A DNA stretch of 64,000 nt from Oscillospiraceae bacterium. GTDB taxonomy: Bacteria; Bacillota; Clostridia; Oscillospirales; Ruminococcaceae. The DNA is taken from positions 124,001 to 188,000 of the forward strand of contig JAFTXQ010000004.1 in assembly GCA_017461565.1 (NCBI GenBank), read 5' to 3'. Shown here piece by piece: positions 1 through 64,000 of this stretch. The position numbers and the translations under genes are program-made. The notes beneath the pieces are model-generated. The model was not told the DNA's origin. It ran no database searches and worked only from the letters and a program-made list of their open reading frames with translations. Position 1 is the stretch's first letter. Each line of letters starts with the position of its first letter.

Positions 1-973
1 TGACATCAAAGTCAAAATGTGAGCCACAGGAACCAAGGATGTATTCCTCCGCTTCCGCAACCGACCACGGCTTTCTGTAAGGTCTGTTTGAGGTCAGCGC
101 ATCAAACACATCACACACTGCAATGATCCTTGCTATCAGCGGTATATCCTTGCCTGTTATTCCTGTTGGATAACCCGAGCCATCGTATTTTTCATGATGG
201 AAAAGCACACCAGACAGGATATTTCCTGAAAAGTCTCCGTCAGCGCTGTTTTTAAGGATATTATAGCCGATAAACGGATGACGTTTAATCTCATTGAACT
301 CCTCGTCGGTCAACTTACTTGGCTTGATGATTATATCATGATCGATGCTGGATTTTCCGATGTCATGCAAAAGTGCAGCGACAATGACCTCTTTCGAGTC
401 ACGCTTTGAAAGTCCGAGCTGTGCCGCTACGCTTGTAGCAAGCATCGCCACACGCAGGCAGTGCTTGTAGGTGTAATCATCATAGTTCTGAAGCGCTATC
501 ATCTGATTGCCGAGATAAGTAGAGTCATTGCCGATATCAACAAGTATATCGTCCGCAATGTCATTGACCTTTTTAACAGCCTCCTGTGACAGTTCCTTGA
601 TCTCCTCGTGCTCGCTGAAGATATCATTCAGCTCAGTCAGCGCTTTTCCGATGTGCTGGTTTCTTACCTCGTCGGCAGCCGGAGCAGGAGGAATGTAAAC
701 AGACTCCTCCTGTTCTTTTTGCGACTCTTCAGGCGTCACTGCCTCGGGGTGGTTGATATGTTCTTCACGGATCTCGGGCTTAGCCATCACCGCCTGCTTG
801 TCACCTATGATAGTGACGGATTTTATGCCCTTCTTACGGAGCATAGATATCATTTCGGCAGTAAGGAATGTGCCCCTGATGAGCAGGGTGCGGTAATCTG
901 TGGCTGAAGTGGTAGCTACATCCCTTGCAAGCACCATGCCTTCTTTGAGGTTATCTACCGGTACAATAATCAT
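1..973 (-). CDS. HD-GYP domain protein (probable c-di-GMP phosphodiesterase), 3' end cut by window
   Basis: Reading from ATG at 973 gives 324 uninterrupted codons and leaves the window before a stop. GGAGTG lies just upstream of the start. Residues 1-60 form a small N-terminal domain, 61-105 a Pro/Glu-rich linker, and 155-324 an HD-GYP domain: H171, the HD pair at 203-204 in LLHDIGK, and HHEKYDGSGYP at 259-269, which contains the family's GYP signature. HD-GYP proteins usually hydrolyse cyclic-di-GMP; the metal-binding residues I can see are intact. No membrane segment is visible, so it is probably cytoplasmic. It follows the nucleotidyltransferase and valS on the same strand with a gap of about 40 bases, so co-transcription is likely. 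Family assignment is firm; activity is inferred. Confidence 0.88.
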   Translation of the reverse strand, partial: MIIVPVDNLKEGMVLARDVATTSATDYRTLLIRGTFLTAEMISMLRKKGIKSVTIIGDKQAVMAKPEIREEHINHPEAVTPEESQKEQEESVYIPPAPAADEVRNQHIGKALTELNDIFSEHEEIKELSQEAVKKVNDIADDILVDIGNDSTYLGNQMIALQNYDDYTYKHCLRVAMLATSVAAQLGLSKRDSKEVIVAALLHDIGKSSIDHDIIIKPSKLTDEEFNEIKRHPFIGYNILKNSADGDFSGNILSGVLFHHEKYDGSGYPTGITGKDIPLIARIIAVCDVFDALTSNRPYRKPWSVAEAEEYILGSCGSHFDFDV

Positions 974-1012
974 AAGATCACTCCAATGCTGTTGAAAATA
1001 CCTTACTGCTCC

Positions 1013-1918
1013 TTATTTCCAGAGCGGATCGGTATAGGTTCCGCTGTTAACGTTGTTGATCAGCGTGAGCTTCGCCTGTTCAACATCAGCAGCATAAGTG
1101 ATGCCAAACCATTTGCTGTCGGTCGTGAGATTTCTCATGGTATAACCATTGTGACGAATCTCTGCGTCAACTGCGTCTGCGATCGTAAGCTCTGCCTTAG
1201 GCTCATTCCGGTCAAGTTCCTCAAGAAACTCGCAGAAGCGCTTTTCAAGCTTCGGCATGAAATCTGCGCCAAAGCCCCACATACTCATGGATACAGTATC
1301 ATACTCGTCAAGAGTGCGGGTCTTGCCATTGTAGTTGCCTGTAATAACGCCGTTTTCGTCACGCTTTATCTCACGTGTTTCCTCAACGCTGCACAGCAGA
1401 CCCATATCGTTGGCTTTACATACGCCTCGGTTTACGCTGCCATATTCCGAAAGGGTATTCTTAAGCATAAATCCTACCGAGCATCCATCTGCATCGAAGT
1501 TTGAGAGGAAGCCGCCAAGTCTCAGAAATGCGTCACGTCCGTAAAAGTCATCGGCGTTTATTACTGCGAAGGGTCCATCCAGAACATCCTTGCAGCACCA
1601 CAATGCATGAGCGGTTCCCCAGGGCTTTGTGCGATCAGGGAAGTCGCCGTTGCGGCAGGGCAGGATATCGGGAGACTGGAACACATACTCAACAGGGATA
1701 TGCTGTGCGGTGCGCTCGCCGATAGTGCTTTTGAAAAGCTGTTCGATATCCTTGCGGATTATGAATACCACACGGTCAAAGCCTGCTTTTATTGCATCGT
1801 ATATAGAGTAGTCGATAAGGAGCTCGCCCGAGGGTCCCAGAGGCTCAAGCTGCTTTATTCTTTCTCCGAAGCGGGAACCCATTCCCGCAGCAAGAACTAC
1901 CAACGTAAGTTTCGCCAT
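1013..1918 (-). CDS. Nucleotidyltransferase family protein (sugar-1-phosphate NTP transferase fold)
   Basis: This is a 301-residue protein that opens with the nucleotide-binding signature LAAGMGSRFG at residues 8-17, typical of enzymes that join an NTP to a sugar phosphate or related phosphate. A later NADDFYG segment supplies the acidic metal-binding motif. The start is placed at 1918: AGGAGG sits seven bases before this ATG, whereas an in-frame ATG at 1936 lies upstream of that ribosome site. It is 60 bases downstream of valS and 40 bases upstream of the HD-GYP gene, all on the minus strand. The exact sugar substrate cannot be read from the sequence; glucose-1-phosphate uridylyltransferase-like or choline/phosphate-type transferases are possible. 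Confidence 0.8.
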   Translation of the reverse strand: MAKLTLVVLAAGMGSRFGERIKQLEPLGPSGELLIDYSIYDAIKAGFDRVVFIIRKDIEQLFKSTIGERTAQHIPVEYVFQSPDILPCRNGDFPDRTKPWGTAHALWCCKDVLDGPFAVINADDFYGRDAFLRLGGFLSNFDADGCSVGFMLKNTLSEYGSVNRGVCKANDMGLLCSVEETREIKRDENGVITGNYNGKTRTLDEYDTVSMSMWGFGADFMPKLEKRFCEFLEELDRNEPKAELTIADAVDAEIRHNGYTMRNLTTDSKWFGITYAADVEQAKLTLINNVNSGTYTDPLWK

Positions 1919-1977
1919 GGTGTTTCCTCCTGTCATTTTATCCTGCCGGCTGCTTTGACAGCCGACAGGTCGTTTTA

Positions 1978-4611
1978 TTACTTAAGTCCTTCAATAGATT
2001 CGTTGATCTTTGCCATCTTTTCCTCTGCCTTTGCAAGCTTTGCACGCTCGTTTTCGATCTGCTGTGCGGGAGCCTTTGCGAGGAAGCCGGGGTTGTTGAG
2101 CTTCTTGGAAAGGAACTCGATATCCTTTTCAGCAGCCTTCTTTTCCTTTTCAAGACGTGCAAGCTCCTTCTCCTTGTCCACAAGCTCGCCCATGGGCATG
2201 AATACTCTTGCACTATCAGAAACAACGGTCATCATGCCCTCAGTATCTGTTACGCTCTCACATACGGAGAACTCACCTGCGCCTGCAAGCTTCTCGAAGA
2301 ACGCCTGACAGCCCTTGAACAGCTCTGTGAACTTTGTCTCAACGATCATGGTCACCTTCTTGGAAGGAGGTACATTAAGCTCGTTGCGCTGTACACGGAT
2401 AGCCTTGATAACATCAACTATCTTGCTGAACTCTTCCTGCTCTGCGGCAAAGTGCAGCTTTTCGTCATACTCGCACCACTTGGAGATCATGATGCTCTCT
2501 GTTTCGGCACCGGGCATACTGCTCCAGATCTCCTCGGTGATGTAGGGCATAAAGGGATGCAGAAGCTTAAGGATACCCTGCATGATGAATACCAGAACGT
2601 TCTGCGCTGCAAGAGCGGTCTCGCCGCCTGCTGCGATACGGGGCTTTGTAAGCTCGATATACCAGTCGCAGTAAACATCCCAGATGAAGTCTGTGAGGTT
2701 CTGCACTGCGATACCAAGCTCATAGCTTTCAAGGTTGGATGTAACGTTCTTTACAACGTCGTTGTAAAGGGAAAGTACCCACTTATCCTCGATGGGGAGG
2801 TTTTCGGGGAGAACCGCCTTGTCGAAGTCCTCGGGCAGGTTCATGAGAATGTATCTGGAAGCGTTCCAGAGCTTGTTTGCAAAGTTTCTGGAGTTTGTTA
2901 CCTTGGTCTCAGTCCAGCGCATATCGTTACCGGGTGCGTTACCTGTAACCAGTGTAAGACGGAGCGCATCAGCACCGTACTTGTCGATGATCTCGAGAGG
3001 ATCAACACCGTTGCCGAGGGACTTGGACATCTTGCGTCCCAGCTCGTCACGAACGAGGCCGTGAATAAGTACATCCTTAAAGGGCTTTACGCCTGTGTGC
3101 TCAAGGCCGCTGAAGATCATTCTTGCAACCCAGAACGGGATGATGTCGTAGCCTGTAACCAGTGTTGTTGTGGGATAGAAGTACTCAAGCTCAGGAGTCT
3201 TGTCGGGCCAGCCCATTGTAGAGAAAGGCCAGAGTGCGGAGCTGAACCATGTATCAAGGGTGTCCTCATCCTGCTTCATGGCACTGCCGCACTTGGGACA
3301 GGTGCATACTGCCTCGGGAGAGATAACGGTATTGCCACAGTCTGCGTTCTGGCAGTAGTAAGCAGGAATTCTGTGACCCCACCAGAGCTGACGGGAAATA
3401 CACCAGTCACGGATGTTCTCCATCCAGTAGAGGTAGCCGTTCTCAAAACGCTTGGGAACATATCTGAGCTCGCCGCTCTTTACAACATCGATAGCGGGCT
3501 GTGCAAGCTGCTTCATGGATACGAACCACTGGTAGCTTGCTCTCGGCTCAACTGTTGTGCCGCAACGCTGGCAGCAGCCAACATTATGCTTGTGAGGCTC
3601 TACCTTTACAAGCAGTCCCTGTGCTTCAAGGTCGGCTACCATAGCCTTTCTTGCCTCGTAGCGGTCCATGCCTGCGTACTTTCCGCCTACATCGGAGCGG
3701 ATGGTAGCATCATCGTTCATCATGTGGATAAGTGCCAGGTCATGGCGCTTTCCAACTTCAAAGTCGTTGGGGTCGTGGGCAGGTGTGATCTTTACGCAGC
3801 CTGTACCGAACTCCTTGTCAACGTATTCGTCTGCAACGATGGGAATTTCTCTGTCGGTGAGGGGGAGCTTAAGCATCTTGCCTACAAGGTGGGTGTAACG
3901 CTCATCCTCGGGATGTACTGCTACTGCGGTGTCGCCGAGAAGTGTTTCGGGACGGGTGGTAGCTATCTCAAGGTATCCGCTGCCGTCAGCAAGGGGATAG
4001 TTGATATGCCAGAAGAAGCCGTCCTGCTCCTCGTACTCGCACTCGATATCGGAGATGGATGTCTTACAGTTGGGGCACCAGTTTATGATACGCTCACCGT
4101 GGTAGATAAGACCCTTGTTGTACAGGTCGATGAATACCTTCTGTACAGCCTTGGAGCAGCCCTCGTCCAGTGTGAAGCGCTCACGCTCCCAGTCACAGGA
4201 GGAGCCGAGCTTCTTAAGCTGTTCAACGATACGTCCGCCGTAAACTCTTTTCCACTCCCATGCTCTTTCAAGGAAGCCGTCACGTCCGATGTCGTCCTTG
4301 GTTACGCCGTCCTCTTTCATTGCGGTAACGATCTTAGCCTCGGTTGCGATGGAGGCATGATCTGTACCGGGCAGCCACAGTGCGGAGTAGCCCTGCATCC
4401 TTCTCCAGCGGATAAGGATATCCTGCAGGGTGTTATCCAGTGCGTGACCCATGTGGAGCTGACCTGTGATGTTGGGTGGGGGGATTACGATGGTATAGGG
4501 CTTTTTCTTGGGGTCAATCTCAGCGTGGAAGTAGCCCTTTGCCTCCCAGTTTTTATAGATGCGATCCTCAAACTCCTTAGGAGCGTAGGTCTTTGCAAGT
4601 TCTTTTCTCAT
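1978..4611 (-). CDS. valS: Valine--tRNA ligase
   Basis: This 877-residue class I aminoacyl-tRNA synthetase charges tRNA-Val with valine in the cytoplasm. The HIGH-type motif appears as HMGH within PPNITGQLHMGHALDN near the N-terminus, and the KMSKS motif as GRKMSKSLGN in the catalytic half. Between them lie the inserted editing domain and two CxxC-type zinc pairs. The last ~70 residues form the Lys/Glu-rich coiled coil typical of bacterial ValS. The start is placed at 4611, downstream of AAAGGAC; an upstream in-frame extension would be translated through a hairpin-rich leader and lacks family similarity. Length fits the family. It heads a minus-strand run with the nucleotidyltransferase and HD-GYP genes. 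Confidence 0.97.
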   Translation of the reverse strand: MRKELAKTYAPKEFEDRIYKNWEAKGYFHAEIDPKKKPYTIVIPPPNITGQLHMGHALDNTLQDILIRWRRMQGYSALWLPGTDHASIATEAKIVTAMKEDGVTKDDIGRDGFLERAWEWKRVYGGRIVEQLKKLGSSCDWERERFTLDEGCSKAVQKVFIDLYNKGLIYHGERIINWCPNCKTSISDIECEYEEQDGFFWHINYPLADGSGYLEIATTRPETLLGDTAVAVHPEDERYTHLVGKMLKLPLTDREIPIVADEYVDKEFGTGCVKITPAHDPNDFEVGKRHDLALIHMMNDDATIRSDVGGKYAGMDRYEARKAMVADLEAQGLLVKVEPHKHNVGCCQRCGTTVEPRASYQWFVSMKQLAQPAIDVVKSGELRYVPKRFENGYLYWMENIRDWCISRQLWWGHRIPAYYCQNADCGNTVISPEAVCTCPKCGSAMKQDEDTLDTWFSSALWPFSTMGWPDKTPELEYFYPTTTLVTGYDIIPFWVARMIFSGLEHTGVKPFKDVLIHGLVRDELGRKMSKSLGNGVDPLEIIDKYGADALRLTLVTGNAPGNDMRWTETKVTNSRNFANKLWNASRYILMNLPEDFDKAVLPENLPIEDKWVLSLYNDVVKNVTSNLESYELGIAVQNLTDFIWDVYCDWYIELTKPRIAAGGETALAAQNVLVFIMQGILKLLHPFMPYITEEIWSSMPGAETESIMISKWCEYDEKLHFAAEQEEFSKIVDVIKAIRVQRNELNVPPSKKVTMIVETKFTELFKGCQAFFEKLAGAGEFSVCESVTDTEGMMTVVSDSARVFMPMGELVDKEKELARLEKEKKAAEKDIEFLSKKLNNPGFLAKAPAQQIENERAKLAKAEEKMAKINESIEGLK

Positions 4612-4648
4612 TGGTGTTATTTGTCCTTTCATTATGTGAATGTCAGGC

Positions 4649-4735
4649 TGGCGATAAAGCGCCATTTGCGTCGTCACTCGCATAATGGCAGGCACAAAGC
4701 CTAGCCGTTATGCGGATTCCTAGCATCCGGCACTT
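4649..4735 (-). other. Hairpin cluster in the valS leader
   Basis: Between the rqcH stop and the valS start there are four consecutive stem-loops. The strongest, at 4679-4714, pairs CGCATAATGGCAGGC with GCCTAGCCGTTATGCG around an ACAAA loop: 15 pairs with one bulged A and one G-T pair. Flanking it are CGGAT/ATCCG at about 4713-4731 and TGGCG/CGCCA at 4649-4664, plus a short GGC/GCC stem at about 4727-4745. No T-run follows on either strand, so these are not intrinsic terminators, and the T-box antiterminator sequence is not found. It may be a leader regulator of valS, an RNA processing site, or a dispersed palindromic repeat. Confidence 0.6.
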
Positions 4736-4770
4736 TTTCGCCACCCTTTTTATAATTTTTTCAGAGTGGG

Positions 4771-6516
4771 TCATTTCGTCTTCAGCGAATCCACTAGCTC
4801 CTCATCGGGTGCAACAAACAGCGTTCTGTTGTTTGTGAATATCACCATTCCGGGCTTTGCGCCTGCAGGCTTCTTCACGAATTTAACTGCTACATAGTCA
4901 ACAGGCACCTGCGAGGATTCACGTCCCTTTGAATGATACGCCGCAAGCTGCGCCGCTTCAAACAAGGTCTGCTCGGGAACCTCTTTGCCATCTGATTTTA
5001 TTATAACATGAGAGCCTGCGATGCCCTGCGTATGCAGCCATATATCGGTAGCCTTTGCGGTCTTAAGAGTAAGCTGGTCGTTCTGTCTGTTGTTTCGTCC
5101 CACAAGGATATCAAATCCCTCAGAGGAACGGAATCTTAACGGCTCGCTCTGTTTCTTCACCTTTTCATCGGGGCGGACGCCGCCTTTAAGGTAGCCCTGC
5201 TCACGAAGCTCCCTGCGTATCTCCGCAAGATCTGCCTCGCTTTCGGTACGGCTCACCGCATCGAATACGCTGTCAATATATACAAGCTCCTGCTGACCCT
5301 TGCCGATAAGCTCTGTCAGCATTTTTTCGGCAGTGTCCAGCTTTCGGTACTCGTTATAGTATTTCTGAGCGTTCTGCGCAGGCGTGAGTCTTGCGTCCAG
5401 CGTTATCTCACGTTGTTCGCCCGTATAGAAGTCCTCAAGGGCGCATTTTGTCATGCCCTTTTCAAGGCGGTAGATATTCGCATTGATGAGGTCGCCACAG
5501 ACTCGGAAGACCTCTCTCTCCGAGCAGTCAGCAAGCTCCTTTTTCTGAAGCTCCAGCTTGCGTGAAATGCGCTCGTACGTGTTCAGCAGCAGCTTTAAAA
5601 GATCGTGCGCACGCTGTTTGGTGCGCTCCGTCTTTCCTGCCGCAGCATAAAAGCTGTCAAGCAGACCGTTTGCGCTTTCACAGTGCGAGATCAGCATTCC
5701 TGTGGAATACTGCTCGATATTTATAAAGCAGAGATCCTTTTTCTTGCCGCTGAGTTCAGATACTATAATAAATTCCGCCTCGCCGTCAAGGGCTCTTTTA
5801 GCTTTGTTTATGATAAATCTGAGCCTGTCCTTTGCGCTGTCGGATAGTCCGTTGCAAACAACGTCCACATCCTTTGCAGCATAGTAGGCGCATTCCCTTG
5901 TGAATATAGGAGATACACCCTCCAGCACTGCAGTCAGCTTTTTGGAGAGCCGCTCGGGGCTGCCCTCGATCGCAGTGATAACATCATCCGCACTGCATTG
6001 AAGCAGGCACAGCCTGTCTTCACGAGGGGGAGTCTCATAAACGATATTGGGTAGGATGCGCCTTACCGACGATATGTCATCTGTAACACGCTTTACACTG
6101 TCGATGACTCTGCCGTCACGTACAAGAATGATGTTGCTGTGACGTCCCATTATCTCGGCGATAAGGGTGTTTGTTACGATATCGCCTATTTCATTGGTAC
6201 ATTCAAAGTCAAAATACAGTATGCGCTCCAGGCCGTCCTGCCTGATATCAAGTAGCCGTCCGCCGCCGAGATGCTTTCTCATAAGCATACACAGCATTGG
6301 CGGCTGCTGGGGATTTTCAAATGCAGCCGAGGTGAGGTTTACCCTTGCGCTCATGCTGTTTGCGGAGAGGATGAGTTTCTTTGCGCCATCTTTAGGAGTG
6401 CGCAGGGATATCACTATCTCTTCCCGTGACGGCTGATATACCTTATCCACACGGCTGCCTACAAGCGGCAGAAGCTCGTTTCTGACGATATGCAGAAACG
6501 CTCCGTCAAGCGACAT
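4771..6516 (-). CDS. rqcH: NFACT family protein RqcH (Rqc2 homologue)
   Basis: This is a 581-residue cytoplasmic protein of the NFACT/Rqc2 family (also annotated as fibronectin-binding protein FbpA). Family members bind obstructed 50S subunits carrying peptidyl-tRNA and add C-terminal alanine tails that mark the stalled peptide for degradation. The N-terminal NFACT-N domain covers about residues 1-225 and includes MGRHSNIIL, which holds the catalytic-region basic residue. A coiled coil spans about 270-430, and the C-terminal NFACT-R domain contains DIWLHTQGIAGSHVII, a hallmark of the family. The start at 6516 has GGGGAG seven bases upstream; the ATG six bases earlier is too close. It follows the nif3-trmK-DUF1858 set on the same strand. 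Confidence 0.93.
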   Translation of the reverse strand: MSLDGAFLHIVRNELLPLVGSRVDKVYQPSREEIVISLRTPKDGAKKLILSANSMSARVNLTSAAFENPQQPPMLCMLMRKHLGGGRLLDIRQDGLERILYFDFECTNEIGDIVTNTLIAEIMGRHSNIILVRDGRVIDSVKRVTDDISSVRRILPNIVYETPPREDRLCLLQCSADDVITAIEGSPERLSKKLTAVLEGVSPIFTRECAYYAAKDVDVVCNGLSDSAKDRLRFIINKAKRALDGEAEFIIVSELSGKKKDLCFINIEQYSTGMLISHCESANGLLDSFYAAAGKTERTKQRAHDLLKLLLNTYERISRKLELQKKELADCSEREVFRVCGDLINANIYRLEKGMTKCALEDFYTGEQREITLDARLTPAQNAQKYYNEYRKLDTAEKMLTELIGKGQQELVYIDSVFDAVSRTESEADLAEIRRELREQGYLKGGVRPDEKVKKQSEPLRFRSSEGFDILVGRNNRQNDQLTLKTAKATDIWLHTQGIAGSHVIIKSDGKEVPEQTLFEAAQLAAYHSKGRESSQVPVDYVAVKFVKKPAGAKPGMVIFTNNRTLFVAPDEELVDSLKTK

Positions 6517-6565
6517 TCTCATTCTCCCCTTTCTGTTATGTTAATTTTGATAAAGAAAATTAAAT

Positions 6566-7333
6566 TCAGACGTATTTACAAGGCTCGGTATCGCTGTCGG
6601 CAGCAAATACCGGAACACCGCCGAAATTCCGGCTTAAAAGTGCCGCAAGTCGATGGGATGCGCACTTTTCAGTGCCGTAATGCCCTGCATCAATAAGCGA
6701 GAAGCCCATATTCCGTGCGTCTATCCAGATATTATGCTTGATGTCGCCTGTGACCAACGCATCGCAGCCCTTTTCTGCCGCAGCTTCAAGAAAGCTTCCG
6801 CCCGAGCCTGAGCATACAGCGACACGCTTTATTTCCTTTCCGCCGTCGCAGTATTTCACGCTTTCAAGGTACAGCGCATTTTTGCAGTGCTCTGCCAGTC
6901 CCTTTGCGGTGAAACCGAAGCTAAGATCACATACCGCTCCGAATCCAAGTCCGTTAGGGTGTATCTGCTCCAGCACCTCTGCACTTTCAAAGCCGAGCAG
7001 CTCTAAAAGAGCGTCGTTGACTCCACCCTCTGTCATATCAAAGTTGGTGTGAACGCATATTGCGCTGATACCGTTTTTTATGAGCTTATATACAGGAGTG
7101 CCCGCCCGTACATTTTTCAGCGGATCAAATATAACAGGGTGATGCGAAACGATAAGATTCGCATTTTTCTTCAGTGCCTCGTCTATCACATCGTTAGTGA
7201 TATCAAGGCAGGTGCATATACCTGTGACCTCGGCGTTATAGTCGCCGACAAGCATACCTACGTTATCGTATTTTTCTGCGGCGGAGAGGGGACTCACGCT
7301 GTTTATGAAATCCAGTATATCTTTTACTGTCAT
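6566..7333 (-). CDS. Nif3-like dinuclear metal centre hexameric protein
   Basis: This 255-residue protein belongs to the Nif3/YqfO family, which forms hexameric rings with a two-metal site. Motifs include KYDNVGMLVG near the N-terminus, the metal-binding LIVSHHPVIF around residue 61, and a C-terminal GHYGTEK segment. The length matches the short version that lacks the inserted PII-like domain. Its start overlaps the trmK stop by four bases (ATGA), so the two are translationally coupled; the trmK-nif3 pairing is widespread in Firmicutes. The biochemical role is not established for the family, though some members are annotated as GTP cyclohydrolase I type 2. Confidence 0.92.
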   Translation of the reverse strand: MTVKDILDFINSVSPLSAAEKYDNVGMLVGDYNAEVTGICTCLDITNDVIDEALKKNANLIVSHHPVIFDPLKNVRAGTPVYKLIKNGISAICVHTNFDMTEGGVNDALLELLGFESAEVLEQIHPNGLGFGAVCDLSFGFTAKGLAEHCKNALYLESVKYCDGGKEIKRVAVCSGSGGSFLEAAAEKGCDALVTGDIKHNIWIDARNMGFSLIDAGHYGTEKCASHRLAALLSRNFGGVPVFAADSDTEPCKYV

Positions 7334-7986
7334 GATAGCTCCTCCGCTCTTTTTATTATGGCATCCGCAAGGGAGCGAAGCTTTTCTGCTTCTTCTGCGA
7401 AGCTTTCCGATATCTCCATCCCACGGCAGTTTTTATTCAGCTTTTCAGCCGTCAGCTTTAGAAATTTCGGGTCTGTGACCTTACCTGTATATGCAAAAAA
7501 CTCGCCGATGTCGCAACGTTCTCCCGTATAGGCTGCCAGCATCACGACATAGGCACGTTTTCCGTCGTATGCGGTGCGCTCCTCAAGTATCTCAAAGCCG
7601 TCGGCGTAGAGTCTGCGGCGCAATATCTCTGCCTTTGTCATCGGCTGCAGGATAAAACGGGTGTCCTTTGTAAGGAACCGACAGTCTGCAATTATATCCG
7701 CAATGAGCTCGCCGCCCATGCCGCATATTATCACATCATCGGCATAGTCGATCTGTTGAAGTCCGTCTGACTTGAGTACACGGACATTGTCACAGCCCTC
7801 CTGCCCCACTGTTCTGCGGGCAGACTCCAGCGGACCGTCGTTTATATCCGAGGCGATGACTTCTTTTGCACCGTTTTTTGCAAGATAGCAAGCAAGCAGC
7901 GCATGGTCTGTTCCCACATCGCAGACGACTCCGCCGCTTCTGCAAAGAGCAGCGGCAGTCTTCAGCCTGTTGTCAAGGGTCAACAT
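7330..7986 (-). CDS. trmK: tRNA (adenine(22)-N1)-methyltransferase
   Basis: This 218-residue class I SAM-dependent methyltransferase is assigned to TrmK, which methylates N1 of A22 in the D-arm of tRNA. The SAM-binding glycine motif appears as VCDVGTDHALLACYL at about residues 21-35, followed by the acidic loop in ASDINDGPL, and a family-typical ICGMGGELI. The C-terminal third is helical and charged, as in the Bacillus enzyme. It lies two bases after the DUF1858 gene and overlaps the Nif3-like gene by four bases, so the three are one transcript. The family call is strong; tRNA activity is inferred from homologues. Confidence 0.9.
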   Translation of the reverse strand: MLTLDNRLKTAAALCRSGGVVCDVGTDHALLACYLAKNGAKEVIASDINDGPLESARRTVGQEGCDNVRVLKSDGLQQIDYADDVIICGMGGELIADIIADCRFLTKDTRFILQPMTKAEILRRRLYADGFEILEERTAYDGKRAYVVMLAAYTGERCDIGEFFAYTGKVTDPKFLKLTAEKLNKNCRGMEISESFAEEAEKLRSLADAIIKRAEELS

Positions 7987-7988
7987 TA

Positions 7989-8189
7989 TCAGCCGCCCAT
8001 TACCTCGTTGAGCTTTGCAACTATCTCGTCAGCGTCAACGCCGTGTACCATGCAGGCCTGCTCTACGCTCTCGCCTCTTGCGGAGGGGCAACCTAAGCAG
8101 TGCATACCCATGCCAAGAAAAATGGGAGCTGCTGCCTCGGGGTTTGTGTCGAGAATATCACCGATAATAGTATCCTTTGTTACGATCAT
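7989..8189 (-). CDS. DUF1858 domain-containing protein
   Basis: This 66-residue protein matches the DUF1858 family, also described as hybrid-cluster-protein-associated redox disulfide domain. It has the characteristic N-terminal MIVTKDTIIGDIL and the MHCLGCPSA segment at about 28-36, whose CxxC cysteines would form a redox-active or metal-binding pair. It is the first gene of a minus-strand transcript starting from the promoter at 8257-8285, with AAAGGAAAC upstream of the ATG. No partner enzyme such as hybrid cluster protein is seen nearby, so its substrate is unknown. Confidence 0.88.
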   Translation of the reverse strand: MIVTKDTIIGDILDTNPEAAAPIFLGMGMHCLGCPSARGESVEQACMVHGVDADEIVAKLNEVMGG

Positions 8190-8256
8190 TGTTTTTGTTT
8201 CCTTTCAGCTTGTTTTCGAAGAAATACTTCCTCTATTGTACAAATATACATATTAT

Positions 8257-8285
8257 ATTATAGCATAATATGCGACATTTGTCCA
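8257..8285 (-). promoter_or_regulatory. Sigma-A promoter for the DUF1858-trmK-nif3-rqcH transcript
   Basis: On the minus strand TGGACA (8280-8285) and TATAAT (8257-8262) are separated by 17 bases, close to sigma-A consensus. The start of transcription would be about 60 bases upstream of the DUF1858 ATG at 8189. Confidence 0.75.
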
Positions 8286-8497
8286 GTAGTATTATTGCCA
8301 ACAAACACAATACATTCGCCCTCATCGCCAGTCAATAAATGGAGCCTACGCTCAGCAAAGATCAATTTCCACATATAACCCGCCGTATTGGACGATGAAT
8401 TCATGCATTTTGACAGAATTTATATTAACAAAATATTAAAACAGGACAAATAAGCAACACTACGTCGCTTTAGAAACACAGTGTCGCCTGATGACCA
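8286..8497. other. Intergenic region between two divergent promoters
   Basis: This AT-rich stretch lies between the divergent promoters of the DUF1858 operon and the synthase operon. I see no open frame with a ribosome site, no clear hairpin and no RNA gene. A weak TTGACA-like box at about 8410 is followed by TATTAA at 18 bases and could be an additional plus-strand promoter. Any operator for the synthase operon would be expected here, but no clear inverted repeat stands out. Confidence 0.5.
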
Positions 8498-8527
8498 TTG
8501 AAAAAAATTACTTATTTAATGTATAAT
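8498..8527 (+). promoter_or_regulatory. Sigma-A promoter for the synthase operon
   Basis: TTGAAA (8498-8503) and TATAAT (8522-8527) are separated by 18 bases, about 40 bases before the acyltransferase start at 8566. No other convincing promoter was seen before the terminator at 14411, so the seven genes are probably one transcript. Confidence 0.75.
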
Positions 8528-8565
8528 ATTAGCATAAAAGGCGGTCTTTCCGTCAAAAGGAGCGT

Positions 8566-9258
8566 ATGATGAAAGAAGAAAAGAACGCTTTAAAGCAATC
8601 ACTATGGGGCAAGATATTCCAGAAGCTGATAACCGCCACGGCGTACTTCCTTTTCCGTCCGAAGATAGTATGGGAAGATAAACAACTGAAAAAGCAGCTT
8701 AAGGGACAGCCTGTGGTGTTTGTCGCAAATCACACACACCATTTTGATGGGGCGCTTATGGGAGCGATACTGGGCCGATACAGGCCTTATGTGCTGGTGT
8801 CGGAAAAATGGTACAGCAAAAAAGGCATGGGCACCATGATACGCTGGTGCAGATGTATGCCGATAGACCTGAGCGGCGCTGACGCCGACTGGTACATAAA
8901 AGCCGAGGGCCTGCTGAAAAATGGCGGTTCCATGATAATATTCCCCGAGGGCGGCATCGCACGGGAGGGCAAAATGCTTCCGTTCAAGCCGGGGGCGGCA
9001 CTTCTTTCCGCTTCTACGGGAGCTTCCATAATACCGATGGCGATATACGGCGAATACGACAAGGTCTTCGGCAAGCGTCAGAAGATCGCTGTCGGAAAGC
9101 CGATAGAAAGCAACTGCCCCGAAGATATGCGCCATTCCAAATATGCACGTCAGCTTATCAACGAAGCCGAAGCCGAGGTAAAGTGCCTTTACGGTACGCT
9201 TGAAGCGCAGTACGGCAAGCTTCCTGTATACACGGAAAGCTACACAGCAACAAAGTAA
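8566..9258 (+). CDS. PlsC-like 1-acyl-glycerol-3-phosphate acyltransferase family protein
   Basis: This 230-residue protein belongs to the lysophospholipid acyltransferase (LPLAT/PlsC) family, which transfers acyl chains from acyl-ACP or acyl-CoA to an alcohol acceptor. Motif I NHTHHFDG at about residues 64-71 holds the catalytic His and Asp (HX4D), and motif III FPEGGIA lies near 127-133, followed by PMAIYG. A hydrophobic N-terminal stretch may attach it to the inner leaflet. AAAGGAG precedes the ATG at 8566 (a second ATG follows directly). It is the first gene of the operon with ACP and ketosynthase, which suggests that it off-loads the product of that synthase onto a lipid or other acceptor rather than serving general phospholipid synthesis. 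The acceptor is unknown. Confidence 0.87.
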   Translation: MMKEEKNALKQSLWGKIFQKLITATAYFLFRPKIVWEDKQLKKQLKGQPVVFVANHTHHFDGALMGAILGRYRPYVLVSEKWYSKKGMGTMIRWCRCMPIDLSGADADWYIKAEGLLKNGGSMIIFPEGGIAREGKMLPFKPGAALLSASTGASIIPMAIYGEYDKVFGKRQKIAVGKPIESNCPEDMRHSKYARQLINEAEAEVKCLYGTLEAQYGKLPVYTESYTATK

Positions 9259-9304
9259 TCAAGCGGAATTTCCGCAGAAATATTAAAAATGAGAGGTATT
9301 TATT

Positions 9305-9550
9305 ATGAACACAGAAATCGCAGAAAAGATCAAGGGAATGTTAGTTGAAAATCTCCGTATCCCCGCAGATGAGCTGGAATACACCTCCGAGCTGTTTGGT
9401 GACGATATCGGTCTGGACTCCATCGACTCCATCGAGATCATCGCAGGTATCGACAATCTGTTCGGCGTTCAGATGACAGGCGCAGCGAGAGAGAACTTCC
9501 AGACTATCGAGACCCTCACAAAGTACGTTGAGGAGCACATGGGAGAATAA
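9305..9550 (+). CDS. Acyl carrier protein
   Basis: This is an 81-residue acidic carrier protein. The phosphopantetheine attachment site is the serine in GLDSIDSIE (Ser39), matching the DSL/DSI motif of ACPs. Predicted helices before and after this site fit the four-helix ACP fold. GAGAGG-type ribosome site precedes the ATG, and the stop is two bases before the ketosynthase ATG. Its position between an acyltransferase and a ketosynthase, together with a dedicated PPTase later in the operon, suggests a pathway-specific carrier and not the housekeeping AcpP, although the sequence alone cannot exclude the latter. Confidence 0.94.
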   Translation: MNTEIAEKIKGMLVENLRIPADELEYTSELFGDDIGLDSIDSIEIIAGIDNLFGVQMTGAARENFQTIETLTKYVEEHMGE

Positions 9551-9552
9551 TC

Positions 9553-11811
9553 ATGGGCAACGAAAGAAGATGCGTTGTAACAGGTCTTGGACTTGTATGT
9601 GCGCTCGGCGACAGCGTTGACAAATGCTGGAATGCCGCAGCAAACGGCGTGACAGGCATACGTGAGGTAACTACCGTTGATACAACAGACTGCTATGCAA
9701 ATATGGGCGCAGAGGTCGAGGCGAGATCCTCGGAGCTTTCTTCAGAGAACTACGACCGCTCCTCACTGCTGTGCATAAAGGCGGCAGGCGAGGCACTGGC
9801 TGACGCAGGCTATTCAGCAGACTGCTTCGACAGCGACAGGATCGGTGTTATCATCGGCAACTGCGTAGGCGGTGCGGCTAGCATCGACAAGTATTACACG
9901 GACGAGATAAAGAACGGTAATGCCGACACTTCCGATATTCTCAAAATGCCTGCTTCCGCTATTGCAAACAATGTGGCGAAGCATTTCGGACTCAACGGTG
10001 CTACAGCGAACATAGTTAATGCCTGTGCGGCAGGCACTATGAGTCTTTCATACGCCTGCGATCTTATCCGCAGCGGCAAGGCCGATGCTTTTGCGGCAGG
10101 CGGATCGGACAGCTTTTCCTCCCTTGCGTTCAGCGGCTTCCATGCACTGCACGCATTGGCAGAGGGCCCCTGCTCTCCCTTTAACAAGAGCAACGGCATC
10201 ACTCTCGGCGAGGGCGCAGGTATCCTTATCATCGAAAGCTACGAGCACGCTGTAAAACGTGGTGCAAAGATATACTGCGAAGTGCTGGGCAGCGGAGTAA
10301 GCTCCGATGCGCACCATATCACCGCCCCCCGTCCCGACGGACAGGGACAGATGAGCGCTATCAAGCGTGCCATAAGAAATTCGGGTCTTGAGTTCACTGA
10401 TATCGACTACATAAATGCTCACGGTACAGGAACCGCCAAGAACGATGAAGCGGAATTCCTGTCCCTGCATACGCTTTTCGATGGAAACGATCATGTTTCG
10501 GTAAGTTCAACAAAATCCATGACAGGTCACTGTCTGGGTGCGGCTGGCTCTATCGAGGCAGTGTTCACTGTCAAGGCAGTGTGTGAGGACACAGTTCCAC
10601 CCACCATCGGTTATAATGAAGAGGATCTTGAGAACCTTAAAGAAAAAGCAGGCAGCATCGACTTTGTGCCCAACACTAAGAGAGAGAAGCCCGTTAATTA
10701 TGCAGTGTCCAACTCCTTTGCTTTCGGCGGAAACAACGCCAGCATTGTGTTTGCGAAAAATCCCCACGATATCCCTGACAACACCAACAAACAGCGTGTT
10801 TTCGTCACAGGTATCGGCGAGCTTCTCGGGGCTTCCGATGAAGCGGGCAAGGGTCTGCGCTGTGATATCACAGGCGACGACTACAAGGAGCACGGCATAA
10901 AAATGGCGTTCTACCGCAAGCTTGACCGTTTCAGCCAGCTCCAGCTCATCTCGGGCATGAGAGCGCTTGCAGACGCAAAGATAACAGTAGACGAAGCCAA
11001 TGAGAACGACATCGGTATCATAATCGGAACCGCTGACGGTCCTATGACCGAGATCGTAGGCTTCCAGAAGAATACCATCCTTAACGGCACGGCAAACGGC
11101 AGTGCATTCAGCTTTCCCAACACCGTGTACAATGCGGCAGGCGGTTATTTCAGCATCTTTGCAGGAATAAAGGGCTATAACGTCACTGTTGCAAACGGTA
11201 TCCAGGCAGGACTTCAGAGTATATGCTATGCGGCTGATGTCCTTCACAGCGGCGAAGAGAGCATAATGGTAGCGTCCGGTACAGACGAAAACACCGATGT
11301 TACCTACGAGCTTTATGAAAAGCTTGGTTATACTGAGAGCTTCAGACTTGGCGAGGGCTCGGTTTCTATCGTACTTGAAACTGAGGAGAGTGCAGAAAAG
11401 CGTGGCGCAGAAAAACTGTGCGAGATAGCCGGTACATCCATGACGCACAAGTCGGTAGAATTCGGCACACTGAGAGGTTCAGAGGATGCCATGAAGCGTG
11501 CGATACTTGAAGCCTGCGAAAGCGCAGGTATCGCTCCCGATGAGATATCCGCAGTATGCGGCTTTGCAGACGGTAACAAGACCGTCGATGATATCGAGCG
11601 TGCTGTATACAGCGAGGTATTCACAAAGGATATTCCCGTTATCAGCGTAAGAAACGATATCGGAGAAGCAAGGGCGGCTGCGGCTGCACAGCAGGCGGCT
11701 TATGCAGCAAAGCTTCTCAAAAACGACAGCGAGGGTAAATATAATTACATCCTTGCGGTCGCAGCAGGAGTCGGCGGCTCTTATTCCGCAGTGGTGCTTA
11801 AAAAGATATGA
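9553..11811 (+). CDS. Fused ketosynthase and ketosynthase-like chain-length-factor protein
   Basis: This 752-residue protein carries two thiolase-fold domains. Residues 1-405 are an intact KAS II-type beta-ketoacyl-ACP synthase: Cys158 in NACAAGT, His290 in NAHGTGT, Lys321, and His326 in MTGHCLG, plus the C-terminal FGGNNAS. Residues 415-752 are a second, degenerate ketosynthase: NGIQAG at 548-553 replaces the nucleophile Cys with Ile, and the two His positions read FADG and NDIGEA. This arrangement mirrors the KS-alpha/chain length factor pairs of type II polyketide synthases and aryl polyene systems, but on one polypeptide. The KS would condense malonyl-ACP units on the upstream ACP while the second half shapes the dimer pocket. 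No malonyltransferase or enoyl reductase is encoded nearby. Domain calls are firm; product is unknown. Confidence 0.93.
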   Translation: MGNERRCVVTGLGLVCALGDSVDKCWNAAANGVTGIREVTTVDTTDCYANMGAEVEARSSELSSENYDRSSLLCIKAAGEALADAGYSADCFDSDRIGVIIGNCVGGAASIDKYYTDEIKNGNADTSDILKMPASAIANNVAKHFGLNGATANIVNACAAGTMSLSYACDLIRSGKADAFAAGGSDSFSSLAFSGFHALHALAEGPCSPFNKSNGITLGEGAGILIIESYEHAVKRGAKIYCEVLGSGVSSDAHHITAPRPDGQGQMSAIKRAIRNSGLEFTDIDYINAHGTGTAKNDEAEFLSLHTLFDGNDHVSVSSTKSMTGHCLGAAGSIEAVFTVKAVCEDTVPPTIGYNEEDLENLKEKAGSIDFVPNTKREKPVNYAVSNSFAFGGNNASIVFAKNPHDIPDNTNKQRVFVTGIGELLGASDEAGKGLRCDITGDDYKEHGIKMAFYRKLDRFSQLQLISGMRALADAKITVDEANENDIGIIIGTADGPMTEIVGFQKNTILNGTANGSAFSFPNTVYNAAGGYFSIFAGIKGYNVTVANGIQAGLQSICYAADVLHSGEESIMVASGTDENTDVTYELYEKLGYTESFRLGEGSVSIVLETEESAEKRGAEKLCEIAGTSMTHKSVEFGTLRGSEDAMKRAILEACESAGIAPDEISAVCGFADGNKTVDDIERAVYSEVFTKDIPVISVRNDIGEARAAAAAQQAAYAAKLLKNDSEGKYNYILAVAAGVGGSYSAVVLKKI

Positions 11812-11818
11812 TAACAGC

Positions 11819-11838
11819 GGCGGGCTGCACAGCCCGCC
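11819..11838 (+). other. Intercistronic hairpin in the synthase operon
   Basis: GGCGGGCT pairs perfectly with AGCCCGCC around a GCAC loop, directly after the ketosynthase stop. No T-run follows, so it should not terminate; it may stabilise the upstream mRNA or mark a processing site between the KS and ketoreductase messages. Confidence 0.65.
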
Positions 11839-11873
11839 CTGATCGCATAATGAATAATACAGGAGGACAGAAA

Positions 11874-12605
11874 GTGAGCAAGGTTGCAATAGTAACAGGT
11901 GCTTCCCGTGGAATAGGCAAGGCATGTGCGCTTAAGCTTGCCGAATGCGGCTATGACGTTGCGGTGAACTACGTCAGCAACGAAGCCAAGGCGCAGGAGG
12001 TGGTTTCCGCCATAGAAGCGATGGGACAGAAAGCTATCGCAGTAAAGGCAGACACCGCTGATCTCAAGCAGGTACAGGCGATGTTCCGTGAGGTACACAA
12101 GACCTTTGGTCAGCTTGACGTACTGGTAAATAACGCAGGCGTCGTTGATGACGCTTATCTGCTGATGATAAATGAGGATTCTCTTTCAAGAAGTCTTGAC
12201 ATAAATATCAAGGGTTACTTCCACTGTGCACAGCAGGCAGCGCTTAAGATGATAAAAACAGGCGGACGTATCGTGAACATCTCCTCTGTAAGCTCTGTGC
12301 TTGCAGTAGAGGGACAGGCTGTTTACTCCGCCACAAAGGGTGCGGTGAACTCCATGACCGCAACTCTCGCAAAGGAGCTTGCGCCCCGCAATATCCTTGT
12401 AAACGCAGTAGCTCCCGGATTTATCGAAACCGAAATGATGGATGCCATACCCGAGGACAAAAAGGAAGCATATATAGCTGCTATCCCCATGCACAAGTAC
12501 GGCAGGGCAGAGGATGTGGCGAATGTGGTTGCACAGCTCTGCTCCGATAATTTCGCATATATGACGGGACAGACTATCGTACTTGACGGAGGACTCAGCT
12601 TATGA
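11874..12605 (+). CDS. 3-oxoacyl-ACP reductase (FabG-like SDR)
   Basis: This 243-residue short-chain dehydrogenase reduces 3-ketoacyl-ACP to 3-hydroxyacyl-ACP with NAD(P)H. The cofactor motif TGASRGIG lies at about residues 9-16, NNAG at about 86-89, the catalytic Ser in VNISSVSS, and the YxxxK pair in VYSATKG. The C-terminal DGGLSL ending is typical of FabG. The start is a GTG at 11874 with AGGAGG seven bases upstream; an ATG-initiated extension from further upstream would run through the hairpin and is less likely. Its TGA overlaps the next ATG (ATGA). Role: the ketoreduction step of the operon's elongation cycle. Confidence 0.92.
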   Translation: MSKVAIVTGASRGIGKACALKLAECGYDVAVNYVSNEAKAQEVVSAIEAMGQKAIAVKADTADLKQVQAMFREVHKTFGQLDVLVNNAGVVDDAYLLMINEDSLSRSLDINIKGYFHCAQQAALKMIKTGGRIVNISSVSSVLAVEGQAVYSATKGAVNSMTATLAKELAPRNILVNAVAPGFIETEMMDAIPEDKKEAYIAAIPMHKYGRAEDVANVVAQLCSDNFAYMTGQTIVLDGGLSL

Positions 12606-13051
12606 TGAATCTACTTGAGATAAACCAGCGGATAAAGCAACGCCCTCCCTTTCAGATGATAGAACGTGTTATCGAGCTTGAGCCTAACGTTTCTGCAAAG
12701 GGAATCAAAAACGTATCGGTTAACGAGCCTTATTTTGTGGGACACTTCCCCGATGCTCCCATCATGCCCGGCGTGCTTATCATTGAGTGCGCAGCACAGC
12801 TCTGCTCTCTCGTTATCGCTCCTGATGATGCTGCCAATGACGAAAACAAGCTGTATGTGCTTCTTAAGGTAAAGGACTTCAAGTTCCTGCGGCCTGTCAT
12901 TCCCGGAGATCAGCTTACTATCGAGGTCAAGGCAACTATGGCAACAGCAGGTGCATACGAATTTTCCGCAGTGATATCCGCTGACGGTATAGTCAAGGCA
13001 AAGGGAAGTATGCTTTTCACCTCTATGGATAAGAGTGCGGTATATGGATAA
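12602..13051 (+). CDS. 3-hydroxyacyl-ACP dehydratase (FabZ-like hotdog protein)
   Basis: This 149-residue hotdog-fold enzyme has the FabZ signature GHFPDAPIMPGVL at about residues 47-59, with the catalytic His, and the partner Glu in IIECAAQ. It removes water from 3-hydroxyacyl-ACP to give a trans-2-enoyl-ACP. Length and fold match FabZ. The ATG at 12602 overlaps the ketoreductase stop, with GGAGG eight bases upstream (a second ATG follows immediately). With no enoyl reductase recognised in the operon, repeated use of this step without further reduction would leave conjugated double bases in the chain; that is an inference. Confidence 0.92.
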   Translation: MMNLLEINQRIKQRPPFQMIERVIELEPNVSAKGIKNVSVNEPYFVGHFPDAPIMPGVLIIECAAQLCSLVIAPDDAANDENKLYVLLKVKDFKFLRPVIPGDQLTIEVKATMATAGAYEFSAVISADGIVKAKGSMLFTSMDKSAVYG

Positions 13052-13694
13052 TATTCTGGATTTTTCCGCCTGCATCGTTGCGGGAGGAGATAACCTCCGC
13101 CCCCGTGTCGAGCAGGCACGCACCCTCTATTCCGAGATGAGCGAGGAATATTTCAACTACATATTAGCCAAAGAGGATAAGGCGTTGTCCGAAAGTGCCT
13201 GTGGATTTCTTCTGCTGGACAATCTGCTTTCAAAGCATGGGATAGAGAAAAATACGCTTGTCATCTCTCGTAATGGCGATGGCAGACCATGCATCATAAA
13301 CCGTCGTGATATTGATTTCAGCATATCCCATTCAGAGGGAGCTGCGATATGCTACCTTTCTACAGGAAAGGATGCAAAAATCGGCTGCGACATCCAGAGG
13401 GCAAGGAGCTACTCCAATGAGAAGATGGCAAGCCTTGCAAAGATATTCATGAGCGAGAACGACTATTCCGAGTTCCTTAAAAACACTGACGAAAAACACT
13501 TCTACACTGTCTGGACACGCCGTGAAGCCTACATAAAGGCTGAGGGCGGCGATGTATTTGCAGACCTCAGGGGTGTGGAACTTAACGGCGACAGATACCG
13601 CACAGGTGTGATAACCGCCTGCGGAAACAGATATTACTACAGTGTTTATACTACGATAAATACAAGGAGAACCAATGAGAGTATTAGTACTTAA
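13044..13694 (+). CDS. Sfp-type 4'-phosphopantetheinyl transferase family protein
   Basis: This 216-residue protein has the pattern of Sfp-type PPTases, which transfer phosphopantetheine from CoA to the ACP serine. Motifs are DFSISHSEG at about residues 92-100, IGCDIQRAR in place of the usual G(V/I)DIE, and WTRREAYIKAEG corresponding to W-x-x-KEAxxK. The Glu-to-Gln change in CDIQ affects a magnesium ligand and may alter efficiency. The ATG at 13044 overlaps the dehydratase stop by eight bases, indicating coupled translation; a GTG nine bases earlier is an alternative. A dedicated PPTase inside the operon argues that the operon is a self-contained synthase. Confidence 0.87.
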   Translation: MDNILDFSACIVAGGDNLRPRVEQARTLYSEMSEEYFNYILAKEDKALSESACGFLLLDNLLSKHGIEKNTLVISRNGDGRPCIINRRDIDFSISHSEGAAICYLSTGKDAKIGCDIQRARSYSNEKMASLAKIFMSENDYSEFLKNTDEKHFYTVWTRREAYIKAEGGDVFADLRGVELNGDRYRTGVITACGNRYYYSVYTTINTRRTNESIST

Positions 13695-14382
13695 CGGCAG
13701 TCCGAAATCAGAGCGGAGCAATACCCTTAATATAACAAAAGCGTTTCTTAAGGGATTCCCCGAGGATACCGAAGTGGAATATGTAAACATCTATAAGCTT
13801 AACATAAAGCCTTGTGTAGGGTGCTTCTCCTGTTGGAGCAAGACACCGGGAAAATGCGTGATAAAGGACGATATGCAGGAGCTTTACGGAAAGATCGAGG
13901 CTGCTGATATCGTGATCGAAAGCTTTCCGCTGTATTTCTTCGGTATGCCCTCGCAGCTCAAGTGTATGACGGATCGCTGCCTGCCCTTTATGCTGCCTTA
14001 TATGGGCAACCTTGTAGAGGACAAGAATGCATCTTTTCACGAGCTTCGTGATGAATCCATGCACGAAAAGCGGCTTGTGGTCATCACGACCTGTGGCTAT
14101 GTTGATGCAAACCCGATGTATCCCGCACTGTTAAAGCAGCTTGATCTTATCTGCGGCGACGGCCACTACACATCGATCCTCTGTCCCGAGGGTGAGCTGT
14201 TTATCGCAGAAAAAGCAAAACGCCAGCGTGAGGGCTACCTTGCCGAGATCACAAAGGCAGGTGCAGAGTTTGCGCAGAACCGCTGTCTTTGCGATGAAAC
14301 CAGAAAGCGCATCGCAAAACCCATTCTTTCGCCACAGGGCTTTGAAGCAATAACGCTTGCCCACTGGCAACAGAACAGCTGA
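13675..14382 (+). CDS. Flavodoxin-like NAD(P)H-dependent oxidoreductase
   Basis: This 235-residue protein belongs to the NADPH-dependent FMN reductase / multimeric flavodoxin superfamily. It opens with VLVLNGSPKSERSNT, the FMN phosphate-binding loop, followed by a CVGCFSCW cysteine cluster at about residues 47-54 that in iron-sulfur flavoproteins binds a cluster or disulfide, and FPLYFFGMPSQLK. AGGAG lies seven bases before the ATG, and the gene overlaps the PPTase end by 20 bases. As the last gene of the synthase operon it could reduce or isomerise the enoyl product, but sequence alone does not show a role; it may equally be a stand-alone quinone or flavin reductase. Confidence 0.83.
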   Translation: MRVLVLNGSPKSERSNTLNITKAFLKGFPEDTEVEYVNIYKLNIKPCVGCFSCWSKTPGKCVIKDDMQELYGKIEAADIVIESFPLYFFGMPSQLKCMTDRCLPFMLPYMGNLVEDKNASFHELRDESMHEKRLVVITTCGYVDANPMYPALLKQLDLICGDGHYTSILCPEGELFIAEKAKRQREGYLAEITKAGAEFAQNRCLCDETRKRIAKPILSPQGFEAITLAHWQQNS

Positions 14383-14410
14383 TAAACGCCAAGTGCAAAT
14401 GATAACATAA

Positions 14411-14440
14411 AAAAGTCTGAGAAGTATTCTCAGACTTTTT
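14411..14440 (+). terminator. Intrinsic terminator of the synthase operon
   Basis: AAAAGTCTGAGAA pairs with TTCTCAGACTTTT around a three-base loop, followed by T residues. The A-rich left arm also makes it usable for the converging minus-strand CPBP gene. Confidence 0.92.
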
Positions 14441-14458
14441 CGCATTATTAACGTAGCT

Positions 14459-15190
14459 TTATTCTTTTCTCGATGATCTGAACCATCTGCCAGACACAAC
14501 AAGCCAGACAAGACCTGTTATACCAAACAGCGGCACAGCAATATCAAAAGCAAAAGACAGCTCATCGAATATAGAAACCAAAAAAGTTGTCAGATTGTTC
14601 CCTGCATGGACAAGGATGCACGGGACAAGGCTTCCGCTGCGTTGAGCCAGCAGCGCAAGACAATATCCCAGCACAAAGGTATAAGGCATCTGTGATACAT
14701 CAAGATGATACGCAGCAAAAAACGCCGCCGAAATAAGCGCAGCGCTGTTTGCTCCAAAGCTACCCGCCAACCGTGATAAAGCCGCTCCACGGAAAGCGAG
14801 CTCCTCTGCAACCGGGGAAAGTATTATCGTATACACCGCATACATAAGCATATCGTTTTCACTTAGCGTGACCTTGCCGCTCTCTTGCGGAAAAACAAGT
14901 CTGAACAAAAAAGCTGCCAGACAGGAGAGCAGCACCGCCCCGAAAAACACCGCAAGCGGCTCCAGGCGAGAGTAGTTCTCAGCCTTTCCAAAACGCTTTG
15001 GCTTGCCGCATATAAGCAGATATATAGCGAAGCTTACACCGAGGACGCAAACTGCGTTGATGAGCAGATAATACCAATAACCCTGTACAAGTCCCGAAAG
15101 CACCGAAATAAGCAGCAGACCTGCAAGCTGTGCCACGACAAATGCCGTAAGCACCATAAGCAGGTCTTTTAATTTGTTGTTTTCTGTCAT
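14459..15190 (-). CDS. CPBP family intramembrane metalloprotease
   Basis: This 243-residue polytopic membrane protein carries the CPBP (Rce1-like/Abi) protease motifs: EELAFRG with the glutamate pair and arginine, a later HLD segment, and VHAGNNL with the His and Asn. About seven hydrophobic segments are visible. The start at 15190 overlaps the upstream CPBP gene's stop (ATGA), which fixes it; a longer open frame running upstream lies inside the neighbour and is not supported. Family members cleave within membranes, act in bacteriocin self-immunity or protein processing; the substrate here is unknown. It forms a tandem pair with the next gene. Confidence 0.88.
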   Translation of the reverse strand: MTENNKLKDLLMVLTAFVVAQLAGLLLISVLSGLVQGYWYYLLINAVCVLGVSFAIYLLICGKPKRFGKAENYSRLEPLAVFFGAVLLSCLAAFLFRLVFPQESGKVTLSENDMLMYAVYTIILSPVAEELAFRGAALSRLAGSFGANSAALISAAFFAAYHLDVSQMPYTFVLGYCLALLAQRSGSLVPCILVHAGNNLTTFLVSIFDELSFAFDIAVPLFGITGLVWLVVSGRWFRSSRKE

Positions 15191-16275
15191 GAGCCACCCG
15201 AGATAAGTCCGCAAAGCGCATTGGCGATGAAATTGAATGTCATAGCGTCTATTGCAAGCAGAAGCATTACAATGATCGTTACACGGGAGAAGAAAACGCC
15301 CCAGCGCTTGCCTGCGCTGACATCCCATACCTTTTCCACACGATAGCGGCGTATCTTAGTAAGCTTGAATATCGCCATGATGATACCGATGACCATAAGC
15401 ATCAGTATCGCAAACAGATAAGCCACATACACTATCGCCATTCCCTGAAGCGGAAATTCTGCCGCACCGCCTGTTACAGGGTCGTAAGGCGCAGGTGTCT
15501 CTGCTGCTTTGAGATATTCCTGTACCTCGGGACTTGTGCCCATAAGGATCATTATTCCCGAGATACTGTTCAGGATAGCATGTATTATCGTGGTGGTGAC
15601 GATGGACTTTGTGGCTATTGCAAGATAACCGAGGAAAATACCTATGACAGTGGTATAAAGAAACTGCTGAAGATTTGCGTGGGTAAACCCGAACAGCAGG
15701 GCAGATGCGAAGATAGCAAAGCCGTTTCCGTAGGGACGCAGGCTCTCCATTACGATGCCTCTGAACCACAGCTCCTCGCATATAGGAGCGACTACCACAA
15801 GCTGAACGAACAGGATGACCGCAGCACCGAGATCAGTGGTCTGTATACCCTCAAGCGCAGTAAAAGAGTCGTTGAGCGAGGTATCCTTGAAAAAGCTTGC
15901 AACAAATACCGTCAGCAGGTTTGCAAGTATGGCTACGCCGTACATCGCAGGGAACATTCCCATGGCACTGCCGAAATAGGCGGGCTTTGCGTATACCTTT
16001 CTGAACATCCCCTGCGGCTTAAGCACGAAATATGCCACCGTGATAGGTATGGCGTTGAGGAATATAACAGACAGCAACATATCAATAATATGCAATGCAG
16101 TCATACCGAGACCCACGCACAAGGGTGCTATCAGCGTAGCGACAACGCTCACCAGTATACGGGAAACGTATACAGTTATCATCATTATGCCAATGCCGAA
16201 GCACGTTCTCTTGAAGCCCGGCATCTTATCCTCTGCTGGAATGGCCGCATCGGTCATTATCATCTCTTCCGACAT
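15187..16275 (-). CDS. CPBP family intramembrane metalloprotease
   Basis: This 362-residue membrane protein is a second CPBP protease: EELWFRG at about residue 166, FGFTHANLQQF, and TTIIHAILNS supply the three motif blocks. It is longer than its neighbour because of a 20-residue N-terminal cytoplasmic tail and an extended C-terminal region with two extra hydrophobic segments. GGAG lies upstream of the ATG at 16275. It is coupled to the following CPBP gene by a four-base overlap and follows aroK by 15 bases, so the pair is transcribed with aroK and the small lipoprotein. Tandem CPBP genes suggest related but distinct substrates. Confidence 0.88.
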   Translation of the reverse strand: MSEEMIMTDAAIPAEDKMPGFKRTCFGIGIMMITVYVSRILVSVVATLIAPLCVGLGMTALHIIDMLLSVIFLNAIPITVAYFVLKPQGMFRKVYAKPAYFGSAMGMFPAMYGVAILANLLTVFVASFFKDTSLNDSFTALEGIQTTDLGAAVILFVQLVVVAPICEELWFRGIVMESLRPYGNGFAIFASALLFGFTHANLQQFLYTTVIGIFLGYLAIATKSIVTTTIIHAILNSISGIMILMGTSPEVQEYLKAAETPAPYDPVTGGAAEFPLQGMAIVYVAYLFAILMLMVIGIIMAIFKLTKIRRYRVEKVWDVSAGKRWGVFFSRVTIIVMLLLAIDAMTFNFIANALCGLISGGS

Positions 16276-16290
16276 AATTTCTCCTTTCGG

Positions 16291-16809
16291 TCAATCGTCC
16301 TTTGAAACAAGCCTGTGATAATCCGCTATCTCGCTTACCGTTTCCTCCAAGGTCTTGCCCAGACAATCTATAGTGATGTCGGCATATTCCTCGTAAAGCG
16401 CACGGCGGCGCTCAAACACCTGTGCTATCGTGTCGGTTTTACGCATGGCGATACCACGGCTCTTTATATTGTGAAGTCTTTTTTCGACCTCGGGCACGGG
16501 AAGTGAGAGATAATATATCAGCCCATGCTCTTTCAGATGCAGCATAGCCGTGCGTGAATACACCGCACTTCCGCCTGTGGCTATCACACAGCCGCCATGC
16601 TCATTTACGGAGCATATCGCACGCTCCTCTGCGATACAGAATGCGTCAAGTCCCTCGCTGTCTATTATATCCTGAAGCAGTCGTCCCGTATCGTTCTGTA
16701 TAACGATATCAGTATCTATAAATCTATATCCCATCGCTTTCGCCAGCAGAACTCCGATAGTGGATTTTCCGCAGGCAGGCATACCGATGAGGACTATGTT
16801 CTTTTTCAT
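16291..16809 (-). CDS. aroK: Shikimate kinase
   Basis: This 172-residue P-loop kinase phosphorylates shikimate at O3 in the route to chorismate and the aromatic amino acids. The Walker A loop is GMPACGKST at residues 8-16, the shikimate-binding DTD lies at 33-35, and the ATGGSAV segment corresponds to the GGG shikimate-binding loop. A lid region with arginines follows around 110-120. Length is typical. AAGGAAAG lies upstream of the ATG. No other aromatic pathway gene is in the window; it is embedded between a lipoprotein and CPBP proteases in a mixed operon headed by DUF6062 and tsaD. Confidence 0.93.
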   Translation of the reverse strand: MKKNIVLIGMPACGKSTIGVLLAKAMGYRFIDTDIVIQNDTGRLLQDIIDSEGLDAFCIAEERAICSVNEHGGCVIATGGSAVYSRTAMLHLKEHGLIYYLSLPVPEVEKRLHNIKSRGIAMRKTDTIAQVFERRRALYEEYADITIDCLGKTLEETVSEIADYHRLVSKDD

Positions 16810-16834
16810 GGTTCTTTCCTTTGTTCTGTTGGTT

Positions 16835-17179
16835 TCATTTTATTGTTATATTAAGCTTATCGTCTACAATATATGTAACGCTGTAACACTCATCTTCCAC
16901 AATCTCGTTGCCGCTTTCATAGGCGGTCCAGTAAATCGTGACTTCGCCTGATGCTATCGCCTTAAAGGTCCATTCGTGTTTTGTTCCGAAGAGTGGGAAA
17001 AGCGAAGCTGAACTGTAACCTGCTTCCTGAAGCACCGTGTTATTGCTCAGCTCATATTCCCAATTCTCGCCCATTGAGCCATTGGTCGTATGTGAGATCA
17101 CTATTGTATTCCTTGTTGAATTGCCACAGGAACACAGCAGACATATCCCCAGCAGAATACACAGTGTTTTTTTCATCAT
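16835..17179 (-). CDS. Small lipoprotein, possible chagasin-like (I42) inhibitor fold
   Basis: This 114-residue protein has a lipoprotein signal peptide, with the lipobox ending LLCSC at about residues 14-18, so it is probably anchored to the outer face of the membrane. The mature part has a WEYELS segment, a GTKHEWTFKA stretch and alternating beta-strand character ending in YIVDDKLNITI, reminiscent of chagasin/I42-type cysteine protease inhibitors, but the hallmark NPTTGY and RPWE motifs are at best degenerate. ATGATG at the start overlaps the stop of the 26-residue gene upstream. If the inhibitor call is right, pairing with proteases downstream is notable; otherwise it is an unknown lipoprotein. 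Confidence 0.6.
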   Translation of the reverse strand: MMKKTLCILLGICLLCSCGNSTRNTIVISHTTNGSMGENWEYELSNNTVLQEAGYSSASLFPLFGTKHEWTFKAIASGEVTIYWTAYESGNEIVEDECYSVTYIVDDKLNITIK

Positions 17180-17256
17180 AGCAGTTCTCCTATTGATATT
17201 ACACTTGTGTTACGAATTACTTGTTTTATTTCGTTTCCGCAATACGGACATTTCAT
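17176..17256 (-). CDS. 26-residue CPYCG microprotein or zinc-ribbon remnant
   Basis: A very short frame starts at ATG 17256 with GGTGAT seven bases upstream and encodes 26 residues beginning MKCPYCGNEIK, a perfect single CxxC zinc knuckle. Its TGA overlaps the first ATG of the downstream lipoprotein, and it starts 18 bases after the tsaD stop. This looks like either a leader peptide that couples translation of the lipoprotein or the truncated front of a zinc-ribbon protein. Only one CxxC is present, so a full zinc site would need a dimer. Confidence 0.55.
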   Translation of the reverse strand: MKCPYCGNEIKQVIRNTSVISIGELL

Positions 17257-17274
17257 TTTATCACCACGCTGTAA

Positions 17275-18288
17275 TCAATACATAACTTTATCCAGCTTCA
17301 TAGTAGCGACCGCATTGAGGTCTGCGCCCGCCCTTACTCCTGCAAGGTACTCGTAATATCCCTGGCAGCCTATCATCGCCGCATTGTCGCCGCAAAGAGA
17401 GAGAGGTGGTACATACATAGTCATTCCGTTCTTTTCGGCACGCTTTTCAAGCATCTCACGCAGACCGCTGTTAGCTGCAACACCTCCTGCGAGGGCTATC
17501 GTCTTGTAGCCGCTGTCCTTTGCCGCCTGTATGAACTTCGATGTAAGTATATCGCTTACAGTGTACTGAAAGCACGCAGCAAGGCTGTTTACGTCTATCT
17601 CCTCGCTCTTCTGCTTTGCGTTGTGGATGAGGTTTATCACTGCCGTTTTAAGTCCCGAGAAGCTGAAATCATACGGATTTGCCGTCCTGGGATGGGGCAG
17701 GGTGTATTTCTTCCTGTCGCCAAGCTTTGCCGCATTGTCGATATGCACTCCGCCGGGGTAGGGGAAGCCCATGGCTCTTGCCGCTTTGTCGAAAGCTTCG
17801 CCTGCCGCATCATCTACCGTCCGTCCGATAGTCTCGAAATCGGTGTAGCTGTTCACCTTTACGATATGGCTGTGACCGCCCGAGGCCACAAGACAGATAT
17901 AAGGCGGCTGAAGCTCCTTATGCGCAAGATAATTCGCTGCGATATGTCCACGTATATGGTGCACAGGAATAAGGGGCTTGTTCAATGAAAAAGCAAGTCC
18001 CTTTGCAAAGTTCACTCCGACAAGAAGCGCACCGATAAGACCCGGTGCATACGTCACAGCGATGGCGTCTATCTCCTCAGCGGTCTTTCCCGCTTTTTCA
18101 AGCGCTTCGTTCACAACACCCACTATGCTTTCGCAGTGGCGGCGGCTGGCTATCTCAGGAACTACGCCGCCGTATAATTTGTGCTCCTCTATCTGCGTTG
18201 CAACAACGGAGCTGATTATCTCCCTGCCGTCACGGATGACCGCAGCAGCGGTCTCGTCGCAGGAGCTTTCTATTGCTAAAATATCCAT
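17275..18288 (-). CDS. tsaD: tRNA N6-adenosine threonylcarbamoyltransferase
   Basis: This 337-residue protein is TsaD (Gcp/Kae1), which transfers threonylcarbamoyl from its adenylate to A37 of tRNAs reading ANN codons, working with TsaB and TsaE. It opens with LAIESSCDET, and HHIRGHIAA at about residues 110-118 provides the two metal-binding histidines; ASGGHSH and SFSGLKTA are further signature blocks. Length is typical. It is followed by the CPYCG microprotein after 18 bases and preceded by the DUF6062 gene after 18 bases. The product of its modification (t6A) is the substrate for TcdA, encoded at 41.5 kb. Confidence 0.97.
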   Translation of the reverse strand: MDILAIESSCDETAAAVIRDGREIISSVVATQIEEHKLYGGVVPEIASRRHCESIVGVVNEALEKAGKTAEEIDAIAVTYAPGLIGALLVGVNFAKGLAFSLNKPLIPVHHIRGHIAANYLAHKELQPPYICLVASGGHSHIVKVNSYTDFETIGRTVDDAAGEAFDKAARAMGFPYPGGVHIDNAAKLGDRKKYTLPHPRTANPYDFSFSGLKTAVINLIHNAKQKSEEIDVNSLAACFQYTVSDILTSKFIQAAKDSGYKTIALAGGVAANSGLREMLEKRAEKNGMTMYVPPLSLCGDNAAMIGCQGYYEYLAGVRAGADLNAVATMKLDKVMY

Positions 18289-18306
18289 TTCCTTTGTCCT
18301 TTTCTT

Positions 18307-19011
18307 TTATTTCACATCAGGTTTTCTTGAGGTAAGGAACTCTATCGCGCGCTCGATGGAGTTTCTCACGTGCTCCATATCCTCGTTGTGGAGCTTGCCT
18401 GCATTGCGATAATCGAAGCTGTTGCAGAACTCGTTCACATCATCGTTAAGCTCTTTGATGTAGTTCTCCACAAGGCGGTCGGTAGCCTCGACAAACGGCT
18501 TCTGCTCATTTTTCGGGAGCTTTGTCGGAACGTGGGACATAAGCAGATTGTAATGAGGAATGCAGATATACTTCTGCGAACAGTACAGATTGCGGAAGCG
18601 TCCATCCTCTCTGAACATGGTGAACACGGTCTCCAGCATGTGCTCAACGCCCCAGTCTACCTTGCTGCACACAAAGCAGGATTCCTCTATTTCACTGCAC
18701 TTCCTGGCCTTTGCACCCTTAGTGAAGAAGATGCTCTTGTTCTCGAAAACATTTGCCCTTGCAGACTGGAGATATGTATTAAGCATAAGTCCCAGTGAAA
18801 GCCTGTTGTTCTGCCTCAAAAGCGAATTGAAGTGCGTATGGCAGAAGCCCAGACGATTTGTTTCGATGCGCACATCAGGCTCCATCATAGCGGCGCCCAT
18901 GATATATTCAGAGATATGCTGCTCTACGGTGTTTCTCATAGCGCAGATAGGGCAGCCCTCCCTCGGCTCGAACACTTCGTTTATCGGGATGGTAAGAATA
19001 CTTTCACGCAT
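18307..19011 (-). CDS. DUF6062 family protein
   Basis: This 234-residue cysteine-rich protein matches the DUF6062 family of Firmicutes. Visible features are CPICAMR near residue 20, GFCHTHF around 56, a second CFVCSKVDW near 117, and a histidine-containing segment CIPHYN, suggesting a metal or redox site built from two CxxC and C-x-H pairs. There is no signal peptide or membrane segment. AAAGGAC precedes the ATG. It begins a long minus-strand transcript with tsaD, the small lipoprotein, aroK and the two CPBP genes, starting from the promoter at 19090-19118. Function is not known. Confidence 0.75.
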   Translation of the reverse strand: MRESILTIPINEVFEPREGCPICAMRNTVEQHISEYIMGAAMMEPDVRIETNRLGFCHTHFNSLLRQNNRLSLGLMLNTYLQSARANVFENKSIFFTKGAKARKCSEIEESCFVCSKVDWGVEHMLETVFTMFREDGRFRNLYCSQKYICIPHYNLLMSHVPTKLPKNEQKPFVEATDRLVENYIKELNDDVNEFCNSFDYRNAGKLHNEDMEHVRNSIERAIEFLTSRKPDVK

Positions 19012-19073
19012 GGCTCATGTCCTTTCTTAACAGAAAAATTGGTGATAAAAAGCTGAAATAACAGCCATATTAC

Positions 19074-19102
19074 TTGATTTTATATTTATATTGTATTATA
19101 AT
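19074..19102 (+). promoter_or_regulatory. Sigma-A promoter for the DNA glycosylase gene
   Basis: TTGATT (19074-19079) and TATAAT (19097-19102) with a 17-base spacer, about 100 bases before the glycosylase start. It physically overlaps the opposite-facing promoter at 19090-19118. A small TGCAC/GTGCA stem lies in the leader near 19158. Confidence 0.68.
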
Positions 19103-19118
19103 TAAGGTAAATAATCAA
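19090..19118 (-). promoter_or_regulatory. Sigma-A promoter for the DUF6062-tsaD operon
   Basis: On the minus strand TTGATT (19113-19118) and TACAAT (19090-19095) are spaced by 17 bases. The two divergent promoters share the segment 19090-19102, so polymerase cannot occupy both at once. Confidence 0.65.
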
Positions 19119-19199
19119 GGGGTTTGGCGAAAAAATGTGTTCCGTGTGACAAAACTTGCACAGATGTGCATACTGTTATATCGGATAGCCTTGTAATTT

Positions 19200-20003
19200 A
19201 TGGACATATTAATCAAAAACAGCAATTTCAACATAAAGCAGACCTTTATGTGCGGTCAGTGCTTCCGATGGACTGAAAATGCGGACGGCAGATTTGAGGG
19301 CATAGCGCATGGGCGGAAGATCTCGCTCTCCCAGTGCAAGGACGGCGTAACGCTTCACAACATCTGCGAGGACGACCTGCCTTTGTGGGAACGCTATTTC
19401 GATCTATCTACGGATTATGGTGCAATGATAACGCAGTTATCGGCAGATGATACGCTTGCACTTGCCTGTAAAGGCTCAGGAGGCATCCGTATTTTAAGGC
19501 AGGAGCCGTTCGAAACCCTTATCAGCTTCATAATCAGTCAGAACAACAATATTCCACGCATATCGGGAATAATCGGGCGTTTGTGCGAGAGCTTCGGCGA
19601 AAAGATAGAGGGCGGATATGCATTCCCTACCGCAGAAAAACTGAAAGGTATTACGCCCGAAGATCTTGCGCCGCTTCGTGCGGGCTTCCGTGCCAGATAC
19701 ATCTGTGACGCAGTATGCAAGGTGAACAGCGGCGAGGTCGATCTTGACGAGCTCGATGCGCTCCCCCTTGAGGCGGCACGGGAAAAGCTCAAGCTTATAG
19801 TAGGAGTGGGCGACAAAGTTGCTGATTGTGTACTGCTTTTTGCTTTTGCAAAGCATGACGCATTCCCCAAGGACGTGTGGGTCAAACGCCTTATGGCGAG
19901 ATTCTATCCCCAAGGTCTTCCCGAATGTGCAAAAGGCATTGAAGGTATCGCCCAGCAATATCTGTTTGATTATGTAAGAAACAACGGCGGATTAGACGAC
20001 TAA
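19200..20003 (+). CDS. 8-oxoguanine DNA glycosylase/AP lyase (OGG1-type)
   Basis: This 267-residue protein belongs to the HhH-GPD superfamily and aligns with OGG1-type glycosylases that excise 8-oxoguanine opposite C. Residues 14-30 contain TFMCGQCFRW, the family's N-terminal block. The helix-hairpin-helix runs LIVGVGDKVADCVLLFA with the nucleophilic Lys in GDKVADC, and the catalytic Asp lies in FPKDVWV. Both match eukaryotic OGG1 positions. No strong ribosome site precedes the ATG at 19200; translation may be inefficient, or start at a non-canonical site. It is followed after 41 bases by the zinc-ribbon gene. Confidence 0.9.
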   Translation: MDILIKNSNFNIKQTFMCGQCFRWTENADGRFEGIAHGRKISLSQCKDGVTLHNICEDDLPLWERYFDLSTDYGAMITQLSADDTLALACKGSGGIRILRQEPFETLISFIISQNNNIPRISGIIGRLCESFGEKIEGGYAFPTAEKLKGITPEDLAPLRAGFRARYICDAVCKVNSGEVDLDELDALPLEAAREKLKLIVGVGDKVADCVLLFAFAKHDAFPKDVWVKRLMARFYPQGLPECAKGIEGIAQQYLFDYVRNNGGLDD

Positions 20004-20044
20004 TAGTTATAAAAGTAATATATTATACCGAAAGGATTTTTGAT

Positions 20045-20422
20045 ATGTATTGTAATCAGTGTGGAAATATCATTCCCGAAAACAGTATGTTCTGTACTTT
20101 TTGTGGAGCAAGAAACACAACAGAAGCTGAAAACACTGCCGATAATGCAACATCGGCACAGATACCCGAGCAGCCTGCGGTGACAGAACAGCGGCCTGCA
20201 TATACCAATCCCATATATCCGAATCCCCCCGCCCCTGCCATGGAATATCCCACAGGTGCGATGGCGCCGAATTTTTCAGCACAGGTGCCTCAGCAGAAAA
20301 CCAAAAAGGAAAAGCCCGAAAAGTACTACACCTTCGGACATCTTATGCTGTGTCTTGCCGCTGTGGGAGTAATGGCGATAGTTGCAGGCGTATTTGCAGG
20401 ACTATATTTTTCTGTAATCTGA
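20045..20422 (+). CDS. Zinc-ribbon membrane protein
   Basis: This 125-residue protein starts with a zinc ribbon, MYCNQCGN and FCTFCGAR, giving two CxxC pairs within the first 23 residues. A Pro/Thr/Gln-rich low-complexity linker spans about 28-95, then a basic patch KKEKPEK and one C-terminal transmembrane segment at about 100-124. AAAGGA lies upstream of the ATG. Such zinc-ribbon plus single TM proteins are common and mostly uncharacterised in Clostridia. It resembles the 144-residue TM2 protein at 26.0 kb only in its zinc ribbon. Confidence 0.8.
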   Translation: MYCNQCGNIIPENSMFCTFCGARNTTEAENTADNATSAQIPEQPAVTEQRPAYTNPIYPNPPAPAMEYPTGAMAPNFSAQVPQQKTKKEKPEKYYTFGHLMLCLAAVGVMAIVAGVFAGLYFSVI

Positions 20423-20496
20423 CACTGTTACGCTGCGTGAAACAAATTTAAAGCCTTTTACCTTGCAAATCCCATCCGAATTTTTAGTAAATAATA

Positions 20497-20530
20497 AAAA
20501 TGAGTTCAGTAATAACGCTGAACTCATTTT
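20497..20530 (+). terminator. Intrinsic terminator after the zinc-ribbon gene
   Basis: AAAATGAGTTCAG pairs perfectly with CTGAACTCATTTT around an eight-base loop, with T residues at the 3' side. Confidence 0.9.
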
Positions 20531-20553
20531 GTATACGGCTTATTATCGAATAA

Positions 20554-20589
20554 AACATCCCCGCTTTCGACAAAGAAAACGGGGATGTT
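20554..20589 (-). terminator. Intrinsic terminator of glyS
   Basis: AACATCCCCG pairs with CGGGGATGTT across a 16-base loop; on the minus strand the stem is followed by TTTTATT. It lies about 20 bases beyond the glyS stop. Confidence 0.85.
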
Positions 20590-20607
20590 GACTTATGCGT
20601 ATTTATA

Positions 20608-21987
20608 TCAGAAATAGATTCGCTCTTCAATATAAGCCTTGACCTCGGAGATCGGGATTCTTACCTGCTCCATGGTGTCACGCTCACGTACTGTTACGCA
20701 GTTGTCCTTTTCAATGGTGTCAAAATCGATGGTAACACAGAAAGGTGTACCGATCTCATCCTGTCTGCGGTAACGCTTACCGATAGCACCCGCCTCGTCG
20801 AAGTCAACAGGGAAGTACTTTGCAAGCTCCTCGTAAACCTCGGTAGCCTTGTCGGAAAGCTTCTTGGAAAGGGGCAGGATAGCTGCCTTAACAGGTGCAA
20901 GAGCAGGATGCAGGTGCATTACTGTTCTTGTTGTACCGTCCTCAAGGGCTTCCTCATCGTAAGCGTCGCATACGATAGCAAGGAACAGACGCTCAACACC
21001 AAGGGAGGGCTCTACAACATAGGGAATGTACTTCTCGTTTGTCTCGGGATCGAAGTACTCAAGGCTCTTGCCGCTGGTGTTCTGGTGCTGTGTCAGGTCA
21101 TAGTCGGTTCTGTCAGCAATACCCCAGAGCTCACCCCATCCGAAGGGATACAGGAACTCAAAGTCTGTTGTAGCCTTGGAGTAGAAGCAAAGCTCCTCGG
21201 GAGAGTGGTCGCGCAGGCGGAGGTTCTCCTCCTTGATGCCGAGATCCAGCAGGAACTTCTTGCAGTAGCTTCTCCAGTACTGGAACCACTCGAGGTCTGT
21301 ACCGGGCTTGCAGAAGAACTCAAGCTCCATCTGCTCAAACTCTCTTACACGGAAGATGAACTGACCGGGAGTGATCTCGTTACGGAAGGACTTACCTACC
21401 TGTGCAACGCCAAAGGGAACCTTTTTACGGCTCGTTCTCTGGATGTTTGCAAAGTTTACGAAGATACCCTGAGCGGTCTCGGGACGGAGATAGATCTCAT
21501 TCTTGCTGTCCTCAGTAACACCCTGGAATGTCTTGAACATCAGGTTGAACTGACGGATATCTGTGAAGTTCTTGCTTCCGCAGTTGGGGCAGCAGATCTC
21601 CTTTTCCTTGATGTATGTCATCATCTGAGCGTTATCCCAGCCGTTTGCATCGGTCTCGCCGAAATCCTCGATGAGCTTGTCTGCACGGTGACGTGTCTTA
21701 CAGTCCTTGCAGTCCATCAGAGGGTCGGAGAAGCCGCCAACGTGGCCCGAAGCCACCCATGTCTGGGGATTCATCAGGATAGCGGAGTCAAGACCCACAT
21801 TGTACTTGCTCTCCTGGATGAACTTCTTCTTCCATGCGTTCTTGATGTTGTCCTTGAGCACAGCACCGAGAGGGCCGTAGTCCCATGTGTTTGCAAGACC
21901 GCCGTAGATCTCACTTCCGGGATACACGAAGCCTCTGCCCTTGCAGAGTGCAACGATCTTTTCAAGTGTCTTTTCTGTGTTTACCAT
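20608..21987 (-). CDS. glyS: Glycine--tRNA ligase (single-chain type)
   Basis: This 459-residue class II synthetase charges tRNA-Gly as an alpha2 homodimer. Signature elements are [13 protein letters not shown] near the N-terminus, CPNCGSK zinc-type cysteines, the motif 2 region [25 protein letters not shown], and a C-terminal anticodon-binding domain ending VKAYIEERI. The start at 21987 is chosen because AAAGGAA lies about ten bases upstream; a GTG nine codons earlier sits across the leader hairpin. It is last in a minus-strand run that begins with ilvE and the lipoprotein genes, although a separate promoter cannot be excluded. Confidence 0.96.
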
Positions 21988-22008
21988 GTTTTTATATTTC
22001 CTTTCACA

Positions 22009-22027
22009 CCCCACATGGCTTGTGGGG
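22009..22027 (-). other. Leader hairpin upstream of glyS
   Basis: CCCCACA pairs perfectly with TGTGGGG around a five-base loop, about 20 bases before the glyS start and just before its ribosome site. No T-run follows, so it is more likely a translational or stability element than a terminator. There is no T-box sequence. Confidence 0.55.
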
Positions 22028-22049
22028 ACAATATTGACTGAACTATATA

Positions 22050-22580
22050 TTACTTTAAACTGTTTGCGGAGAAATAAACACTTATTTCCCTGCGGAACCT
22101 CATCAGCTTCTGCTCCTCACGCATCTCCTCGGTAAAGGCTTCCACCCATTCCTTTTCCTGAGCGGTCATCTGCTTTCCCGAGTACACGATATCGCAGCAC
22201 TTACAGAGATCGGCAACAAACTGCTTCTCCTCTTCTATCAGACGGTCAACGCCCTGTTCTATCGTGCTGTTCGGTATATCCACATCGGATATCCTGTCAA
22301 GCACCTCGTTCAGAGTATCAAGGCCGGTATAAAGCGGCTCGCCGTACTGCTTGTCCGACATCATCTGATTGAGTGCGGTGCGTGCAGCAACATAATCATT
22401 GTTGACAAGGTTGCTGAGCGTTGCCTTGTAGTTATAATATGAAGCAAAGCTACACAAAGAAACAATAACGCCTGCGGCGGTAGCGATGATACCGAGTATC
22501 CTCAGCCATACAAAAGCCTTTGCTTTTGTTGATATACTATCCGATGTTATCTGCCCCGTGGATGTGTCGTTTCTGTTCAT
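22050..22580 (-). CDS. Single-pass membrane protein of the four-gene helical family
   Basis: This 176-residue protein has an N-terminal cytoplasmic stretch of about 20 residues, one transmembrane segment at about residues 25-50, and an extracellular helical domain. The external part shows the same layout as the three neighbouring lipoproteins: a helix, a hydrophobic-Pro segment, an acidic helix with paired Cys (CKCC), then [18 protein letters not shown]. Note the match of LTAQEMEDINAFVVEYTE in the next gene. Spacing to the upstream lipoprotein gene is nine bases. I recognise no characterised family; function is unknown. Confidence 0.72.
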
Positions 22581-22589
22581 TCGGTTACC

Positions 22590-23132
22590 TTAATAGCCTG
22601 TTGCAGATTCTATCGCCGCAAGGAACGCATCACTGAAGAGAAATGTTTCTCTTTCCGTGTATTCCACAACAAACGCATTGATATCTTCCATCTCCTGAGC
22701 AGTGAGCTCTTTCTCGCCTTTCGAATATAAGCACGCAGTTATTACACAATCGTAAAGTCTGATCTCATACTGCGCTCCCTCGATCACCTTTTGGTGCTCC
22801 TCGGAAAGCGAAGCGGGCGGCTCGATGGCAATTATCGCTTCAAACGTGGATATGCACTTTTCAGCAGCTTCAATGACAGCGTCCACATCCATATCATCAG
22901 CATTCTCTACATAATAGACCTCATCAAATGCCTGTGAGTCATTAAGGTACTGATTGTATTTGTTGTAGAGATCATCAGCATACAATTCACGGAAAAAGGA
23001 ATCATCCTGAGCAGCCTCAACAGCAGATGACGCCGTAGTTGCAGATGTCGTTGCTGAAGATGCCCCGCCGTCTTCACAGCCTGTAAGCATACACATGGCA
23101 ACAATTACTGCTGCAAAAGCTCTGTATCTCAT
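22590..23132 (-). CDS. Lipoprotein of the four-gene helical family
   Basis: This 180-residue protein has a signal peptide with lipobox MLTGC at residues 15-19, then a Ser/Thr/Ala-rich linker to about residue 45. The rest is helical and acidic. A core block reads IIAIEPPASLSEEH, then a helix with YEIRLYDCV, and a KGEKELTAQEMEDI segment. The same order of elements is found in the genes at 22050, 23282 and 24299. It is likely anchored on the outer membrane face. A 120-base structured spacer separates it from the upstream lipoprotein gene. Confidence 0.75.
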   Translation of the reverse strand: MRYRAFAAVIVAMCMLTGCEDGGASSATTSATTASSAVEAAQDDSFFRELYADDLYNKYNQYLNDSQAFDEVYYVENADDMDVDAVIEAAEKCISTFEAIIAIEPPASLSEEHQKVIEGAQYEIRLYDCVITACLYSKGEKELTAQEMEDINAFVVEYTERETFLFSDAFLAAIESATGY

Positions 23133-23160
23133 AGTACTTTCCTCCCATACAATTATACCC

Positions 23161-23281
23161 TCAGAACAACAGTTTTCCGTTCTCTGTGCGAAAACGGTCG
23201 AGCAACTGCTCTTTTCGCACTTTATCGACCAACTCCTTTGCCCACTTTTTTCCTCGTGGCTTGAGGGGACGTAGTACTGAT
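23161..23281. repeat. Structured spacer between two lipoprotein genes, possible dispersed palindromic element
   Basis: GTGCGAAAA (23186-23194) pairs with TTTTCGCAC (23212-23220) and encloses a smaller GAGC/GCTC hairpin; a second CCTC/GAGG hairpin with a seven-base loop follows at about 23254-23268. On the minus strand the segment reads open and would encode a basic tail (residues like RGKKWAKELVDKVRKEQLL) in a frame different from the upstream lipoprotein, with no start or ribosome site of its own. It may be a REP-like intergenic element, the remnant of a mobile gene, or a small RNA. Confidence 0.5.
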
Positions 23282-24262
23282 TTATTGCCCCGCCTGTGCA
23301 TCCGCGAACTCAAGGGCGGCGCACACTGCGTTATATAATGCATCCCATTCGCTGTTATCTTCGCTATAATAAGCGTCGATCGTTTTCTGACATTCCTGTA
23401 TTTTATTCTGCGCATCAGCAGGCATGTCTTCCGGTTTCAGCTCCGGATACTCTCTGTAAGTCTCCGTGATATCTACTATCGCCTGACAGAAATCACGCTC
23501 CATCGGGATCGCTTCCGATATATCGTTATGATAGGGCTTCAGCTGTTCCGGCAGATCCATATTTTCAATCGAAGACAATGCCGATAAACAACCGTTGGAA
23601 AGAGACAGGAGATCGCCCGAAACACCGTCAAAGAAAACTCCTGCAATCAGATCTCCGCACCAGACATAATGATTCCATGAATATTCCAGCCTTGCAGAAT
23701 AGGACCTATATTCGCCATTCGGCAAGTGGGCGAATGCAGCACTCTGGGCATTGAACCACACCGTACTTATGTTTCCGCTTTCATCGATTTTTTTATTGAT
23801 GGCGTCAAGTTCAGCGACCAGAGCATCAACTTCGGGAGAAAGGGAATCGCCATTCTCTATATAACCGAGATAATCCCTATAACATTCTTCATATTCTTTT
23901 GCAAGTCCGACAACATAGATAAATTTGCTGTGAATATCTTCAAGACCAGGCGGGCAAACCGTCTTTTCCAGTTTTCCGAGAGCTTCGATCTCACTATCGA
24001 TATGTTCTTTGGCAGATGCTATATCCTGATATGCCAAAGCTTCTCTGACCGGGTAATAGGCTGCCAAATACTTGTCCATATAATAATCGATGTCTTCAAC
24101 ATAGAGCTCATATTCCCATGCCTCGACCTGCGTGGCATCCTCAGTATCGGTCGGGCCATCAGTCCCGCCTATAACACTTACGGCTGTATTTTCATTGCCG
24201 CAGCCCGAAAACATCGTTATCGCCATTGCCAGAAAAAGGAGCGCAGCTATTCGTTTGTTCAT
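23282..24262 (-). CDS. Lipoprotein of the four-gene helical family with IGGTDGPT motif
   Basis: This 326-residue lipoprotein has a lipobox MFSGC at about residues 17-21 when started at ATG 24262 (AAAGGAT seven bases upstream). Directly after the lipid-anchor region is VSVIGGTDGPT, a motif resembling the IGGADGPT block known from membrane decarboxylase subunits and found after lipoboxes in many clostridial surface proteins. The mature protein appears to contain two copies of the local helical domain: one with EKTVCPPGLEDIH, the other with ENMDLPEQLKPYH, each followed by an acidic helix. That fits its doubled length compared with its neighbours. Function is unknown. Confidence 0.75.
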   Translation of the reverse strand: MNKRIAALLFLAMAITMFSGCGNENTAVSVIGGTDGPTDTEDATQVEAWEYELYVEDIDYYMDKYLAAYYPVREALAYQDIASAKEHIDSEIEALGKLEKTVCPPGLEDIHSKFIYVVGLAKEYEECYRDYLGYIENGDSLSPEVDALVAELDAINKKIDESGNISTVWFNAQSAAFAHLPNGEYRSYSARLEYSWNHYVWCGDLIAGVFFDGVSGDLLSLSNGCLSALSSIENMDLPEQLKPYHNDISEAIPMERDFCQAIVDITETYREYPELKPEDMPADAQNKIQECQKTIDAYYSEDNSEWDALYNAVCAALEFADAQAGQ

Positions 24263-24298
24263 GGGTATTATCCTTTCCATCATGAAAAAACCTATAAG

Positions 24299-24760
24299 TT
24301 ACTGCTGTATCGAATTAAGGGCGGCGATCATATCATTGACCGCCATGCCCATACGATTTTCCTCAAGATACTCCTGTATCTGCTCGGTCACCTCAAGAAG
24401 CCGTTTCTTGTCACTGCCGTCTGCTCTCAGCTGAACAAATTCACAGGCAAGCTCCACATATTCCTTTTCGTCTGCAAGCGCACTGTCGAACTTTTCTTCC
24501 TGCTCGGATATCTCAGCAGGCGCAGGCAGACCTATAAGGATATCAAGCGCTTTTATGCACTCGTCACGCACTTCCGTTACGCCATCGGCATCGGTAGCCT
24601 CGATACAATCATACAGCCTGTCTCCTGCGCCGACATAATCGAGATACGCAAGCGTCATCTGCTCTTCATATTCCTCAGCCGTCATCGGAGTTATCACAAC
24701 AAAACGTGTACATCCGCAAAGCATCAAGCCTACCGCTAAAGCAGAAACGAGCCTTTTCAT
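24299..24760 (-). CDS. Lipoprotein of the four-gene helical family, coupled to ilvE
   Basis: This 153-residue lipoprotein has lipobox LMLCGC at about residues 12-17 and a short mature N-terminus. The helical domain contains ILIGLPAPAEISEQE, EKEYVELACEF and a Lys/Glu-rich final helix, matching the layout of the genes at 22050, 22590 and 23282. Its ATG overlaps the ilvE stop (TAATG), so it is translationally coupled to a cytoplasmic amino acid enzyme, an unexpected pairing. An in-frame ATG six codons upstream lies within ilvE. Unknown function. Confidence 0.75.
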   Translation of the reverse strand: MKRLVSALAVGLMLCGCTRFVVITPMTAEEYEEQMTLAYLDYVGAGDRLYDCIEATDADGVTEVRDECIKALDILIGLPAPAEISEQEEKFDSALADEKEYVELACEFVQLRADGSDKKRLLEVTEQIQEYLEENRMGMAVNDMIAALNSIQQ

Positions 24761-25824
24761 TACAGCTTTACGATCCAACCCATCTCATCAGCAAGCTTGC
24801 CGTACTGCATGCCTGTCATTGTATCGTAGATCTTCTGGGAAACAGCACCGATCTTGTTGCCATTGATCTCCATTACCTTGTCGCCCCACTTGAGGTGACC
24901 TACGGGAGAGATAACAGCCGCTGTACCTGTGCCGAACACCTCCTGAAGCTTGCCTGCATCGTAAGCGTCGGCGATCTCCTGGATAGAGATGCGGCGCTCG
25001 GATACCTTCATGCCCCACTTCTTGCAAAGCTCAAGAACGGACTTTCTGGTGATACCGGGGAGGATGGAGCCCTGAAGCTCAGGAGTTACTACCTCGCCAT
25101 CAATGATGAACATGATGTTCATAGCGCCAACTTCCTCTATGTACTTGCGCTCAACGCCGTCAAGCCACAGTACCTGAGAATAGTTCTGCTTGTGAGCCTC
25201 GTCCTGACCTGCGAGAGAAGCAGCGTAGTTGCCGCCTGTCTTTGTGTAACCCATACCACCCTTTACGGCTCTTACATAGTTGGTCTCAACATAGATATCA
25301 ACAGGGTTAAGACCTGTGCTGTAGTATGCGCCGGAGGGAGAGAGGATTATCATAAACAGGTACTTATCGCCGGGACGAACGCCGAGGAAGGGGTCAACAG
25401 CGATAATAAAGGGACGGATGTACAGGGAAGCGCCGTCAGTATGGGGAACCCAGTCCTTATCAACCTCTACCAGAGCATGGAGAGCCTGAAGAGCATCCTC
25501 AACGGGGAGCTCGGGGATAACAAGTCTTTCAGCGGACTGATTGAGGCGCTTGAAGTTCTCCTCGGGACGGAAGAACTGGATCTCGCCGTCGGGAGTTCTG
25601 TAAGCCTTCATGCCCTCAAAGATTTCCTGACCGTAGTGGAATACCATAGCTGCGGGGGAAAGCGAGATCTCCTGATAAGGAACGATCCTAGCGTCATGCC
25701 AGCCCATGCCTGTGTCATATTCCATGATGAACATGTGATCTGTGAAAATCTTTCCAAAGCCAAGTGCAGACTCGTCAACAGGCTTTGCCTTGGGAGTAGT
25801 GGTTTTTTCAATTGTGATATTCAT
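24760..25824 (-). CDS. ilvE: Branched-chain amino acid aminotransferase
   Basis: This 354-residue PLP enzyme interconverts Leu, Ile or Val and their 2-oxo acids with glutamate as amino donor. Features of fold type IV aminotransferases are GQEIFEGMKAYR, the PLP-binding Lys in GYTKTGGNYAASL, and TGTAAVISPVG near the C-terminus. The start at 25824 has AGGAAAGGAA four bases upstream. A promoter lies at 25905-25933. It heads a transcript that continues into four lipoprotein or membrane protein genes and possibly glyS. Confidence 0.96.
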   Translation of the reverse strand: MNITIEKTTTPKAKPVDESALGFGKIFTDHMFIMEYDTGMGWHDARIVPYQEISLSPAAMVFHYGQEIFEGMKAYRTPDGEIQFFRPEENFKRLNQSAERLVIPELPVEDALQALHALVEVDKDWVPHTDGASLYIRPFIIAVDPFLGVRPGDKYLFMIILSPSGAYYSTGLNPVDIYVETNYVRAVKGGMGYTKTGGNYAASLAGQDEAHKQNYSQVLWLDGVERKYIEEVGAMNIMFIIDGEVVTPELQGSILPGITRKSVLELCKKWGMKVSERRISIQEIADAYDAGKLQEVFGTGTAAVISPVGHLKWGDKVMEINGNKIGAVSQKIYDTMTGMQYGKLADEMGWIVKL

Positions 25825-25904
25825 AATTGTTTCCTTTCCTGTCCGTGGAAGTAAGATTTTGATGACTTCCGAATTTACGGACATATCCTAGTAATACATA
25901 ATAC

Positions 25905-25933
25905 ATTATAGCACTGATCTGATAAAAAGTAAA
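25905..25933 (-). promoter_or_regulatory. Sigma-A promoter for ilvE
   Basis: On the minus strand TTTACT (25928-25933) and TATAAT (25905-25910) are separated by 17 bases, about 80 bases upstream of the ilvE start. Confidence 0.65.
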
Positions 25934-25980
25934 GCAGAATTTGCAATTTTAGTTCATAAAAGCTGTTGCAACATAAAAAA

Positions 25981-26016
25981 CAAAAGCACGGAAGTAATAA
26001 TACTTACGTGCTTTTG
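25981..26016 (-). terminator. Terminator after the TM2 gene
   Basis: CAAAAGCACGGAAGTA pairs with TACTTACGTGCTTTTG (one mismatch) around a four-base loop. A long T-run follows on the minus strand, so it ends the TM2-protein transcript just upstream of the ilvE promoter. Confidence 0.88.
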
Positions 26017-26027
26017 TTTTGGTATGG

Positions 26028-26462
26028 TCAAACATAATAGGGATTTGGCTTACATAATAGTACAATCAGATCTATTAATGTTCCTATTCCGAAAAGTCCC
26101 AGCGTAAAGATATAAAGTATACCCATTCCTGCCTTTCCCTCGTAGAACTTGTGTCCACCAAAATAGCCAAGAAACAGACACAGACAAACAGCAACCCATT
26201 TGTTGCGCTGCCTTGCTGCAAGCATGCCATTAATGTTGGTGTTTGTATTGTTGTTCGCATTATTAATAACTATCTGTGGCTGCGCCTGATTTCCCTGGTG
26301 CAGCTCCTCAACCTGCCTGCCACAGGAAGTACAAAGTACCGCATCCACAGGGATCTTACCCCCACAGTATTTGCAGAACTTTGTTGCGGGCTGTGCAAAT
26401 GCCGCCTCGACAGTAGCAGGAGCAGCATCCTGCGCCGGCGATGGGATATTGTTTGTTTCCAT
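26028..26462 (-). CDS. Zinc-ribbon TM2 domain protein
   Basis: This 144-residue protein has an N-terminal Pro/Ala-rich tail, a zinc ribbon with FCKYCGG and LCTSCGR at about residues 29-49, an Asn/Gln-rich linker, and a C-terminal TM2 domain: two hydrophobic segments around GYFGGHKFYEGKAGMGILYIFTLGLFGIG. TM2 proteins are small membrane proteins of unknown role. GGAGGT lies eight bases before the ATG. It has its own promoter and terminator and so is monocistronic. Confidence 0.9.
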   Translation of the reverse strand: METNNIPSPAQDAAPATVEAAFAQPATKFCKYCGGKIPVDAVLCTSCGRQVEELHQGNQAQPQIVINNANNNTNTNINGMLAARQRNKWVAVCLCLFLGYFGGHKFYEGKAGMGILYIFTLGLFGIGTLIDLIVLLCKPNPYYV

Positions 26463-26526
26463 ATAACTACCTCCGATTTATTATGGCAAAATTCCGACTT
26501 ACAGACAGAATTATTGCTTTTTTCTT

Positions 26527-26555
26527 ATTATACAACAGCTTTTTCTATTTGTCAA
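26527..26555 (-). promoter_or_regulatory. Sigma-A promoter for the TM2 gene
   Basis: Consensus TTGACA (26550-26555) and TATAAT (26527-26532) on the minus strand with a 17-base spacer, about 65 bases upstream of the start at 26462. Confidence 0.85.
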
Positions 26556-26625
26556 GTAGAAATCCCTTTTATAGATAGTTTTAATTGCGTTTTTTTGTTG
26601 ATACCATATACTTGAGGTGATTAAA

Positions 26626-26946
26626 ATGGAAATCGATTATAAGGAAGTAGGCAAGCGTATGGCAAAACGCCGCAAAGAACTCGAATTGAAACAATATCAG
26701 GTGTGCGAAATGATCAATGTCAACTACAAGTACATTTCAAATCTTGAAACAGGGCGCTCCGTGCCCAGCCTTGAAGTAATAATGAATATATGTGAGGCAC
26801 TTCAGGTAACACCCGATTATTTGTTGTTGGGAACACTCGGCGACACTACATTAATATCAGACAAGAGCTTAACAGAACGAATCGGCCGACTTTCTCAAGA
26901 AAACAAAAAACTTATTCTAGGCATCATAGAACTCATGGAAAAATAA
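26626..26946 (+). CDS. XRE-family helix-turn-helix transcriptional regulator
   Basis: This 106-residue protein is a Cro/C1-type regulator. The helix-turn-helix spans about residues 9-65 with QYQVCEMINVNYKYISNLETG as the core (turn plus recognition helix) and VPSLEVIMNICEALQVTPDYLL following. The C-terminal 40 residues form an acidic helix likely used for dimerisation. GAGGTGATT lies seven bases before the ATG. It is a single gene, closed by the terminator at 26946, and lies divergent from the TM2 gene and convergent with the pilus operon. Its targets cannot be deduced. Confidence 0.92.
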   Translation: MEIDYKEVGKRMAKRRKELELKQYQVCEMINVNYKYISNLETGRSVPSLEVIMNICEALQVTPDYLLLGTLGDTTLISDKSLTERIGRLSQENKKLILGIIELMEK

Positions 26947-26970
26947 AAGCGCTCCTCTCGGAGCGCTTTT
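26946..26970. terminator. Bidirectional terminator between the XRE gene and the pilus operon
   Basis: AAAGCGCTCC pairs perfectly with GGAGCGCTTT around a TCTC loop, with T residues on both outer sides. It serves the plus-strand regulator and the minus-strand pilus transcript. Confidence 0.92.
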
Positions 26971-26972
26971 TG

Positions 26973-27296
26973 CTAATCCTTCTTCAGATAAAACGCCGTC
27001 ACGGTACGTTCTTCGCCCGAGACATGATCAAATCCCTTAAGCACTATCCCATCATGACTCATAAGCTCGCCTGCCGAAAGCTCATCAAGCGTACAGGCGA
27101 AAACGCTTTCGCCCGAGCAGACAATGTGCAGCTTGTCCGCTATGATGTTAAGAGCCCCATCCGTACCCAGACGTATCTCTTTATAAGTATCGGGATCACG
27201 CATCGAAGCATACTGTATACGCTTGTAATTAAGCGCAAGTATAGATTCGATCGGCATACTGTCCTTGTGCTTTTTCTTCTTTTTAAAGCCAAACAT
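26973..27296 (-). CDS. Hypothetical protein at the end of the pilus operon
   Basis: This 107-residue protein starts with a very basic tract, FGFKKKKKHK, followed by a small mixed alpha/beta domain with KLHIVCSGESVFAC and a final HVSGEERTVTAFYL. No membrane segment, signal peptide or known motif is visible. It is the last gene before the bidirectional terminator and lies 20 bases after pilB, so it is probably expressed with the pilus genes; whether it works with them is not known. Confidence 0.55.
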   Translation of the reverse strand: MFGFKKKKKHKDSMPIESILALNYKRIQYASMRDPDTYKEIRLGTDGALNIIADKLHIVCSGESVFACTLDELSAGELMSHDGIVLKGFDHVSGEERTVTAFYLKKD

Positions 27297-27316
27297 AGGC
27301 TATCTCCTTTCGATAT

Positions 27317-28807
27317 TCAAAAAAGCGATGCACGAATCAGCTCATCTGGCGTCGTAACGCCACGGTTGACAAGCTCTGCCGCAAACGCTTTCAGCGGCTT
27401 CATGCCCTGCTGACGCACAGCATAATCATGCAGTGCATCAGTGCTCTCTCCGTCTGAGATCATCCGACGGAGCGTTTTGTCGATATAAAGCACCTCATGT
27501 ATCGCTATCCTGCCTTTATATCCTGTGAATTTGCAATGCGGACATCCTTTTCCTCTGCGGATATAACGGCTATCATGCCCTATGATTTCACGCTCCTCCG
27601 CAGTGGGCGGGACCTCCTGCGAGCATTCCGGACAGACCTTTCTGAGAAGCCGCTGTGCGACTATTCCCGACAAGGCGTTTGCCGCAAGATATGGTGCGAT
27701 ACCCATGTCACGTAACCGTACAACAGCAGATGCCGCATCCGTTGTATGCAGCGTTGACAGTACAAGATGACCGGTTATCGCCGCCCTCACCGATATTTCA
27801 GCAGTCTGCGTATCTCGGGTCTCTCCGATCATAATGATATCGGGATCCTGCCTGAGCAGCGCCCTGAGTCCGTTGGCAAATCCGATCCCTGCGGCATTGT
27901 TCACCTCGGTCTGATTGACCCTTGCAATACGTCGCTCAACAGGATCCTCGATAGTGCATATATTCACAGGCAAAGCGGAGAGCATCTCAAGTATCATGTA
28001 AAGCGTCGTGGTCTTGCCGCTTCCCGTGGGTCCCGTAAAATACACCATGCCGCTGTGCGACGACAGTATCTTTGTCAGCTTCTTGTAATTATCACCACTC
28101 ATGCCGAATGTTTGTACATCGTCTATCTCGCAGCTTGTGGTCAGATATCTCAGCACAGCCTTTTCGCCGTATACGGTAGGAACTACAGATACACGCAAGC
28201 TTATGCGGTTTCCGTTCGCCTGCGTTGTTATGTTGCCGTCCTGCGGGAGTCTGTGTTCCGCTATATCGAGATCTGCCAAAATCTTTATCCTTGCTATAAG
28301 CTTTGCATGAAGCTCCTTCGGAAATGTGCGGTAATCGCCAACCAGTCCGTCTATCCTCATCCTGACGAGAGTATGCTCTTCAAACGGTTCAATGTGGATG
28401 TCACTGGCATGTTCATCATAACCGCAGCTTATCAGCGAGTCCACAATTTCTATGGCCGCATCCTCGTTCGCCGTCACTTCACGGCGGTTTGATATCGGTC
28501 TGAAATCAGCTCCATCACAGCAGATCTGAATGCTGCGCAAAATATACTCTCTTTCACAAAGATGGATCTCTATCTGCATACCTGCGATCTGCCTGATATC
28601 CTCACAGGCGTAAAGATCGGCAGGATCAGACATAGCCACGCACAGTACCCCTCCGCATATATCATACGGCAGCGCACAATAACGCTCCATCACCGTGCGA
28701 GGCAGCTTTTCAAGCGCCTGTGGAACTGCTTTGATATCCTGTGCAGGCAGTACGTCAAGCGAATATTGCACGCCCAACTGCTTCAGTGCCTGTCTGTCAT
28801 CGCTCAT
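27317..28807 (-). CDS. pilB: Type IV pilus assembly ATPase (PilB/GspE family)
   Basis: This 496-residue secretion ATPase powers pilin polymerisation at the inner membrane. The N-terminal N1E-type domain spans about 1-130. Walker A is GPTGSGKTTT, the Asp box EDPVERRIARVNQTEV, Walker B DPDIIMIGETRD, and the His box STLHTTDAAS; a tetracysteine zinc site CPECSQ and CPHCKF follows near residue 410-445. The start at 28807 follows GGGGTGAC. Its gene is 13 bases after a pseudopilin gene. There is no second ATPase of the PilT retraction type in the window. Confidence 0.94.
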   Translation of the reverse strand: MSDDRQALKQLGVQYSLDVLPAQDIKAVPQALEKLPRTVMERYCALPYDICGGVLCVAMSDPADLYACEDIRQIAGMQIEIHLCEREYILRSIQICCDGADFRPISNRREVTANEDAAIEIVDSLISCGYDEHASDIHIEPFEEHTLVRMRIDGLVGDYRTFPKELHAKLIARIKILADLDIAEHRLPQDGNITTQANGNRISLRVSVVPTVYGEKAVLRYLTTSCEIDDVQTFGMSGDNYKKLTKILSSHSGMVYFTGPTGSGKTTTLYMILEMLSALPVNICTIEDPVERRIARVNQTEVNNAAGIGFANGLRALLRQDPDIIMIGETRDTQTAEISVRAAITGHLVLSTLHTTDAASAVVRLRDMGIAPYLAANALSGIVAQRLLRKVCPECSQEVPPTAEEREIIGHDSRYIRRGKGCPHCKFTGYKGRIAIHEVLYIDKTLRRMISDGESTDALHDYAVRQQGMKPLKAFAAELVNRGVTTPDELIRASLF

Positions 28808-28820
28808 TAATGTCACCCCT

Positions 28821-29366
28821 TCACACGTCCGTGTAGATAATATATACATCACCGATATCATTGGAGCATACGCCATCCTGTATATCGGTATATCCTCTGT
28901 TGTTCATAAACTTCACCGTGCCACTCCGGATATATTCCGAATTGCCTTCACAAAGCTTTACTGTTACTCCCACAAGGTCAGGCGAAGCGCCGCTATATGA
29001 AAAGCCAACGCTCAGCTTCATCCCGTTAAGTATATCCTCACCGAATACATAGTCGCCGCCAGCAGTATCCGTCCCATCGCAAAACACTATTCCACTGCCG
29101 TCGTGCGGAATAAAGATCATCCTTGCTTCCGAAAATGGATAGTCCTCAAAGCCGAAGCCTATCCGCAGATCATTTCCATAGCGCAGTGTTTGGCAAAGGG
29201 TATCATATATCCCGTCTGTCAACAACCGAACCGAAGTGTTGCGGGCACTCCGTGCCGCTATGTTCATACCCAATACGATAACGCTCCCCACTGCCCCTGC
29301 TATTACCAGAAACACAAGGAGCGCAAGCATAGTTTCAGGCAGCGTAAACCCCTTGCATCTTTTCAT
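28821..29366 (-). CDS. Prepilin-type minor pilin
   Basis: This 181-residue protein has a class III signal peptide: MKRCKG followed by FTLPETMLALLVFLVIAGA, with cleavage expected after Gly6, the conserved Glu at mature position 5, and a hydrophobic assembly helix. The soluble part is beta-rich and carries several Cys. Its ATG overlaps the stop of the previous pseudopilin gene (ATGA), and pilB follows 13 bases later. It is likely a minor pilin priming or decorating the fibre. Confidence 0.82.
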   Translation of the reverse strand: MKRCKGFTLPETMLALLVFLVIAGAVGSVIVLGMNIAARSARNTSVRLLTDGIYDTLCQTLRYGNDLRIGFGFEDYPFSEARMIFIPHDGSGIVFCDGTDTAGGDYVFGEDILNGMKLSVGFSYSGASPDLVGVTVKLCEGNSEYIRSGTVKFMNNRGYTDIQDGVCSNDIGDVYIIYTDV

Positions 29367-29707
29367 GATGCGTCACCGCCTGTTTCTCCATCATAATAGC
29401 AAAAGTGCATATCTTCTGTTACACCGCAGACATAAAGCGTTATTTCCATACCCTCGGTCACTGTGCCGTTGTGATCTGTCACAACAGGAAAAACAGTTGT
29501 TGCATGCGCCTGCTTTCTCAACAAGCAGTCTGCCGCATCATCGGAACTGCGCCTCAGTTCTTCTGCCGCTGCGCTCAGATTTGCCGCAACGCCTACGCTC
29601 GTGAGCAGCATAACTGCCGCAGCCGCCAGCACAGCAAAGGCGCACAACGTCTCGGCTAGCGTAAATGCGCTGTTTTTTACAAGCCTGTGTAGCCTTTGAA
29701 ATGCCAT
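29363..29707 (-). CDS. Prepilin-type minor pilin with Ala at the cleavage site
   Basis: This 114-residue protein has the prepilin pattern FTLAETLCAFAVLAAAAVMLL after a 14-residue leader. The residue before the mature Phe is Ala rather than the usual Gly, which prepilin peptidases tolerate poorly in some systems. GGAGG lies six bases before the ATG at 29707. It overlaps the previous gene by 31 bases and the next by four. It is a probable minor pilin; processing efficiency is uncertain. Confidence 0.75.
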   Translation of the reverse strand: MAFQRLHRLVKNSAFTLAETLCAFAVLAAAAVMLLTSVGVAANLSAAAEELRRSSDDAADCLLRKQAHATTVFPVVTDHNGTVTEGMEITLYVCGVTEDMHFCYYDGETGGDAS

Positions 29708-30135
29708 TGATAACCTCCATCACTTTCCGAGCAATAAAACAGGGCGCCGCACTTCTCCATCGTATTTCCTACATCAACAGAGGAAATTATACACAGCTCA
29801 TCACGTCTGCGTTCATAGCTGATATATACCGGTTCTTCACATTCTTTATCAAAATATATCGCCCTGTCTTCTGCGGTAATCACACCATCCATAAAACTTC
29901 CGCCGTCAGGCAGCCAATCTGCATTTCCGCTGTTTATCATGTGCACGGCATAGACTATACCCGATTGCGTAAGCAGCTGCGCTTTTTGACGCACAGCGTC
30001 ATCCAACGCATGGCGATAAGCACTTGCTCCCGCCACAAGCACCGCCGCCGAGATCACAGTCATGACCATAAGGCAGCACAGCGCCCAGACCATTGAATGT
30101 CCGCTACGGCGCAAAAGACGTCTTAATCTGTCCAT
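29677..30135 (-). CDS. Pilus accessory protein, possible PilX-type minor pilin
   Basis: This 152-residue protein has a basic N-terminus (RLRRLLRRSG) and a single hydrophobic segment at about residues 15-38, then a helix with Gln/Ala residues and a small beta-rich domain. It lacks the G-FTLxE cleavage motif. By layout and position between PilO-like and pseudopilin genes it resembles PilX or GspK-type accessory proteins, but similarity is weak. GGAGGATGG precedes the ATG. It overlaps the neighbouring genes by 13 and 31 bases, so it is firmly within the operon. Confidence 0.6.
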   Translation of the reverse strand: MDRLRRLLRRSGHSMVWALCCLMVMTVISAAVLVAGASAYRHALDDAVRQKAQLLTQSGIVYAVHMINSGNADWLPDGGSFMDGVITAEDRAIYFDKECEEPVYISYERRRDELCIISSVDVGNTMEKCGALFYCSESDGGYQWHFKGYTGL

Positions 30136-30692
30136 ATTCCATCCTCCGAAACAGAGCAGGCATTGATATACAAAACTGCTTCCAGCCTGTCGGCGTCGGC
30201 TGATACAGCGCCGTCAGACATCGATCTGAACTCCACTTTCTCAACGTAAGCAGAGCTGTCGGCAGACACCATACCAATAAGCTTCAAAAGCGAATCGCAA
30301 CTGCAATCCACACCATATTCCGCTGATATCACCGTTATTCCGTTTTCGTGTCGTTCTGACACTTCAAGGGAAGATGGACGTACTGAACATTCCTCAAAAT
30401 AGCCCGACATCGTCTCATCAAAGTCAGCTGCGGTATAACCCTTATACATTACAGCGGTCATGTCGGATATACGTGTTTTCAGAGCGCTGTTCTCCTCCAT
30501 CATCTCCATTGCGGCCGCCCTTTCGTTATCTTCCATTTCACATCGGAATCGTGCATCCGCTATCTCATCCTCCAATGCGGCACTCTCGTTTATCATCGGT
30601 ACCACCACACACTGAAGTACCAGCACCACACCAAGGATCACGACAAGAAGTGCGGCAAGCAAAAGCTTATTTTTCTCTGTTTTTTCAGTCAT
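30123..30692 (-). CDS. PilO/GspM-like pilus assembly protein
   Basis: This 189-residue inner-membrane protein has a short cytoplasmic N-terminus, one transmembrane helix at about residues 10-33, a coiled coil to about 75, and a small ferredoxin-like fold domain ending in RLEAVLYINAC. This is the architecture of PilO/GspM, which forms an alignment complex with PilN and PilM. The ATG at 30692 overlaps the pilM-pilN stop by eight bases, with GGAGGTG eight bases upstream. Primary sequence is divergent, so the call rests on architecture and gene order. Confidence 0.7.
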   Translation of the reverse strand: MTEKTEKNKLLLAALLVVILGVVLVLQCVVVPMINESAALEDEIADARFRCEMEDNERAAAMEMMEENSALKTRISDMTAVMYKGYTAADFDETMSGYFEECSVRPSSLEVSERHENGITVISAEYGVDCSCDSLLKLIGMVSADSSAYVEKVEFRSMSDGAVSADADRLEAVLYINACSVSEDGIWTD

Positions 30693-32130
30693 CCCGATCC
30701 ACCTCCGCACCGTCGTCCAGTTTACATTCCAGTGTAAATTTATAAATGCCGTTTTCCTTTGAATAACCGCTGTACGATACACTGCCAAAAGCATCCGCAC
30801 CGATCAGACGTTGTACAAACAAAGGGACCGCAGCTGCATCATCTGCTTCAAAGCCAAGCATTATTTCGAGACCGTTTCCACGTATTTCTGTAAGACGTAT
30901 ATTACTTCCACACAGCTTATTCAGACGCAAAAACATATCGTCTTTGTACAGTGCAAAGCCGTTTTCATTGCATAATTCGGAAACGTCTGCAAGCATTGCC
31001 GCTGTATCATGAAGCAGCGCATTTTCCTCTTCGATCGCTGCAACATCATAAGCGGGAGCATCCGCCCGCTCCACAAGCTCAGCAAGCTCCTCCCGAAGCG
31101 TATTTTTATGTATATTCAATGCCGTAATACACGCCGTCACAGCAACCGCCATTATCACAGCAAAGACGATAACTGCATTTCGTCTCAGCGTATGACCGTC
31201 TGCCCGAAAATGATATGAGTTATCTCTCTTAAGCTCTGCCAGAAGATCTATATCGCCCTTATCCGCAGGCATCAGACCGCCAGCCGCAAATATGCATTCT
31301 GAAAGCTTTTCGCTGTAAGGAAGCTTTATCTCGTCCTGCTCCGGAACCTCCGCAATACGAAGCTCCTCATCCGAAAACGAGCTCCTGAGAAACGCCAGCT
31401 CGTCATCGCTGTAACCGCAAAGCAATACGTTCACGGCACCTGACAGCTTCTGCTCCTCTTTTGCGCTTTCCGCCAGCTCTTTCACAGAACGCCGTATCTC
31501 ATCGGAAAAGGCTTCGGTGCAGCGCTCGGAATATAATCTGCGCCTCTCTGTATACCGACACTCTCCATCGGCGAAAACAAATTGCACCGCCGTACTTCCG
31601 TCCAATGCCGACAGCACAAAGGAAGAACCGCACAACATCCCGCATTGCGACACGAGCCGTATTGCGGCACACTCCGACAGCTCTATGGATGAAACACCAA
31701 AGCCCGCCTCGCTCAAAAGCCGCACATATCCCTCTACAAGCTCCCGCTCTGCCATGCAGGCAAGCATCTCAGCTCTGCTGTCGCTGCAATATCCAAGTAT
31801 CTGTCCGGCATATAAAGAGCTACCCGAACCGCCTTTAAACTCCTGCTCCAAAAGCGCACGGCGATACGCTGGTTTTCTGACGTCGGGCACTGTAACATAG
31901 CGGGTGACTGCTCCGCTTATTATCAGCCTTACTTTATTTATAGGCGCTTCTATCTCCTTTGCCAGCACGATCAGCGCACTTGAAAGCTCTTCACGTCCGA
32001 TGACTGTACCGTTCAGCACTGTCCCTCTTGCAATAGGTATAGTTATCACCTTTTCGATCTCCGTGGATCTGCCTGCGGTCACGCCATACGCCGCCTGTAT
32101 CTTTTCGTTGGAAATGTATACGCTTACCAT
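30685..32130 (-). CDS. PilM-PilN fusion, type IV pilus alignment complex
   Basis: This 481-residue protein joins two components that are usually separate. Residues 1-290 form an actin-like PilM domain with VSVYISNEKIQAAYG at the start, an SALDGSTAVQF phosphate-loop-like segment and an FAAGGLM segment. A transmembrane helix at about 317-339 and the following coiled coil and small domain to 481 correspond to PilN. In standard systems PilM binds the cytoplasmic N-terminus of PilN; fusion would make this link permanent. AAGGTGAAGG precedes the ATG. It lies between pilC and pilO-like genes. Confidence 0.8.
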   Translation of the reverse strand: MVSVYISNEKIQAAYGVTAGRSTEIEKVITIPIARGTVLNGTVIGREELSSALIVLAKEIEAPINKVRLIISGAVTRYVTVPDVRKPAYRRALLEQEFKGGSGSSLYAGQILGYCSDSRAEMLACMAERELVEGYVRLLSEAGFGVSSIELSECAAIRLVSQCGMLCGSSFVLSALDGSTAVQFVFADGECRYTERRRLYSERCTEAFSDEIRRSVKELAESAKEEQKLSGAVNVLLCGYSDDELAFLRSSFSDEELRIAEVPEQDEIKLPYSEKLSECIFAAGGLMPADKGDIDLLAELKRDNSYHFRADGHTLRRNAVIVFAVIMAVAVTACITALNIHKNTLREELAELVERADAPAYDVAAIEEENALLHDTAAMLADVSELCNENGFALYKDDMFLRLNKLCGSNIRLTEIRGNGLEIMLGFEADDAAAVPLFVQRLIGADAFGSVSYSGYSKENGIYKFTLECKLDDGAEVDRDD

Positions 32131-32151
32131 TGTCCTTCACCTTTCAGAACG

Positions 32152-33345
32152 TTAAACTCCCCAATCTGCGCCAATATTACCATACATATTGTATATTGGT
32201 ATCATTACGGACAGCACCACAACAAGTATAACCACAGCCATCAGCACGATAAGCATCGGCTCAGCCAGCTTCACCAGCTTTTTTGTTGCTGCGGCGGCGT
32301 CATATTCCATTATACCCGCCATATTCACAAGAAGCTCTTCGGTTCTGCCGCTCTCTTCTCCCACAGCAAGCGCCGTTGTCAGTTTTATATCCAGACCGTC
32401 CACGACAGAAAGCGCTCTCGCCAAAGATACTCCCGAACTTACGCAGTTTAAGACCTCGTCAAACTGCGCATAGACATATCCGTTTCCGATCGTTTCCCTC
32501 GCCTGTGAAAGTGCACCCAGCACAGGCACGCCCCCTGCATAAAGCGCCGAAAATGTACGTGCAAATCTTGCTGTGTAAATTATTCTGTTCAGCCTGCCGA
32601 TATACGGAAGCCTAAGCCTTAGCTTGTCTATCACACTGCGTATTGGGCGCAATCCCTTTAACCATAACACGATCACCGCCAGTAACGCCAACGACGCCAA
32701 CAAAACGAACGGCTGCTCTGTAAACAGACGGCTTACGGCTATCATAAATTCCGTAAGTGCAGGAAGCTCCATACCATCAAACAATCCCATAAACGACGGA
32801 AAAACAAAAGTGAACACCGCAACTATCACAACAAGGGTTATCGCAAGCAGTATCGCAGGATACAGCATTGCGCTGCGCAGCTCCCTTTCAGTGCGGTATT
32901 CAGCCTCGTAGTAATCTGCCATCCTCGCTAACGCTTCCTCTAGCTTTCCGCCTGTCTCGCCGGACTTAACCATACCTATCAACAGCGGCGGAAAACATCC
33001 GTGTTCCAGCTCAAGCGCCCTATACAAAGGATCGCCCCTTTTCACGCTTTCGTTTACCGAGCCCACAATCGCACGTATACGCACCGATCCGGCACGTCCT
33101 GCAATAATATCAAGAGCTTTGCCTATCGGCACTCCCGCTCCAAGCAGCGAAGAAGCTTCACGGCAGATGTCTGCCAGCTGAAGGCTGTTAAGAGTTCTGC
33201 CGACCCTACCGACTTCACTGTACTTAATAAGGTACCATCCGTCCTGCTCAAGCTGTGCCCGCAGGTGCTCTGCTAACCTCGCCCTCGTTCTGCCTTTACG
33301 GATCTTGCCGTCTGCGCCTGCTGAGATATATTTATATTCGTTCAT
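32152..33345 (-). CDS. pilC: Type IV pilus inner-membrane platform protein (PilC/GspF family)
   Basis: This 397-residue protein has the two-copy GspF architecture: a cytoplasmic N-domain (about 1-160) with the LGAGVPIGKALDIIAG block, hydrophobic segments at about 165-225, a second cytoplasmic repeat with LYAGGVPVLGALSQARE, and a C-terminal transmembrane segment MLIVLMAVVILVVVLSVM. Family members bind PilB and form the base of the fibre. GGTGG lies near the ATG. It is separated from the major pilin gene upstream by a terminator-like hairpin. Confidence 0.94.
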   Translation of the reverse strand: MNEYKYISAGADGKIRKGRTRARLAEHLRAQLEQDGWYLIKYSEVGRVGRTLNSLQLADICREASSLLGAGVPIGKALDIIAGRAGSVRIRAIVGSVNESVKRGDPLYRALELEHGCFPPLLIGMVKSGETGGKLEEALARMADYYEAEYRTERELRSAMLYPAILLAITLVVIVAVFTFVFPSFMGLFDGMELPALTEFMIAVSRLFTEQPFVLLASLALLAVIVLWLKGLRPIRSVIDKLRLRLPYIGRLNRIIYTARFARTFSALYAGGVPVLGALSQARETIGNGYVYAQFDEVLNCVSSGVSLARALSVVDGLDIKLTTALAVGEESGRTEELLVNMAGIMEYDAAAATKKLVKLAEPMLIVLMAVVILVVVLSVMIPIYNMYGNIGADWGV

Positions 33346-33371
33346 GAGACCACCGTCCTTTTTCTATAAAA

Positions 33372-33400
33372 AGAAGCACTTAACCTCGTTAAATGCTTCT
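33372..33400 (-). terminator. Intra-operon terminator between major pilin and pilC
   Basis: On the minus strand AGAAGCATTTAAC pairs with GTTAAGTGCTTCT (one G-T pair) around a three-base loop and is followed by TTTTTATAG. It directly follows the pilin stop, so it should let through only part of the transcription and keep pilin mRNA in excess over assembly genes. Confidence 0.82.
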
Positions 33401-33405
33401 CGCTA

Positions 33406-33858
33406 TTATGCAATAACTGCTGTGTTGGTAGAGATAGCAGCGCCCTCCTCGGCATTGAAATCTCCGTCTCTGTAAGTCACTGTATAATATCCATCGGTAT
33501 ACACAAGCTCTGTTATCTTACCTTTTTTTGATATAGTAACTTTTACAAAATGCTTTGCGGGAATCGCCCCGCCGTCATCCAGCTCGGCCAGCACAAAGCA
33601 TTCCTTGATGAACTCTCCCGACGCCGCCTCAACGCCTTTCAACGAATCATCCAACGTCCTGTCTGCGTATTTTTCAGAGGCAAGCACCTGCGCCGCAGTC
33701 ACAAAATTCCTGCAGTCCGACACCGACGACCGTTCATTGGCTTTGTCAATATATCCCGAAAACGACGGTATAAGAAATGCGGCAAGTATCGCCAGAATAG
33801 CGAGTACGATTATCACTTCTATCAATGTAAAACCACGACAAGCTCTGACTCTGTTCAA
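33406..33858 (-). CDS. Major type IV pilin (prepilin)
   Basis: This 150-residue prepilin has a nine-residue basic leader, NRVRACRG before the cleavage point, then FTLIEVIIVLAILAILAAFLIPSF, a textbook type IV pilin helix with Glu5. The globular domain contains CRNFVTAAQ and an acidic C-terminus. No ATG is available in frame; the start is a TTG at 33858 with AAGGAG eight bases upstream. It is the first gene of the pilus operon, has a strong promoter at 33902-33930, and is followed by a terminator, consistent with the most abundant subunit. Confidence 0.9.
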   Translation of the reverse strand: MNRVRACRGFTLIEVIIVLAILAILAAFLIPSFSGYIDKANERSSVSDCRNFVTAAQVLASEKYADRTLDDSLKGVEAASGEFIKECFVLAELDDGGAIPAKHFVKVTISKKGKITELVYTDGYYTVTYRDGDFNAEEGAAISTNTAVIA

Positions 33859-33901
33859 TTTGTTTCTCTCCTTTTGAGCATATAATAAATTCTTGTGAGG
33901 A

Positions 33902-33930
33902 ATTATAACATTTATTTTGTATATTTGCAA
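33902..33930 (-). promoter_or_regulatory. Promoter of the type IV pilus operon
   Basis: TTGCAA (33925-33930) and TATAAT (33902-33907) on the minus strand with a 17-base spacer, about 35 bases upstream of the pilin start. The same TTGCAA-type -35 box occurs before pgi and darA. Confidence 0.78.
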
Positions 33931-33984
33931 TACCCGTGTCAAAATTTGTCCTATGCCCCCTGATTTTGATGCAAGCACAAGCTG

Positions 33985-34013
33985 TTGACACCTGCGATGA
34001 TAAGAAGTATAAT
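33985..34013 (+). promoter_or_regulatory. Sigma-A promoter for the secreted protein gene
   Basis: Consensus TTGACA (33985-33990) and TATAAT (34008-34013) with a 17-base spacer, about 25 bases before the ribosome site of the gene at 34046. Confidence 0.88.
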
Positions 34014-34045
34014 TAATATCGACCAACATCGACAGGAGGGATAAA

Positions 34046-34663
34046 ATGCAAGTAAAACCCAAACTGGGAATAGCCGCAGGAGCCTGCTCGATATTGCTGG
34101 CAGGGGCAGCAATGTTTCCGGCAGACGGCAATTCAAACAGCGTTACCATCACACTGGACAAAAACGCATCTGCGCAGCTGTCTGACCAAACGATTCCTCC
34201 CCACGATCAGGCGAATACGCTTGAAGTCGAGAGTATAGGATTGGAGATAAGCTTTTCAGCTTTCCCTGACGCAGACAGTAATGATATACTTCGGTTCACC
34301 TTCAACGATCCAGATCTCACAATATACGTCCCCACGGAGATTACTTATCCTCCCGATGAAATGCTCAGCGTCAGCGGCACTATCTCGGAGACAGGACAGG
34401 ATCATCTGACCCTGACAAACACCGTGATAACTCCTATCCCGGAAACACGGCAATCCGCCAATGCACCGTCGGATCCGATCAACCAAAAGCCGCAAGGCTC
34501 CACCTCTCAAAGCAACACCTATCCGCAGGAGCAAAAAGTATTTGTAAGCTCCACCGGTAAATACCACAGCGTGACCGATTGTTCAGGTATGAGATCTTAT
34601 TCCGAAATGTCTTTGTCAGAAGCAATAGAAGCAGGTTGCTCAGCCTGCAAGAAATGCAACTAG
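34046..34663 (+). CDS. Secreted protein with C-terminal YHxxxC...CxxC metal-binding motif
   Basis: This 205-residue protein has a signal peptide (hydrophobic core at about residues 7-23, ending near AAMFPADG). Residues 60-125 form a beta-rich domain with YVPTEITYP and VSGTISETG, reminiscent of an OB-like fold. After a Pro/Ser/Gln-rich linker, the last 40 residues carry VFVSSTGKYHSVTDC and CSACKKC, the small His/Cys zinc motif that recurs at the C-termini of secreted nucleases and surface proteins in Firmicutes. GGAGGG lies seven bases before the ATG. It is monocistronic and divergent from the pilus operon. The nuclease core is not visible, so function is open. Confidence 0.72.
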   Translation: MQVKPKLGIAAGACSILLAGAAMFPADGNSNSVTITLDKNASAQLSDQTIPPHDQANTLEVESIGLEISFSAFPDADSNDILRFTFNDPDLTIYVPTEITYPPDEMLSVSGTISETGQDHLTLTNTVITPIPETRQSANAPSDPINQKPQGSTSQSNTYPQEQKVFVSSTGKYHSVTDCSGMRSYSEMSLSEAIEAGCSACKKCN

Positions 34664-34705
34664 TCCCTCAAAAGCAAGCCTCGGAAATGTTTATGGCGGT
34701 TGTAA

Positions 34706-35212
34706 TTATATATTGTTTTTTTTGCTTCCGATCAGATGCATAAACCGCTTGTTTTTTTCAAGCATTAATCGAAACAGCGGACATCCAAGCGCCGTTACAA
34801 CAACCAGCTCGCCTGCGCCTACTGTAAGCATGCTCAGCCATATAGGCTCGTTAAAAGCCAGCAACAGCTCCACTGCGATTATGATGGCATTGCTTATGAC
34901 AGGAAGCAAAGAAGCGATCCAGATATTCTTTACATAAAACATCGGGATCACCGCTATTGCGGTTGCGAGAGTACCGAAGATCATATCCATCAGCGCCATA
35001 GGACTGAAGCAGTTGGCAATAAAGCAGCCCAGGATAAGTGCTATACTGTAATCCTTTCTGTAAAAGCAAAGCAGGGTGAGTATCTCTGCGATACGGAACT
35101 GTATCGGCCCGAAGGACAACCCTGATAAAGCAATCGTCAGTGCTGCATAAAGTGCTGCAACAACAGCAAGTCTTGCGAGGTTTCTGACCTCAAAGATTTT
35201 GTTTTTGGACAT
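34706..35212 (-). CDS. queT: QueT family queuosine-precursor transporter
   Basis: This 168-residue integral membrane protein has about five hydrophobic segments and matches the QueT family: NLARLAVVAALYAALT, SGLSFGPIQFRIAEILTLL and GCFIANCFSP are characteristic. QueT is the S-component of an ECF transporter that imports queuosine precursors such as preQ1. GGAG lies six bases before the ATG, inside the tail of a probable preQ1 riboswitch. No queuosine biosynthesis genes are in the window. It has its own promoter and appears monocistronic. Confidence 0.92.
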   Translation of the reverse strand: MSKNKIFEVRNLARLAVVAALYAALTIALSGLSFGPIQFRIAEILTLLCFYRKDYSIALILGCFIANCFSPMALMDMIFGTLATAIAVIPMFYVKNIWIASLLPVISNAIIIAVELLLAFNEPIWLSMLTVGAGELVVVTALGCPLFRLMLEKNKRFMHLIGSKKNNI

Positions 35213-35221
35213 AAAAAAACT

Positions 35222-35260
35222 CCTTGTTTTTTAACGGTGGTTAGGCAAAGAAAACACCGT
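35222..35260 (-). promoter_or_regulatory. Probable preQ1-I riboswitch upstream of queT
   Basis: On the minus strand ACGGTG and CACCGT form a six-pair stem around a pyrimidine-rich loop ending GCCTAAC, followed by the A-rich tail TAAAAAACAAGGAG that contains the ribosome site. Stem, C-containing loop and AAAAAACAAGG tail follow the preQ1-I plan, in which ligand binding folds the tail back onto the stem and hides the ribosome site. The gene context (queT) supports it; a covariance model match has not been run. Confidence 0.65.
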
Positions 35261-35289
35261 ATTCTATTGTCGGAATGATCCTGAATAAT

Positions 35290-35318
35290 ATAATATCATA
35301 CTTTTTTCGAAAAATCAA
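35290..35318 (-). promoter_or_regulatory. Promoter for queT
   Basis: TTGATT (35313-35318) and TATTAT (35290-35295) on the minus strand with a 17-base spacer, giving a leader of about 70 bases that contains the riboswitch. Confidence 0.6.
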
Positions 35319-35330
35319 GCGCAAAATCGT

Positions 35331-35480
35331 TGTGATCACACGCCAACACTTACCTGTGGCCAAAAGCCTGATGTCCATACAGAAGGGCATGGCGTAAGTT
35401 AAAGCCGAGACCTCCCGCAGCAGATCATGCCTTTCATTCGATCATACGCAGATAGAAAAGCAATTTGTTGCAAGATATAA
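35331..35480 (+). ncRNA. Candidate structured RNA in the queT-pgi intergenic region
   Basis: This stretch is GC-richer than its AT-rich flanks and lacks a coding frame. On the plus strand ACTTAC (35349-35354) pairs with GTAAGT and encloses two smaller stems, GGC-CAAAA-GCC and ATGTCC/GGGCAT (with one G-T pair), giving a three-way junction; GATC repeats follow at about 35424-35442. A plus-strand TTGTCG/TATAAT pair with 16-base spacing at about 35267-35294 could start a transcript. I could not match it to a riboswitch, 6S, SRP or tmRNA consensus. It may be an unrecognised RNA, on either strand. Confidence 0.4.
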
Positions 35481-35572
35481 ATTCAGTCGCTTCGAATTTG
35501 TTGAAATTGTCTATAAAACAGTCAAAAAATTCGTTGTGATTATCCAAAATTGACAGCTTGGCTTAAAACTTG

Positions 35573-35601
35573 TTGCAAAAAAATAAAATATAATATATAA
35601 T
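35573..35601 (+). promoter_or_regulatory. Promoter for pgi
   Basis: TTGCAA (35573-35578) and TATAAT (35596-35601) with a 17-base spacer, leaving a leader of about 90 bases before the pgi start. The interval 35481-35572 is AT-rich and holds a second TTTGTTGCAA copy near 35464 but no gene. Confidence 0.68.
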
Positions 35602-35696
35602 AATATTTACAGATCAATATGCGTGGTCAGCCGCTGCACAGCATCGGCGAAAATACAGATAAAAAACCACGCTACCCGAAAGGAGAACATTTTATA

Positions 35697-37040
35697 ATGG
35701 GCATCATATTTGATGACAAGCATTTAAAAAGCTTTGTTTCTGAGCATGAGCTTGAAAACATCGCTCCTCAGGTAAAAACAGCACACGACCTGCTGGTATC
35801 CAGGACAGGCCCCGGAAATGACTTCCTCGGCTGGATGGATCTCCCTGTTGATTACGACAAGGAAGAATTCGCACGCATCAAGGCTGCCGCAGCAAAGATC
35901 AAGCAGGACAGCGAGGTGCTTATCGTTATCGGTATCGGTGGCTCCTACCTCGGAGCAAGGGCTGTTATCGAGGCGCTTAAGTCCTCCCTTTACAATAACC
36001 TCAAAAAGGACACACCCGAGATCTATTTCGTGGGCAGCTCCATCAGCCCCACATATCTCAGCGAGGTGGTTTCCATCGTTGAGGGAAGAGATTTCTCTGT
36101 AAATATCATCTCCAAGTCAGGTACCACTACCGAGCCCGCTCTTGCGTTCCGTGTATTCCGTGAGCTGCTCATCAAGCGCTATGGCGAGGAAGAGGCAAAC
36201 AAGAGAATATACGCTACCACAGACAAATCAAGAGGCACTCTCAAGGAGCTTTCTGACAAGAAGGGCTACGAAACTTTCGTGGTTCCGGATGATGTAGGCG
36301 GACGTTTCTCCGTCCTTACAGCGGTAGGTCTGCTCCCCATCGCCTGCGCAGGCTGCGATATCGACGCACTGATGCAGGGCGCAGCAGCAGCACGTGAGGA
36401 ATACTCCGTGTGCGACCTCGAAAAGAACTCCTGCTATCGTTACGCAGCTCTCAGAAACATCCTGTACCGCAAGGGCAAGAGCGTTGAGATGCTGATCGCT
36501 TACGAGAACAGCTTCGCAATGATGAACGAGTGGTTCAAGCAGCTCTTCGGCGAGAGCGAGGGCAAGGACAACAAGGGACTTTATCCTTCGTCTGCTATCT
36601 TCTCCACCGACCTGCACTCCCTCGGTCAGTTCATCCAGGACGGCACAAGGATCATGTTCGAAACCGTTATCCAGTTCACAAAACCCCAGAAGGAATTCTT
36701 CCTGGAGGATGAGCCCGATAATATCGACGGTCTGAACTTCCTGTCCAACCAGAATATGTCCGTTGTAAACAGAAAGGCATTTGAGGGCGTTGTTATCGCA
36801 CATACAGAGGGCGGCGTTCCCAACATGGTGCTTGAGGTTCCCGAGCTTGACGAGTTCAACCTCGGTTATATCATCTATTTCTTCGAGAAAGCTTGTGCTG
36901 TCAGCGGATACCTGATGGGCGTCAACCCCTTCGACCAGCCCGGCGTTGAAAGCTACAAGAGAAATATGTTCGCACTTCTCGGCAAGCCCGGTTACGAGGC
37001 AGCAAAGGCAGAACTGGAAGCAAAATTAGGCATTAATTAA
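35697..37040 (+). CDS. pgi: Glucose-6-phosphate isomerase
   Basis: This 447-residue enzyme interconverts glucose-6-phosphate and fructose-6-phosphate in glycolysis. Signature blocks are [39 protein letters not shown] and [17 protein letters not shown]; the catalytic Glu lies in a [13 protein letters not shown] segment, as in Bacillus-type Pgi. Length is typical for the short Firmicute form. AAAGGAGAA lies upstream of ATG 35697; a longer open frame from 35619 begins in the leader and has no ribosome site. Confidence 0.97.
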
Positions 37041-37083
37041 GGCAATCACTCCTTAATTTATTAAATAAACGGAGGTCACTATT

Positions 37084-37488
37084 ATGATTAAACTTATCAC
37101 AGGCAAAAGAGGTTCCGGCAAGACTAAGGTTCTCATCGACGCTATCCACGAGGCTGAGAAAAAGTCCAACGGCAACGTTGTTGCTATCCAGAAGGGTTCC
37201 TCTCTCAACACTGATATTACTTACAAGGTTCGTCTCGTAAATATCGAGGACTACAACGTTGAAGGCTATGACGCATTCTACGGCTTCATCGCAGGTATCC
37301 TTGCATCCGACCACGACTGCACCGATATCTTTGTAGATGCAACACTCAGAATCACAGGCAGAGACTACGACAAGGTTGGCGAAATGTTTGAGAAGCTGGC
37401 TAAGATTTCAGCAGATACAACAATCACCTGCACCATTTCCGCTGACAATTCTGAACTTTCCGACAATATTAAAAAGTTTGTTGGTTGA
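37084..37488 (+). CDS. Small P-loop protein of unknown function
   Basis: This 134-residue protein starts MIKLITGKRGSGKTK, a clean Walker A motif at residues 7-14. A segment CTDIFVDATLRIT could supply a Walker B-like acidic residue, and TTITCTISAD a third strand, so it looks like a minimal P-loop NTPase of about the size of a nucleoside kinase core or a truncated ATPase. GGAGGTC precedes the ATG. It follows pgi by 43 bases and precedes rpmF's own promoter. Similar small proteins occur in Clostridia, but no function is known to me. Confidence 0.65.
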   Translation: MIKLITGKRGSGKTKVLIDAIHEAEKKSNGNVVAIQKGSSLNTDITYKVRLVNIEDYNVEGYDAFYGFIAGILASDHDCTDIFVDATLRITGRDYDKVGEMFEKLAKISADTTITCTISADNSELSDNIKKFVG

Positions 37489-37503
37489 TTTTTCAGAAAA
37501 CCC

Positions 37504-37532
37504 TTGACAAATCCGAATCCGCATGATATAAT
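37504..37532 (+). promoter_or_regulatory. Strong sigma-A promoter for rpmF
   Basis: Perfect consensus TTGACA (37504-37509) and TATAAT (37527-37532) with a 17-base spacer. Such a match fits high expression of a ribosomal protein. Confidence 0.92.
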
Positions 37533-37609
37533 GTTAAGCGTGACTATAAAAGAGTTCGCTTTATGCGGCTCGTAGATTATGATTAATGTTATATGGAGGA
37601 GGTGCAATA

Positions 37610-37792
37610 ATGGCAGTTCCGAAGAGAAAAGTATCTCGTGCAAGACGTGATAAGAGACGTTCACAGGTTTGGAAGTTATCCGCACCTGCTTTCTCACGCT
37701 GCAAGCAGTGCGGCGAGCTCAAGCTCCCCCACAGAGTTTGCGGAAATTGCGGTTATTACAATGATAAGGTTGTTATCGCTAAGGAAGCGTAA
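37610..37792 (+). CDS. rpmF: 50S ribosomal protein L32
   Basis: This 60-residue ribosomal protein begins MAVPKRKVSRARRDKRRSQ, the typical basic N-terminus, and carries a zinc ribbon with CKQCGE and CGNCGYY. All four cysteines are present, so it is the zinc-binding (C+) form. GGAGGAGGTG lies upstream of the ATG at 37610. Unlike in many bacteria, it is not preceded by a yceD-like gene and has its own promoter and terminator. Confidence 0.97.
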   Translation: MAVPKRKVSRARRDKRRSQVWKLSAPAFSRCKQCGELKLPHRVCGNCGYYNDKVVIAKEA

Positions 37793-37828
37793 TTACTGTA
37801 TCAGGTAATATTACAATTTGATCGAGAT

Positions 37829-37862
37829 ATCCCCCGACAGTTTTGTCGGGGGATTTTTTTGT
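37829..37862 (+). terminator. Intrinsic terminator of rpmF
   Basis: ATCCCCCGAC pairs perfectly with GTCGGGGGAT around a six-base loop, followed by a long T-run. Confidence 0.95.
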
Positions 37863-37879
37863 TTTAGGCAAATGTCAAA

Positions 37880-37910
37880 AGCCGCTTCTGACATTCATTC
37901 AGAAGCGGCT
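37880..37910 (-). terminator. Hairpin terminator after the DUF1508 gene
   Basis: AGCCGCTTCTGA pairs perfectly with TCAGAAGCGGCT around a seven-base loop; on the minus strand TTTTGAC follows, a short T-run. Confidence 0.78.
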
Positions 37911-37939
37911 CGATAATCAGTCCAACAAATTATCCTAAA

Positions 37940-38314
37940 TTATTCAGGATCAACAACATCAGCCTCAGGAGCGTTCTTAACTACGCTTGCGATGCCGTTC
38001 TTGCAGCCATCCTTAGCCTTGTAGCCCTCACTAGCGAGGATAGGCTCACCGTTTCTTGCCTTGAGACGGAAACGGAACTCGCCTGCGTTGTCCTTGTAGA
38101 TCTCGAACTTGGGGCACTTAGCAGCTTCTACGTTTTCTACGGTCTGATCCTCAACATTTGCGATAGGAGCATTCTTCTTTATGCTCTCAATGCTGTTCTT
38201 TGCGCTTGCAAGTGTATTGAAGACCTCGCCACCGATGCCGATAACCTCGCCATTGCCAGCCTTAAGGCTGATAGTAAAGCCTGTATTTGTCTGCTTGATA
38301 ACAAACTTGCCCAT
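37940..38314 (-). CDS. YegP family protein (two DUF1508 repeats)
   Basis: This 124-residue protein is made of two tandem DUF1508 repeats: GKFVIKQTNTGFTISLKAGNGEVIGI in the first and PKFEIYKDNAGEFRFRLKARNGEPIL in the second, each followed by a helix with a KNGIxSVKKNAP pattern. The fold is a small beta-alpha unit of unknown role, common in bacteria. It has a perfect consensus promoter and probably high expression. A GAGCGG/CCGCTt hairpin lies in the leader. It is monocistronic. Confidence 0.9.
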   Translation of the reverse strand: MGKFVIKQTNTGFTISLKAGNGEVIGIGGEVFNTLASAKNSIESIKKNAPIANVEDQTVENVEAAKCPKFEIYKDNAGEFRFRLKARNGEPILASEGYKAKDGCKNGIASVVKNAPEADVVDPE

Positions 38315-38381
38315 GATATGTACCGTCCTTTCGTTATATGGAAGCGGTTGACCCGCTCCGATTTCCGTTTTGTATGTTTTT

Positions 38382-38410
38382 ATTATATCAATATTTCATG
38401 TCATTGTCAA
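38382..38410 (-). promoter_or_regulatory. Strong sigma-A promoter for the DUF1508 gene
   Basis: Perfect consensus TTGACA (38405-38410) and TATAAT (38382-38387) on the minus strand with a 17-base spacer. Confidence 0.9.
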
Positions 38411-38469
38411 CCCATAAAGCTAAAAGCGGAATTTTTTGTCTGATAACCCAATCATAAACGTCAAAACAG

Positions 38470-38498
38470 TTGCAATTTGAACAAAAATAAGATATAAT
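38470..38498 (+). promoter_or_regulatory. Promoter for the darA-holB-ricT operon
   Basis: TTGCAA (38470-38475) and TATAAT (38493-38498) with a 17-base spacer, leaving a leader of about 130 bases before darA. Confidence 0.72.
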
Positions 38499-38635
38499 AA
38501 TATATGTATGAAGTCTGCAGCATCAGACTAAATCATTACCAAAGGTTTACCAGCCGTCCATATCGTTTCTTATCAGACGGCATAGCCCATCTTTCATTAA
38601 CAATATATCAGATCTCTGCAAGGAGGGATTTTTAC

Positions 38636-38959
38636 ATGAAACTTGTTTATGCTATCGTCAATAACGATGACAGCCATTCGGTATCTACCGCACTTACCAA
38701 AAATGGATTTCAGGCAACAAAGCTCGCTTCCACAGGCGGATTTCTTATGGCAGGCAACACCACATTTATGGTCTGCGCTGAGGACGACAAGGTGGACAAT
38801 GTCATTGAAGTCATAAAAAAGCACAGCCACAAGCGCAAACAGTTCGTCCCTAACTCCGCAAGCTACGGCGCAGGCAGTTATACAAGCTTCCCCGTCGAAG
38901 TCTCCGTAGGCGGTGCAACGATATTTGTGACTAATATAGAAAGATTTGAGAAGGTATAA
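38636..38959 (+). CDS. darA: Cyclic-di-AMP receptor (DarA/PstA family)
   Basis: This 107-residue PII-like protein belongs to the DarA/PstA family, which forms trimers that bind cyclic-di-AMP. Typical elements are MKLVYAIVNNDD at the start, a STGGFLMAGNTTF segment in the first loop region, and a C-terminal SVGGATIFVTNIERFEKV strand. AAGGAGGG lies about eight bases before ATG 38636; a longer frame upstream lies in the leader. Its stop overlaps the holB start (TAATG). Gene order darA-holB-ricT follows that of other Firmicutes, where the target of the receptor is unknown. Confidence 0.95.
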   Translation: MKLVYAIVNNDDSHSVSTALTKNGFQATKLASTGGFLMAGNTTFMVCAEDDKVDNVIEVIKKHSHKRKQFVPNSASYGAGSYTSFPVEVSVGGATIFVTNIERFEKV

Positions 38960-39924
38960 TGCGCCTTTACGGTAAAGATAACCTTAAACAGCAGCTTGAC
39001 CTGACAGCAAAAAGCGGCAGGCTCCCCCATGCGATCCTGCTTCACGGTGAGCACGGAGTGGGCAAACGTACACTTGCAAACTATATAGCCAAGCTGTTCA
39101 TGTGCGGTCCGCAGCCGTGCGAGCAATGCCACGTATGCACCAAGATCAATGCAAACGCACATCCTGATGTCATCTTCGTCAAAAGAGAATGTGGCGGAAA
39201 ATACAATCTCGATGAAACAGGCAAGGGCGGACTGGTCTCAATGCGGCGCATAATGGAAAGCGTCGCAATAAAGCCGAATGACGGCGATATAAAGGTCTAC
39301 ATCTTTGAGGACAGCGATGAGATGTCAGTGCAGATACAGAACACCTTACTGAAACTCATCGAAGAGCCGGCTCCCTTTTTAAGATTCGTTTTCACCTGCG
39401 AAAACACGGATACCATCATCGAAACTATCCGCTCACGTGTCACCGCCCTGGAAGTCCCCTGCGCATCTGAGAACGAATGTGCGCAGTGCCTTATAGATAG
39501 CGGTAATGACCCGGAACAGGCTCTCAGCCTCGCCAAAACAATGTCCGGCAACATCGGAAAATGCTTAGACATCATATCGGGCGAGGGTGACACCGTATTC
39601 ATGGATACTGCGAAAAAAATAGCCGACGCTATTGCCCGAAACGACGGGTTTGCCGCTGCAGCAGCGCTGTCAGAACAGACAGGCCGAGCCGAATTTGCAT
39701 CGGTGCTCGGATACCTCACCGAGATACTACGGGACGCCCTCGCAGCCCGATGCGGCACAACGCTTAACTCCTGCGGCAGACAGCAAGCCAAAGCAATTGC
39801 GGATAATCACAGCGAAGAGCAGATACTTGATATGCTGGATGCAGTATTCAAGGTCACTGCCGACGCATCTCTTAACCTCAATGTGGCGCTTACAGCGTCT
39901 TATCTTACATCAAAACTTATATGA
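38959..39924 (+). CDS. holB: DNA polymerase III subunit delta'
   Basis: This 321-residue AAA+ clamp-loader subunit carries Walker A GEHGVGKRT at about residues 28-36, a zinc module with CGPQPCEQCHVC, and the sensor 1-like LKLIEEPAPFLRFVFTCEN. The SRC arginine-finger motif is present as RSR without the Cys. The C-terminal half matches the delta' helical domain. Delta' helps load the sliding clamp onto DNA. The gene is coupled to darA and followed after 21 bases by ricT. Confidence 0.92.
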   Translation: MRLYGKDNLKQQLDLTAKSGRLPHAILLHGEHGVGKRTLANYIAKLFMCGPQPCEQCHVCTKINANAHPDVIFVKRECGGKYNLDETGKGGLVSMRRIMESVAIKPNDGDIKVYIFEDSDEMSVQIQNTLLKLIEEPAPFLRFVFTCENTDTIIETIRSRVTALEVPCASENECAQCLIDSGNDPEQALSLAKTMSGNIGKCLDIISGEGDTVFMDTAKKIADAIARNDGFAAAAALSEQTGRAEFASVLGYLTEILRDALAARCGTTLNSCGRQQAKAIADNHSEEQILDMLDAVFKVTADASLNLNVALTASYLTSKLI

Positions 39925-39945
39925 GTATATCTCTGAAGGAGTAAA

Positions 39946-40989
39946 ATGGATAATTATTATACTGAAAAGATCGCCCCAAAGAATAAGCCTGAGAGCACAG
40001 ATACCGTTTCCCCCAAAAATAACAAGCCTGCCATGGACGAACACCAGAATAACAAGGCGCAGCGTGACTTCAAGGAGCGCCGCAAAAATCACGGCAGCAA
40101 CCCTGCAGAAGCAAGTAATAATGAAGTTGAAATAATCGGTATCCGCTTCAAGGATGTTGGCAAGGTCTATTATTTTTCACCAAACAAAATACAGTTCAAA
40201 ACAGGGGAAATGGCAATCGTTGAGACCGCCCGTGGCCTCGAGTGCGGAGAGATCGTCCTTTCCAATCGAATGATATCTGAAAGCAATATCGTTTCTCCGC
40301 TTAAGAGCATTATGCGCAAAGCCACTCCGCAGGATATCAAGCAGCTGCAGGATAACCGCATCAAGGAAAAAGAGATCATGAAGGTATTTGCCGAAAAGAT
40401 CGAATTCCACAAGCTTGATATGAAGCCGATAGACATCGATTGCACTTTTGACGGCAGCAAGATACTGTTCTATTTCACCTCTGACGGAAGAGTGGATTTC
40501 AGAGAGCTGGTGAAGGATCTTGCGGCGATCTACCGCACAAGAATAGAACTGCGTCAGATAGGCGTACGTGACGAGGCAAAAATGCTGGGCGGGCTCGGCA
40601 TCTGCGGCAGACCATTCTGTTGTTCAAGCTTTTTGGGAGATTTTCAGCCTGTGTCTATCAAAATGGCAAAGGAGCAGTCGCTCTCCTTAAATCCAACTAA
40701 GATATCAGGTACCTGCGGCAGACTTATGTGCTGCCTCAAGTACGAACAGAACTGCTACGAAGACTTCCTGCGTACTACGCCCAAGGTAGGCGCTTATGTA
40801 GAGACCGAAGAGGGCAGAGGTCATGTAGAGGAAGCCAACCTGCTGACAGGTATCCTTAAGATAAAGCTTGACAAAAAGCCTGATGTGCCTTACTCTGTTA
40901 AAAAGGAAGAAGTAAAGGTGATAAAGGACGGTCAGGTGCGGATAAGCAAGGACGAAATAAAAGCTCTTAAAAAACTTGAAGATAACTGA
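39946..40989 (+). CDS. ricT: RicT / PSP1 domain protein (YaaT family)
   Basis: This 347-residue protein has an N-terminal charged tail of about 45 residues and then a PSP1 domain (about 55-260). Conserved cysteines are in GLGICGRPFCCSSF and GTCGRLMCCLKYEQNCY. In Bacillus the homologue forms the RicA-RicF-RicT complex, which binds iron-sulfur clusters and guides RNase Y processing; it was earlier called a stage 0 sporulation protein. The N-terminal tail is longer than usual. GAAGGAG precedes the ATG. It is the last gene before the terminator at 40993. Confidence 0.93.
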   Translation: MDNYYTEKIAPKNKPESTDTVSPKNNKPAMDEHQNNKAQRDFKERRKNHGSNPAEASNNEVEIIGIRFKDVGKVYYFSPNKIQFKTGEMAIVETARGLECGEIVLSNRMISESNIVSPLKSIMRKATPQDIKQLQDNRIKEKEIMKVFAEKIEFHKLDMKPIDIDCTFDGSKILFYFTSDGRVDFRELVKDLAAIYRTRIELRQIGVRDEAKMLGGLGICGRPFCCSSFLGDFQPVSIKMAKEQSLSLNPTKISGTCGRLMCCLKYEQNCYEDFLRTTPKVGAYVETEEGRGHVEEANLLTGILKIKLDKKPDVPYSVKKEEVKVIKDGQVRISKDEIKALKKLEDN

Positions 40990-40992
40990 TCG

Positions 40993-41026
40993 ATATCGGC
41001 ACCGATAGGGTGCCGATATTTTTTCT
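40993..41026 (+). terminator. Terminator of the darA-holB-ricT operon
   Basis: ATATCGGCACC pairs perfectly with GGTGCCGATAT around a five-base loop, followed by TTTTTT. Confidence 0.94.
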
Positions 41027-41137
41027 TTTCACAATCCCTGCCTGTCCGCCTTATAACTCTCGCTATATATCAGCAAGTTAGTCATGCCTTTGTCTGTATT
41101 TCACATAATTTCAGTTTTAATTTGTAAAAATAGTCAC

Positions 41138-41165
41138 TTGATTTTTTCAGAAAATGTGATACAAT
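41138..41165 (+). promoter_or_regulatory. Sigma-A promoter for the ferredoxin gene
   Basis: TTGATT (41138-41143) and TACAAT (41160-41165) with a 16-base spacer, about 20 bases before the first of two ribosome sites. Confidence 0.68.
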
Positions 41166-41221
41166 ATATTAAGGAGAAATTTAAAATGAATTTCTCGGAT
41201 CTTATAAGGAGGTATACTACA

Positions 41222-41392
41222 ATGGCTTATGTAATCAATGATGAGTGCATCGCTTGCGGCGCTTGCGCAGGTGACTGCCCCGTAAACGCTATCTCTGAGG
41301 GCGACGGCAAGTACGTTATCGATGCTGATACTTGCATCGACTGCGGCGCTTGTGCAGGTTCCTGCCCCGTTGGCGCTCCCGTAGAGGGCTAA
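41222..41392 (+). CDS. 2[4Fe-4S] ferredoxin
   Basis: This 56-residue clostridial-type ferredoxin carries two cluster motifs, CIACGACAGDCP and CIDCGACAGSCP, each with CxxCxxCxxxCP. It is a low-potential electron carrier for enzymes such as pyruvate:ferredoxin oxidoreductase and hydrogenases. AAGGAGG lies upstream of ATG 41222. An in-frame ATG at 41186 also has a good ribosome site (AAGGAG) and would add 12 residues not normally present, MNFSDLIRRYTT. The shorter form is preferred because family members start with MAY/MAH. Confidence 0.96.
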   Translation: MAYVINDECIACGACAGDCPVNAISEGDGKYVIDADTCIDCGACAGSCPVGAPVEG

Positions 41393-41418
41393 TACTTAAT
41401 AGCTTCGGCTGACATTAG

Positions 41419-41443
41419 GCGATGAGTTTCTCATCGCTTTTTT
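41419..41443 (+). terminator. Terminator of the ferredoxin gene
   Basis: GCGATGAG pairs perfectly with CTCATCGC around a TTT loop, followed by a T-run. Confidence 0.93.
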
Positions 41444-41501
41444 GTTTAGGAGCAATAATCCCACAGTTATACAAAATGTATAGTTTGCTATGATTTATAC
41501 A

Positions 41502-41530
41502 AAATCCCCGAAATCTGCTTTCGGGGATTT
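41502..41530 (-). terminator. Terminator of tcdA
   Basis: AAATCCCCGAAA pairs perfectly with TTTCGGGGATTT around a five-base loop, immediately after the tcdA stop. T residues follow on the minus strand. Confidence 0.88.
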
Positions 41531-41535
41531 TCATA

Positions 41536-42252
41536 TTAATTATCCGAACTTATGAGGTCCTTAACTATCTCCGAGGCGATGATAAGTCCAGCAACCCCCG
41601 GCACAAACACTGCACTGGCAGGAATGTTCCGGCGATGAGCATTTTCCTCCTCCGAGGCAAGTGCCTTTATCGGTTCTTCTTTAGAGTACACTACCTTGAG
41701 CTTTTTAACTCCTCGTTTTTTCAGCTCCTGTCTCATAACACGTGCCAACGGACACACCGATGTCCTGTAGATGTCTGATACCTCCAGCATAGCAGGGCAG
41801 AGCTTATTGCCCGTACCCATAGAGCTGATTATAGGCGTCCTCTCGGACTGTGCTTTCATAACAAGCTCTATCTTTGCCGTGACGGTATCCACTGCATCTG
41901 CAATATAATCGTATCGGGCAAAGTCGAACTCAGACGAGTTTTCGGGCAGGAAAAAGCAATTACGCACAGTTACCTCGCACTCGGGATTTATCTGTAATAT
42001 GCGCTGCCTCATAGCCTCAGCCTTTGGCTGTCCTACCGTTTCCGAAAGCGCTTCAAGCTGTCGGTTGAGGTTGGTTATATCCACGTCATCGCTGTCAATA
42101 AGCTCTATACGGCCAACTCCGCTGCGGGCAAGCCCCTCTGCGATATAGCTTCCTACTCCGCCTACGCCGAATACTGCAACGCAGGAGTTGCGAAGCTTTT
42201 CCATCGCATCTGCGCCCAGAAGTCTTTCGGTACGGGAAAATCTGTTATCCAT
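41536..42252 (-). CDS. tcdA: tRNA threonylcarbamoyladenosine dehydratase
   Basis: This 238-residue E1-like enzyme of the ThiF/MoeB family is assigned to TcdA (CsdL), which uses ATP to cyclise t6A at position 37 of tRNA to ct6A. The nucleotide-binding motif is VAVFGVGGVGSYIAEGLAR at about residues 25-43, followed by the acidic ELIDSDDVDITNLNRQ. The CxxC zinc pairs of MoeB are absent, as in TcdA; a SVCPLARVMR segment matches TcdA. The start at 42252 follows GGAG and lies one base after the NYN gene stop. It acts downstream of TsaD, encoded at 17.3 kb. Confidence 0.9.
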   Translation of the reverse strand: MDNRFSRTERLLGADAMEKLRNSCVAVFGVGGVGSYIAEGLARSGVGRIELIDSDDVDITNLNRQLEALSETVGQPKAEAMRQRILQINPECEVTVRNCFFLPENSSEFDFARYDYIADAVDTVTAKIELVMKAQSERTPIISSMGTGNKLCPAMLEVSDIYRTSVCPLARVMRQELKKRGVKKLKVVYSKEEPIKALASEEENAHRRNIPASAVFVPGVAGLIIASEIVKDLISSDN

Positions 42253-42253
42253 A

Positions 42254-44176
42254 TTACTTCTCCGCCCTGACATGATATCTGTCCGCATTGACTCCATCTA
42301 TCGCATTGATAAAGTCTGTGAACCTTGCAAAGCCGTAGTCCTTGAAGTCAAATCCGTCAAACCTTTTTCTAAGTTCAATTCCAAGTGCACGGATGCTCTT
42401 TTTGCCCTCGCTGTTGGCGAAATCTATAACAAACTGCTCAATTTCCTCAGTCTGCTTTGCGAACGCTTCGTCCAGATACAGTTTGTTGGAACGTATAACA
42501 ACACCCCTGACCTCTGCGGCAAGCTTACGCATAGAGGAGAATCCCATATCCTTTACGATTCCCTTGCCATATTTCTCGTCCAGAAGCTTTCCAAGCGCAG
42601 AAAGTCCGCCACCCTTTTCGGCATTGGCGACAAAGTTCAGCACATCACGGCGAAGCGAGTTCATATCGGGTTTTTCTGCCGTAGGAGCTTCCTGCTCCAC
42701 AAGCATCTCGGTGAGCTCCTCTGTGATGGGGACTTCAACGATATCCGTATTCTCCTCTTTGGTATCCTCTGCCTTTATAACAGGCTCAGGAGCTTCCTCT
42801 GCAGGCTGTTCGCTCACGATAGCAAGGTAGATACGGTTGCGCTTTACATTGACACCACCGATGGAAGCCAGCAGCGATTTGTAATCCGCAAAGCCAAGCG
42901 AAGCGCAGTAGCCCTTGCCAAAACGGTTCATAAGCTCGTTATTTAGCTGACCGATATTTCCGCCCTGAGGCATGTTGGCTGCCGCATAGGCCTTTACAGC
43001 CTCTGCCGCCTTATCGGGAGATATCTCCTCATGAGTTACAGCGGGCATATCTGTTTTTACGAAAACAAGATTGTTCTCCACCGCTATGCCTTCCACCTTT
43101 TCAAGTGCGGCATGGAAATCGCTGAATCCCAGTTCACGGTAATAGCTCTTTCCGTACTTGCCCATGAGATAATTGTTGAGCTGCCCTGCATTACCGCCCT
43201 TGGGACTGTTATCCTTTGCGTAGGAGAGTGCCTCATCGGCAAATATCTCCGCTGTTATGCGGGTGCTCTCGGCTATCTCAACAGGAGTTACATCGGTGCC
43301 GTTGCGGTTGAAGCCCGCCTGACGGTCGATGAACTTTGCAAAACGCTTTGACCCGAATCTTGAGAAATCTATCTTGCCGAATCGGTCTGTGAGATAGCTC
43401 TCTATCTTCATCATATTATCGCTCTGGGGCTTGTTGTTCTGGAAGAATTCCGACATAGCCTGAACTATTTCGGCTTCAGTTACCTCGCCCGATCTTTTCT
43501 GAGGTACGGGTGCAGGCTCCTTTGCTTTTTTAAGCTTGACAAAGGTGTTGCTCCTGCGCAGCTCCTTGAAGCTGTCTATAAACGCCGTAAAGCGACGATA
43601 TCCAAGCTCGTCGAAATTTATGTTTCCGAAACGGGACGTAAGCACGGCGTTTATCTTTACAAGCTCTATGCGCTCGCCGTCGTGCTCTGTCACATAGTCG
43701 ATGACAGCCTTGCGGATAGCCTCCTCGTCAAGGGTACCCTCAGGCTCGCACATCTGGTTAAGATAACAGAAATGATGACAGCTTACAGTAAATGCACGAG
43801 GAGTTTTAAGCTCACCTATACCTACAACAAGCTTTCCTGCCTCTCTCAGGCGGATGGCAAGACGGGTGAAATCGCTGTCGCTTGTAACAAGGCAGAAGCC
43901 GTCAACATTTCCTGTATAAAGGATGTCCATCGCATCTATTATCATGGAAAAATCAGTTGCGTTCTTTCCTGTGATATAACAGGTCTGCTGCACAGGCATT
44001 ATGGAGTAGTTTATGGCAGCGTTATGCCAGCCGTTTCCGCCCTTTTCCCAGTCGCCGTAAACACGCTTGAAGGTGGGAGTACCGTACTTTTCGACCTCCT
44101 GCATGATGAACTGTGCATATTTGGCCGATACATTATCGCTGTCGATAAGCACCGCAATTCTTTTCTGTTCGGACAT
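42254..44176 (-). CDS. NYN domain protein with six OST-HTH/LOTUS-like repeats
   Basis: This 640-residue protein begins with a NYN (PIN-like) nuclease domain at about 1-145: AVLIDSDNVS has two acidic residues, then TDFSMIIDAMDIL and FCLVTSDSDFTRL complete the metal site. Next come six repeats of about 65 residues, starting near 150, 235, 315, 395, 500 and 572, each with a helical start, a ...RFG-I-F--LG... or KYGKS---ELGF core and a hydrophobic end. This matches OST-HTH/LOTUS domains, which bind RNA. Family members usually carry one or two such domains. Acidic linkers separate repeats 4 and 5. It is probably a cytoplasmic RNase or RNA-binding protein; the gene is coupled to tcdA. Confidence 0.87.
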   Translation of the reverse strand: MSEQKRIAVLIDSDNVSAKYAQFIMQEVEKYGTPTFKRVYGDWEKGGNGWHNAAINYSIMPVQQTCYITGKNATDFSMIIDAMDILYTGNVDGFCLVTSDSDFTRLAIRLREAGKLVVGIGELKTPRAFTVSCHHFCYLNQMCEPEGTLDEEAIRKAVIDYVTEHDGERIELVKINAVLTSRFGNINFDELGYRRFTAFIDSFKELRRSNTFVKLKKAKEPAPVPQKRSGEVTEAEIVQAMSEFFQNNKPQSDNMMKIESYLTDRFGKIDFSRFGSKRFAKFIDRQAGFNRNGTDVTPVEIAESTRITAEIFADEALSYAKDNSPKGGNAGQLNNYLMGKYGKSYYRELGFSDFHAALEKVEGIAVENNLVFVKTDMPAVTHEEISPDKAAEAVKAYAAANMPQGGNIGQLNNELMNRFGKGYCASLGFADYKSLLASIGGVNVKRNRIYLAIVSEQPAEEAPEPVIKAEDTKEENTDIVEVPITEELTEMLVEQEAPTAEKPDMNSLRRDVLNFVANAEKGGGLSALGKLLDEKYGKGIVKDMGFSSMRKLAAEVRGVVIRSNKLYLDEAFAKQTEEIEQFVIDFANSEGKKSIRALGIELRKRFDGFDFKDYGFARFTDFINAIDGVNADRYHVRAEK

Positions 44177-44196
44177 ATTAAACCTCTCTGTATCTG

Positions 44197-45024
44197 TCAG
44201 ATCGCAACGGGGATCTTGTCGGTGAACTCGTGATACTGATAATCTATTGCTGTAAAGCTGTTTTTAGTGAACTTATAGAAGTCCGTGATATCCTCAACCT
44301 CCATTTTCGGAGCAGGGAAGGGCTTCTTTTCAATGAGGCGTTTCACAGCGTCGATATGACGATCATAAATATGTGCATCTGCGATCACGTGTACCAGCTC
44401 ACCCGGCTCAAAGCCTGTTGCTTTTGCAAACATCGTAAGAAGTGCCGCATATTGACATACATTCCAGTTGTTTGCCGTAAGCATATCCTGACTGCGCTGG
44501 TTAAGAAGTCCGTTAAGCTTATTTCCCGTAACATTGAATGTCATGGAGTAAGCGCAGGGGGCAAGCTGCATCTCGTGCAGGTCTGCGTGATTGTACAGGT
44601 TTGTCATGATACGGCGGCTTGCGGGATTGTTCTTAAGATCGAACAGAACTCTGTCCACCTGATCGAACTCACCCTCTTTATATTGATGCTTCACACCAAG
44701 CTGATATCCGTAAGCCTTGCCGATGGTACCATTATCATCAGCCCATGCGTCCCAGACGTGGGAAGAAAGCTCCTCGATACGGTTGGATTTCTTCTGATAT
44801 ATCCAGAGTATCTCATCGATTGCGGAGCGGTAATAAACCCTGCGGAGGGTCATGATCGGAAATTCCTTCTGAAGATCGTAACGGTTTACGATGCAGAATT
44901 TCTTTATCGTGTGTGCGGGGGTTCCGTCCTCCCAACGAGGGCGGATATCCTGTCCCTCATCGGATATGCCGTTTTCCAGGATATCACGGCAGTTCTGTAT
45001 AAACAGTTCATCTGCAAGGCTCAT
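44197..45024 (-). CDS. thyA: Thymidylate synthase
   Basis: This 275-residue enzyme makes dTMP from dUMP with methylene-tetrahydrofolate. The catalytic Cys is in QLAPCAYSMTF, the phosphate-binding Arg in ASRRIMTNLYN, and the dUMP-binding block is NQRSQDMLTANNWNVCQYA. Compared with the common PPCH and LGLPFN patterns, the His after the Cys is Ala and the loop reads TANNWN, so it belongs to a divergent ThyA subgroup. HVIADAHIYDRH gives the conserved His/Asp near the C-terminus. It lies between the NYN gene (20 bases) and a DUF115-like gene (55 bases with a hairpin). Confidence 0.94.
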   Translation of the reverse strand: MSLADELFIQNCRDILENGISDEGQDIRPRWEDGTPAHTIKKFCIVNRYDLQKEFPIMTLRRVYYRSAIDEILWIYQKKSNRIEELSSHVWDAWADDNGTIGKAYGYQLGVKHQYKEGEFDQVDRVLFDLKNNPASRRIMTNLYNHADLHEMQLAPCAYSMTFNVTGNKLNGLLNQRSQDMLTANNWNVCQYAALLTMFAKATGFEPGELVHVIADAHIYDRHIDAVKRLIEKKPFPAPKMEVEDITDFYKFTKNSFTAIDYQYHEFTDKIPVAI

Positions 45025-45047
45025 AAAGCTACTCCTTTAACCAAAAG

Positions 45048-45067
45048 GGCGGAATCGCTCCCGCCCT
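45048..45067 (-). terminator. Hairpin between the DUF115-like gene and thyA
   Basis: GGGCGG pairs with CCGCCC around an eight-base loop; on the minus strand TTTTGG follows. It could be a weak terminator or a leader hairpin before thyA. Confidence 0.55.
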
Positions 45068-45079
45068 GTCGTATTTTGT

Positions 45080-46276
45080 TTAGATCTTGTTGAAGATAGA
45101 AGCTGCGGACAAATCAATGTCCTCGTACTTCTTCTGCTCGAACATGGAAAGTCCTGTTGTTTCGCACAGGCTGTATATCTTGATACCGTTGTTGTCTGCG
45201 TAAGCACGTACACGCTCCAGCACCTGCTTTGCCTTTTCGGGGAAGCCTGCGACGCCGCCCTCAGGCACCTTTCTGCCGATACCGTCGGAATCTATATCCA
45301 GCTCAAAAATGCCGTCGAAGCCGTAGATGTATATCTCACTAAAGCCCATGTAGATGGCAAGCTGCAGCATCTGATACATAGGCATGATAGTAGAGGTCTC
45401 ATACAGGCTCTTTGCTGTCTGGAATGTGGGAAGTCCGTCGATAAGACCGTTTCCGAGAGAGTTAAGATATGTGGGCTTTTTCTTGAACTTATCCTCGAAC
45501 ACCTTTACATCAGTGTTGACGAAGCACTCCATGCCCTCGATGTACTTTCCGTTTCCGAGATAGGAAGCGGGGTCAGTAAGCAGGTAGTATGCGGGACGCT
45601 GAGGAGTTCTGGAGAAGAAATCGCAGAAGCTGTCGCTCGCAAATGTGCGCTCGTTCATCAGAACGTTGAGCTCGTCAAGCTTTGAGCTGTTATTGCCAAG
45701 GATATAGCAACGCTGACCCTTCATCTTATCCTTGTAAGATGAAAGCTGTGCGGCAGTGGAGGCCTCCATACCCCCATAACGCTTTATGTCCGCTGCGATA
45801 GCGCCGGATATCTTCTTGTTCGCCATGCTGAAACCAAGTCCTGTCGGCTCGTTCATCTCGCAGTAGTCACGCTCTGTATAACCGCATACAGACTTGAGTG
45901 CAAGCGCAATACCTGCGGATGTTCCTATCACCTTGTCCATAGCTGCAAGCTGCACCTCTGCGCTGTAATAGGGTGCAAGGACAAGCACATAGAAAGAGGA
46001 TGCCTTACCCTTAAGCTCTTCGATGAATCTTACAGCGCCATCCTCAGTAGCCTTGTTTTCCTCGGTAGTAACTCTGAATGCTATCTCAGGAACACGCACA
46101 TTCTTTTTGCGCAACATATCGATAGTTTCGTTAAGGACCGCATAATCTTCGTCTACTGCTATTACAGCCAGCTTTCTCTGACCGATGATCTCTATATTCT
46201 TTACAAGATAATTCTTATATGCGCCGCTTTTTCCGCTGCGGATCTTTGCGTCGTGAAGATAGGTCTGATAATCCAT
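45080..46276 (-). CDS. DUF115-like protein (putative Maf/MptE-like)
   Basis: This 398-residue protein has no membrane segment. The first ~150 residues form a domain with LAVIAVDEDYAVL. The second half has a Rossmann-like start QRCYILGNNSSKLDEL, a FFSRTPQRPAYYLLTDP segment and SEIYIYGFDG, which resembles DUF115-type proteins such as the Maf flagellin glycosylation factors and MptE-like proteins. Similarity is weak. It stands between lysC and thyA, about 1.5 kb from a glycosyltransferase and flagellin. A role in surface or flagellin glycosylation is a possibility, not shown. Confidence 0.45.
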   Translation of the reverse strand: MDYQTYLHDAKIRSGKSGAYKNYLVKNIEIIGQRKLAVIAVDEDYAVLNETIDMLRKKNVRVPEIAFRVTTEENKATEDGAVRFIEELKGKASSFYVLVLAPYYSAEVQLAAMDKVIGTSAGIALALKSVCGYTERDYCEMNEPTGLGFSMANKKISGAIAADIKRYGGMEASTAAQLSSYKDKMKGQRCYILGNNSSKLDELNVLMNERTFASDSFCDFFSRTPQRPAYYLLTDPASYLGNGKYIEGMECFVNTDVKVFEDKFKKKPTYLNSLGNGLIDGLPTFQTAKSLYETSTIMPMYQMLQLAIYMGFSEIYIYGFDGIFELDIDSDGIGRKVPEGGVAGFPEKAKQVLERVRAYADNNGIKIYSLCETTGLSMFEQKKYEDIDLSAASIFNKI

Positions 46277-46296
46277 TTTTATCCTCCTTGTCTATG

Positions 46297-47616
46297 TTAT
46301 TCACTGAGCATAAACATATTGTAGATCACCTTGATAGCCTTTTCAAAGTCTGCGCTTTCAATACCTACGATGATGTTAAGCTCGCTGGAGCCCTGGTCGA
46401 TCATCCTGATATTGATATTTGCATGAGAAAGGGCTGCGAATACTCTTGTAGCAACACCCTTTACGGAACGCATACCACGTCCTACAACTGCGATAAGCGC
46501 AAGGCCGTCAACTATCTCAAAGTGGTCGGGCTTAATCACCTCGCAAAGGCGCTCTGCAAGCTTTTCACGCTGTCCCTCAAGCTCGTGTGTGTTTACGATA
46601 ACGCTTACTGTATCGATACCTGTGGGCATGTGCTCAGGGAAAATGCCGTGGTTCTCCAGAACCTGGAGGAGTCTGCGCAGGAAGCCCTTGTGGCTGTTCA
46701 TTCTGTCTTTCTCAATGGAGATTACCGAGAAGTCCTTCTTGCCTGCGATACCTGTTATGATGTGCTCAGCAGCGGGATTCTGCTCGGAGGGAACTATCAG
46801 TGTGCCTGCGTCCTCGGGAGCGTTTGTGTTCTTGATATTGATCGGGATATTTGCGCTTCTTACAGGGAACACAGCGTCCTCGTGAAGCACGCTTGCACCC
46901 ATGTAGGACAGCTCTCGCAGCTCACTGTAAGTGATTATGCTGATTCCTGCGGGGTTTTCAACTATTCTGGGATCCGCTACCAGCATACCGCTTACATCGG
47001 TCCAGTTCTCGTACATAGACACCTTAGCAGCCTTTGCGACAAGGGAACCTGTGAAGTCGGATCCGCCACGGGAGAATGTCTTGATCGTGCCATCGGGCAT
47101 AGCGCCGTAGAAGCCGGGGATAACAGCCTTTTCGGTCTTGTCAAGCATAGCACCGAGGCAAGCGTTTGTGATGTCATCGTCAAAGTTGCCCTTGTTGTCA
47201 AAGAAGATGGCCTTTGCAGCATCGATAAAAGCAAAGCCGAGATAGTTTGCAAGGATGATACCGTTGAGGTACTCGCCACGGCTTGCTGCATACTCTCTGC
47301 CTGCGGCAGCCTTGAAGTTTACGCCGATCTTATCGAACTCTTCGTCAAGATCCAGCGTCAGACCAAGGTCGGAAATGATACCGTTGAAACGCTCCTTGAT
47401 GGGTGCAAATGCCTTTGTAAAATCCTCGCCGTTCTGCACTGCGTCATAGCAGGTATACAGCATATCTGTTACCTTGATATCATCGGAATATCTTTTGCCC
47501 GGTGCAGAGGGAACCACGAAGCAACGCTCGGGATCTGCATGAATGATATCCGCAACCTTGCGGAACTGATTAGCGTCAGCAAGAGAGCTTCCGCCGAACT
47601 TAACTACCTTACTCAT
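46297..47616 (-). CDS. lysC: Aspartate kinase
   Basis: This 439-residue enzyme phosphorylates aspartate, the first step to Lys, Thr, Met and diaminopimelate. It opens VVKFGGSSLADANQFRKV and has the substrate block FSRGGSDFTGSLVA. The C-terminal third contains two ACT domains, with KDFSVISIEKDRM and DGLALIAVVGRGMRS, which bind amino acid effectors. Length fits the monofunctional form. A promoter lies upstream at 47677-47705. It is followed by the DUF115-like gene after 20 bases. Confidence 0.96.
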   Translation of the reverse strand: MSKVVKFGGSSLADANQFRKVADIIHADPERCFVVPSAPGKRYSDDIKVTDMLYTCYDAVQNGEDFTKAFAPIKERFNGIISDLGLTLDLDEEFDKIGVNFKAAAGREYAASRGEYLNGIILANYLGFAFIDAAKAIFFDNKGNFDDDITNACLGAMLDKTEKAVIPGFYGAMPDGTIKTFSRGGSDFTGSLVAKAAKVSMYENWTDVSGMLVADPRIVENPAGISIITYSELRELSYMGASVLHEDAVFPVRSANIPINIKNTNAPEDAGTLIVPSEQNPAAEHIITGIAGKKDFSVISIEKDRMNSHKGFLRRLLQVLENHGIFPEHMPTGIDTVSVIVNTHELEGQREKLAERLCEVIKPDHFEIVDGLALIAVVGRGMRSVKGVATRVFAALSHANINIRMIDQGSSELNIIVGIESADFEKAIKVIYNMFMLSE

Positions 47617-47676
47617 AATATTGACCCTTTCTTATATGTTTATATTTATTTTTGCTTATATACAGATATATAGTTA

Positions 47677-47705
47677 ATCATACCATAAAATCACTGAAAA
47701 TGCAA
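47677..47705 (-). promoter_or_regulatory. Promoter for lysC
   Basis: TTGCAT (47700-47705) and TATGAT (47677-47682) on the minus strand with a 17-base spacer, leaving a leader of about 60 bases. No lysine riboswitch is visible in this short leader. Confidence 0.62.
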
Positions 47706-47719
47706 TAGCAAGTAACAAA

Positions 47720-47748
47720 AAATGCAGGGCGCAGACGACCTTGCATTT
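47720..47748 (-). terminator. Second terminator behind the glycosyltransferase gene
   Basis: AAATGCAGGG pairs with CCTTGCATTT (one mismatch), followed on the minus strand by TTTTTTG. It sits in tandem behind the hairpin at 47764 and before the lysC promoter. Confidence 0.75.
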
Positions 47749-47763
47749 GTATATAATGGCAAA

Positions 47764-47785
47764 ATCCCCCGAAAGTTCGGGGGAT
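47764..47785 (-). terminator. First terminator behind the glycosyltransferase gene
   Basis: ATCCCCCGAA pairs perfectly with TTCGGGGGAT with a minimal loop, followed by TTTTGCC on the minus strand. Confidence 0.78.
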
Positions 47786-47793
47786 ACATCTAA

Positions 47794-49698
47794 TTATGCC
47801 ATATCTGCCTTTATGATATTCTGATACTCCTTTGCAATAGGAGCGTACTTTGTGTTCAATTTAATAAGCCGCCTTAACGCTGCAATGCACTCCTTGAAAT
47901 TCCTGTTTTTTCTCAAAAGCTCGATCTCGGCAATAGTAACCGCTGCCATGATCTCTTCAGGAATGTTTGCCTCGCCGAAGGTCTGCAAATACATTATGCC
48001 AATATCGCCTGCATACTGCATAACGTCACCAAGCTCTGCTTTCTTGCTGATGAGGTGGAGTATGCTTTGCAGATACAACTTAGCCGCACCATAAATGCCC
48101 ATCGTATCCTTGATGTTATCGGGAGAATAACCCTTGACCGCATCACCAAACACTTCGATAGCCGCAAAGCCACGATTTATATTGTCCTCAATATTTTCAC
48201 AAGCCTTTACATAAGGTGATATGTCAAGCTTTTCGTCCATCATAAGGAGCAGAAGATCAGGGTGATCTGCGCCGAACCTTTCAATGAACGTGTTGATACG
48301 GGCCTCGCCCATTCCGTCACCCAGGAAATGTGACTTATACAGAGAGATGATGTTTCGGCTCTCTGTATTTTCCAGATTCATGGAATGGAATTTGTTGATG
48401 AAGAATTTTCTGTCGTCATCCTTCATCATGAACATCGTATATCTGAGTGTATCAAAGAAGTGCTTTTTGCCCTTTTTATCGTGGTTATTGTACATCTTGA
48501 TTATATCAGAGCAACCACGCATTGAAAGGAGCTGTACCTCCTGGCGGATACGAAGATTATATATATTGGGAGCGTAGGCAAAATGGCTTGCGGGAGAGTT
48601 TCTGAAGCTCTTTTCCGCATCGCTGTATCTGCCTGTCTTCATACAACATTCGGTGTAGTATACATTAACCTCATCGAAAGAATGTTCGTTGTTAAAACGC
48701 TGTACGGTATACAGTATCTCTCTTGTACAAAGCTCCTTGTTGTACACACGGTCAAACATTGCGATGAACTTACGGAATGATTCGTAGGCTTCCTCAAATC
48801 TCTGCAACTCGTACAGCGAGAGTGCACGGTACGCATACATTTCAAGGTCGGTACATCTCTCTCCCTGACGGATGCTGTCGTCCACCTCGAAATATTCATC
48901 GTATATTCTTAGTACATCCTCAAACTTCTTGCTGACATAATGCAGCACAGTAAGAGAGTGGTACAACGCAAGAACGAAATCGTTCTCCTGCTTTTTACAC
49001 AGCTCTATACCCTGATATGCGTATTCGATAGCCTGTGTCTTGTCATCCAGGAAGCAATATGTATCAAAAAGCTGGCTGAAAAGCGAAGGGTTTTCATACT
49101 TTTCATCCGTTTCAAGGCGCTTGAGAAGCAGCTCGGAGTTACGCTTGAACTTCTCCTCTTTCATTTCTGCGTTGCCGCTGAACGCATAACCAAAGTGGTC
49201 TGCCACATCGTGCAGCACCATTATCGGCGCACCATAGGTGTTGAAGCGCTCATGTACGGGGCTGACAAACTCGGTTTCGGGAAGAAGCCTTGTAAGTCTG
49301 GGCACATAGATATTTGTATAAACATCGTGATTATCCTCAGACACAAAGTTCTTGATGCCATACACTGCCGAATTATATTCTTTGTAAGTACCCGAATTAA
49401 AGAAATCAATGATACTGTCACAAGTGACGAAGATCTCATCTGCATCAAGGAACATGAACCACTCGCCCTTTGCCTGCTTTAAACCGTGGTTTCTTGCAGC
49501 AGCAAAGTCATTGATCCACTCGAAAAACAGGACTTTATCGGTGAATTCCTTTGCAATCTCAACGGTTTTATCAGTGGAGCCTGTATCAACGATGATAAGC
49601 TCACTATCCACATTTTTCAGTATCGGCTGTATCGCCGTAAGGCAACGGCGCAGGTACTTTTCTTCGTTTTTTACGATCATTCCGATGGTCAACAGCAT
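47794..49698 (-). CDS. GT2 family glycosyltransferase with TPR-like C-terminal region
   Basis: This 634-residue protein has a GT-A glycosyltransferase domain at about 1-230: LLTIGMIVKNEEKYL, ELIIVDTGSTDKTVEI and the DxD motif in WFMFLDADEIF, which binds the nucleotide-sugar and metal. The rest is alpha-helical with repeated paired helices like TPRs, as in SunS and flagellin/protein glycosyltransferases that hold a peptide acceptor. No membrane segment is seen. The start at 49698 follows AAAGGA; an upstream open frame has no ribosome site. It lies directly behind the flagellin gene, separated by a terminator, so flagellin is the likeliest acceptor, by inference. Confidence 0.85.
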   Translation of the reverse strand: MLLTIGMIVKNEEKYLRRCLTAIQPILKNVDSELIIVDTGSTDKTVEIAKEFTDKVLFFEWINDFAAARNHGLKQAKGEWFMFLDADEIFVTCDSIIDFFNSGTYKEYNSAVYGIKNFVSEDNHDVYTNIYVPRLTRLLPETEFVSPVHERFNTYGAPIMVLHDVADHFGYAFSGNAEMKEEKFKRNSELLLKRLETDEKYENPSLFSQLFDTYCFLDDKTQAIEYAYQGIELCKKQENDFVLALYHSLTVLHYVSKKFEDVLRIYDEYFEVDDSIRQGERCTDLEMYAYRALSLYELQRFEEAYESFRKFIAMFDRVYNKELCTREILYTVQRFNNEHSFDEVNVYYTECCMKTGRYSDAEKSFRNSPASHFAYAPNIYNLRIRQEVQLLSMRGCSDIIKMYNNHDKKGKKHFFDTLRYTMFMMKDDDRKFFINKFHSMNLENTESRNIISLYKSHFLGDGMGEARINTFIERFGADHPDLLLLMMDEKLDISPYVKACENIEDNINRGFAAIEVFGDAVKGYSPDNIKDTMGIYGAAKLYLQSILHLISKKAELGDVMQYAGDIGIMYLQTFGEANIPEEIMAAVTIAEIELLRKNRNFKECIAALRRLIKLNTKYAPIAKEYQNIIKADMA

Positions 49699-49804
49699 AG
49701 AGCGTAACATCCTTTCGTCATTTAAAGTATCTATCAGTATTTTACCATAAAACCGATTATAATACAATACTATACAAACACAAAATCACTGTTTTAAACA
49801 AAAA

Positions 49805-49828
49805 CTCCCCCGAATCGCTTCGGGGGAG
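49805..49828 (-). terminator. Terminator of the flagellin gene
   Basis: CTCCCCCGAA pairs perfectly with TTCGGGGGAG around TCGC, followed by TTTTTG on the minus strand. Confidence 0.94.
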
Positions 49829-49895
49829 CCTTGTTAGCTAGTCAGCATTTACGCTGCCCTGCCACCTTTAAGCTGCATTAGCGAACCCGTTAGGA

Positions 49896-50825
49896 TTAGC
49901 CGAGGAGCTGCAGGATGGACTGGGGCTGCTGGTTTGCCTGAGCGAGCATAGACTGAGCAGCCTGCTGGAGAATGTTGTACTTGGTGTAGTTCATCATCTC
50001 AGCAGCCATGTCTGTGTCACGGATGTTGGACTCAGCCTCTGTCATGTTCTCTGCTGTTGCAGTCAGGTTCTCGATCTTGTGCTCAAGTCTGTTCTGCATA
50101 GCACCGAATGTTGCACGAACCATGGAAACCTTGTTGATAGCGAAGTCGATCTGGTCGATAGCCTTATTAGCAGAACCCTGGGAAGCAAGGCTCAGGCTGG
50201 ATGTACCAAGACCCTTAGCTGTAACGTTGAGGTCCTTAGTCAGAGAACCGATACCCTCGGATGTGTAAGAGAATGTGAACTTAACAGCATCCTTGGAGCG
50301 AGCGCCTACCTGCAGTGTGATTGTGGAAGCGTAGGTCAGGGAGCTTGCCATGCCGCTGAATGCGTTGGGTACGGATACAGTAGAAGAGGAAGCGAGAGAG
50401 CCACCGTTGAGAGCCTGTACGCCGTTGAAGTCTGTATCAGCGATCTGGTTGAGCTCGTCGTTAAGCTGATCGAACTCGAGCTGGATAGCTGCACGGTCTG
50501 TCTTGTCGTCGTATGTGCCGTTAGCGGACTCTGCTGCCAGCTCCTTCATTCTCTGAAGGATGGAGTGTGTTTCCTGAAGAGCACCCTCGTATGTCTGGAT
50601 CATGGAGATACCATCCTGAGAGTTTCTCTTAGCCTGGTTCAGACCACGGATCTGGGATCTCATCTTCTCGGAAATAGCCAGACCTGCAGCGTCATCGCCT
50701 GCACGGTTGATTCTGTAACCGGAAGAAAGCTTCTCAGAAGACTTCTTGAGACCACTGATGTTAGTGTTGAGTCTGTTGTACGCGTTGATCGCGTTCATGT
50801 TATGCTGTACTACCATTCCTGCCAT
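49896..50825 (-). CDS. fliC: Flagellin
   Basis: This 309-residue protein is the filament subunit. The N-terminal D0/D1 region has VVQHNMNAINAYNRLN and SSEKLSSGYRINRAGDDAAGLAISEKMR; the C-terminal part has NRLEHKIENLTATAENMTEAESNIRD and ends with NILQQAAQSMLAQANQQ. The central variable domain is short (about residues 135-215), giving a compact flagellin, and is rich in Ser/Thr that could be glycosylated. GGAGG lies eight bases before ATG 50825. It has a sigma-28 promoter and its own terminator. No other flagellar structural genes are present in the window. Confidence 0.98.
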   Translation of the reverse strand: MAGMVVQHNMNAINAYNRLNTNISGLKKSSEKLSSGYRINRAGDDAAGLAISEKMRSQIRGLNQAKRNSQDGISMIQTYEGALQETHSILQRMKELAAESANGTYDDKTDRAAIQLEFDQLNDELNQIADTDFNGVQALNGGSLASSSTVSVPNAFSGMASSLTYASTITLQVGARSKDAVKFTFSYTSEGIGSLTKDLNVTAKGLGTSSLSLASQGSANKAIDQIDFAINKVSMVRATFGAMQNRLEHKIENLTATAENMTEAESNIRDTDMAAEMMNYTKYNILQQAAQSMLAQANQQPQSILQLLG

Positions 50826-50962
50826 AATAATTTCCTCCTTGAAATTCACGTCCCTTGTTAACTTTTTCGGGAAATCCGTTCCCGTGGGGACGTATGGTTG
50901 AAGTAATAAAATGTTCGTTCTCTTATGTACACTTGGAGAACTTTTAGCTTTTCAGCTATCAC
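50826..50962 (-). promoter_or_regulatory. Flagellin mRNA leader with GGA motifs (possible CsrA sites)
   Basis: The leader is about 135 bases. On the minus strand it contains a hairpin GGGAA-CGGAT-TTCCC (about 50869-50883) with GGA in the loop, then ACAAGGGACG (50849-50858) and CAAGGAGG (50834-50841) overlapping the ribosome site. In Bacillus the flagellin mRNA is repressed by CsrA at a GGA hairpin plus the ribosome site; the layout here is alike. No csrA or fliW is in the window. Confidence 0.5.
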
Positions 50963-50969
50963 GTATATT

Positions 50970-50996
50970 ATATCGGCGGTATTTTTGAAAACTTTA
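50970..50996 (-). promoter_or_regulatory. Sigma-28 (SigD/FliA) promoter for flagellin
   Basis: On the minus strand TAAA (50993-50996) and GCCGATAT (50970-50977) are separated by 15 bases, matching the TAAA-N15-GCCGATAA consensus except for the last base. Confidence 0.92.
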
Positions 50997-51061
50997 GCAC
51001 TTTTTTAAAAAAATTTTAGAAATTTTTAAAATTTTTTTCTATTTGTACTGAAAAGCCATAA

Positions 51062-51095
51062 AAAACATCCCGAAAGTAGGTTTTCGGGATGTTTT
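51062..51095 (-). terminator. Terminator of the DUF4352-like lipoprotein gene
   Basis: AAAACATCCCGAAA pairs perfectly with TTTCGGGATGTTTT around a six-base loop, with T residues on the minus strand side. Confidence 0.92.
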
Positions 51096-51113
51096 TAAAG
51101 ATATGTTCTACTA

Positions 51114-51656
51114 TTAGTCGGGATCGCCAAGCTCTATTATGTAAGTGCTGCCTTCGAAATCATCGTCGTAAAGCTCCTCATAAATAAACTTAAGGTCACC
51201 GTCTCTGTCAACGGGTACTGTAAAGAATACTGTACCGGTAAACTTCTCGTTCTTGTCAAGATAGAACTGCTCAGGATAAAGGTCTTCGGAAAGGTCATCG
51301 GCATAAGCAGGGACGTCACGCTCGTCCTCATCGTCGCCCCATGCGATCTCAAAATCGCCGCAGCCCATGATTATCTTATCGTCGAATATGTTCTTTACCG
51401 TAATGTTAACGCAAGCGAACTCGTACCCCTCGTCAGGAACATAGCCGTTTACCTCGTCCTTGATCTCAACGCTGTTTACGACAGTGGTGAAGAAAGAATT
51501 CTTCTGCTCTTCTCCCATCTTTGCAGTGTATGTCTTTCCATAATCTCTACCGCTTGCCTCAATAAACTGCGAAACATTGTCCATAGCTTCCTTTGAACAT
51601 CCCGTCACAGATAAAAGCATGACGGATGCAGCCACAGCAGCAAATAATTTCTTCAT
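51114..51656 (-). CDS. Lipoprotein with DUF4352-like domain
   Basis: This 180-residue lipoprotein has lipobox SVTGC at about residues 16-20. The mature part contains a beta-sandwich resembling DUF4352/telokin-like proteins, with EGYEFACVNITVKNIFDDKI as the conserved N-terminal strand pair and KFTGTVFFTVPVDRDG as the later one. It ends with a very acidic tail. Such proteins are surface-exposed and of unknown role. It follows the SseB-like gene by 64 bases on the same strand. Confidence 0.8.
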   Translation of the reverse strand: MKKLFAAVAASVMLLSVTGCSKEAMDNVSQFIEASGRDYGKTYTAKMGEEQKNSFFTTVVNSVEIKDEVNGYVPDEGYEFACVNITVKNIFDDKIIMGCGDFEIAWGDDEDERDVPAYADDLSEDLYPEQFYLDKNEKFTGTVFFTVPVDRDGDLKFIYEELYDDDFEGSTYIIELGDPD

Positions 51657-51720
51657 AGCACATTCTCCTATTTGTCATTACAAACCGCAGCGGCTGACAG
51701 ACCACTGCGGTTGTTTTATA

Positions 51721-52158
51721 TTACTTGTTATTCTCGCCTCTGTTCTCCATAACCAGCAGATTCATCTCAAAGGGAGTGAAGAGCTTTGTACAATTATGAG
51801 AACCGGGATTAAGCATTGCAGCCTTGCCCTTTACAGCCTCAAACAGCCTGATAGTCTTCATCTTCATGCAGTTGAAGGACTTTCTTTCAGGAGTTGCCAG
51901 CACAGCCATCTTGTTGGGAGAAGTAAAGAAAGGTATGCACATCTGACCTTCCTTATTCTTCATGGAAAGGATGTTCAGCAGCTTTTTGCCGTTTGCGTCT
52001 GTTTTGTCAGATACCTGAGCAACAACGAACACTTCTGCGTTCATCAGATCGGGCAGCACGCTCTTCCACTTGCTGTTATCCTCCACTGCTGCGATGATCC
52101 TGTCCTCAAGCGCCTTGTTGATATTCTTGATCTCATCCGGGGTCAACTGATTAGCCAT
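51721..52158 (-). CDS. SseB family protein
   Basis: This 145-residue protein matches the SseB N-terminal domain family: LMNAEVFVVAQ, MCIPFFTSPNKMAVL, and AVKGKAAMLNPGS. These residues build a small alpha/beta domain found in a secretion chaperone of Salmonella and in many Gram-positive proteins of unknown role. No signal peptide. It starts 35 bases after thrS on the minus strand, with AAAGG upstream of the ATG. Confidence 0.8.
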   Translation of the reverse strand: MANQLTPDEIKNINKALEDRIIAAVEDNSKWKSVLPDLMNAEVFVVAQVSDKTDANGKKLLNILSMKNKEGQMCIPFFTSPNKMAVLATPERKSFNCMKMKTIRLFEAVKGKAAMLNPGSHNCTKLFTPFEMNLLVMENRGENNK

Positions 52159-52193
52159 TGTTTTCCAACCTTTCTGTATTATATTATAGTATA

Positions 52194-54134
52194 TTATCTT
52201 TTCTTCTCAGCGTTTTCAAGAACGATCTTAGAGATGACCTCATCCAGCGGAGACGCACCGAGATCGCCGTCCTTGCGGGAACGGAGCGCTACAGTATTCG
52301 CCTCGACTTCGTTATCGCCAACGATGAAGAAGTAAGGGATCTTTTCGATCTGTGCCTGACGTATCTTCCAGCCGATCTTCTCATTTCTGTTGTCGACAGA
52401 TGTGCGGATGCCGAGATTCTCAAGCTTTTCGGAGATGCTCTCTGCGTATTCCTTTGCTCTGTCTGTGATAGGCAGGATGCGTACCTGCTCGGGTGACATC
52501 CACAGCGGCAGTGCGCCTGCGTACTTTTCAAGCAGATATGCGAGAGTTCTCTCGTAGCATCCGAGAGATGTACGGTGGATGATATAAGGACGCTTCTTTG
52601 TGCCGTCTACATCAACGTACTCCATTCCGAATTTCTCTGCCAGCAGCATATCGATCTGGATGGTTACCAGCGTATCCTCTTTGCCAAATACGTTCTTATA
52701 CTGGATGTCCAGCTTGGGTCCGTAGAATGCAGCCTCATCGATTCCGATGGAATATTCAACTCCGAGATTATCAAGGATGGTCTTCATTGTAGACTGGGCT
52801 GTTTCCCACTGCTCCGCTGTGCCCTCGTACTTGTTCTTGGGGTTTGCGGGATCCCACTGCGAGAAGCGGAACGTACAGTCCTCAAGCAGACCTACTGTTT
52901 CAAGACAGTACTTCGCAAGCTCCAGACACTCCTTGAACTCCTCCTCCAACTGCTCGGGACGGAGAATGTAATGACCCTCGGAGATGGTGAACTGTCTTAC
53001 TCTGATAAGTCCGTGCATCTCACCGCTGTCCTCGTTTCTGAACAGGGTAGATGTCTCGGTAAGTCTCATGGGAAGATCACGGTAGCTGCGCTGTCTGTTA
53101 AGGAACACCTGATACTGGAACGGGCAGGTCATGGGTCGCATTGCGAAGCATTCCTTTGTCTCGTCATAGGGGTCGCCCAGAATAAACATACCATCCAGAT
53201 AGTGATCCCAGTGACCACTGATCTTATAGAGATCTCTTTTAGCCATAAGCGGTGTCTTCGTCAGCAGACAACCACGCTTGTACTCGGTATCCTCTACCCA
53301 GCGCTGAAGTATCTGTACCACCTTGGAGCCCTTGGGAAGCAGAACTGGGAGACCCTGACCGATGCAATCTACCGTTGTGAAATATTCAAGCTCACGGCCG
53401 ATCTTGTTATGGTCACGCTTCTTAGCCTCTTCAACTGCTGTAAGATACTCGTTGAGAGCGTCCTTGCTGGGGAATGCTGTACCATAAATTCTTGTAAGCA
53501 TTTTGTTCTTCTCGCTGCCACGCCAGTAAGCACCTGTTGCGGAAGTGAGCTTGTATGCCTTGATAGGAGATGTGGACATCATGTGAGGACCTGCACACAG
53601 GTCTGTAAAATCGCCCTGTCTGAAGAAGCTTATAGGCTCTCCCTTATCAGCGTGCTCCTTGCAGAGCTCGACTTTGTAGATCTCACCCTGCTCTTCAAGA
53701 TATTTTATCGCCTCATCGGGAGCCATTGTAAACTGCTCAAGTCTGATAGCTTCCTTGACGATCTTCTTCATCTCAGCCTCGATCTTGGGGAGCGCATCCG
53801 CAGTGATAGGCTCTTCAAAATCAAAGTCATAATAAAATCCGTTGTCGATTGCAGGACCGATAGCAAGCTTCGTATTCGGGTACAGGCGCTTTACAGCCTG
53901 CGCAAGAATGTGAGAAGCAGTGTGATTGAAGCAGCGCTTGCCCTGCTCGTCCTCAAATGTAAGGAATTTTACAGTGCAGTCCGTCTCGATCTTTGTGCGC
54001 AGGTCGCACACATTTCCATCGATCTCGGCAAGGCACGCAGTTTTGGCGTCGCCTGTTTCTCTTGCCACATCAAATGCAAGAAGTCCTGCCTCGAATTCCT
54101 TTACTTCGCCGTTTGCCAGTGTTACTTTTATCAT
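52194..54134 (-). CDS. thrS: Threonine--tRNA ligase
   Basis: This 646-residue class II synthetase charges tRNA-Thr. Residues 1-60 form the TGS domain, then the editing domain has HTASHILAQAVKR and CAGPHMMST, which remove mischarged serine. The catalytic core has MRPMTCPFQYQVF, with the zinc-binding Cys, the motif 2 region LFRNEDSGEMHGLIRVRQF, and motif 3 RTSLGCYERTLAYLLEKY. A C-terminal anticodon-binding domain follows. Starts at 54134, nine bases after AAAGGA; the ATG three codons earlier overlaps the ribosome site. The leader of about 150 bases is GC-rich and structured. Confidence 0.97.
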   Translation of the reverse strand: MIKVTLANGEVKEFEAGLLAFDVARETGDAKTACLAEIDGNVCDLRTKIETDCTVKFLTFEDEQGKRCFNHTASHILAQAVKRLYPNTKLAIGPAIDNGFYYDFDFEEPITADALPKIEAEMKKIVKEAIRLEQFTMAPDEAIKYLEEQGEIYKVELCKEHADKGEPISFFRQGDFTDLCAGPHMMSTSPIKAYKLTSATGAYWRGSEKNKMLTRIYGTAFPSKDALNEYLTAVEEAKKRDHNKIGRELEYFTTVDCIGQGLPVLLPKGSKVVQILQRWVEDTEYKRGCLLTKTPLMAKRDLYKISGHWDHYLDGMFILGDPYDETKECFAMRPMTCPFQYQVFLNRQRSYRDLPMRLTETSTLFRNEDSGEMHGLIRVRQFTISEGHYILRPEQLEEEFKECLELAKYCLETVGLLEDCTFRFSQWDPANPKNKYEGTAEQWETAQSTMKTILDNLGVEYSIGIDEAAFYGPKLDIQYKNVFGKEDTLVTIQIDMLLAEKFGMEYVDVDGTKKRPYIIHRTSLGCYERTLAYLLEKYAGALPLWMSPEQVRILPITDRAKEYAESISEKLENLGIRTSVDNRNEKIGWKIRQAQIEKIPYFFIVGDNEVEANTVALRSRKDGDLGASPLDEVISKIVLENAEKKR

Positions 54135-54288
54135 TGTGAACATCCTTTCCTAACAGGGCTGAACAAATGCCCCGCCGTTCATATTTTATTGCCGCTGAAA
54201 CAGATGTGGTCCGTCCGATGCCGCCCGCATACATACAGGTATGCCGCAGCTGCGCCGTCCTCGCCGCCGTTTTTTGCGGTTATCCTAT
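54135..54288 (-). promoter_or_regulatory. GC-rich structured thrS leader
   Basis: The leader is much richer in GC than its flanks. It contains a GCATAC/GTATGC hairpin (about 54209-54227), a CCG/CGG stem around an A6 loop near the 5' end, a GCAGCTGC palindrome, and near-repeat segments GGCGAGGACGG and GGCATCGGACGG. The T-box antiterminator AGGGTGG sequence and a terminator T-run are both missing, so it is not a standard T-box. It may be a threonine-tRNA or ThrRS-responsive leader of another type. Confidence 0.5.
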
Positions 54289-54317
54289 ATTGTACTACTA
54301 TTTATAATAAAAGTCAA
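54289..54317 (-). promoter_or_regulatory. Sigma-A promoter for thrS
   Basis: TTGACT (54312-54317) and TACAAT (54289-54294) on the minus strand with a 17-base spacer. Between here and the next gene (54318-54395) I see nothing but AT-rich sequence. Confidence 0.82.
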
Positions 54318-54395
54318 GCGAAATAGCGAATATTGTATGTATTGGCGGCTTTTCACAGGAAAAGCATCTTCGCTGCGCTTATAGCAACGGTTTTG

Positions 54396-54424
54396 TTGAC
54401 TCCTTGATTATTTTGTGTTAAAAT
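54396..54424 (+). promoter_or_regulatory. Sigma-A promoter for the MORN-repeat gene
   Basis: TTGACT (54396-54401) and TAAAAT (54419-54424) with a 17-base spacer, about 35 bases before the start at 54460. Confidence 0.72.
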
Positions 54425-54459
54425 AATTGCATAAATCAATCAAACGAAAGGTAAATGCT

Positions 54460-55215
54460 ATGAGCAAGTCGTTTTTTACATTAATAAAAGAACTCTTCAC
54501 CAAAAACAAACCAGACCCACTTGACACAGAGGACCATTACGAAGGTGAGCTTGTAAACGGAGTAAGAGAAGGCAGCGGCACAATGCGCTTCAAAAATGGC
54601 AATATATACAAGGGCGACTGGCACAATGGGGTAATGCATGGTATCGGTGAATTCATATTCGCCGATACATGCGAGCGCTATATCGGCGAATTTTCTGACG
54701 GCACATACAACGGGCAGGGGATATATCATTATAGCAACGGCGATGTGTACGAAGGGTGCTTTATCAACAACAAATGCAACGGAAACGGAACACTGACCAA
54801 AGCCAACGGCGACCGGTGCGAGGGTAGTTGGATCGGCGGCGCTCTATGCGGTTATGGCAGGTATTTCTACGCCGACGGAAGAGTGTATCGTGGGATGTTC
54901 TTCAACAACACTATGACAGACGGATTTCTGACCACAAAAAGTGAAAACGGCGATCCGACGGAGGTGCGCTTCGGCGAATATGTCAATGCCCCAAAGTATC
55001 CGGTACTGTATCTCGACTCCTATCCCTACGAAAACAAGATGATGATGATAAAAGAGATACGTGAGATAACAGGCTATGGTCTGGCAATGGCAAAGGATAT
55101 TGCCGAAAATGTACCACAAATTCTGAAAACAGACGTTTCCCGGCAGGATATCAATGATATAATGAGACGACTGGCGCCTCTCGGCGCAACTTTAAGATCG
55201 GAAGATAGAAACTGA
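54460..55215 (+). CDS. MORN-repeat protein with ribosomal L7/L12-like C-terminal domain
   Basis: This 251-residue protein has about six MORN repeats between residues 20 and 150, for example YEGELVNGVREGSGTMRFKN and YKGDWHNGVMHGIGEFIF, each with Y-x-G and G-x-G positions. MORN repeats form a beta hairpin stack that binds lipids or proteins. The last 60 residues, MMIKEIREITGYGLAMAKDI followed by ENVPQILK, closely resemble the C-terminal domain of ribosomal protein L7/L12 (REITGLGLKEAKDLVE). No signal peptide. AAAGG lies eight bases before the ATG. The combination is unusual; it may connect to translation factors or simply reuse this fold. Confidence 0.82.
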   Translation: MSKSFFTLIKELFTKNKPDPLDTEDHYEGELVNGVREGSGTMRFKNGNIYKGDWHNGVMHGIGEFIFADTCERYIGEFSDGTYNGQGIYHYSNGDVYEGCFINNKCNGNGTLTKANGDRCEGSWIGGALCGYGRYFYADGRVYRGMFFNNTMTDGFLTTKSENGDPTEVRFGEYVNAPKYPVLYLDSYPYENKMMMIKEIREITGYGLAMAKDIAENVPQILKTDVSRQDINDIMRRLAPLGATLRSEDRN

Positions 55216-55255
55216 TCTTTTTTAGTGAAAATTTAATGTTATTATTTTTTAGCTA

Positions 55256-55284
55256 TTGACTAATTTGTCAAAATATATTATAAT
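55256..55284 (+). promoter_or_regulatory. Sigma-A promoter for secDF
   Basis: TTGACT (55256-55261) and TATAAT (55279-55284) with a 17-base spacer, about 70 bases before the start. Confidence 0.85.
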
Positions 55285-55351
55285 AAATAATTGGTATAGA
55301 CTAAAATGGCGGTATTGTTCCGCCAAGCAAATTTGAAACGGAGTGAAACAA

Positions 55352-57697
55352 TTGAAATTAAGAATCACAAAACCCGTTTTCTTTATTATCTTTGTTCTGA
55401 TAATTGCTTTCACGGCACTTTCCATGATGGGTGTAAGCACCCGTTACGGCGACACCGAAAGCCATATTGTCTGGGGCATTGATGATATAAGATGGGGAAT
55501 CGATATCCGTGGCGGTGTAAACGTATCATTCGGCGTTCCCGATGACTACGCTGCGGAGCATGAGATCACCGCAGACGACCTCAATGCAGCAAAGTCCATC
55601 ATTGAGACACGTCTGGTGGACAAAAACATCAACGACTACGAGGTTTACGTTGACGGTACATCCCAGACCATCATCGTACAGTTCCCCTGGCAGGCTGACG
55701 ACACCAGCTTTGACCCCGAGGCAGCTGTAAAAGAAATAGGTGAGACCGCTCTCCTTACTTTCCGTGAGAAGTACGAGGTCGATGAAGAGGGACTGCCAAC
55801 AGGAGTTACCAAAGACAAGATAATCCTTCAGGGTACAGACGTTGACCGTGCTTATGTCAGCTATGATCCCGACAGCAACCAGTATGTTGTTGTTCTTGAT
55901 CTTACCGAAGCAGGCGAAAACTCTTTCGCAGAAGCAACAGGAAGACTGATAAATGAGCAGATCTCAATCTGGATGGACGATATCTGCATCTCCGCCCCCA
56001 ATGTTTCTCAGAGGATCACAGGCGGCAGCGCCATCATCACCTCTCCCGAGTATGACGAGCCCGGCCCCGCTGAGGATCTTGCAAACAAGATCAACGGTGG
56101 TTCTCTCCCTTTCAAGCTTGAGATTGAAAACCTTTCCACCATCTCTCCCATTCTGGGTACAGGCGCCCGTGATGCTATGGCGATCGCAGGTCTTATCACA
56201 TTTGCTCTCATATCTATCTTTATGATCGCTTACTACCGTCTGCCCGGCTTTGTAGCAGTGATCGCACTGGCAGGTCAGGTTGGTGGTATGTTTGCCGCTA
56301 TCACAGGCTTCTTTGCTTTCAATGATTCTTCCTCTCTCACACTGCCCGGTATCGCAGGTATCATCCTGTCCATCGGTATGGGTGTTGACGCAAACGTTAT
56401 TTCCGCAGAAAGAATCAGAGAAGAGCTTAAATCCGGCAGAACTATTGACGGCGCTATCAAGAACGGCTTCGAACGTGGTTTTGCTGCAATCCTCGACAGT
56501 AACCTTACAGTTATTATCGTAGCAGTTATTCTTATGGCAGTATTCGGCACATGGTTCGGCGCATCTACCGAGGGTACCATCTACTCTTTCGGTTTCACAC
56601 TGCTTGCCGGCGTAGTTATGAACTTCGTTATGGCTTGCTGGGCAACACGTCTTATGATCACTGCGCTTTCTCAGTTCAGATGCTTCAGAAAGCCCTGGCT
56701 GTACGGTGGTGGCAAGGGTGCTGCTGCAGTAGCTGTTGCTGAAAACGGCAAGGATACTGTTAATACTATTGAACTTACCACCAAGGCAAATTTCAACTTT
56801 GTAAAGAACACAAAGATCTACGTTATCATTTCCGCATCCCTTATCGCACTCACTGCGATATTCTCCTTTATCCTTGTACCTGAGGTAGATATCCGCTTCA
56901 AGGGCGGTACTATGGTAACCTACAGCTACACAGGTGAAGTAAACACCAACGATATCGCAGCAACTGTCAAGGAGCTCGGCACACCTACTCCTAAAGTAAC
57001 AACAGGTACAAGCTTTACAGGCGACCTGAATACCATCGTAATATCTTTCGTTGCAGATGAGAAAATGGACGATAATATGCTTGCAAGTGTTACCGACAAG
57101 CTTATCGCAACATATCCCGACAACAATATCGAAAATGTCGACACAACAAATGTAAGCGCTTCTTCCGGTACAGCATTCTTCATAAACTGTCTTATCGCAG
57201 TAGTTCTTGCATTCATACTGCTGGTAATTTATATCACGATCAGATTCCAGAAGATCGGCGGTCTGTCCGCAGGTATCATCGCTATCTGCTGTCTGTTGCA
57301 TGACGTTGCACTGACATACGCAGTATATGTATTCTGTGGAATGGCGCTCGACTCCAACTTCATGGCAGTTATCCTTACACTGCTGGGTTACTCCATCAAT
57401 AATACGATCATTATTTACGACCGTCTGCGTGAGAACCGTGCAAGATACGGCACAAGAATGGACGATGCCACACTGGTAAACATGAGTATCAACCAGACAC
57501 TCACTCGTTCTGTCATTACGACAGCAACAACCGTAACCGCTATGGCTGCTATCTCCGTTGTATGTGTACTGATGGGTGTTACCTCTATCATTTCCTTTGC
57601 GCTTCCTCTTGCAGTAGGTATGCTGGTAGGCTTCTACTCCTCCGTATGCCTTGCAGGCCCTCTGTGGATATGGTGGACAAAACGCAAGAAGGCTTGA
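55352..57697 (+). CDS. secDF: Protein translocase subunit SecDF (fused)
   Basis: This 781-residue membrane protein joins SecD and SecF, which use the proton or sodium gradient to pull proteins through SecYEG. The SecD half has a first transmembrane helix, GIDIRGGVNVSFG, the periplasmic P1 domain and five further helices with GMGVDANVISAERIREEL. The SecF half begins around residue 465 with RFKGGTMVTYSY after its first helix and ends with the GYSINNTIIIYDRLRENR block. The start is taken as TTG 55352, eight bases after GGAG; a GTG three codons earlier overlaps that site. A terminator follows. Confidence 0.96.
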   Translation: MKLRITKPVFFIIFVLIIAFTALSMMGVSTRYGDTESHIVWGIDDIRWGIDIRGGVNVSFGVPDDYAAEHEITADDLNAAKSIIETRLVDKNINDYEVYVDGTSQTIIVQFPWQADDTSFDPEAAVKEIGETALLTFREKYEVDEEGLPTGVTKDKIILQGTDVDRAYVSYDPDSNQYVVVLDLTEAGENSFAEATGRLINEQISIWMDDICISAPNVSQRITGGSAIITSPEYDEPGPAEDLANKINGGSLPFKLEIENLSTISPILGTGARDAMAIAGLITFALISIFMIAYYRLPGFVAVIALAGQVGGMFAAITGFFAFNDSSSLTLPGIAGIILSIGMGVDANVISAERIREELKSGRTIDGAIKNGFERGFAAILDSNLTVIIVAVILMAVFGTWFGASTEGTIYSFGFTLLAGVVMNFVMACWATRLMITALSQFRCFRKPWLYGGGKGAAAVAVAENGKDTVNTIELTTKANFNFVKNTKIYVIISASLIALTAIFSFILVPEVDIRFKGGTMVTYSYTGEVNTNDIAATVKELGTPTPKVTTGTSFTGDLNTIVISFVADEKMDDNMLASVTDKLIATYPDNNIENVDTTNVSASSGTAFFINCLIAVVLAFILLVIYITIRFQKIGGLSAGIIAICCLLHDVALTYAVYVFCGMALDSNFMAVILTLLGYSINNTIIIYDRLRENRARYGTRMDDATLVNMSINQTLTRSVITTATTVTAMAAISVVCVLMGVTSIISFALPLAVGMLVGFYSSVCLAGPLWIWWTKRKKA

Positions 57698-57718
57698 TAA
57701 TAAAAATCAGACACAACA

Positions 57719-57750
57719 AAACAGACCTGAAAATTCAGGTCTGTTTTTTT
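57719..57750. terminator. Bidirectional terminator between secDF and the phosphatase gene
   Basis: AACAGACCTGAA pairs with TTCAGGTCTGTT, with T-runs on both outer sides. It serves the convergent secDF and phosphatase genes. Confidence 0.93.
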
Positions 57751-57753
57751 ATA

Positions 57754-58797
57754 TCAGCATACTCTCTGATTGATATAGCAGACGATAACCTTGCCGCTTG
57801 GCTCTATAACGATCTTGGATACCGAACCACCGACGCCATTCATACGAACTTTTTCGATATCCTCAAAAGAATAGCCCATCAGCATAGACTGCAAAAAACT
57901 GAGTGCCGTTCCATGGGACACGATAAGTATACGCTCCATGCTGCCAGACACTATGTCACGATAGAAGGGGTACAGCCTGTTCCAAAGATCACGGTCTGAC
58001 TCTGCGTCCTCGAACGGTTTATAATCGGGATCGTAGCCATCACCACGTGGCGCTTTATTGCGGTCGTACCATTCTCGTGATTGCCCGTTACCTGCGCCCG
58101 CATTGACCTCACGGATAGCTTCGGTCATGATTGGATTTATATACAGCGTCTTATTAATCTCATCTGCGGTCTGGCTTGCCCTTTTCAGATCCGACACATA
58201 CATATTGAAGCACTTGTCACAATCCTCATAAAGCAACCATTTTCCGATATCATAAGCCTGCTTTCGTCCACGCTCAGTAAGCTCCCAATCTCCCCATGCG
58301 CCGATCATTCCGTTGACATGGTGCTGTGACTCAGTATGTTGCACCATTATAATAGTCTTTCGCTTAGGCTTTGCAAAGTAATCAGCTATGATCTGTTCGG
58401 CTTTTTCACGTCCGAACCAACCCTCACCGACATCCTCCCTTGGATACAAGCGGTGCAGATCTTCTTTTTCTGTATCGGTAAGCTGCGAAAAGTCGTCAAT
58501 ATCTCTGTTCTCAAGTACGCCGACAAGCTTGTTATCTCCATCGTTACGGCAGAACACACCAATGATCTTTATTTTATCCTCGTCACCAAGCTCGTAATGC
58601 TTTTCTGTCATAACAATGACATCAAGGTGATCGCAGGGCGGCGTGCCCGATTCCTTTATCCACCCATAAGGCTGAGGAACATTTCTGATATATGAAAGGC
58701 TGTCGCAGTCCTTTTCAATGAACGAATCTGTTTTGGCAATATATTTCATTCTCTTGGGATACTCAGACGTCTGCTCTATTTTTACTGTGTAGACCAT
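57754..58797 (-). CDS. Fusion of a pyrophosphatase-like domain and a histidine phosphatase
   Basis: This 347-residue protein has two domains. Residues 15-150 align in pattern with family I inorganic pyrophosphatases: PYGWIKESGTPPCDHLDVIV, IIGVFCRNDGDNKLVGV and the C-terminal GREKAEQIIADYF; but the DGDP block is SGTP and other metal ligands are changed, so it may not hydrolyse pyrophosphate. Residues 152-347 are a histidine phosphatase (phosphoglycerate mutase superfamily): VQHTESQ holds the catalytic His although the usual RHG is QHT, then VSDLKRASQTA, an IREVNAG Glu and VSHGTALSF. Both look cytoplasmic. Substrate is unknown; a nucleotide or diphosphate compound is a reasonable guess. Confidence 0.82.
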   Translation of the reverse strand: MVYTVKIEQTSEYPKRMKYIAKTDSFIEKDCDSLSYIRNVPQPYGWIKESGTPPCDHLDVIVMTEKHYELGDEDKIKIIGVFCRNDGDNKLVGVLENRDIDDFSQLTDTEKEDLHRLYPREDVGEGWFGREKAEQIIADYFAKPKRKTIIMVQHTESQHHVNGMIGAWGDWELTERGRKQAYDIGKWLLYEDCDKCFNMYVSDLKRASQTADEINKTLYINPIMTEAIREVNAGAGNGQSREWYDRNKAPRGDGYDPDYKPFEDAESDRDLWNRLYPFYRDIVSGSMERILIVSHGTALSFLQSMLMGYSFEDIEKVRMNGVGGSVSKIVIEPSGKVIVCYINQRVC

Positions 58798-58854
58798 ATT
58801 ATTATCCTCCCGTACTGTCGTATTTTATTTCTCGCATCGCTTGTGATATAAAAC

Positions 58855-58891
58855 AAGGTCACTTCCGTTCATTTATGACAGAAGTGACCTT
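58855..58891 (-). terminator. Terminator of the che operon
   Basis: AAGGTCACTTC pairs perfectly with GAAGTGACCTT around a 15-base loop; on the minus strand GTTTTATA follows. It lies about 40 bases after the cheB stop. Confidence 0.82.
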
Positions 58892-58929
58892 ACTTACATA
58901 ATGACAATTTTTATAGTATAACAGACCGA

Positions 58930-60075
58930 TCAATACAGCTTTTCCAGTATTATGTCTGCTATCCTGTACAATGGTGCCTGTACATCAACTGCGCCGATCT
59001 TATATGCCTCCATAGGCATACCATATACTACACAAGTCTCTTTATCCTGACCAACTGTAAATGCGCCTGCATTTTTCATCTTCAGCAGACCATCGGCACC
59101 GTCTCGTCCCATTCCTGTAAGTATCGCACCGATAGCATTATCCTTTGCTACCTCTGCCACACTGGAGAACATGACATCAACAGATGGGCAGTGTCCCGAT
59201 ACCTTTTCGCCCTTCTTCGAGGAAATATAATATCCCTTAACATCCTTACAAAGCCTCAAATGATGCTCGCCCGCACCGATTATTACAAGACCCGTGCGAA
59301 GTCTGTCACCATCCTCTGCCTCTTTTACCTCCACATTGCAGCAACGGTCCAATCGTTCGGAATACATCTTTGTAAATCCGGCAGGCATGTGCTGCACAAC
59401 AATTACGGGCGGCATATCTTCGGGGAAATTCCTGATCACCTGTTCCAATGCCTCTGTTCCGCCTGTTGATGCGCCAAGCGCAACAACTATATCAGATTTT
59501 CTTATTGCCCTTCCTGAAAACGACGGGGCAGGGGAAGCCACAGGGGCAGTTTTTTGCGGCGCTGTCTTTCTCTCAGCAGCAAGCTCTGCTATCGACTTTA
59601 TACCCGAGCCGGGACGATGGTGCTCAGAAAGCTCCACCTTATTGGTTTTTGCAGCCGTCTCACCACGGGCAATTCTGGTGATATTGCTCTTAGAATTGGC
59701 ACGCTTTATTGAAGTGCACAGCATCTCGGCAAATTTCTGCATATCACTGTTGGTGCGAGTTAGAGGCTTTGCGATAAACTCAGTAGCACCGGCAGACTGT
59801 GCGTCTGCCTTGCGGTCAGCGCACGACGATACCACTATTGTTGGAATATAGCACTGGGGCAATAGCTTTCGCAAAAATGCTATGCCATCCATGCGTGGCA
59901 TCTCGATATCAAGCGTCATAACATCAGGCGCATATTTTACTATCATATCTCTTGCGGAATAGGCATCGCCCGCCGTTCCGATCACCTCTATCTGGTCATC
60001 CTGACGTATATAACGTGCCAGGACCTCTCGGAAAAGGATGGAATCATCAACCACAAGCAGCTTGATCTTTTTCAT
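58930..60075 (-). CDS. cheB: Chemotaxis response regulator protein-glutamate methylesterase
   Basis: This 381-residue protein has a receiver domain (1-125) with phosphoacceptor Asp56 in MTLDIEMPRMDG and a C-terminal methylesterase (about 190-381) with the catalytic triad Ser in GASTGGTEAL, His in VVQHMPAGF and Asp in GMGRDGADG. It removes methyl groups from chemoreceptors and deamidates glutamine when phosphorylated by CheA. The linker (125-190) is longer and Pro/Ala-rich. AGGAG precedes ATG 60075. It is the last gene of cheA-cheW-cheR-cheB. Confidence 0.96.
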   Translation of the reverse strand: MKKIKLLVVDDSILFREVLARYIRQDDQIEVIGTAGDAYSARDMIVKYAPDVMTLDIEMPRMDGIAFLRKLLPQCYIPTIVVSSCADRKADAQSAGATEFIAKPLTRTNSDMQKFAEMLCTSIKRANSKSNITRIARGETAAKTNKVELSEHHRPGSGIKSIAELAAERKTAPQKTAPVASPAPSFSGRAIRKSDIVVALGASTGGTEALEQVIRNFPEDMPPVIVVQHMPAGFTKMYSERLDRCCNVEVKEAEDGDRLRTGLVIIGAGEHHLRLCKDVKGYYISSKKGEKVSGHCPSVDVMFSSVAEVAKDNAIGAILTGMGRDGADGLLKMKNAGAFTVGQDKETCVVYGMPMEAYKIGAVDVQAPLYRIADIILEKLY

Positions 60076-60108
60076 TAACAACTCCTAATAATGATTAATA
60101 ATGCTATG

Positions 60109-60132
60109 CCCCGTCGTATTATAATGACGGGG
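60109..60132 (-). other. Intercistronic hairpin between cheR and cheB
   Basis: CCCCGTC pairs perfectly with GACGGGG around a ten-base AT loop in the 72-base gap. No T-run follows, so it is more likely an mRNA stability or processing element. Confidence 0.6.
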
Positions 60133-60147
60133 ACATAGAGATCATAT

Positions 60148-60969
60148 TCATTTTAAAGGTCTGCGATAGATAGCAGGCTTGATATAATCAAACTTTGTCT
60201 CGCCTCGGGGAATACTCTCGGCATGACCTATGTAGAAATATCCGCCGGGCTTTATAACATCATAAAATCTGTTTACCAGCGCATTTTTTGTAGGCTGATC
60301 GAAGTATATCATAACGTTTCGGCAGAAAATAAGGTCAAACGGACGTGCCTTATAGTTATTTGGCATGGGGTTCATCAGATTGAACGGCTTGAAGATTATC
60401 TCATTCTTGATAGACTGGCATATCTCATACTTGTCGTCGCCGATCTTATTGAAATACTTGCTGCGCCACTCGGGACTCAAGCCCTTCATGCCGTCCGCAC
60501 TGTAAACACCACGCTTTGCTTTCTCCATAACACTGTTTGAGATATCGGTAGCAAGTATTCTTGTATCCCACTGGGATTTCTCCTTACCGAAATACTCATT
60601 GAGAAGCATCGCCGTTGTATAACACTCTTCACCCGAAGAGCAGCCTGCGCTCCATATACGGATATCCTTTGTCTTTGCATTTGCCACTACGTAAGGAAGT
60701 ATTACCTCCTTAAGATAGGTATAGTGCTCAGGCTCTCGCATGAAAAAGGTATGATTTGTCGTAAGCTTATTAAGTATAGTGGTAACCTCTGCGCCTGACT
60801 TATCAGCCATCACAGCGTCAAGATAATCATTATAACTTGCAAAACCACGCTCTCTCAGCATATTGCCGAGACGACCCTGTATAAGCACACGTTTTGCGGA
60901 AAGATTTATTCCGTAATTGTCGTGCATGAACGCAACAAGGCGTTCAAACTCACGGTCGGTTATATCCAT
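60148..60969 (-). CDS. cheR: Chemotaxis protein methyltransferase
   Basis: This 273-residue enzyme methylates receptor glutamates with SAM. It has an N-terminal helical domain (about 1-80) and a SAM-binding domain with IWSAGCSSGEECYTTAM, ILATDISNSVMEKA and FDLIFCRNVMIYF. NHTFFMREPEHY is the family-typical block before the SAM domain. Length is normal and there is no TPR extension. It follows cheW by three bases. Confidence 0.97.
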   Translation of the reverse strand: MDITDREFERLVAFMHDNYGINLSAKRVLIQGRLGNMLRERGFASYNDYLDAVMADKSGAEVTTILNKLTTNHTFFMREPEHYTYLKEVILPYVVANAKTKDIRIWSAGCSSGEECYTTAMLLNEYFGKEKSQWDTRILATDISNSVMEKAKRGVYSADGMKGLSPEWRSKYFNKIGDDKYEICQSIKNEIIFKPFNLMNPMPNNYKARPFDLIFCRNVMIYFDQPTKNALVNRFYDVIKPGGYFYIGHAESIPRGETKFDYIKPAIYRRPLK

Positions 60970-60972
60970 TGA

Positions 60973-61473
60973 TTACACCTCGTCACCAAGAAGTTTTTCA
61001 ACGTCAAGGATCATCTTGACGTCCTCACCGGAGCGTATCATGTACTGGATAAACGCATTTGTGTTTACAGCACGGCTCTCAGGTGTCGCAGATATATCAC
61101 CGGAGTGGATATCCTCAACATCAGCAACTCTGTCAACGATGATGCCCACAGTGATATCATCCATCGTAAGGATGATGGTACATGTCCTGCTGGTGTAAGG
61201 GATCTCCTCCTTACCGAAACGTGTTCTGATATCAATGATCGGCACTACCTTGGATCTTACATTGATTATACCCTTAATAAATGAGGGGACATGAGGGATC
61301 CTTGTTATAGGCTGCATCTCTATGATCTCAATAACGTTCTGTATCTCGATACCGTAGATCTGATCGCCTATATAGAAGGTCATGACCTTGCCGAGGATAC
61401 GGTTTTCGGTAGAGAGTTTTTTATCGCCGGACTGCTGCTTTGCAACAGCCTCCTTAATTACATCGTATGTCAT
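60973..61473 (-). CDS. cheW: Chemotaxis adaptor protein CheW
   Basis: This 166-residue adaptor links chemoreceptors to CheA. After a 25-residue N-terminal tail, the SH3-like fold begins GKVMTFYIGDQIYGIEIQNV, then IEMQPITRIPHVPSFIKGIINVRSKVVPIID and ILTMDDITVGIIVDRVADV. It is a single CheW domain with no extras. It sits 15 bases after cheA and three before cheR. Confidence 0.97.
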   Translation of the reverse strand: MTYDVIKEAVAKQQSGDKKLSTENRILGKVMTFYIGDQIYGIEIQNVIEIIEMQPITRIPHVPSFIKGIINVRSKVVPIIDIRTRFGKEEIPYTSRTCTIILTMDDITVGIIVDRVADVEDIHSGDISATPESRAVNTNAFIQYMIRSGEDVKMILDVEKLLGDEV

Positions 61474-61488
61474 TTGCTTTTCCTCCCT

Positions 61489-63603
61489 TTAACCGATAAG
61501 TGTATTTGTATCAATGATAAGCGAAATACTACCGTCGCCCATGATCGTACATCCTGACAGACCCTCGCCCTTGATGTTATATCTTGCAAGATATTTCGGG
61601 AAAGGCTTAACAACTACCTGCTGCTCACCGATAAGCTTGTCAGCAAAGATACACATACTCTTGTTGTCTGTTTCAACAAGCAACAGGATACCCTCTTCAA
61701 GATCTGTCACCTTTGTTTCTATGCCGAATTTTTCGTGGAGTCTGAGGATGGGATAGCATACGCCTCTTATCATTATCATTTCGTTATTAGTTGTGTCACG
61801 GATGATCTGGCTTGCCTCAGCCTTGAAGCTCTCCTTGATGGTAGCGATCGGAACTGTGAATACCAGATCGCCGCAGGTGATCTCCATACCATCGATAATT
61901 GCCAGAGTCAGCGGGATCTTGATGATGAATGCAGTACCAGAACCCTTCTTGCTGTCAACCACGATAGTACCGCCGCACTTTTCAACGTTCGCCTTAACGA
62001 CGTCCATACCAACGCCACGTCCACTGAACTCAGTAACCTGCTCGTTAGTAGAGAAGCCGGGAAGAAGAATAAGATTCTGGATCTCCTTCTCACTGTATTC
62101 GCTCTCGGGCTTTGTAAGGATGCCCTGCTTTCTTGCCTTTGCAAGTATCTTCTCGGGATCGATTCCGGCGCCATCATCCTGTACAGTGATGATTACCTCG
62201 CCTGAAGCATTCTGTGCAGAAAGCTTCAGTGTGCCCTTTTCAGGCTTGCCGGCATTTATTCTGTCCTGAACGTCATCTTCGATACCGTGGTCCATACAGT
62301 TGCGGACAAGATGCATAAGGGGATCCTGCAGGCTGTCCACGATGGACTTGTCTACCTCGGTCTCCTCGCCCTCAATAACGAAGTCAACTTCCTTGCCGAG
62401 CTTCTTTCTCATATCACGCACTATTCTGTTCATCTTCTGGAATACGCCTGCAAGGGGTACCATTCGGATGGACATTACCGTATCCTGAAGCTCGCTTGTC
62501 AGCTTTCTGAGCTGTCTTGCAGCCTTGTTGAAGCTCTCAAGCTCCAGACCCTCAAGGTCGGGGTTGGATATTACCATAGACTCGGTAGTGATGATCTCAC
62601 CAACGATATCATGCAGCGCATCCAGCTTTGCAAGATTTACACTGATAAGATTCTGCTTCTGCATACCGCTTGCAGCCTGTGCCTTTTCAACAGCAGCCTG
62701 CGCCTTCTCAACGGAGGACTGCTCCTTTACCTCGGGGGCAGCAGGTGCAGCTACGGGAGCTGCAACAGGTGCTGAGGATGCCGCAACGGGAGCGGGAGCC
62801 ACAGCCTTAGGCTCGGGAGGAAGCTCTGCAGCAGGAGCTGCGGTCGCAGCAGCAACCACCTCATAAGACTGAACGTTAAGAGCGTTCTCGATCTGCTTTA
62901 ATACAAAGTCAACATTGTCAAGGGGCTTGAATGTGATAAGGAAGCCGTTGTCAATGATGGTCTTGGATGTTTCGGGATTTGTCTCTACGTCAGAAGGAGT
63001 GAACTCAAGGAACGAGCACTCTTCCTTGATGGTGTTGATGAGCAGGAATGCACGCAGATTTTCCATCTGGCAGCCATCCTCGAAGAACACCTTTACAGTA
63101 GTCTTATCAGAATCAGTCTCCACAGCGGGAGCAGCAGCGGCAGGCGTACCTGCAGCAGGTGCAACAGCATCTGCGGATGTCTCACCAAGAAGCACATCTC
63201 TTGCCTTAAGCAGCTTATTGATAAGATCGGTGAAATCCATGCTTTCGTATTCACCGTCAACGTGATTCTGGATAGCCTCGATCTGAGCCTTGTAAGAGTC
63301 GGAAACCTGGAACACCAGATCGTAAACAAAGCTTACATCTGTGATAACATCAGGATTTTCTCTGATAACAAAGAACATATCCTCTGCCTTATGAGCAAGC
63401 ACCGACAGATTGTCAAATCCCATCATTGCGGAAGAGCCTTTGATAGTGTGCATTATACGGAAGATCTCCTTAATGTCCTCACTGTCAAAGCAATTTGCCT
63501 GCTCCGTCCTCAACAGGATCTCATCAAGCTGCTCAAGAAGAGAGTTTGTTTCATAGAAGTACATGTCAAGCATAGCTTCCATGCCGGGTTCGATTCTTGC
63601 CAT
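61489..63603 (-). CDS. cheA: Chemotaxis histidine kinase CheA
   Basis: This 704-residue kinase has an HPt domain (1-120) with phosphorylated His52 in MHTIKGSSAMM, a P2-like region between about 165 and 250 with CQMENLRAFLLINTIKEE, an Ala/Pro-rich linker (about 265-315), dimerisation helices, an ATPase domain with MHLVRNCMDHGIED and GRGVGMDVVKANVEKCGG, and a C-terminal CheW-like domain ending GDGSISLIIDTNTLIG. It passes phosphate to CheB and CheY. The start at 63603 follows AAAGGAC; the open frame extends 14 codons upstream without a ribosome site. It is the first gene of the che operon. Confidence 0.97.
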   Translation of the reverse strand: MARIEPGMEAMLDMYFYETNSLLEQLDEILLRTEQANCFDSEDIKEIFRIMHTIKGSSAMMGFDNLSVLAHKAEDMFFVIRENPDVITDVSFVYDLVFQVSDSYKAQIEAIQNHVDGEYESMDFTDLINKLLKARDVLLGETSADAVAPAAGTPAAAAPAVETDSDKTTVKVFFEDGCQMENLRAFLLINTIKEECSFLEFTPSDVETNPETSKTIIDNGFLITFKPLDNVDFVLKQIENALNVQSYEVVAAATAAPAAELPPEPKAVAPAPVAASSAPVAAPVAAPAAPEVKEQSSVEKAQAAVEKAQAASGMQKQNLISVNLAKLDALHDIVGEIITTESMVISNPDLEGLELESFNKAARQLRKLTSELQDTVMSIRMVPLAGVFQKMNRIVRDMRKKLGKEVDFVIEGEETEVDKSIVDSLQDPLMHLVRNCMDHGIEDDVQDRINAGKPEKGTLKLSAQNASGEVIITVQDDGAGIDPEKILAKARKQGILTKPESEYSEKEIQNLILLPGFSTNEQVTEFSGRGVGMDVVKANVEKCGGTIVVDSKKGSGTAFIIKIPLTLAIIDGMEITCGDLVFTVPIATIKESFKAEASQIIRDTTNNEMIMIRGVCYPILRLHEKFGIETKVTDLEEGILLLVETDNKSMCIFADKLIGEQQVVVKPFPKYLARYNIKGEGLSGCTIMGDGSISLIIDTNTLIG

Positions 63604-63741
63604 AATAACAGTCCTTTCCGATGCGCATTTCTGCACAAATTCCATTATTTTTTTGCTATGAAAATTTTTTTAAAAAATACTTTATTATTCAGCGGTTTTA
63701 TGCTACAATAGTAACAGATACTATGAAGGGAAGTGAAGCCG

Positions 63742-64000
63742 ATGGCACAAATTCCGCAGATAAATAATCCCATAACCGCCAAAAACTATAATTACAGCTC
63801 ACGTCCTATGGACGCAAATACCGAGCCGTTTGATATAGTCAAGCTGACGGGTGTCGGTGGGTCTGGCAGCTCTTCCGACGCAGGAGCGAGAAGTAAGCTG
63901 GAAATGGGAAACCGAGAGCTTATACCGCTGTCGGTACAGGTTGCAAAAGATCCCACCCTCGCCGTTGAGACCCTTAAGGATCTGCTTAATGTAGAGGTAC
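63742..64000 (+). CDS. Hypothetical protein, 3' part beyond window
   Basis: A frame opens at ATG 63742 with GAAGGGAAGTG upstream and stays open for 86 codons to the window edge. The visible part is polar, starts MAQIPQINNPIT, contains a Gly/Ser-rich stretch GVGGSGSSSDAG and an amphipathic segment ending AVETLKDLL. No signal peptide or known domain appears. It is divergent from cheA, so a link to motility is possible but not shown. A TACAAT box lies at about 63702. Confidence 0.68.
   Translation, partial: MAQIPQINNPITAKNYNYSSRPMDANTEPFDIVKLTGVGGSGSSSDAGARSKLEMGNRELIPLSVQVAKDPTLAVETLKDLLNVEV

Follow-up and report, generated by a model that had tools for sequence, protein, structure and literature searches.

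A seven-gene operon conserved in gut and rumen bacteria pairs a fused ketosynthase-chain length factor with a flavoprotein

Profile searches of the translations against Pfam and NCBIfam identified seven same-strand genes within 8498..14440 of the window, by which we mean the whole 64,000-nucleotide stretch of DNA that was analyzed (Table 1). They encode, in order, a PlsC-like acyltransferase, an acyl carrier protein (ACP), a fused ketosynthase-chain length factor (KS-CLF), a ketoreductase (KR), a FabZ-like dehydratase (DH), a 4'-phosphopantetheinyl transferase (PPTase), and a flavoprotein. A preliminary description of this DNA had proposed an operon with these parts, and all seven genes were found in place. 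The same gene order was found again in related genomes, where that description had suggested looking for it, which argues against a chance arrangement. The seven-gene operon is real and is conserved in gut and rumen bacteria.

Table 1. Features of the operon, numbered by position in the window
Feature	Coordinates	Strand	Evidence
Sigma-70-like promoter TTGAAA-18-TATAAT	8498..8527	+	11/12 match, 38 bp 5' of first gene; consensus match only
PlsC-like acyltransferase, 230 aa, HX4D and PEG motifs	8566..9258	+	PF01553, 76 bits; AGGAG 5' of start
Acyl carrier protein, 81 aa, LDSI site	9305..9550	+	PF00550
Fused ketosynthase-chain length factor, 752 aa	9553..11811	+	two ketoacyl-synt N + C stretches in one ORF
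Ketoreductase, SDR, FabG-like	11874..12605	+	PF13561, 220 bits; probable GTG start
FabZ-like 3-hydroxyacyl-ACP dehydratase, 149 aa	12602..13051	+	PF07977
4'-Phosphopantetheinyl transferase, 219 aa	13035..13694	+	PF01648, 40 bits
Flavodoxin-fold FMN reductase, 235 aa, CX2CX2CX7C	13675..14382	+	PF03358/PF02525 (FMN_red/Flavodoxin_2)
Terminator hairpin	14410..14440	+	14 pairs, 3' arm ends in T run

The tight overlaps described earlier hold for the last four genes (KR/DH 4 bp, DH/PPTase 17 bp, PPTase/flavoprotein 20 bp) but not for the first three, for which the coordinates leave gaps of 46 bp before the ACP, 2 bp before the KS-CLF, and 62 bp before the KR. Both a promoter match and a terminator hairpin were recovered. 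Since 12 promoter-like sites were found across the region against 10.8 expected, which is no real excess, the weight of the promoter lies in its position and score. The hairpin has a folding energy of -16.6 kcal/mol (z = -6.55), with 0 of 200 shuffles equally good; the T run serves as its 3' arm and is base-paired to an A run, which is probably why a simple scanner missed it. The mechanical ORF of the KR starts at 11808, and AGGAGG precedes the GTG at 11874, which from the sequence is probably the true start. Between the window and two related loci, dN/dS was 0.015–0.18 in the usable gene comparisons (10 of 14); saturated dS gave no ratio in three of the 14, and the ACP value of 1.0 against locus L045 was set aside because an ORF start is probably misplaced there.

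The smaller components are not equally constant. The ACP lies inside the operon in 78 of 80 relatives, with the DS motif in 78/78. A recognizable PPTase was observed in 22 of the 64 related loci with enough downstream DNA and was not found in the other 42. The DH scored over the cut-off of the NF000582 FabZ model (128 bits, cut-off 113) and under that of TIGR01750 (124 bits, cut-off 155). Four PF01553 proteins were found in the source genome, the operon acyltransferase among them, and of the 64 related loci that extend far enough upstream, 27 showed no recognizable PlsC. Loading of the chain onto a lipid by the PlsC-like enzyme, as first suggested, would thus not be universal.

The KS half of the fused protein (about residues 1–408) keeps C158, H290, K321, and H326, while the corresponding columns of the CLF half read I, F, R, and E. 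The Cys, both His, and Lys were retained in 14/14 KS halves compared, and the Cys and both His were lost in 14/14 CLF halves, so that a KS half with its catalytic residues is joined in one chain to a KS-like half that lacks the Cys and both His. Phylogeny was evaluated with a midpoint-rooted tree of 39 rows, 7 of them with odd letter make-up, in which type II references were few and Gram-negative aryl polyene KS were absent. In this tree, the 14 fused KS-CLFs compared fall together by their KS halves, in one clade (100/99) distinct from FabF and from the usual type II PKS enzymes, a placement that the preliminary description had proposed to check, and the CLF halves likewise form one clade (100/99). 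The fused KS clade takes in enzymes of cyl-like clusters (from a 4.6-Mb genome and Priestia pBM500) and a Streptomyces plasmid enzyme, and the closest relatives outside the gut clade lie in cyl-like (granadaene-type) clusters. The single fused KS-CLF is therefore not unique. The structure model was of modest confidence (pLDDT 73), and its best full-length fold match, across both halves, was the PfaC KS-CLF didomain (6riw; rmsd 9.8, 16% identity), which we take to be a PUFA synthase component. PfaC also carries KS and CLF in one chain but is part of multidomain synthases, whereas the other enzymes of the operon are discrete. Among solved structures, PDB 9s5h has the chains closest in sequence to the KS and CLF halves.

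Primary fatty acid synthesis is encoded elsewhere. A separate FAS operon (FabD/FabH/FabG/FabF/AccB/FabZ/AccC/AccD/AccA, names read from translations) was found on contig C10, with its KS confirmed by PF00109; its FabF is 38% identical to the operon KS and falls elsewhere in the tree. Stand-alone KS frames of 407–433 aa were present in 9/9 other genomes with the fused protein. No malonyltransferase was found in the seven-gene operon, as reported before, and the FabD of the FAS operon is present to borrow. The preliminary description named as its refutation a KS that groups with FabF in a genome without further FAS genes, and neither applies here.

The operon was found in 33 of 37 same-genus genomes, as well as in Ruminococcus bromii, Saccharofermentans, and a Lachnospira eligens megaplasmid. 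The other four same-genus genomes, 73–99% complete (G018 at 73%; G026 9% contaminated), gave no match to the KS-CLF or the flavoprotein, and five genomes from other genera of the same family gave no match at E <= 1e-100. In L. eligens, the version in the megaplasmid sequence comes with a MAT, AccD, AccA, and PlsX of its own, and so appears to bring malonyl supply in and a lipid route out. A Saccharofermentans-type version (L098) is followed directly by a FAS operon, and its KR and flavoprotein have no dedicated DH gene between them. Dockerin counts showed no clean link to the operon, and no 16S gene was found in the source genome. Among the literature matches listed, titles and abstracts held no account of the operon in Ruminococcus, Saccharofermentans, or Lachnospira, and "fused" and "ruminococc" occur 0 times in a type II PKS catalogue (PMC10132072).

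The flavodoxin-like reductase had been introduced as an add-on; we found instead a near-constant, co-inherited partner. Of the 59 loci that extend far enough downstream, 58 have it (L081 being the one where it was not found), as do 9/9 operon-bearing genomes tested; it was found in none of four operon-less genomes and is strongly constrained (dN/dS 0.015 vs L045). Its CX2CX2CX7C motif occurs in 75/75 relatives and matches, at the motif level only, the compact four-Cys CX2CX2CX4-7C motif that iron-sulfur flavoproteins (Isf) carry in a flavodoxin-fold protein. The structure model (pLDDT 85) best matched azoreductases and indigo and quinone reductases, with a flavone reductase at rank 45; the fold matches listed were mostly azo- and quinone reductases. 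By sequence, the nearest solved relative is the flavone ene-reductase FLR (7d38), in a weak match over only ~105 residues (38–45 bits). The aligned stretch shares the four-Cys motif, although FLR is longer (310 aa) and spaces it as CX2CX2CX11C. FLR works in flavone breakdown and has a similar Cys motif, and the term "iron-sulfur" is absent from the main text of its paper (PMC7862272). Because this nearest solved relative is an ene-reductase, the earlier argument that the operon lacks an enoyl reductase and hence makes a polyene has become less secure.

A housekeeping enoyl reductase role for the flavoprotein was considered because FabK searches of same-genus genomes found nothing over cut-off in 9/9, the matches being weak and partial (E 1e-7 to 1e-4). 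Eight of 10 genomes tested scored over cut-off for FabV (PF12241), among them the operon-less G009, G017, and G026, with a model that gave matches in 0/14 control genomes. On this ground, and because the flavoprotein was not found in the four operon-less genomes, the role was rejected. In addition, 28 SDR matches were found, counted together without division into subfamilies such as FabI.

Several known systems resemble the operon in part. Two clusters, L126 and L129, are cyl-like by gene content, with CylE identified in neither, and their fused KS-CLFs are in one clade with the operon enzyme. Known cyl operons (granadaene, ornithine rhamno-polyene) also share with it the ACP, KR, FabZ-like DH, PPTase, and iterative alkene-forming logic; their proposed pathway builds a 12-alkene chain by KS/KR/DH logic, and CylE acyltransferase is universal in them (PMC6985545). 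Neither CylF (GCV_T), the CylA/B ABC exporter, a glycosyltransferase, nor a malonyltransferase was found among the seven proteins or the next flanking genes. By domain profile, all seven proteins have other assignments and none was identified as CylE, and a PlsC-like acyltransferase and the flavoprotein stand in place of the cyl-specific genes. One cyl-like cluster carries two related flavoproteins beside polyene-type genes, which suggests that such flavoproteins accompany polyene-type synthesis.

Aryl polyene (APE) clusters likewise combine KS-CLF with FAS-like genes, and their chain has been found in lipids (PMC8041823 and PMC8253772). They use two ketosynthases, an ApeO-ApeC heterodimer and another (PMC8358021), whereas the operon has one fused KS-CLF and no aryl starter gene and so does not qualify as an APE cluster. 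No APE cluster was found in the E. coli CFT073 stretch examined. The celluxanthenes (yellow affinity substance) of cellulolytic clostridia share the idea of a polyene in anaerobic polysaccharide degraders. Their cex cluster encodes the iterative type I PKS CexF and two KASIII enzymes (PMC12144888), and a celluxanthene-type origin is ruled out because the operon has neither. Also placed outside the fused clades were an aryl-type PKS borne on an Apilactobacillus plasmid and the aromatic type II PKS of Streptomyces; for the aromatic class, the KS and CLF of L137 both lay outside. L135, a possible aromatic cluster, was left out of the comparison. An aromatic type II PKS and a cispentacin-like system were both rejected, the first also for want of a cyclase or aromatase among the seven proteins, the second because matches of the KS-CLF to AmcF (258 bits, cut-off 325), the ACP to AmcB (37, cut-off 80), and the DH to AmcE (59, cut-off 140) were all below cut-off.

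The earlier interpretation is partly supported, and the part that finds support is a dedicated acyl-chain synthase built on a single fused KS-CLF. Judging from the gene set, we regard it as an even call that this type II synthase makes an unsaturated, probably polyenic acyl chain that is tailored by the flavoprotein and passed to a lipid. The PPTase would load the dedicated ACP, and malonyl-ACP would come from the FabD of the FAS operon. The KS half would condense, with chain length set by the CLF half, and KR and DH would turn each keto group into an alkene. With no routine enoyl reduction, conjugated double bonds would build up, giving the proposed polyunsaturated or polyene chain. Relatives of the flavoprotein transfer hydride to conjugated substrates, and the flavoprotein itself may reduce the chain at one or more chosen positions. 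The PlsC-like enzyme would transfer the chain from the ACP to a (lyso)lipid of the membrane. Where a lineage has no PlsC, a different acyltransferase, which in L. eligens would be PlsX, or further host enzymes may take over.

A possible though less probable alternative is that the flavoprotein is a true enoyl reductase, so that the operon yields a fixed-length chain, saturated or with one double bond, that goes into a special lipid, and no pigment is made. The flavoprotein is nearly as constant as the KR and as tightly constrained as noted above, its kinship lies with FLR, and PlsC and PlsX are ordinary lipid enzymes; but the FLR match is short, the fold matches point mostly to other reductases, and the cyl-like cluster pairs its two flavoproteins with polyene-type genes. 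We consider it quite unlikely that the operon releases a cyclized, aromatic, or short polyketide (quinone-like or cispentacin-like) reduced by the flavoprotein: the sub-threshold Amc matches and the quinone-reductase-like fold agree with this, but no cyclase or aromatase is encoded, and aromatic type II KS and CLF lie outside the fused clades. A primary FAS operon with a fused FabF is extremely improbable and is ruled out, for although the KS half scores 473 bits with the FabF model, close to its cut-off of 494, and exceeds the PRK07314 subfamily cut-off (454 vs 387), FAS genes lie on contig C10, the KS groups apart from FabF, and four same-genus genomes gave no match to the operon KS-CLF or flavoprotein.

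If the polyenic reading holds, the operon could underlie widespread, undescribed polyene-type membrane lipids in commensals common in gut and rumen, namely Ruminococcus bromii with its relatives, Saccharofermentans, and Lachnospira eligens; a fused KS-CLF synthase would make them, with a new flavodoxin-fold ene-reductase as central partner that sets the double-bond pattern. We hold this broader claim to be unlikely as it stands. Under the same reading, the operon might also account for the yellow pigment of ruminococci such as R. flavefaciens, should they carry it; strain DSM 25089 of that species is without a celluxanthene cluster (PMC12144888). The near-constant flavoprotein is a candidate for a new kind of ene-reductase working alongside a type II synthase. 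Direct testing is possible in two cultured strains, R. bromii ATCC 27255 and L. eligens ATCC 27750. A separate fused KS-CLF clade with a pared-down gene set runs through most sampled genomes of one gut and rumen Clostridia genus, and its spread there and to R. bromii and L. eligens points to a shared, unrecognized lipid or pigment, which could affect membrane properties, oxygen tolerance, or host contact.

The seven operon genes show overlaps of 4, 17 and 20 bp joining the last four (ketoreductase, KR; dehydratase, DH; PPTase; flavoprotein). The dN/dS ratios against the relatives at L045 and/or L046, with synonymous sites near saturation, were 0.085-0.087 for the fused ketosynthase-chain length factor (KS-CLF), 0.04-0.05 for KR, 0.025-0.04 for DH, 0.015 for the flavoprotein, 0.07 for ACP, 0.12 for PlsC and 0.18 for the PPTase. 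The operon is an intact, conserved and constrained gene set.

Features of the operon and its surroundings in window coordinates
Feature	Position	Strand	Details
Seven-gene operon	8566-14382	+	between promoter-like site and terminator hairpin
Promoter-like site TTGAAA-18-TATAAT	5' of operon	+	11/12 consensus match
PlsC-like acyltransferase	gene 1	+	230 aa
ACP	gene 2	+	81 aa
Fused KS-CLF	gene 3	+	752 aa
FabG-like KR	gene 4	+	start probably GTG 11874
FabZ-like DH	gene 5	+	149 aa
4'-PPTase	gene 6	+	219 aa
Flavodoxin-fold FMN reductase	gene 7	+	235 aa
Terminator hairpin	14410-14440		3' of operon; -16.6 kcal/mol, z -6.55
Two Rce1-like CAAX protease genes (PF02517)	14459-16275	-	side by side, convergent with operon
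Genes reading like GspE/PilB, PilM, GspF/PilC	27317-33345	-	presumably type II secretion or type IV pilus

A role as the primary fatty acid synthesis (FAS) operon was ruled out, as the genome's own FAS operon sits on another contig. It carries FabD, FabH, FabG, FabF, AccB, FabZ, AccC, AccD and AccA (names read from translations, KS confirmed by PF00109), and the FabF encoded there shares 38% identity with the KS half. At least one stand-alone KS frame of 407-433 aa was found in all nine other genomes with the fused protein; the search in L. eligens covered the megaplasmid. Besides the operon's own copies, the genome holds three more PF01553 acyltransferases and one more PPTase match.

An alignment of 13 proteins from the genus shows no variation at the KS-half residues C158, H290, K321 and H326, nor in a QAG motif (551-553) of the second half. 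When 14 fused proteins were aligned by halves together with references, every KS half retained the Cys, the Lys and both His; the Cys and both His are gone from every CLF half, where the Lys column is variable (Lys in 5 of 14). The AlphaFold model (pLDDT 73, pTM 0.84) best matches 6riw, the PfaC KS-CLF didomain (E 1.1e-39, TM 0.71 by query length, rmsd 9.8, 918 columns), and the remaining 49 matches listed are KAS II/FabF-type chains that align over about 417-443 columns. A midpoint-rooted IQ-TREE tree of 39 rows unites all 14 KS halves in one clade (100/99); its reference set is small and has no Gram-negative aryl polyene (APE) enzyme, two Streptomyces rows are long and seven rows have unusual letter composition. 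The KS clade takes in L126 (a cyl-like cluster in a 4.6-Mb genome), L129 (Priestia megaterium pBM500) and L130 (a Streptomyces plasmid); FabF, FabB, aromatic, aryl-type and other stand-alone KSs fall outside. The CLF halves likewise group as a single clade (100/99), to the exclusion of the two discrete type II CLFs, and for both halves the gut proteins make up a subclade of 11 rows (100/100). A single old fusion event is the simplest reading. We regard the operon as a new clade and a new gene set within a known kind of fused KS-CLF synthase; among the papers listed by our literature searches, none described it.

Among 37 same-genus genomes, own included, the fused protein is full or nearly full length in 29, split in 2 and partial in 2, and in G009, G017, G018 and G026 matches were no better than FabF-type. 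The same search covered 24 genomes of the order outside this family, and these gave only FabF-type or modular KS matches. A class-wide search of 391 sampled genomes (E <= 1e-100) gave both-half matches in six (the own genome, three from family f66 and two from f50) and KS-half-only matches in five more; at this threshold, nothing matched in five genomes that belong to the family but to other genera. A genome-collection scan gave 232 candidate stretches and 125 relatives, of which 80 (56-84% identity) were retained for the counts below. These include Ruminococcus bromii YE282, ATCC 27255 and 5AMG, Ruminococcaceae bacterium P7, Saccharofermentans MAGs and many rumen/hindgut MAGs. A plasmid search added a copy on the Lachnospira ([Eubacterium] eligens) megaplasmid NC_012780 (53.5% identity over 93%). 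The YE282 genome holds two separate fused KS-CLFs (contigs C36 and C60) and, on contig C52, very long KS-rich, modular-PKS-like open frames of up to 6648 and 5556 codons. P7 had 57 dockerin matches, the maximum of ten genomes tested.

The recurrent order is PlsC-ACP-KSCLF-KR-DH-(PPTase)-flavoprotein. ACP and KR each lie in the operon at 78 of the 80 loci, the flavoprotein at 72, DH at 51 (including L118 at just 33% identity), PlsC at 47 and a recognisable PPTase at 27. Where the contig sufficed, the proportions were 58/59 for the flavoprotein (exception L081), 37/64 for PlsC and 22/64 for PPTase. The ATCC 27255 operon is without PPTase, and that of P7 without recognisable PlsC. Saccharofermentans-titled loci (e.g. 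L091, L095, L102) read ACP-KSCLF-KR-flavoprotein; such a short operon in Clostridiales MAG RGIG5971 (L098, 9724-21164) is immediately followed by the housekeeping FAS operon, FabH-FabK-FabD-FabG-FabF-AccB-FabZ-AccC (names from reading, with FabK confirmed in that genome). The L. eligens megaplasmid (L128, 9260-18048) carries an expanded version with its own MAT, AccD, AccA and PlsX, ACP-KSCLF-KR-FabZ-MAT-AccD-AccA-flavoprotein-PlsX. What these orders share is thus a core of ACP, KS-CLF, KR and flavoprotein, while the means of dehydration, of malonyl supply and of release differ. Protein distances of the four correlate (r 0.79-0.94, permutation p 0.001, 68 of 80 loci), which is weak support because related sequences correlate anyway.

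All 75 collected flavoprotein relatives contain CX2CX2CX7C, a pattern that resembles the compact cysteine motif typical of iron-sulfur flavoproteins. Among solved sequences, flavone reductase 7d38 comes closest (38 bits with the single sequence, 45 bits with a profile), ahead of azo- and quinone reductases. By fold, the model (pLDDT 85) matches azoreductases, indigo reductase and quinone reductases, with flavone reductase at rank 45. PMC7862272 treats flavone reductase as a distinct ene-reductase class. The flavoprotein was found in all nine operon-bearing genomes tested and in none of the four operon-less ones. FabV occurred in 8 of the 9 genomes of the genus that were tested (among them three without the operon), FabK in ATCC 27255, P7 and the L098 genome, and neither was found in the own assembly (93% complete). 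The housekeeping enoyl reductase of the genus thus seems to be FabV, and the pattern argues that the flavoprotein serves the operon.

By analogy, the operon would work like granadaene-type (cyl) and aryl polyene synthases, but we assign it to neither. According to PMC6985545, CylE is universal in cyl operons, whereas none of the seven proteins is identified as CylE (by their assignments, not by a CylE query), and the operon has no genes of the CylF, transporter or glycosyltransferase type. APE systems have a heterodimeric KS-CLF plus another KS, unlike the fused protein here. By gene content, the L126 cluster (3619-17041) appears cyl-like, CylE not being among the identified genes: PPTase, glycosyltransferases, two 4HBT, GCV_T, ABC transporter, FabZ, KR, MAT and fused KS-CLF. 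It has two related flavoproteins, with CX2CX2CX7C near the cluster end and CX2CX2CX8C beside the KS-CLF. The cyl-like cluster of P. megaterium QM B1551 (L129, 4797-12427) holds fused KS-CLF, GCV_T, MAT, FabG, ACP, FabZ and PPTase.

Overall, the operon probably carries out iterative conjugated-chain synthesis followed by transfer to a lipid. FabD would supply malonyl-ACP, the KS half would condense and the CLF half set length, and KR and DH would make the alkene, iteration giving a conjugated chain, as PMC6985545 proposes for cyl from iterated condensation, KR and DH steps. The flavoprotein would reduce a conjugated stretch of the chain, which PlsC (or PlsX) would pass to lipid. The chief uncertainty is whether every enoyl is reduced by the flavoprotein, giving a saturated product, or just some of them. 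For R. flavefaciens DSM 25089, PMC12144888 reports no celluxanthene (cex)-like cluster and no detectable celluxanthenes. The operon is a putative source of pigment in ruminococci.
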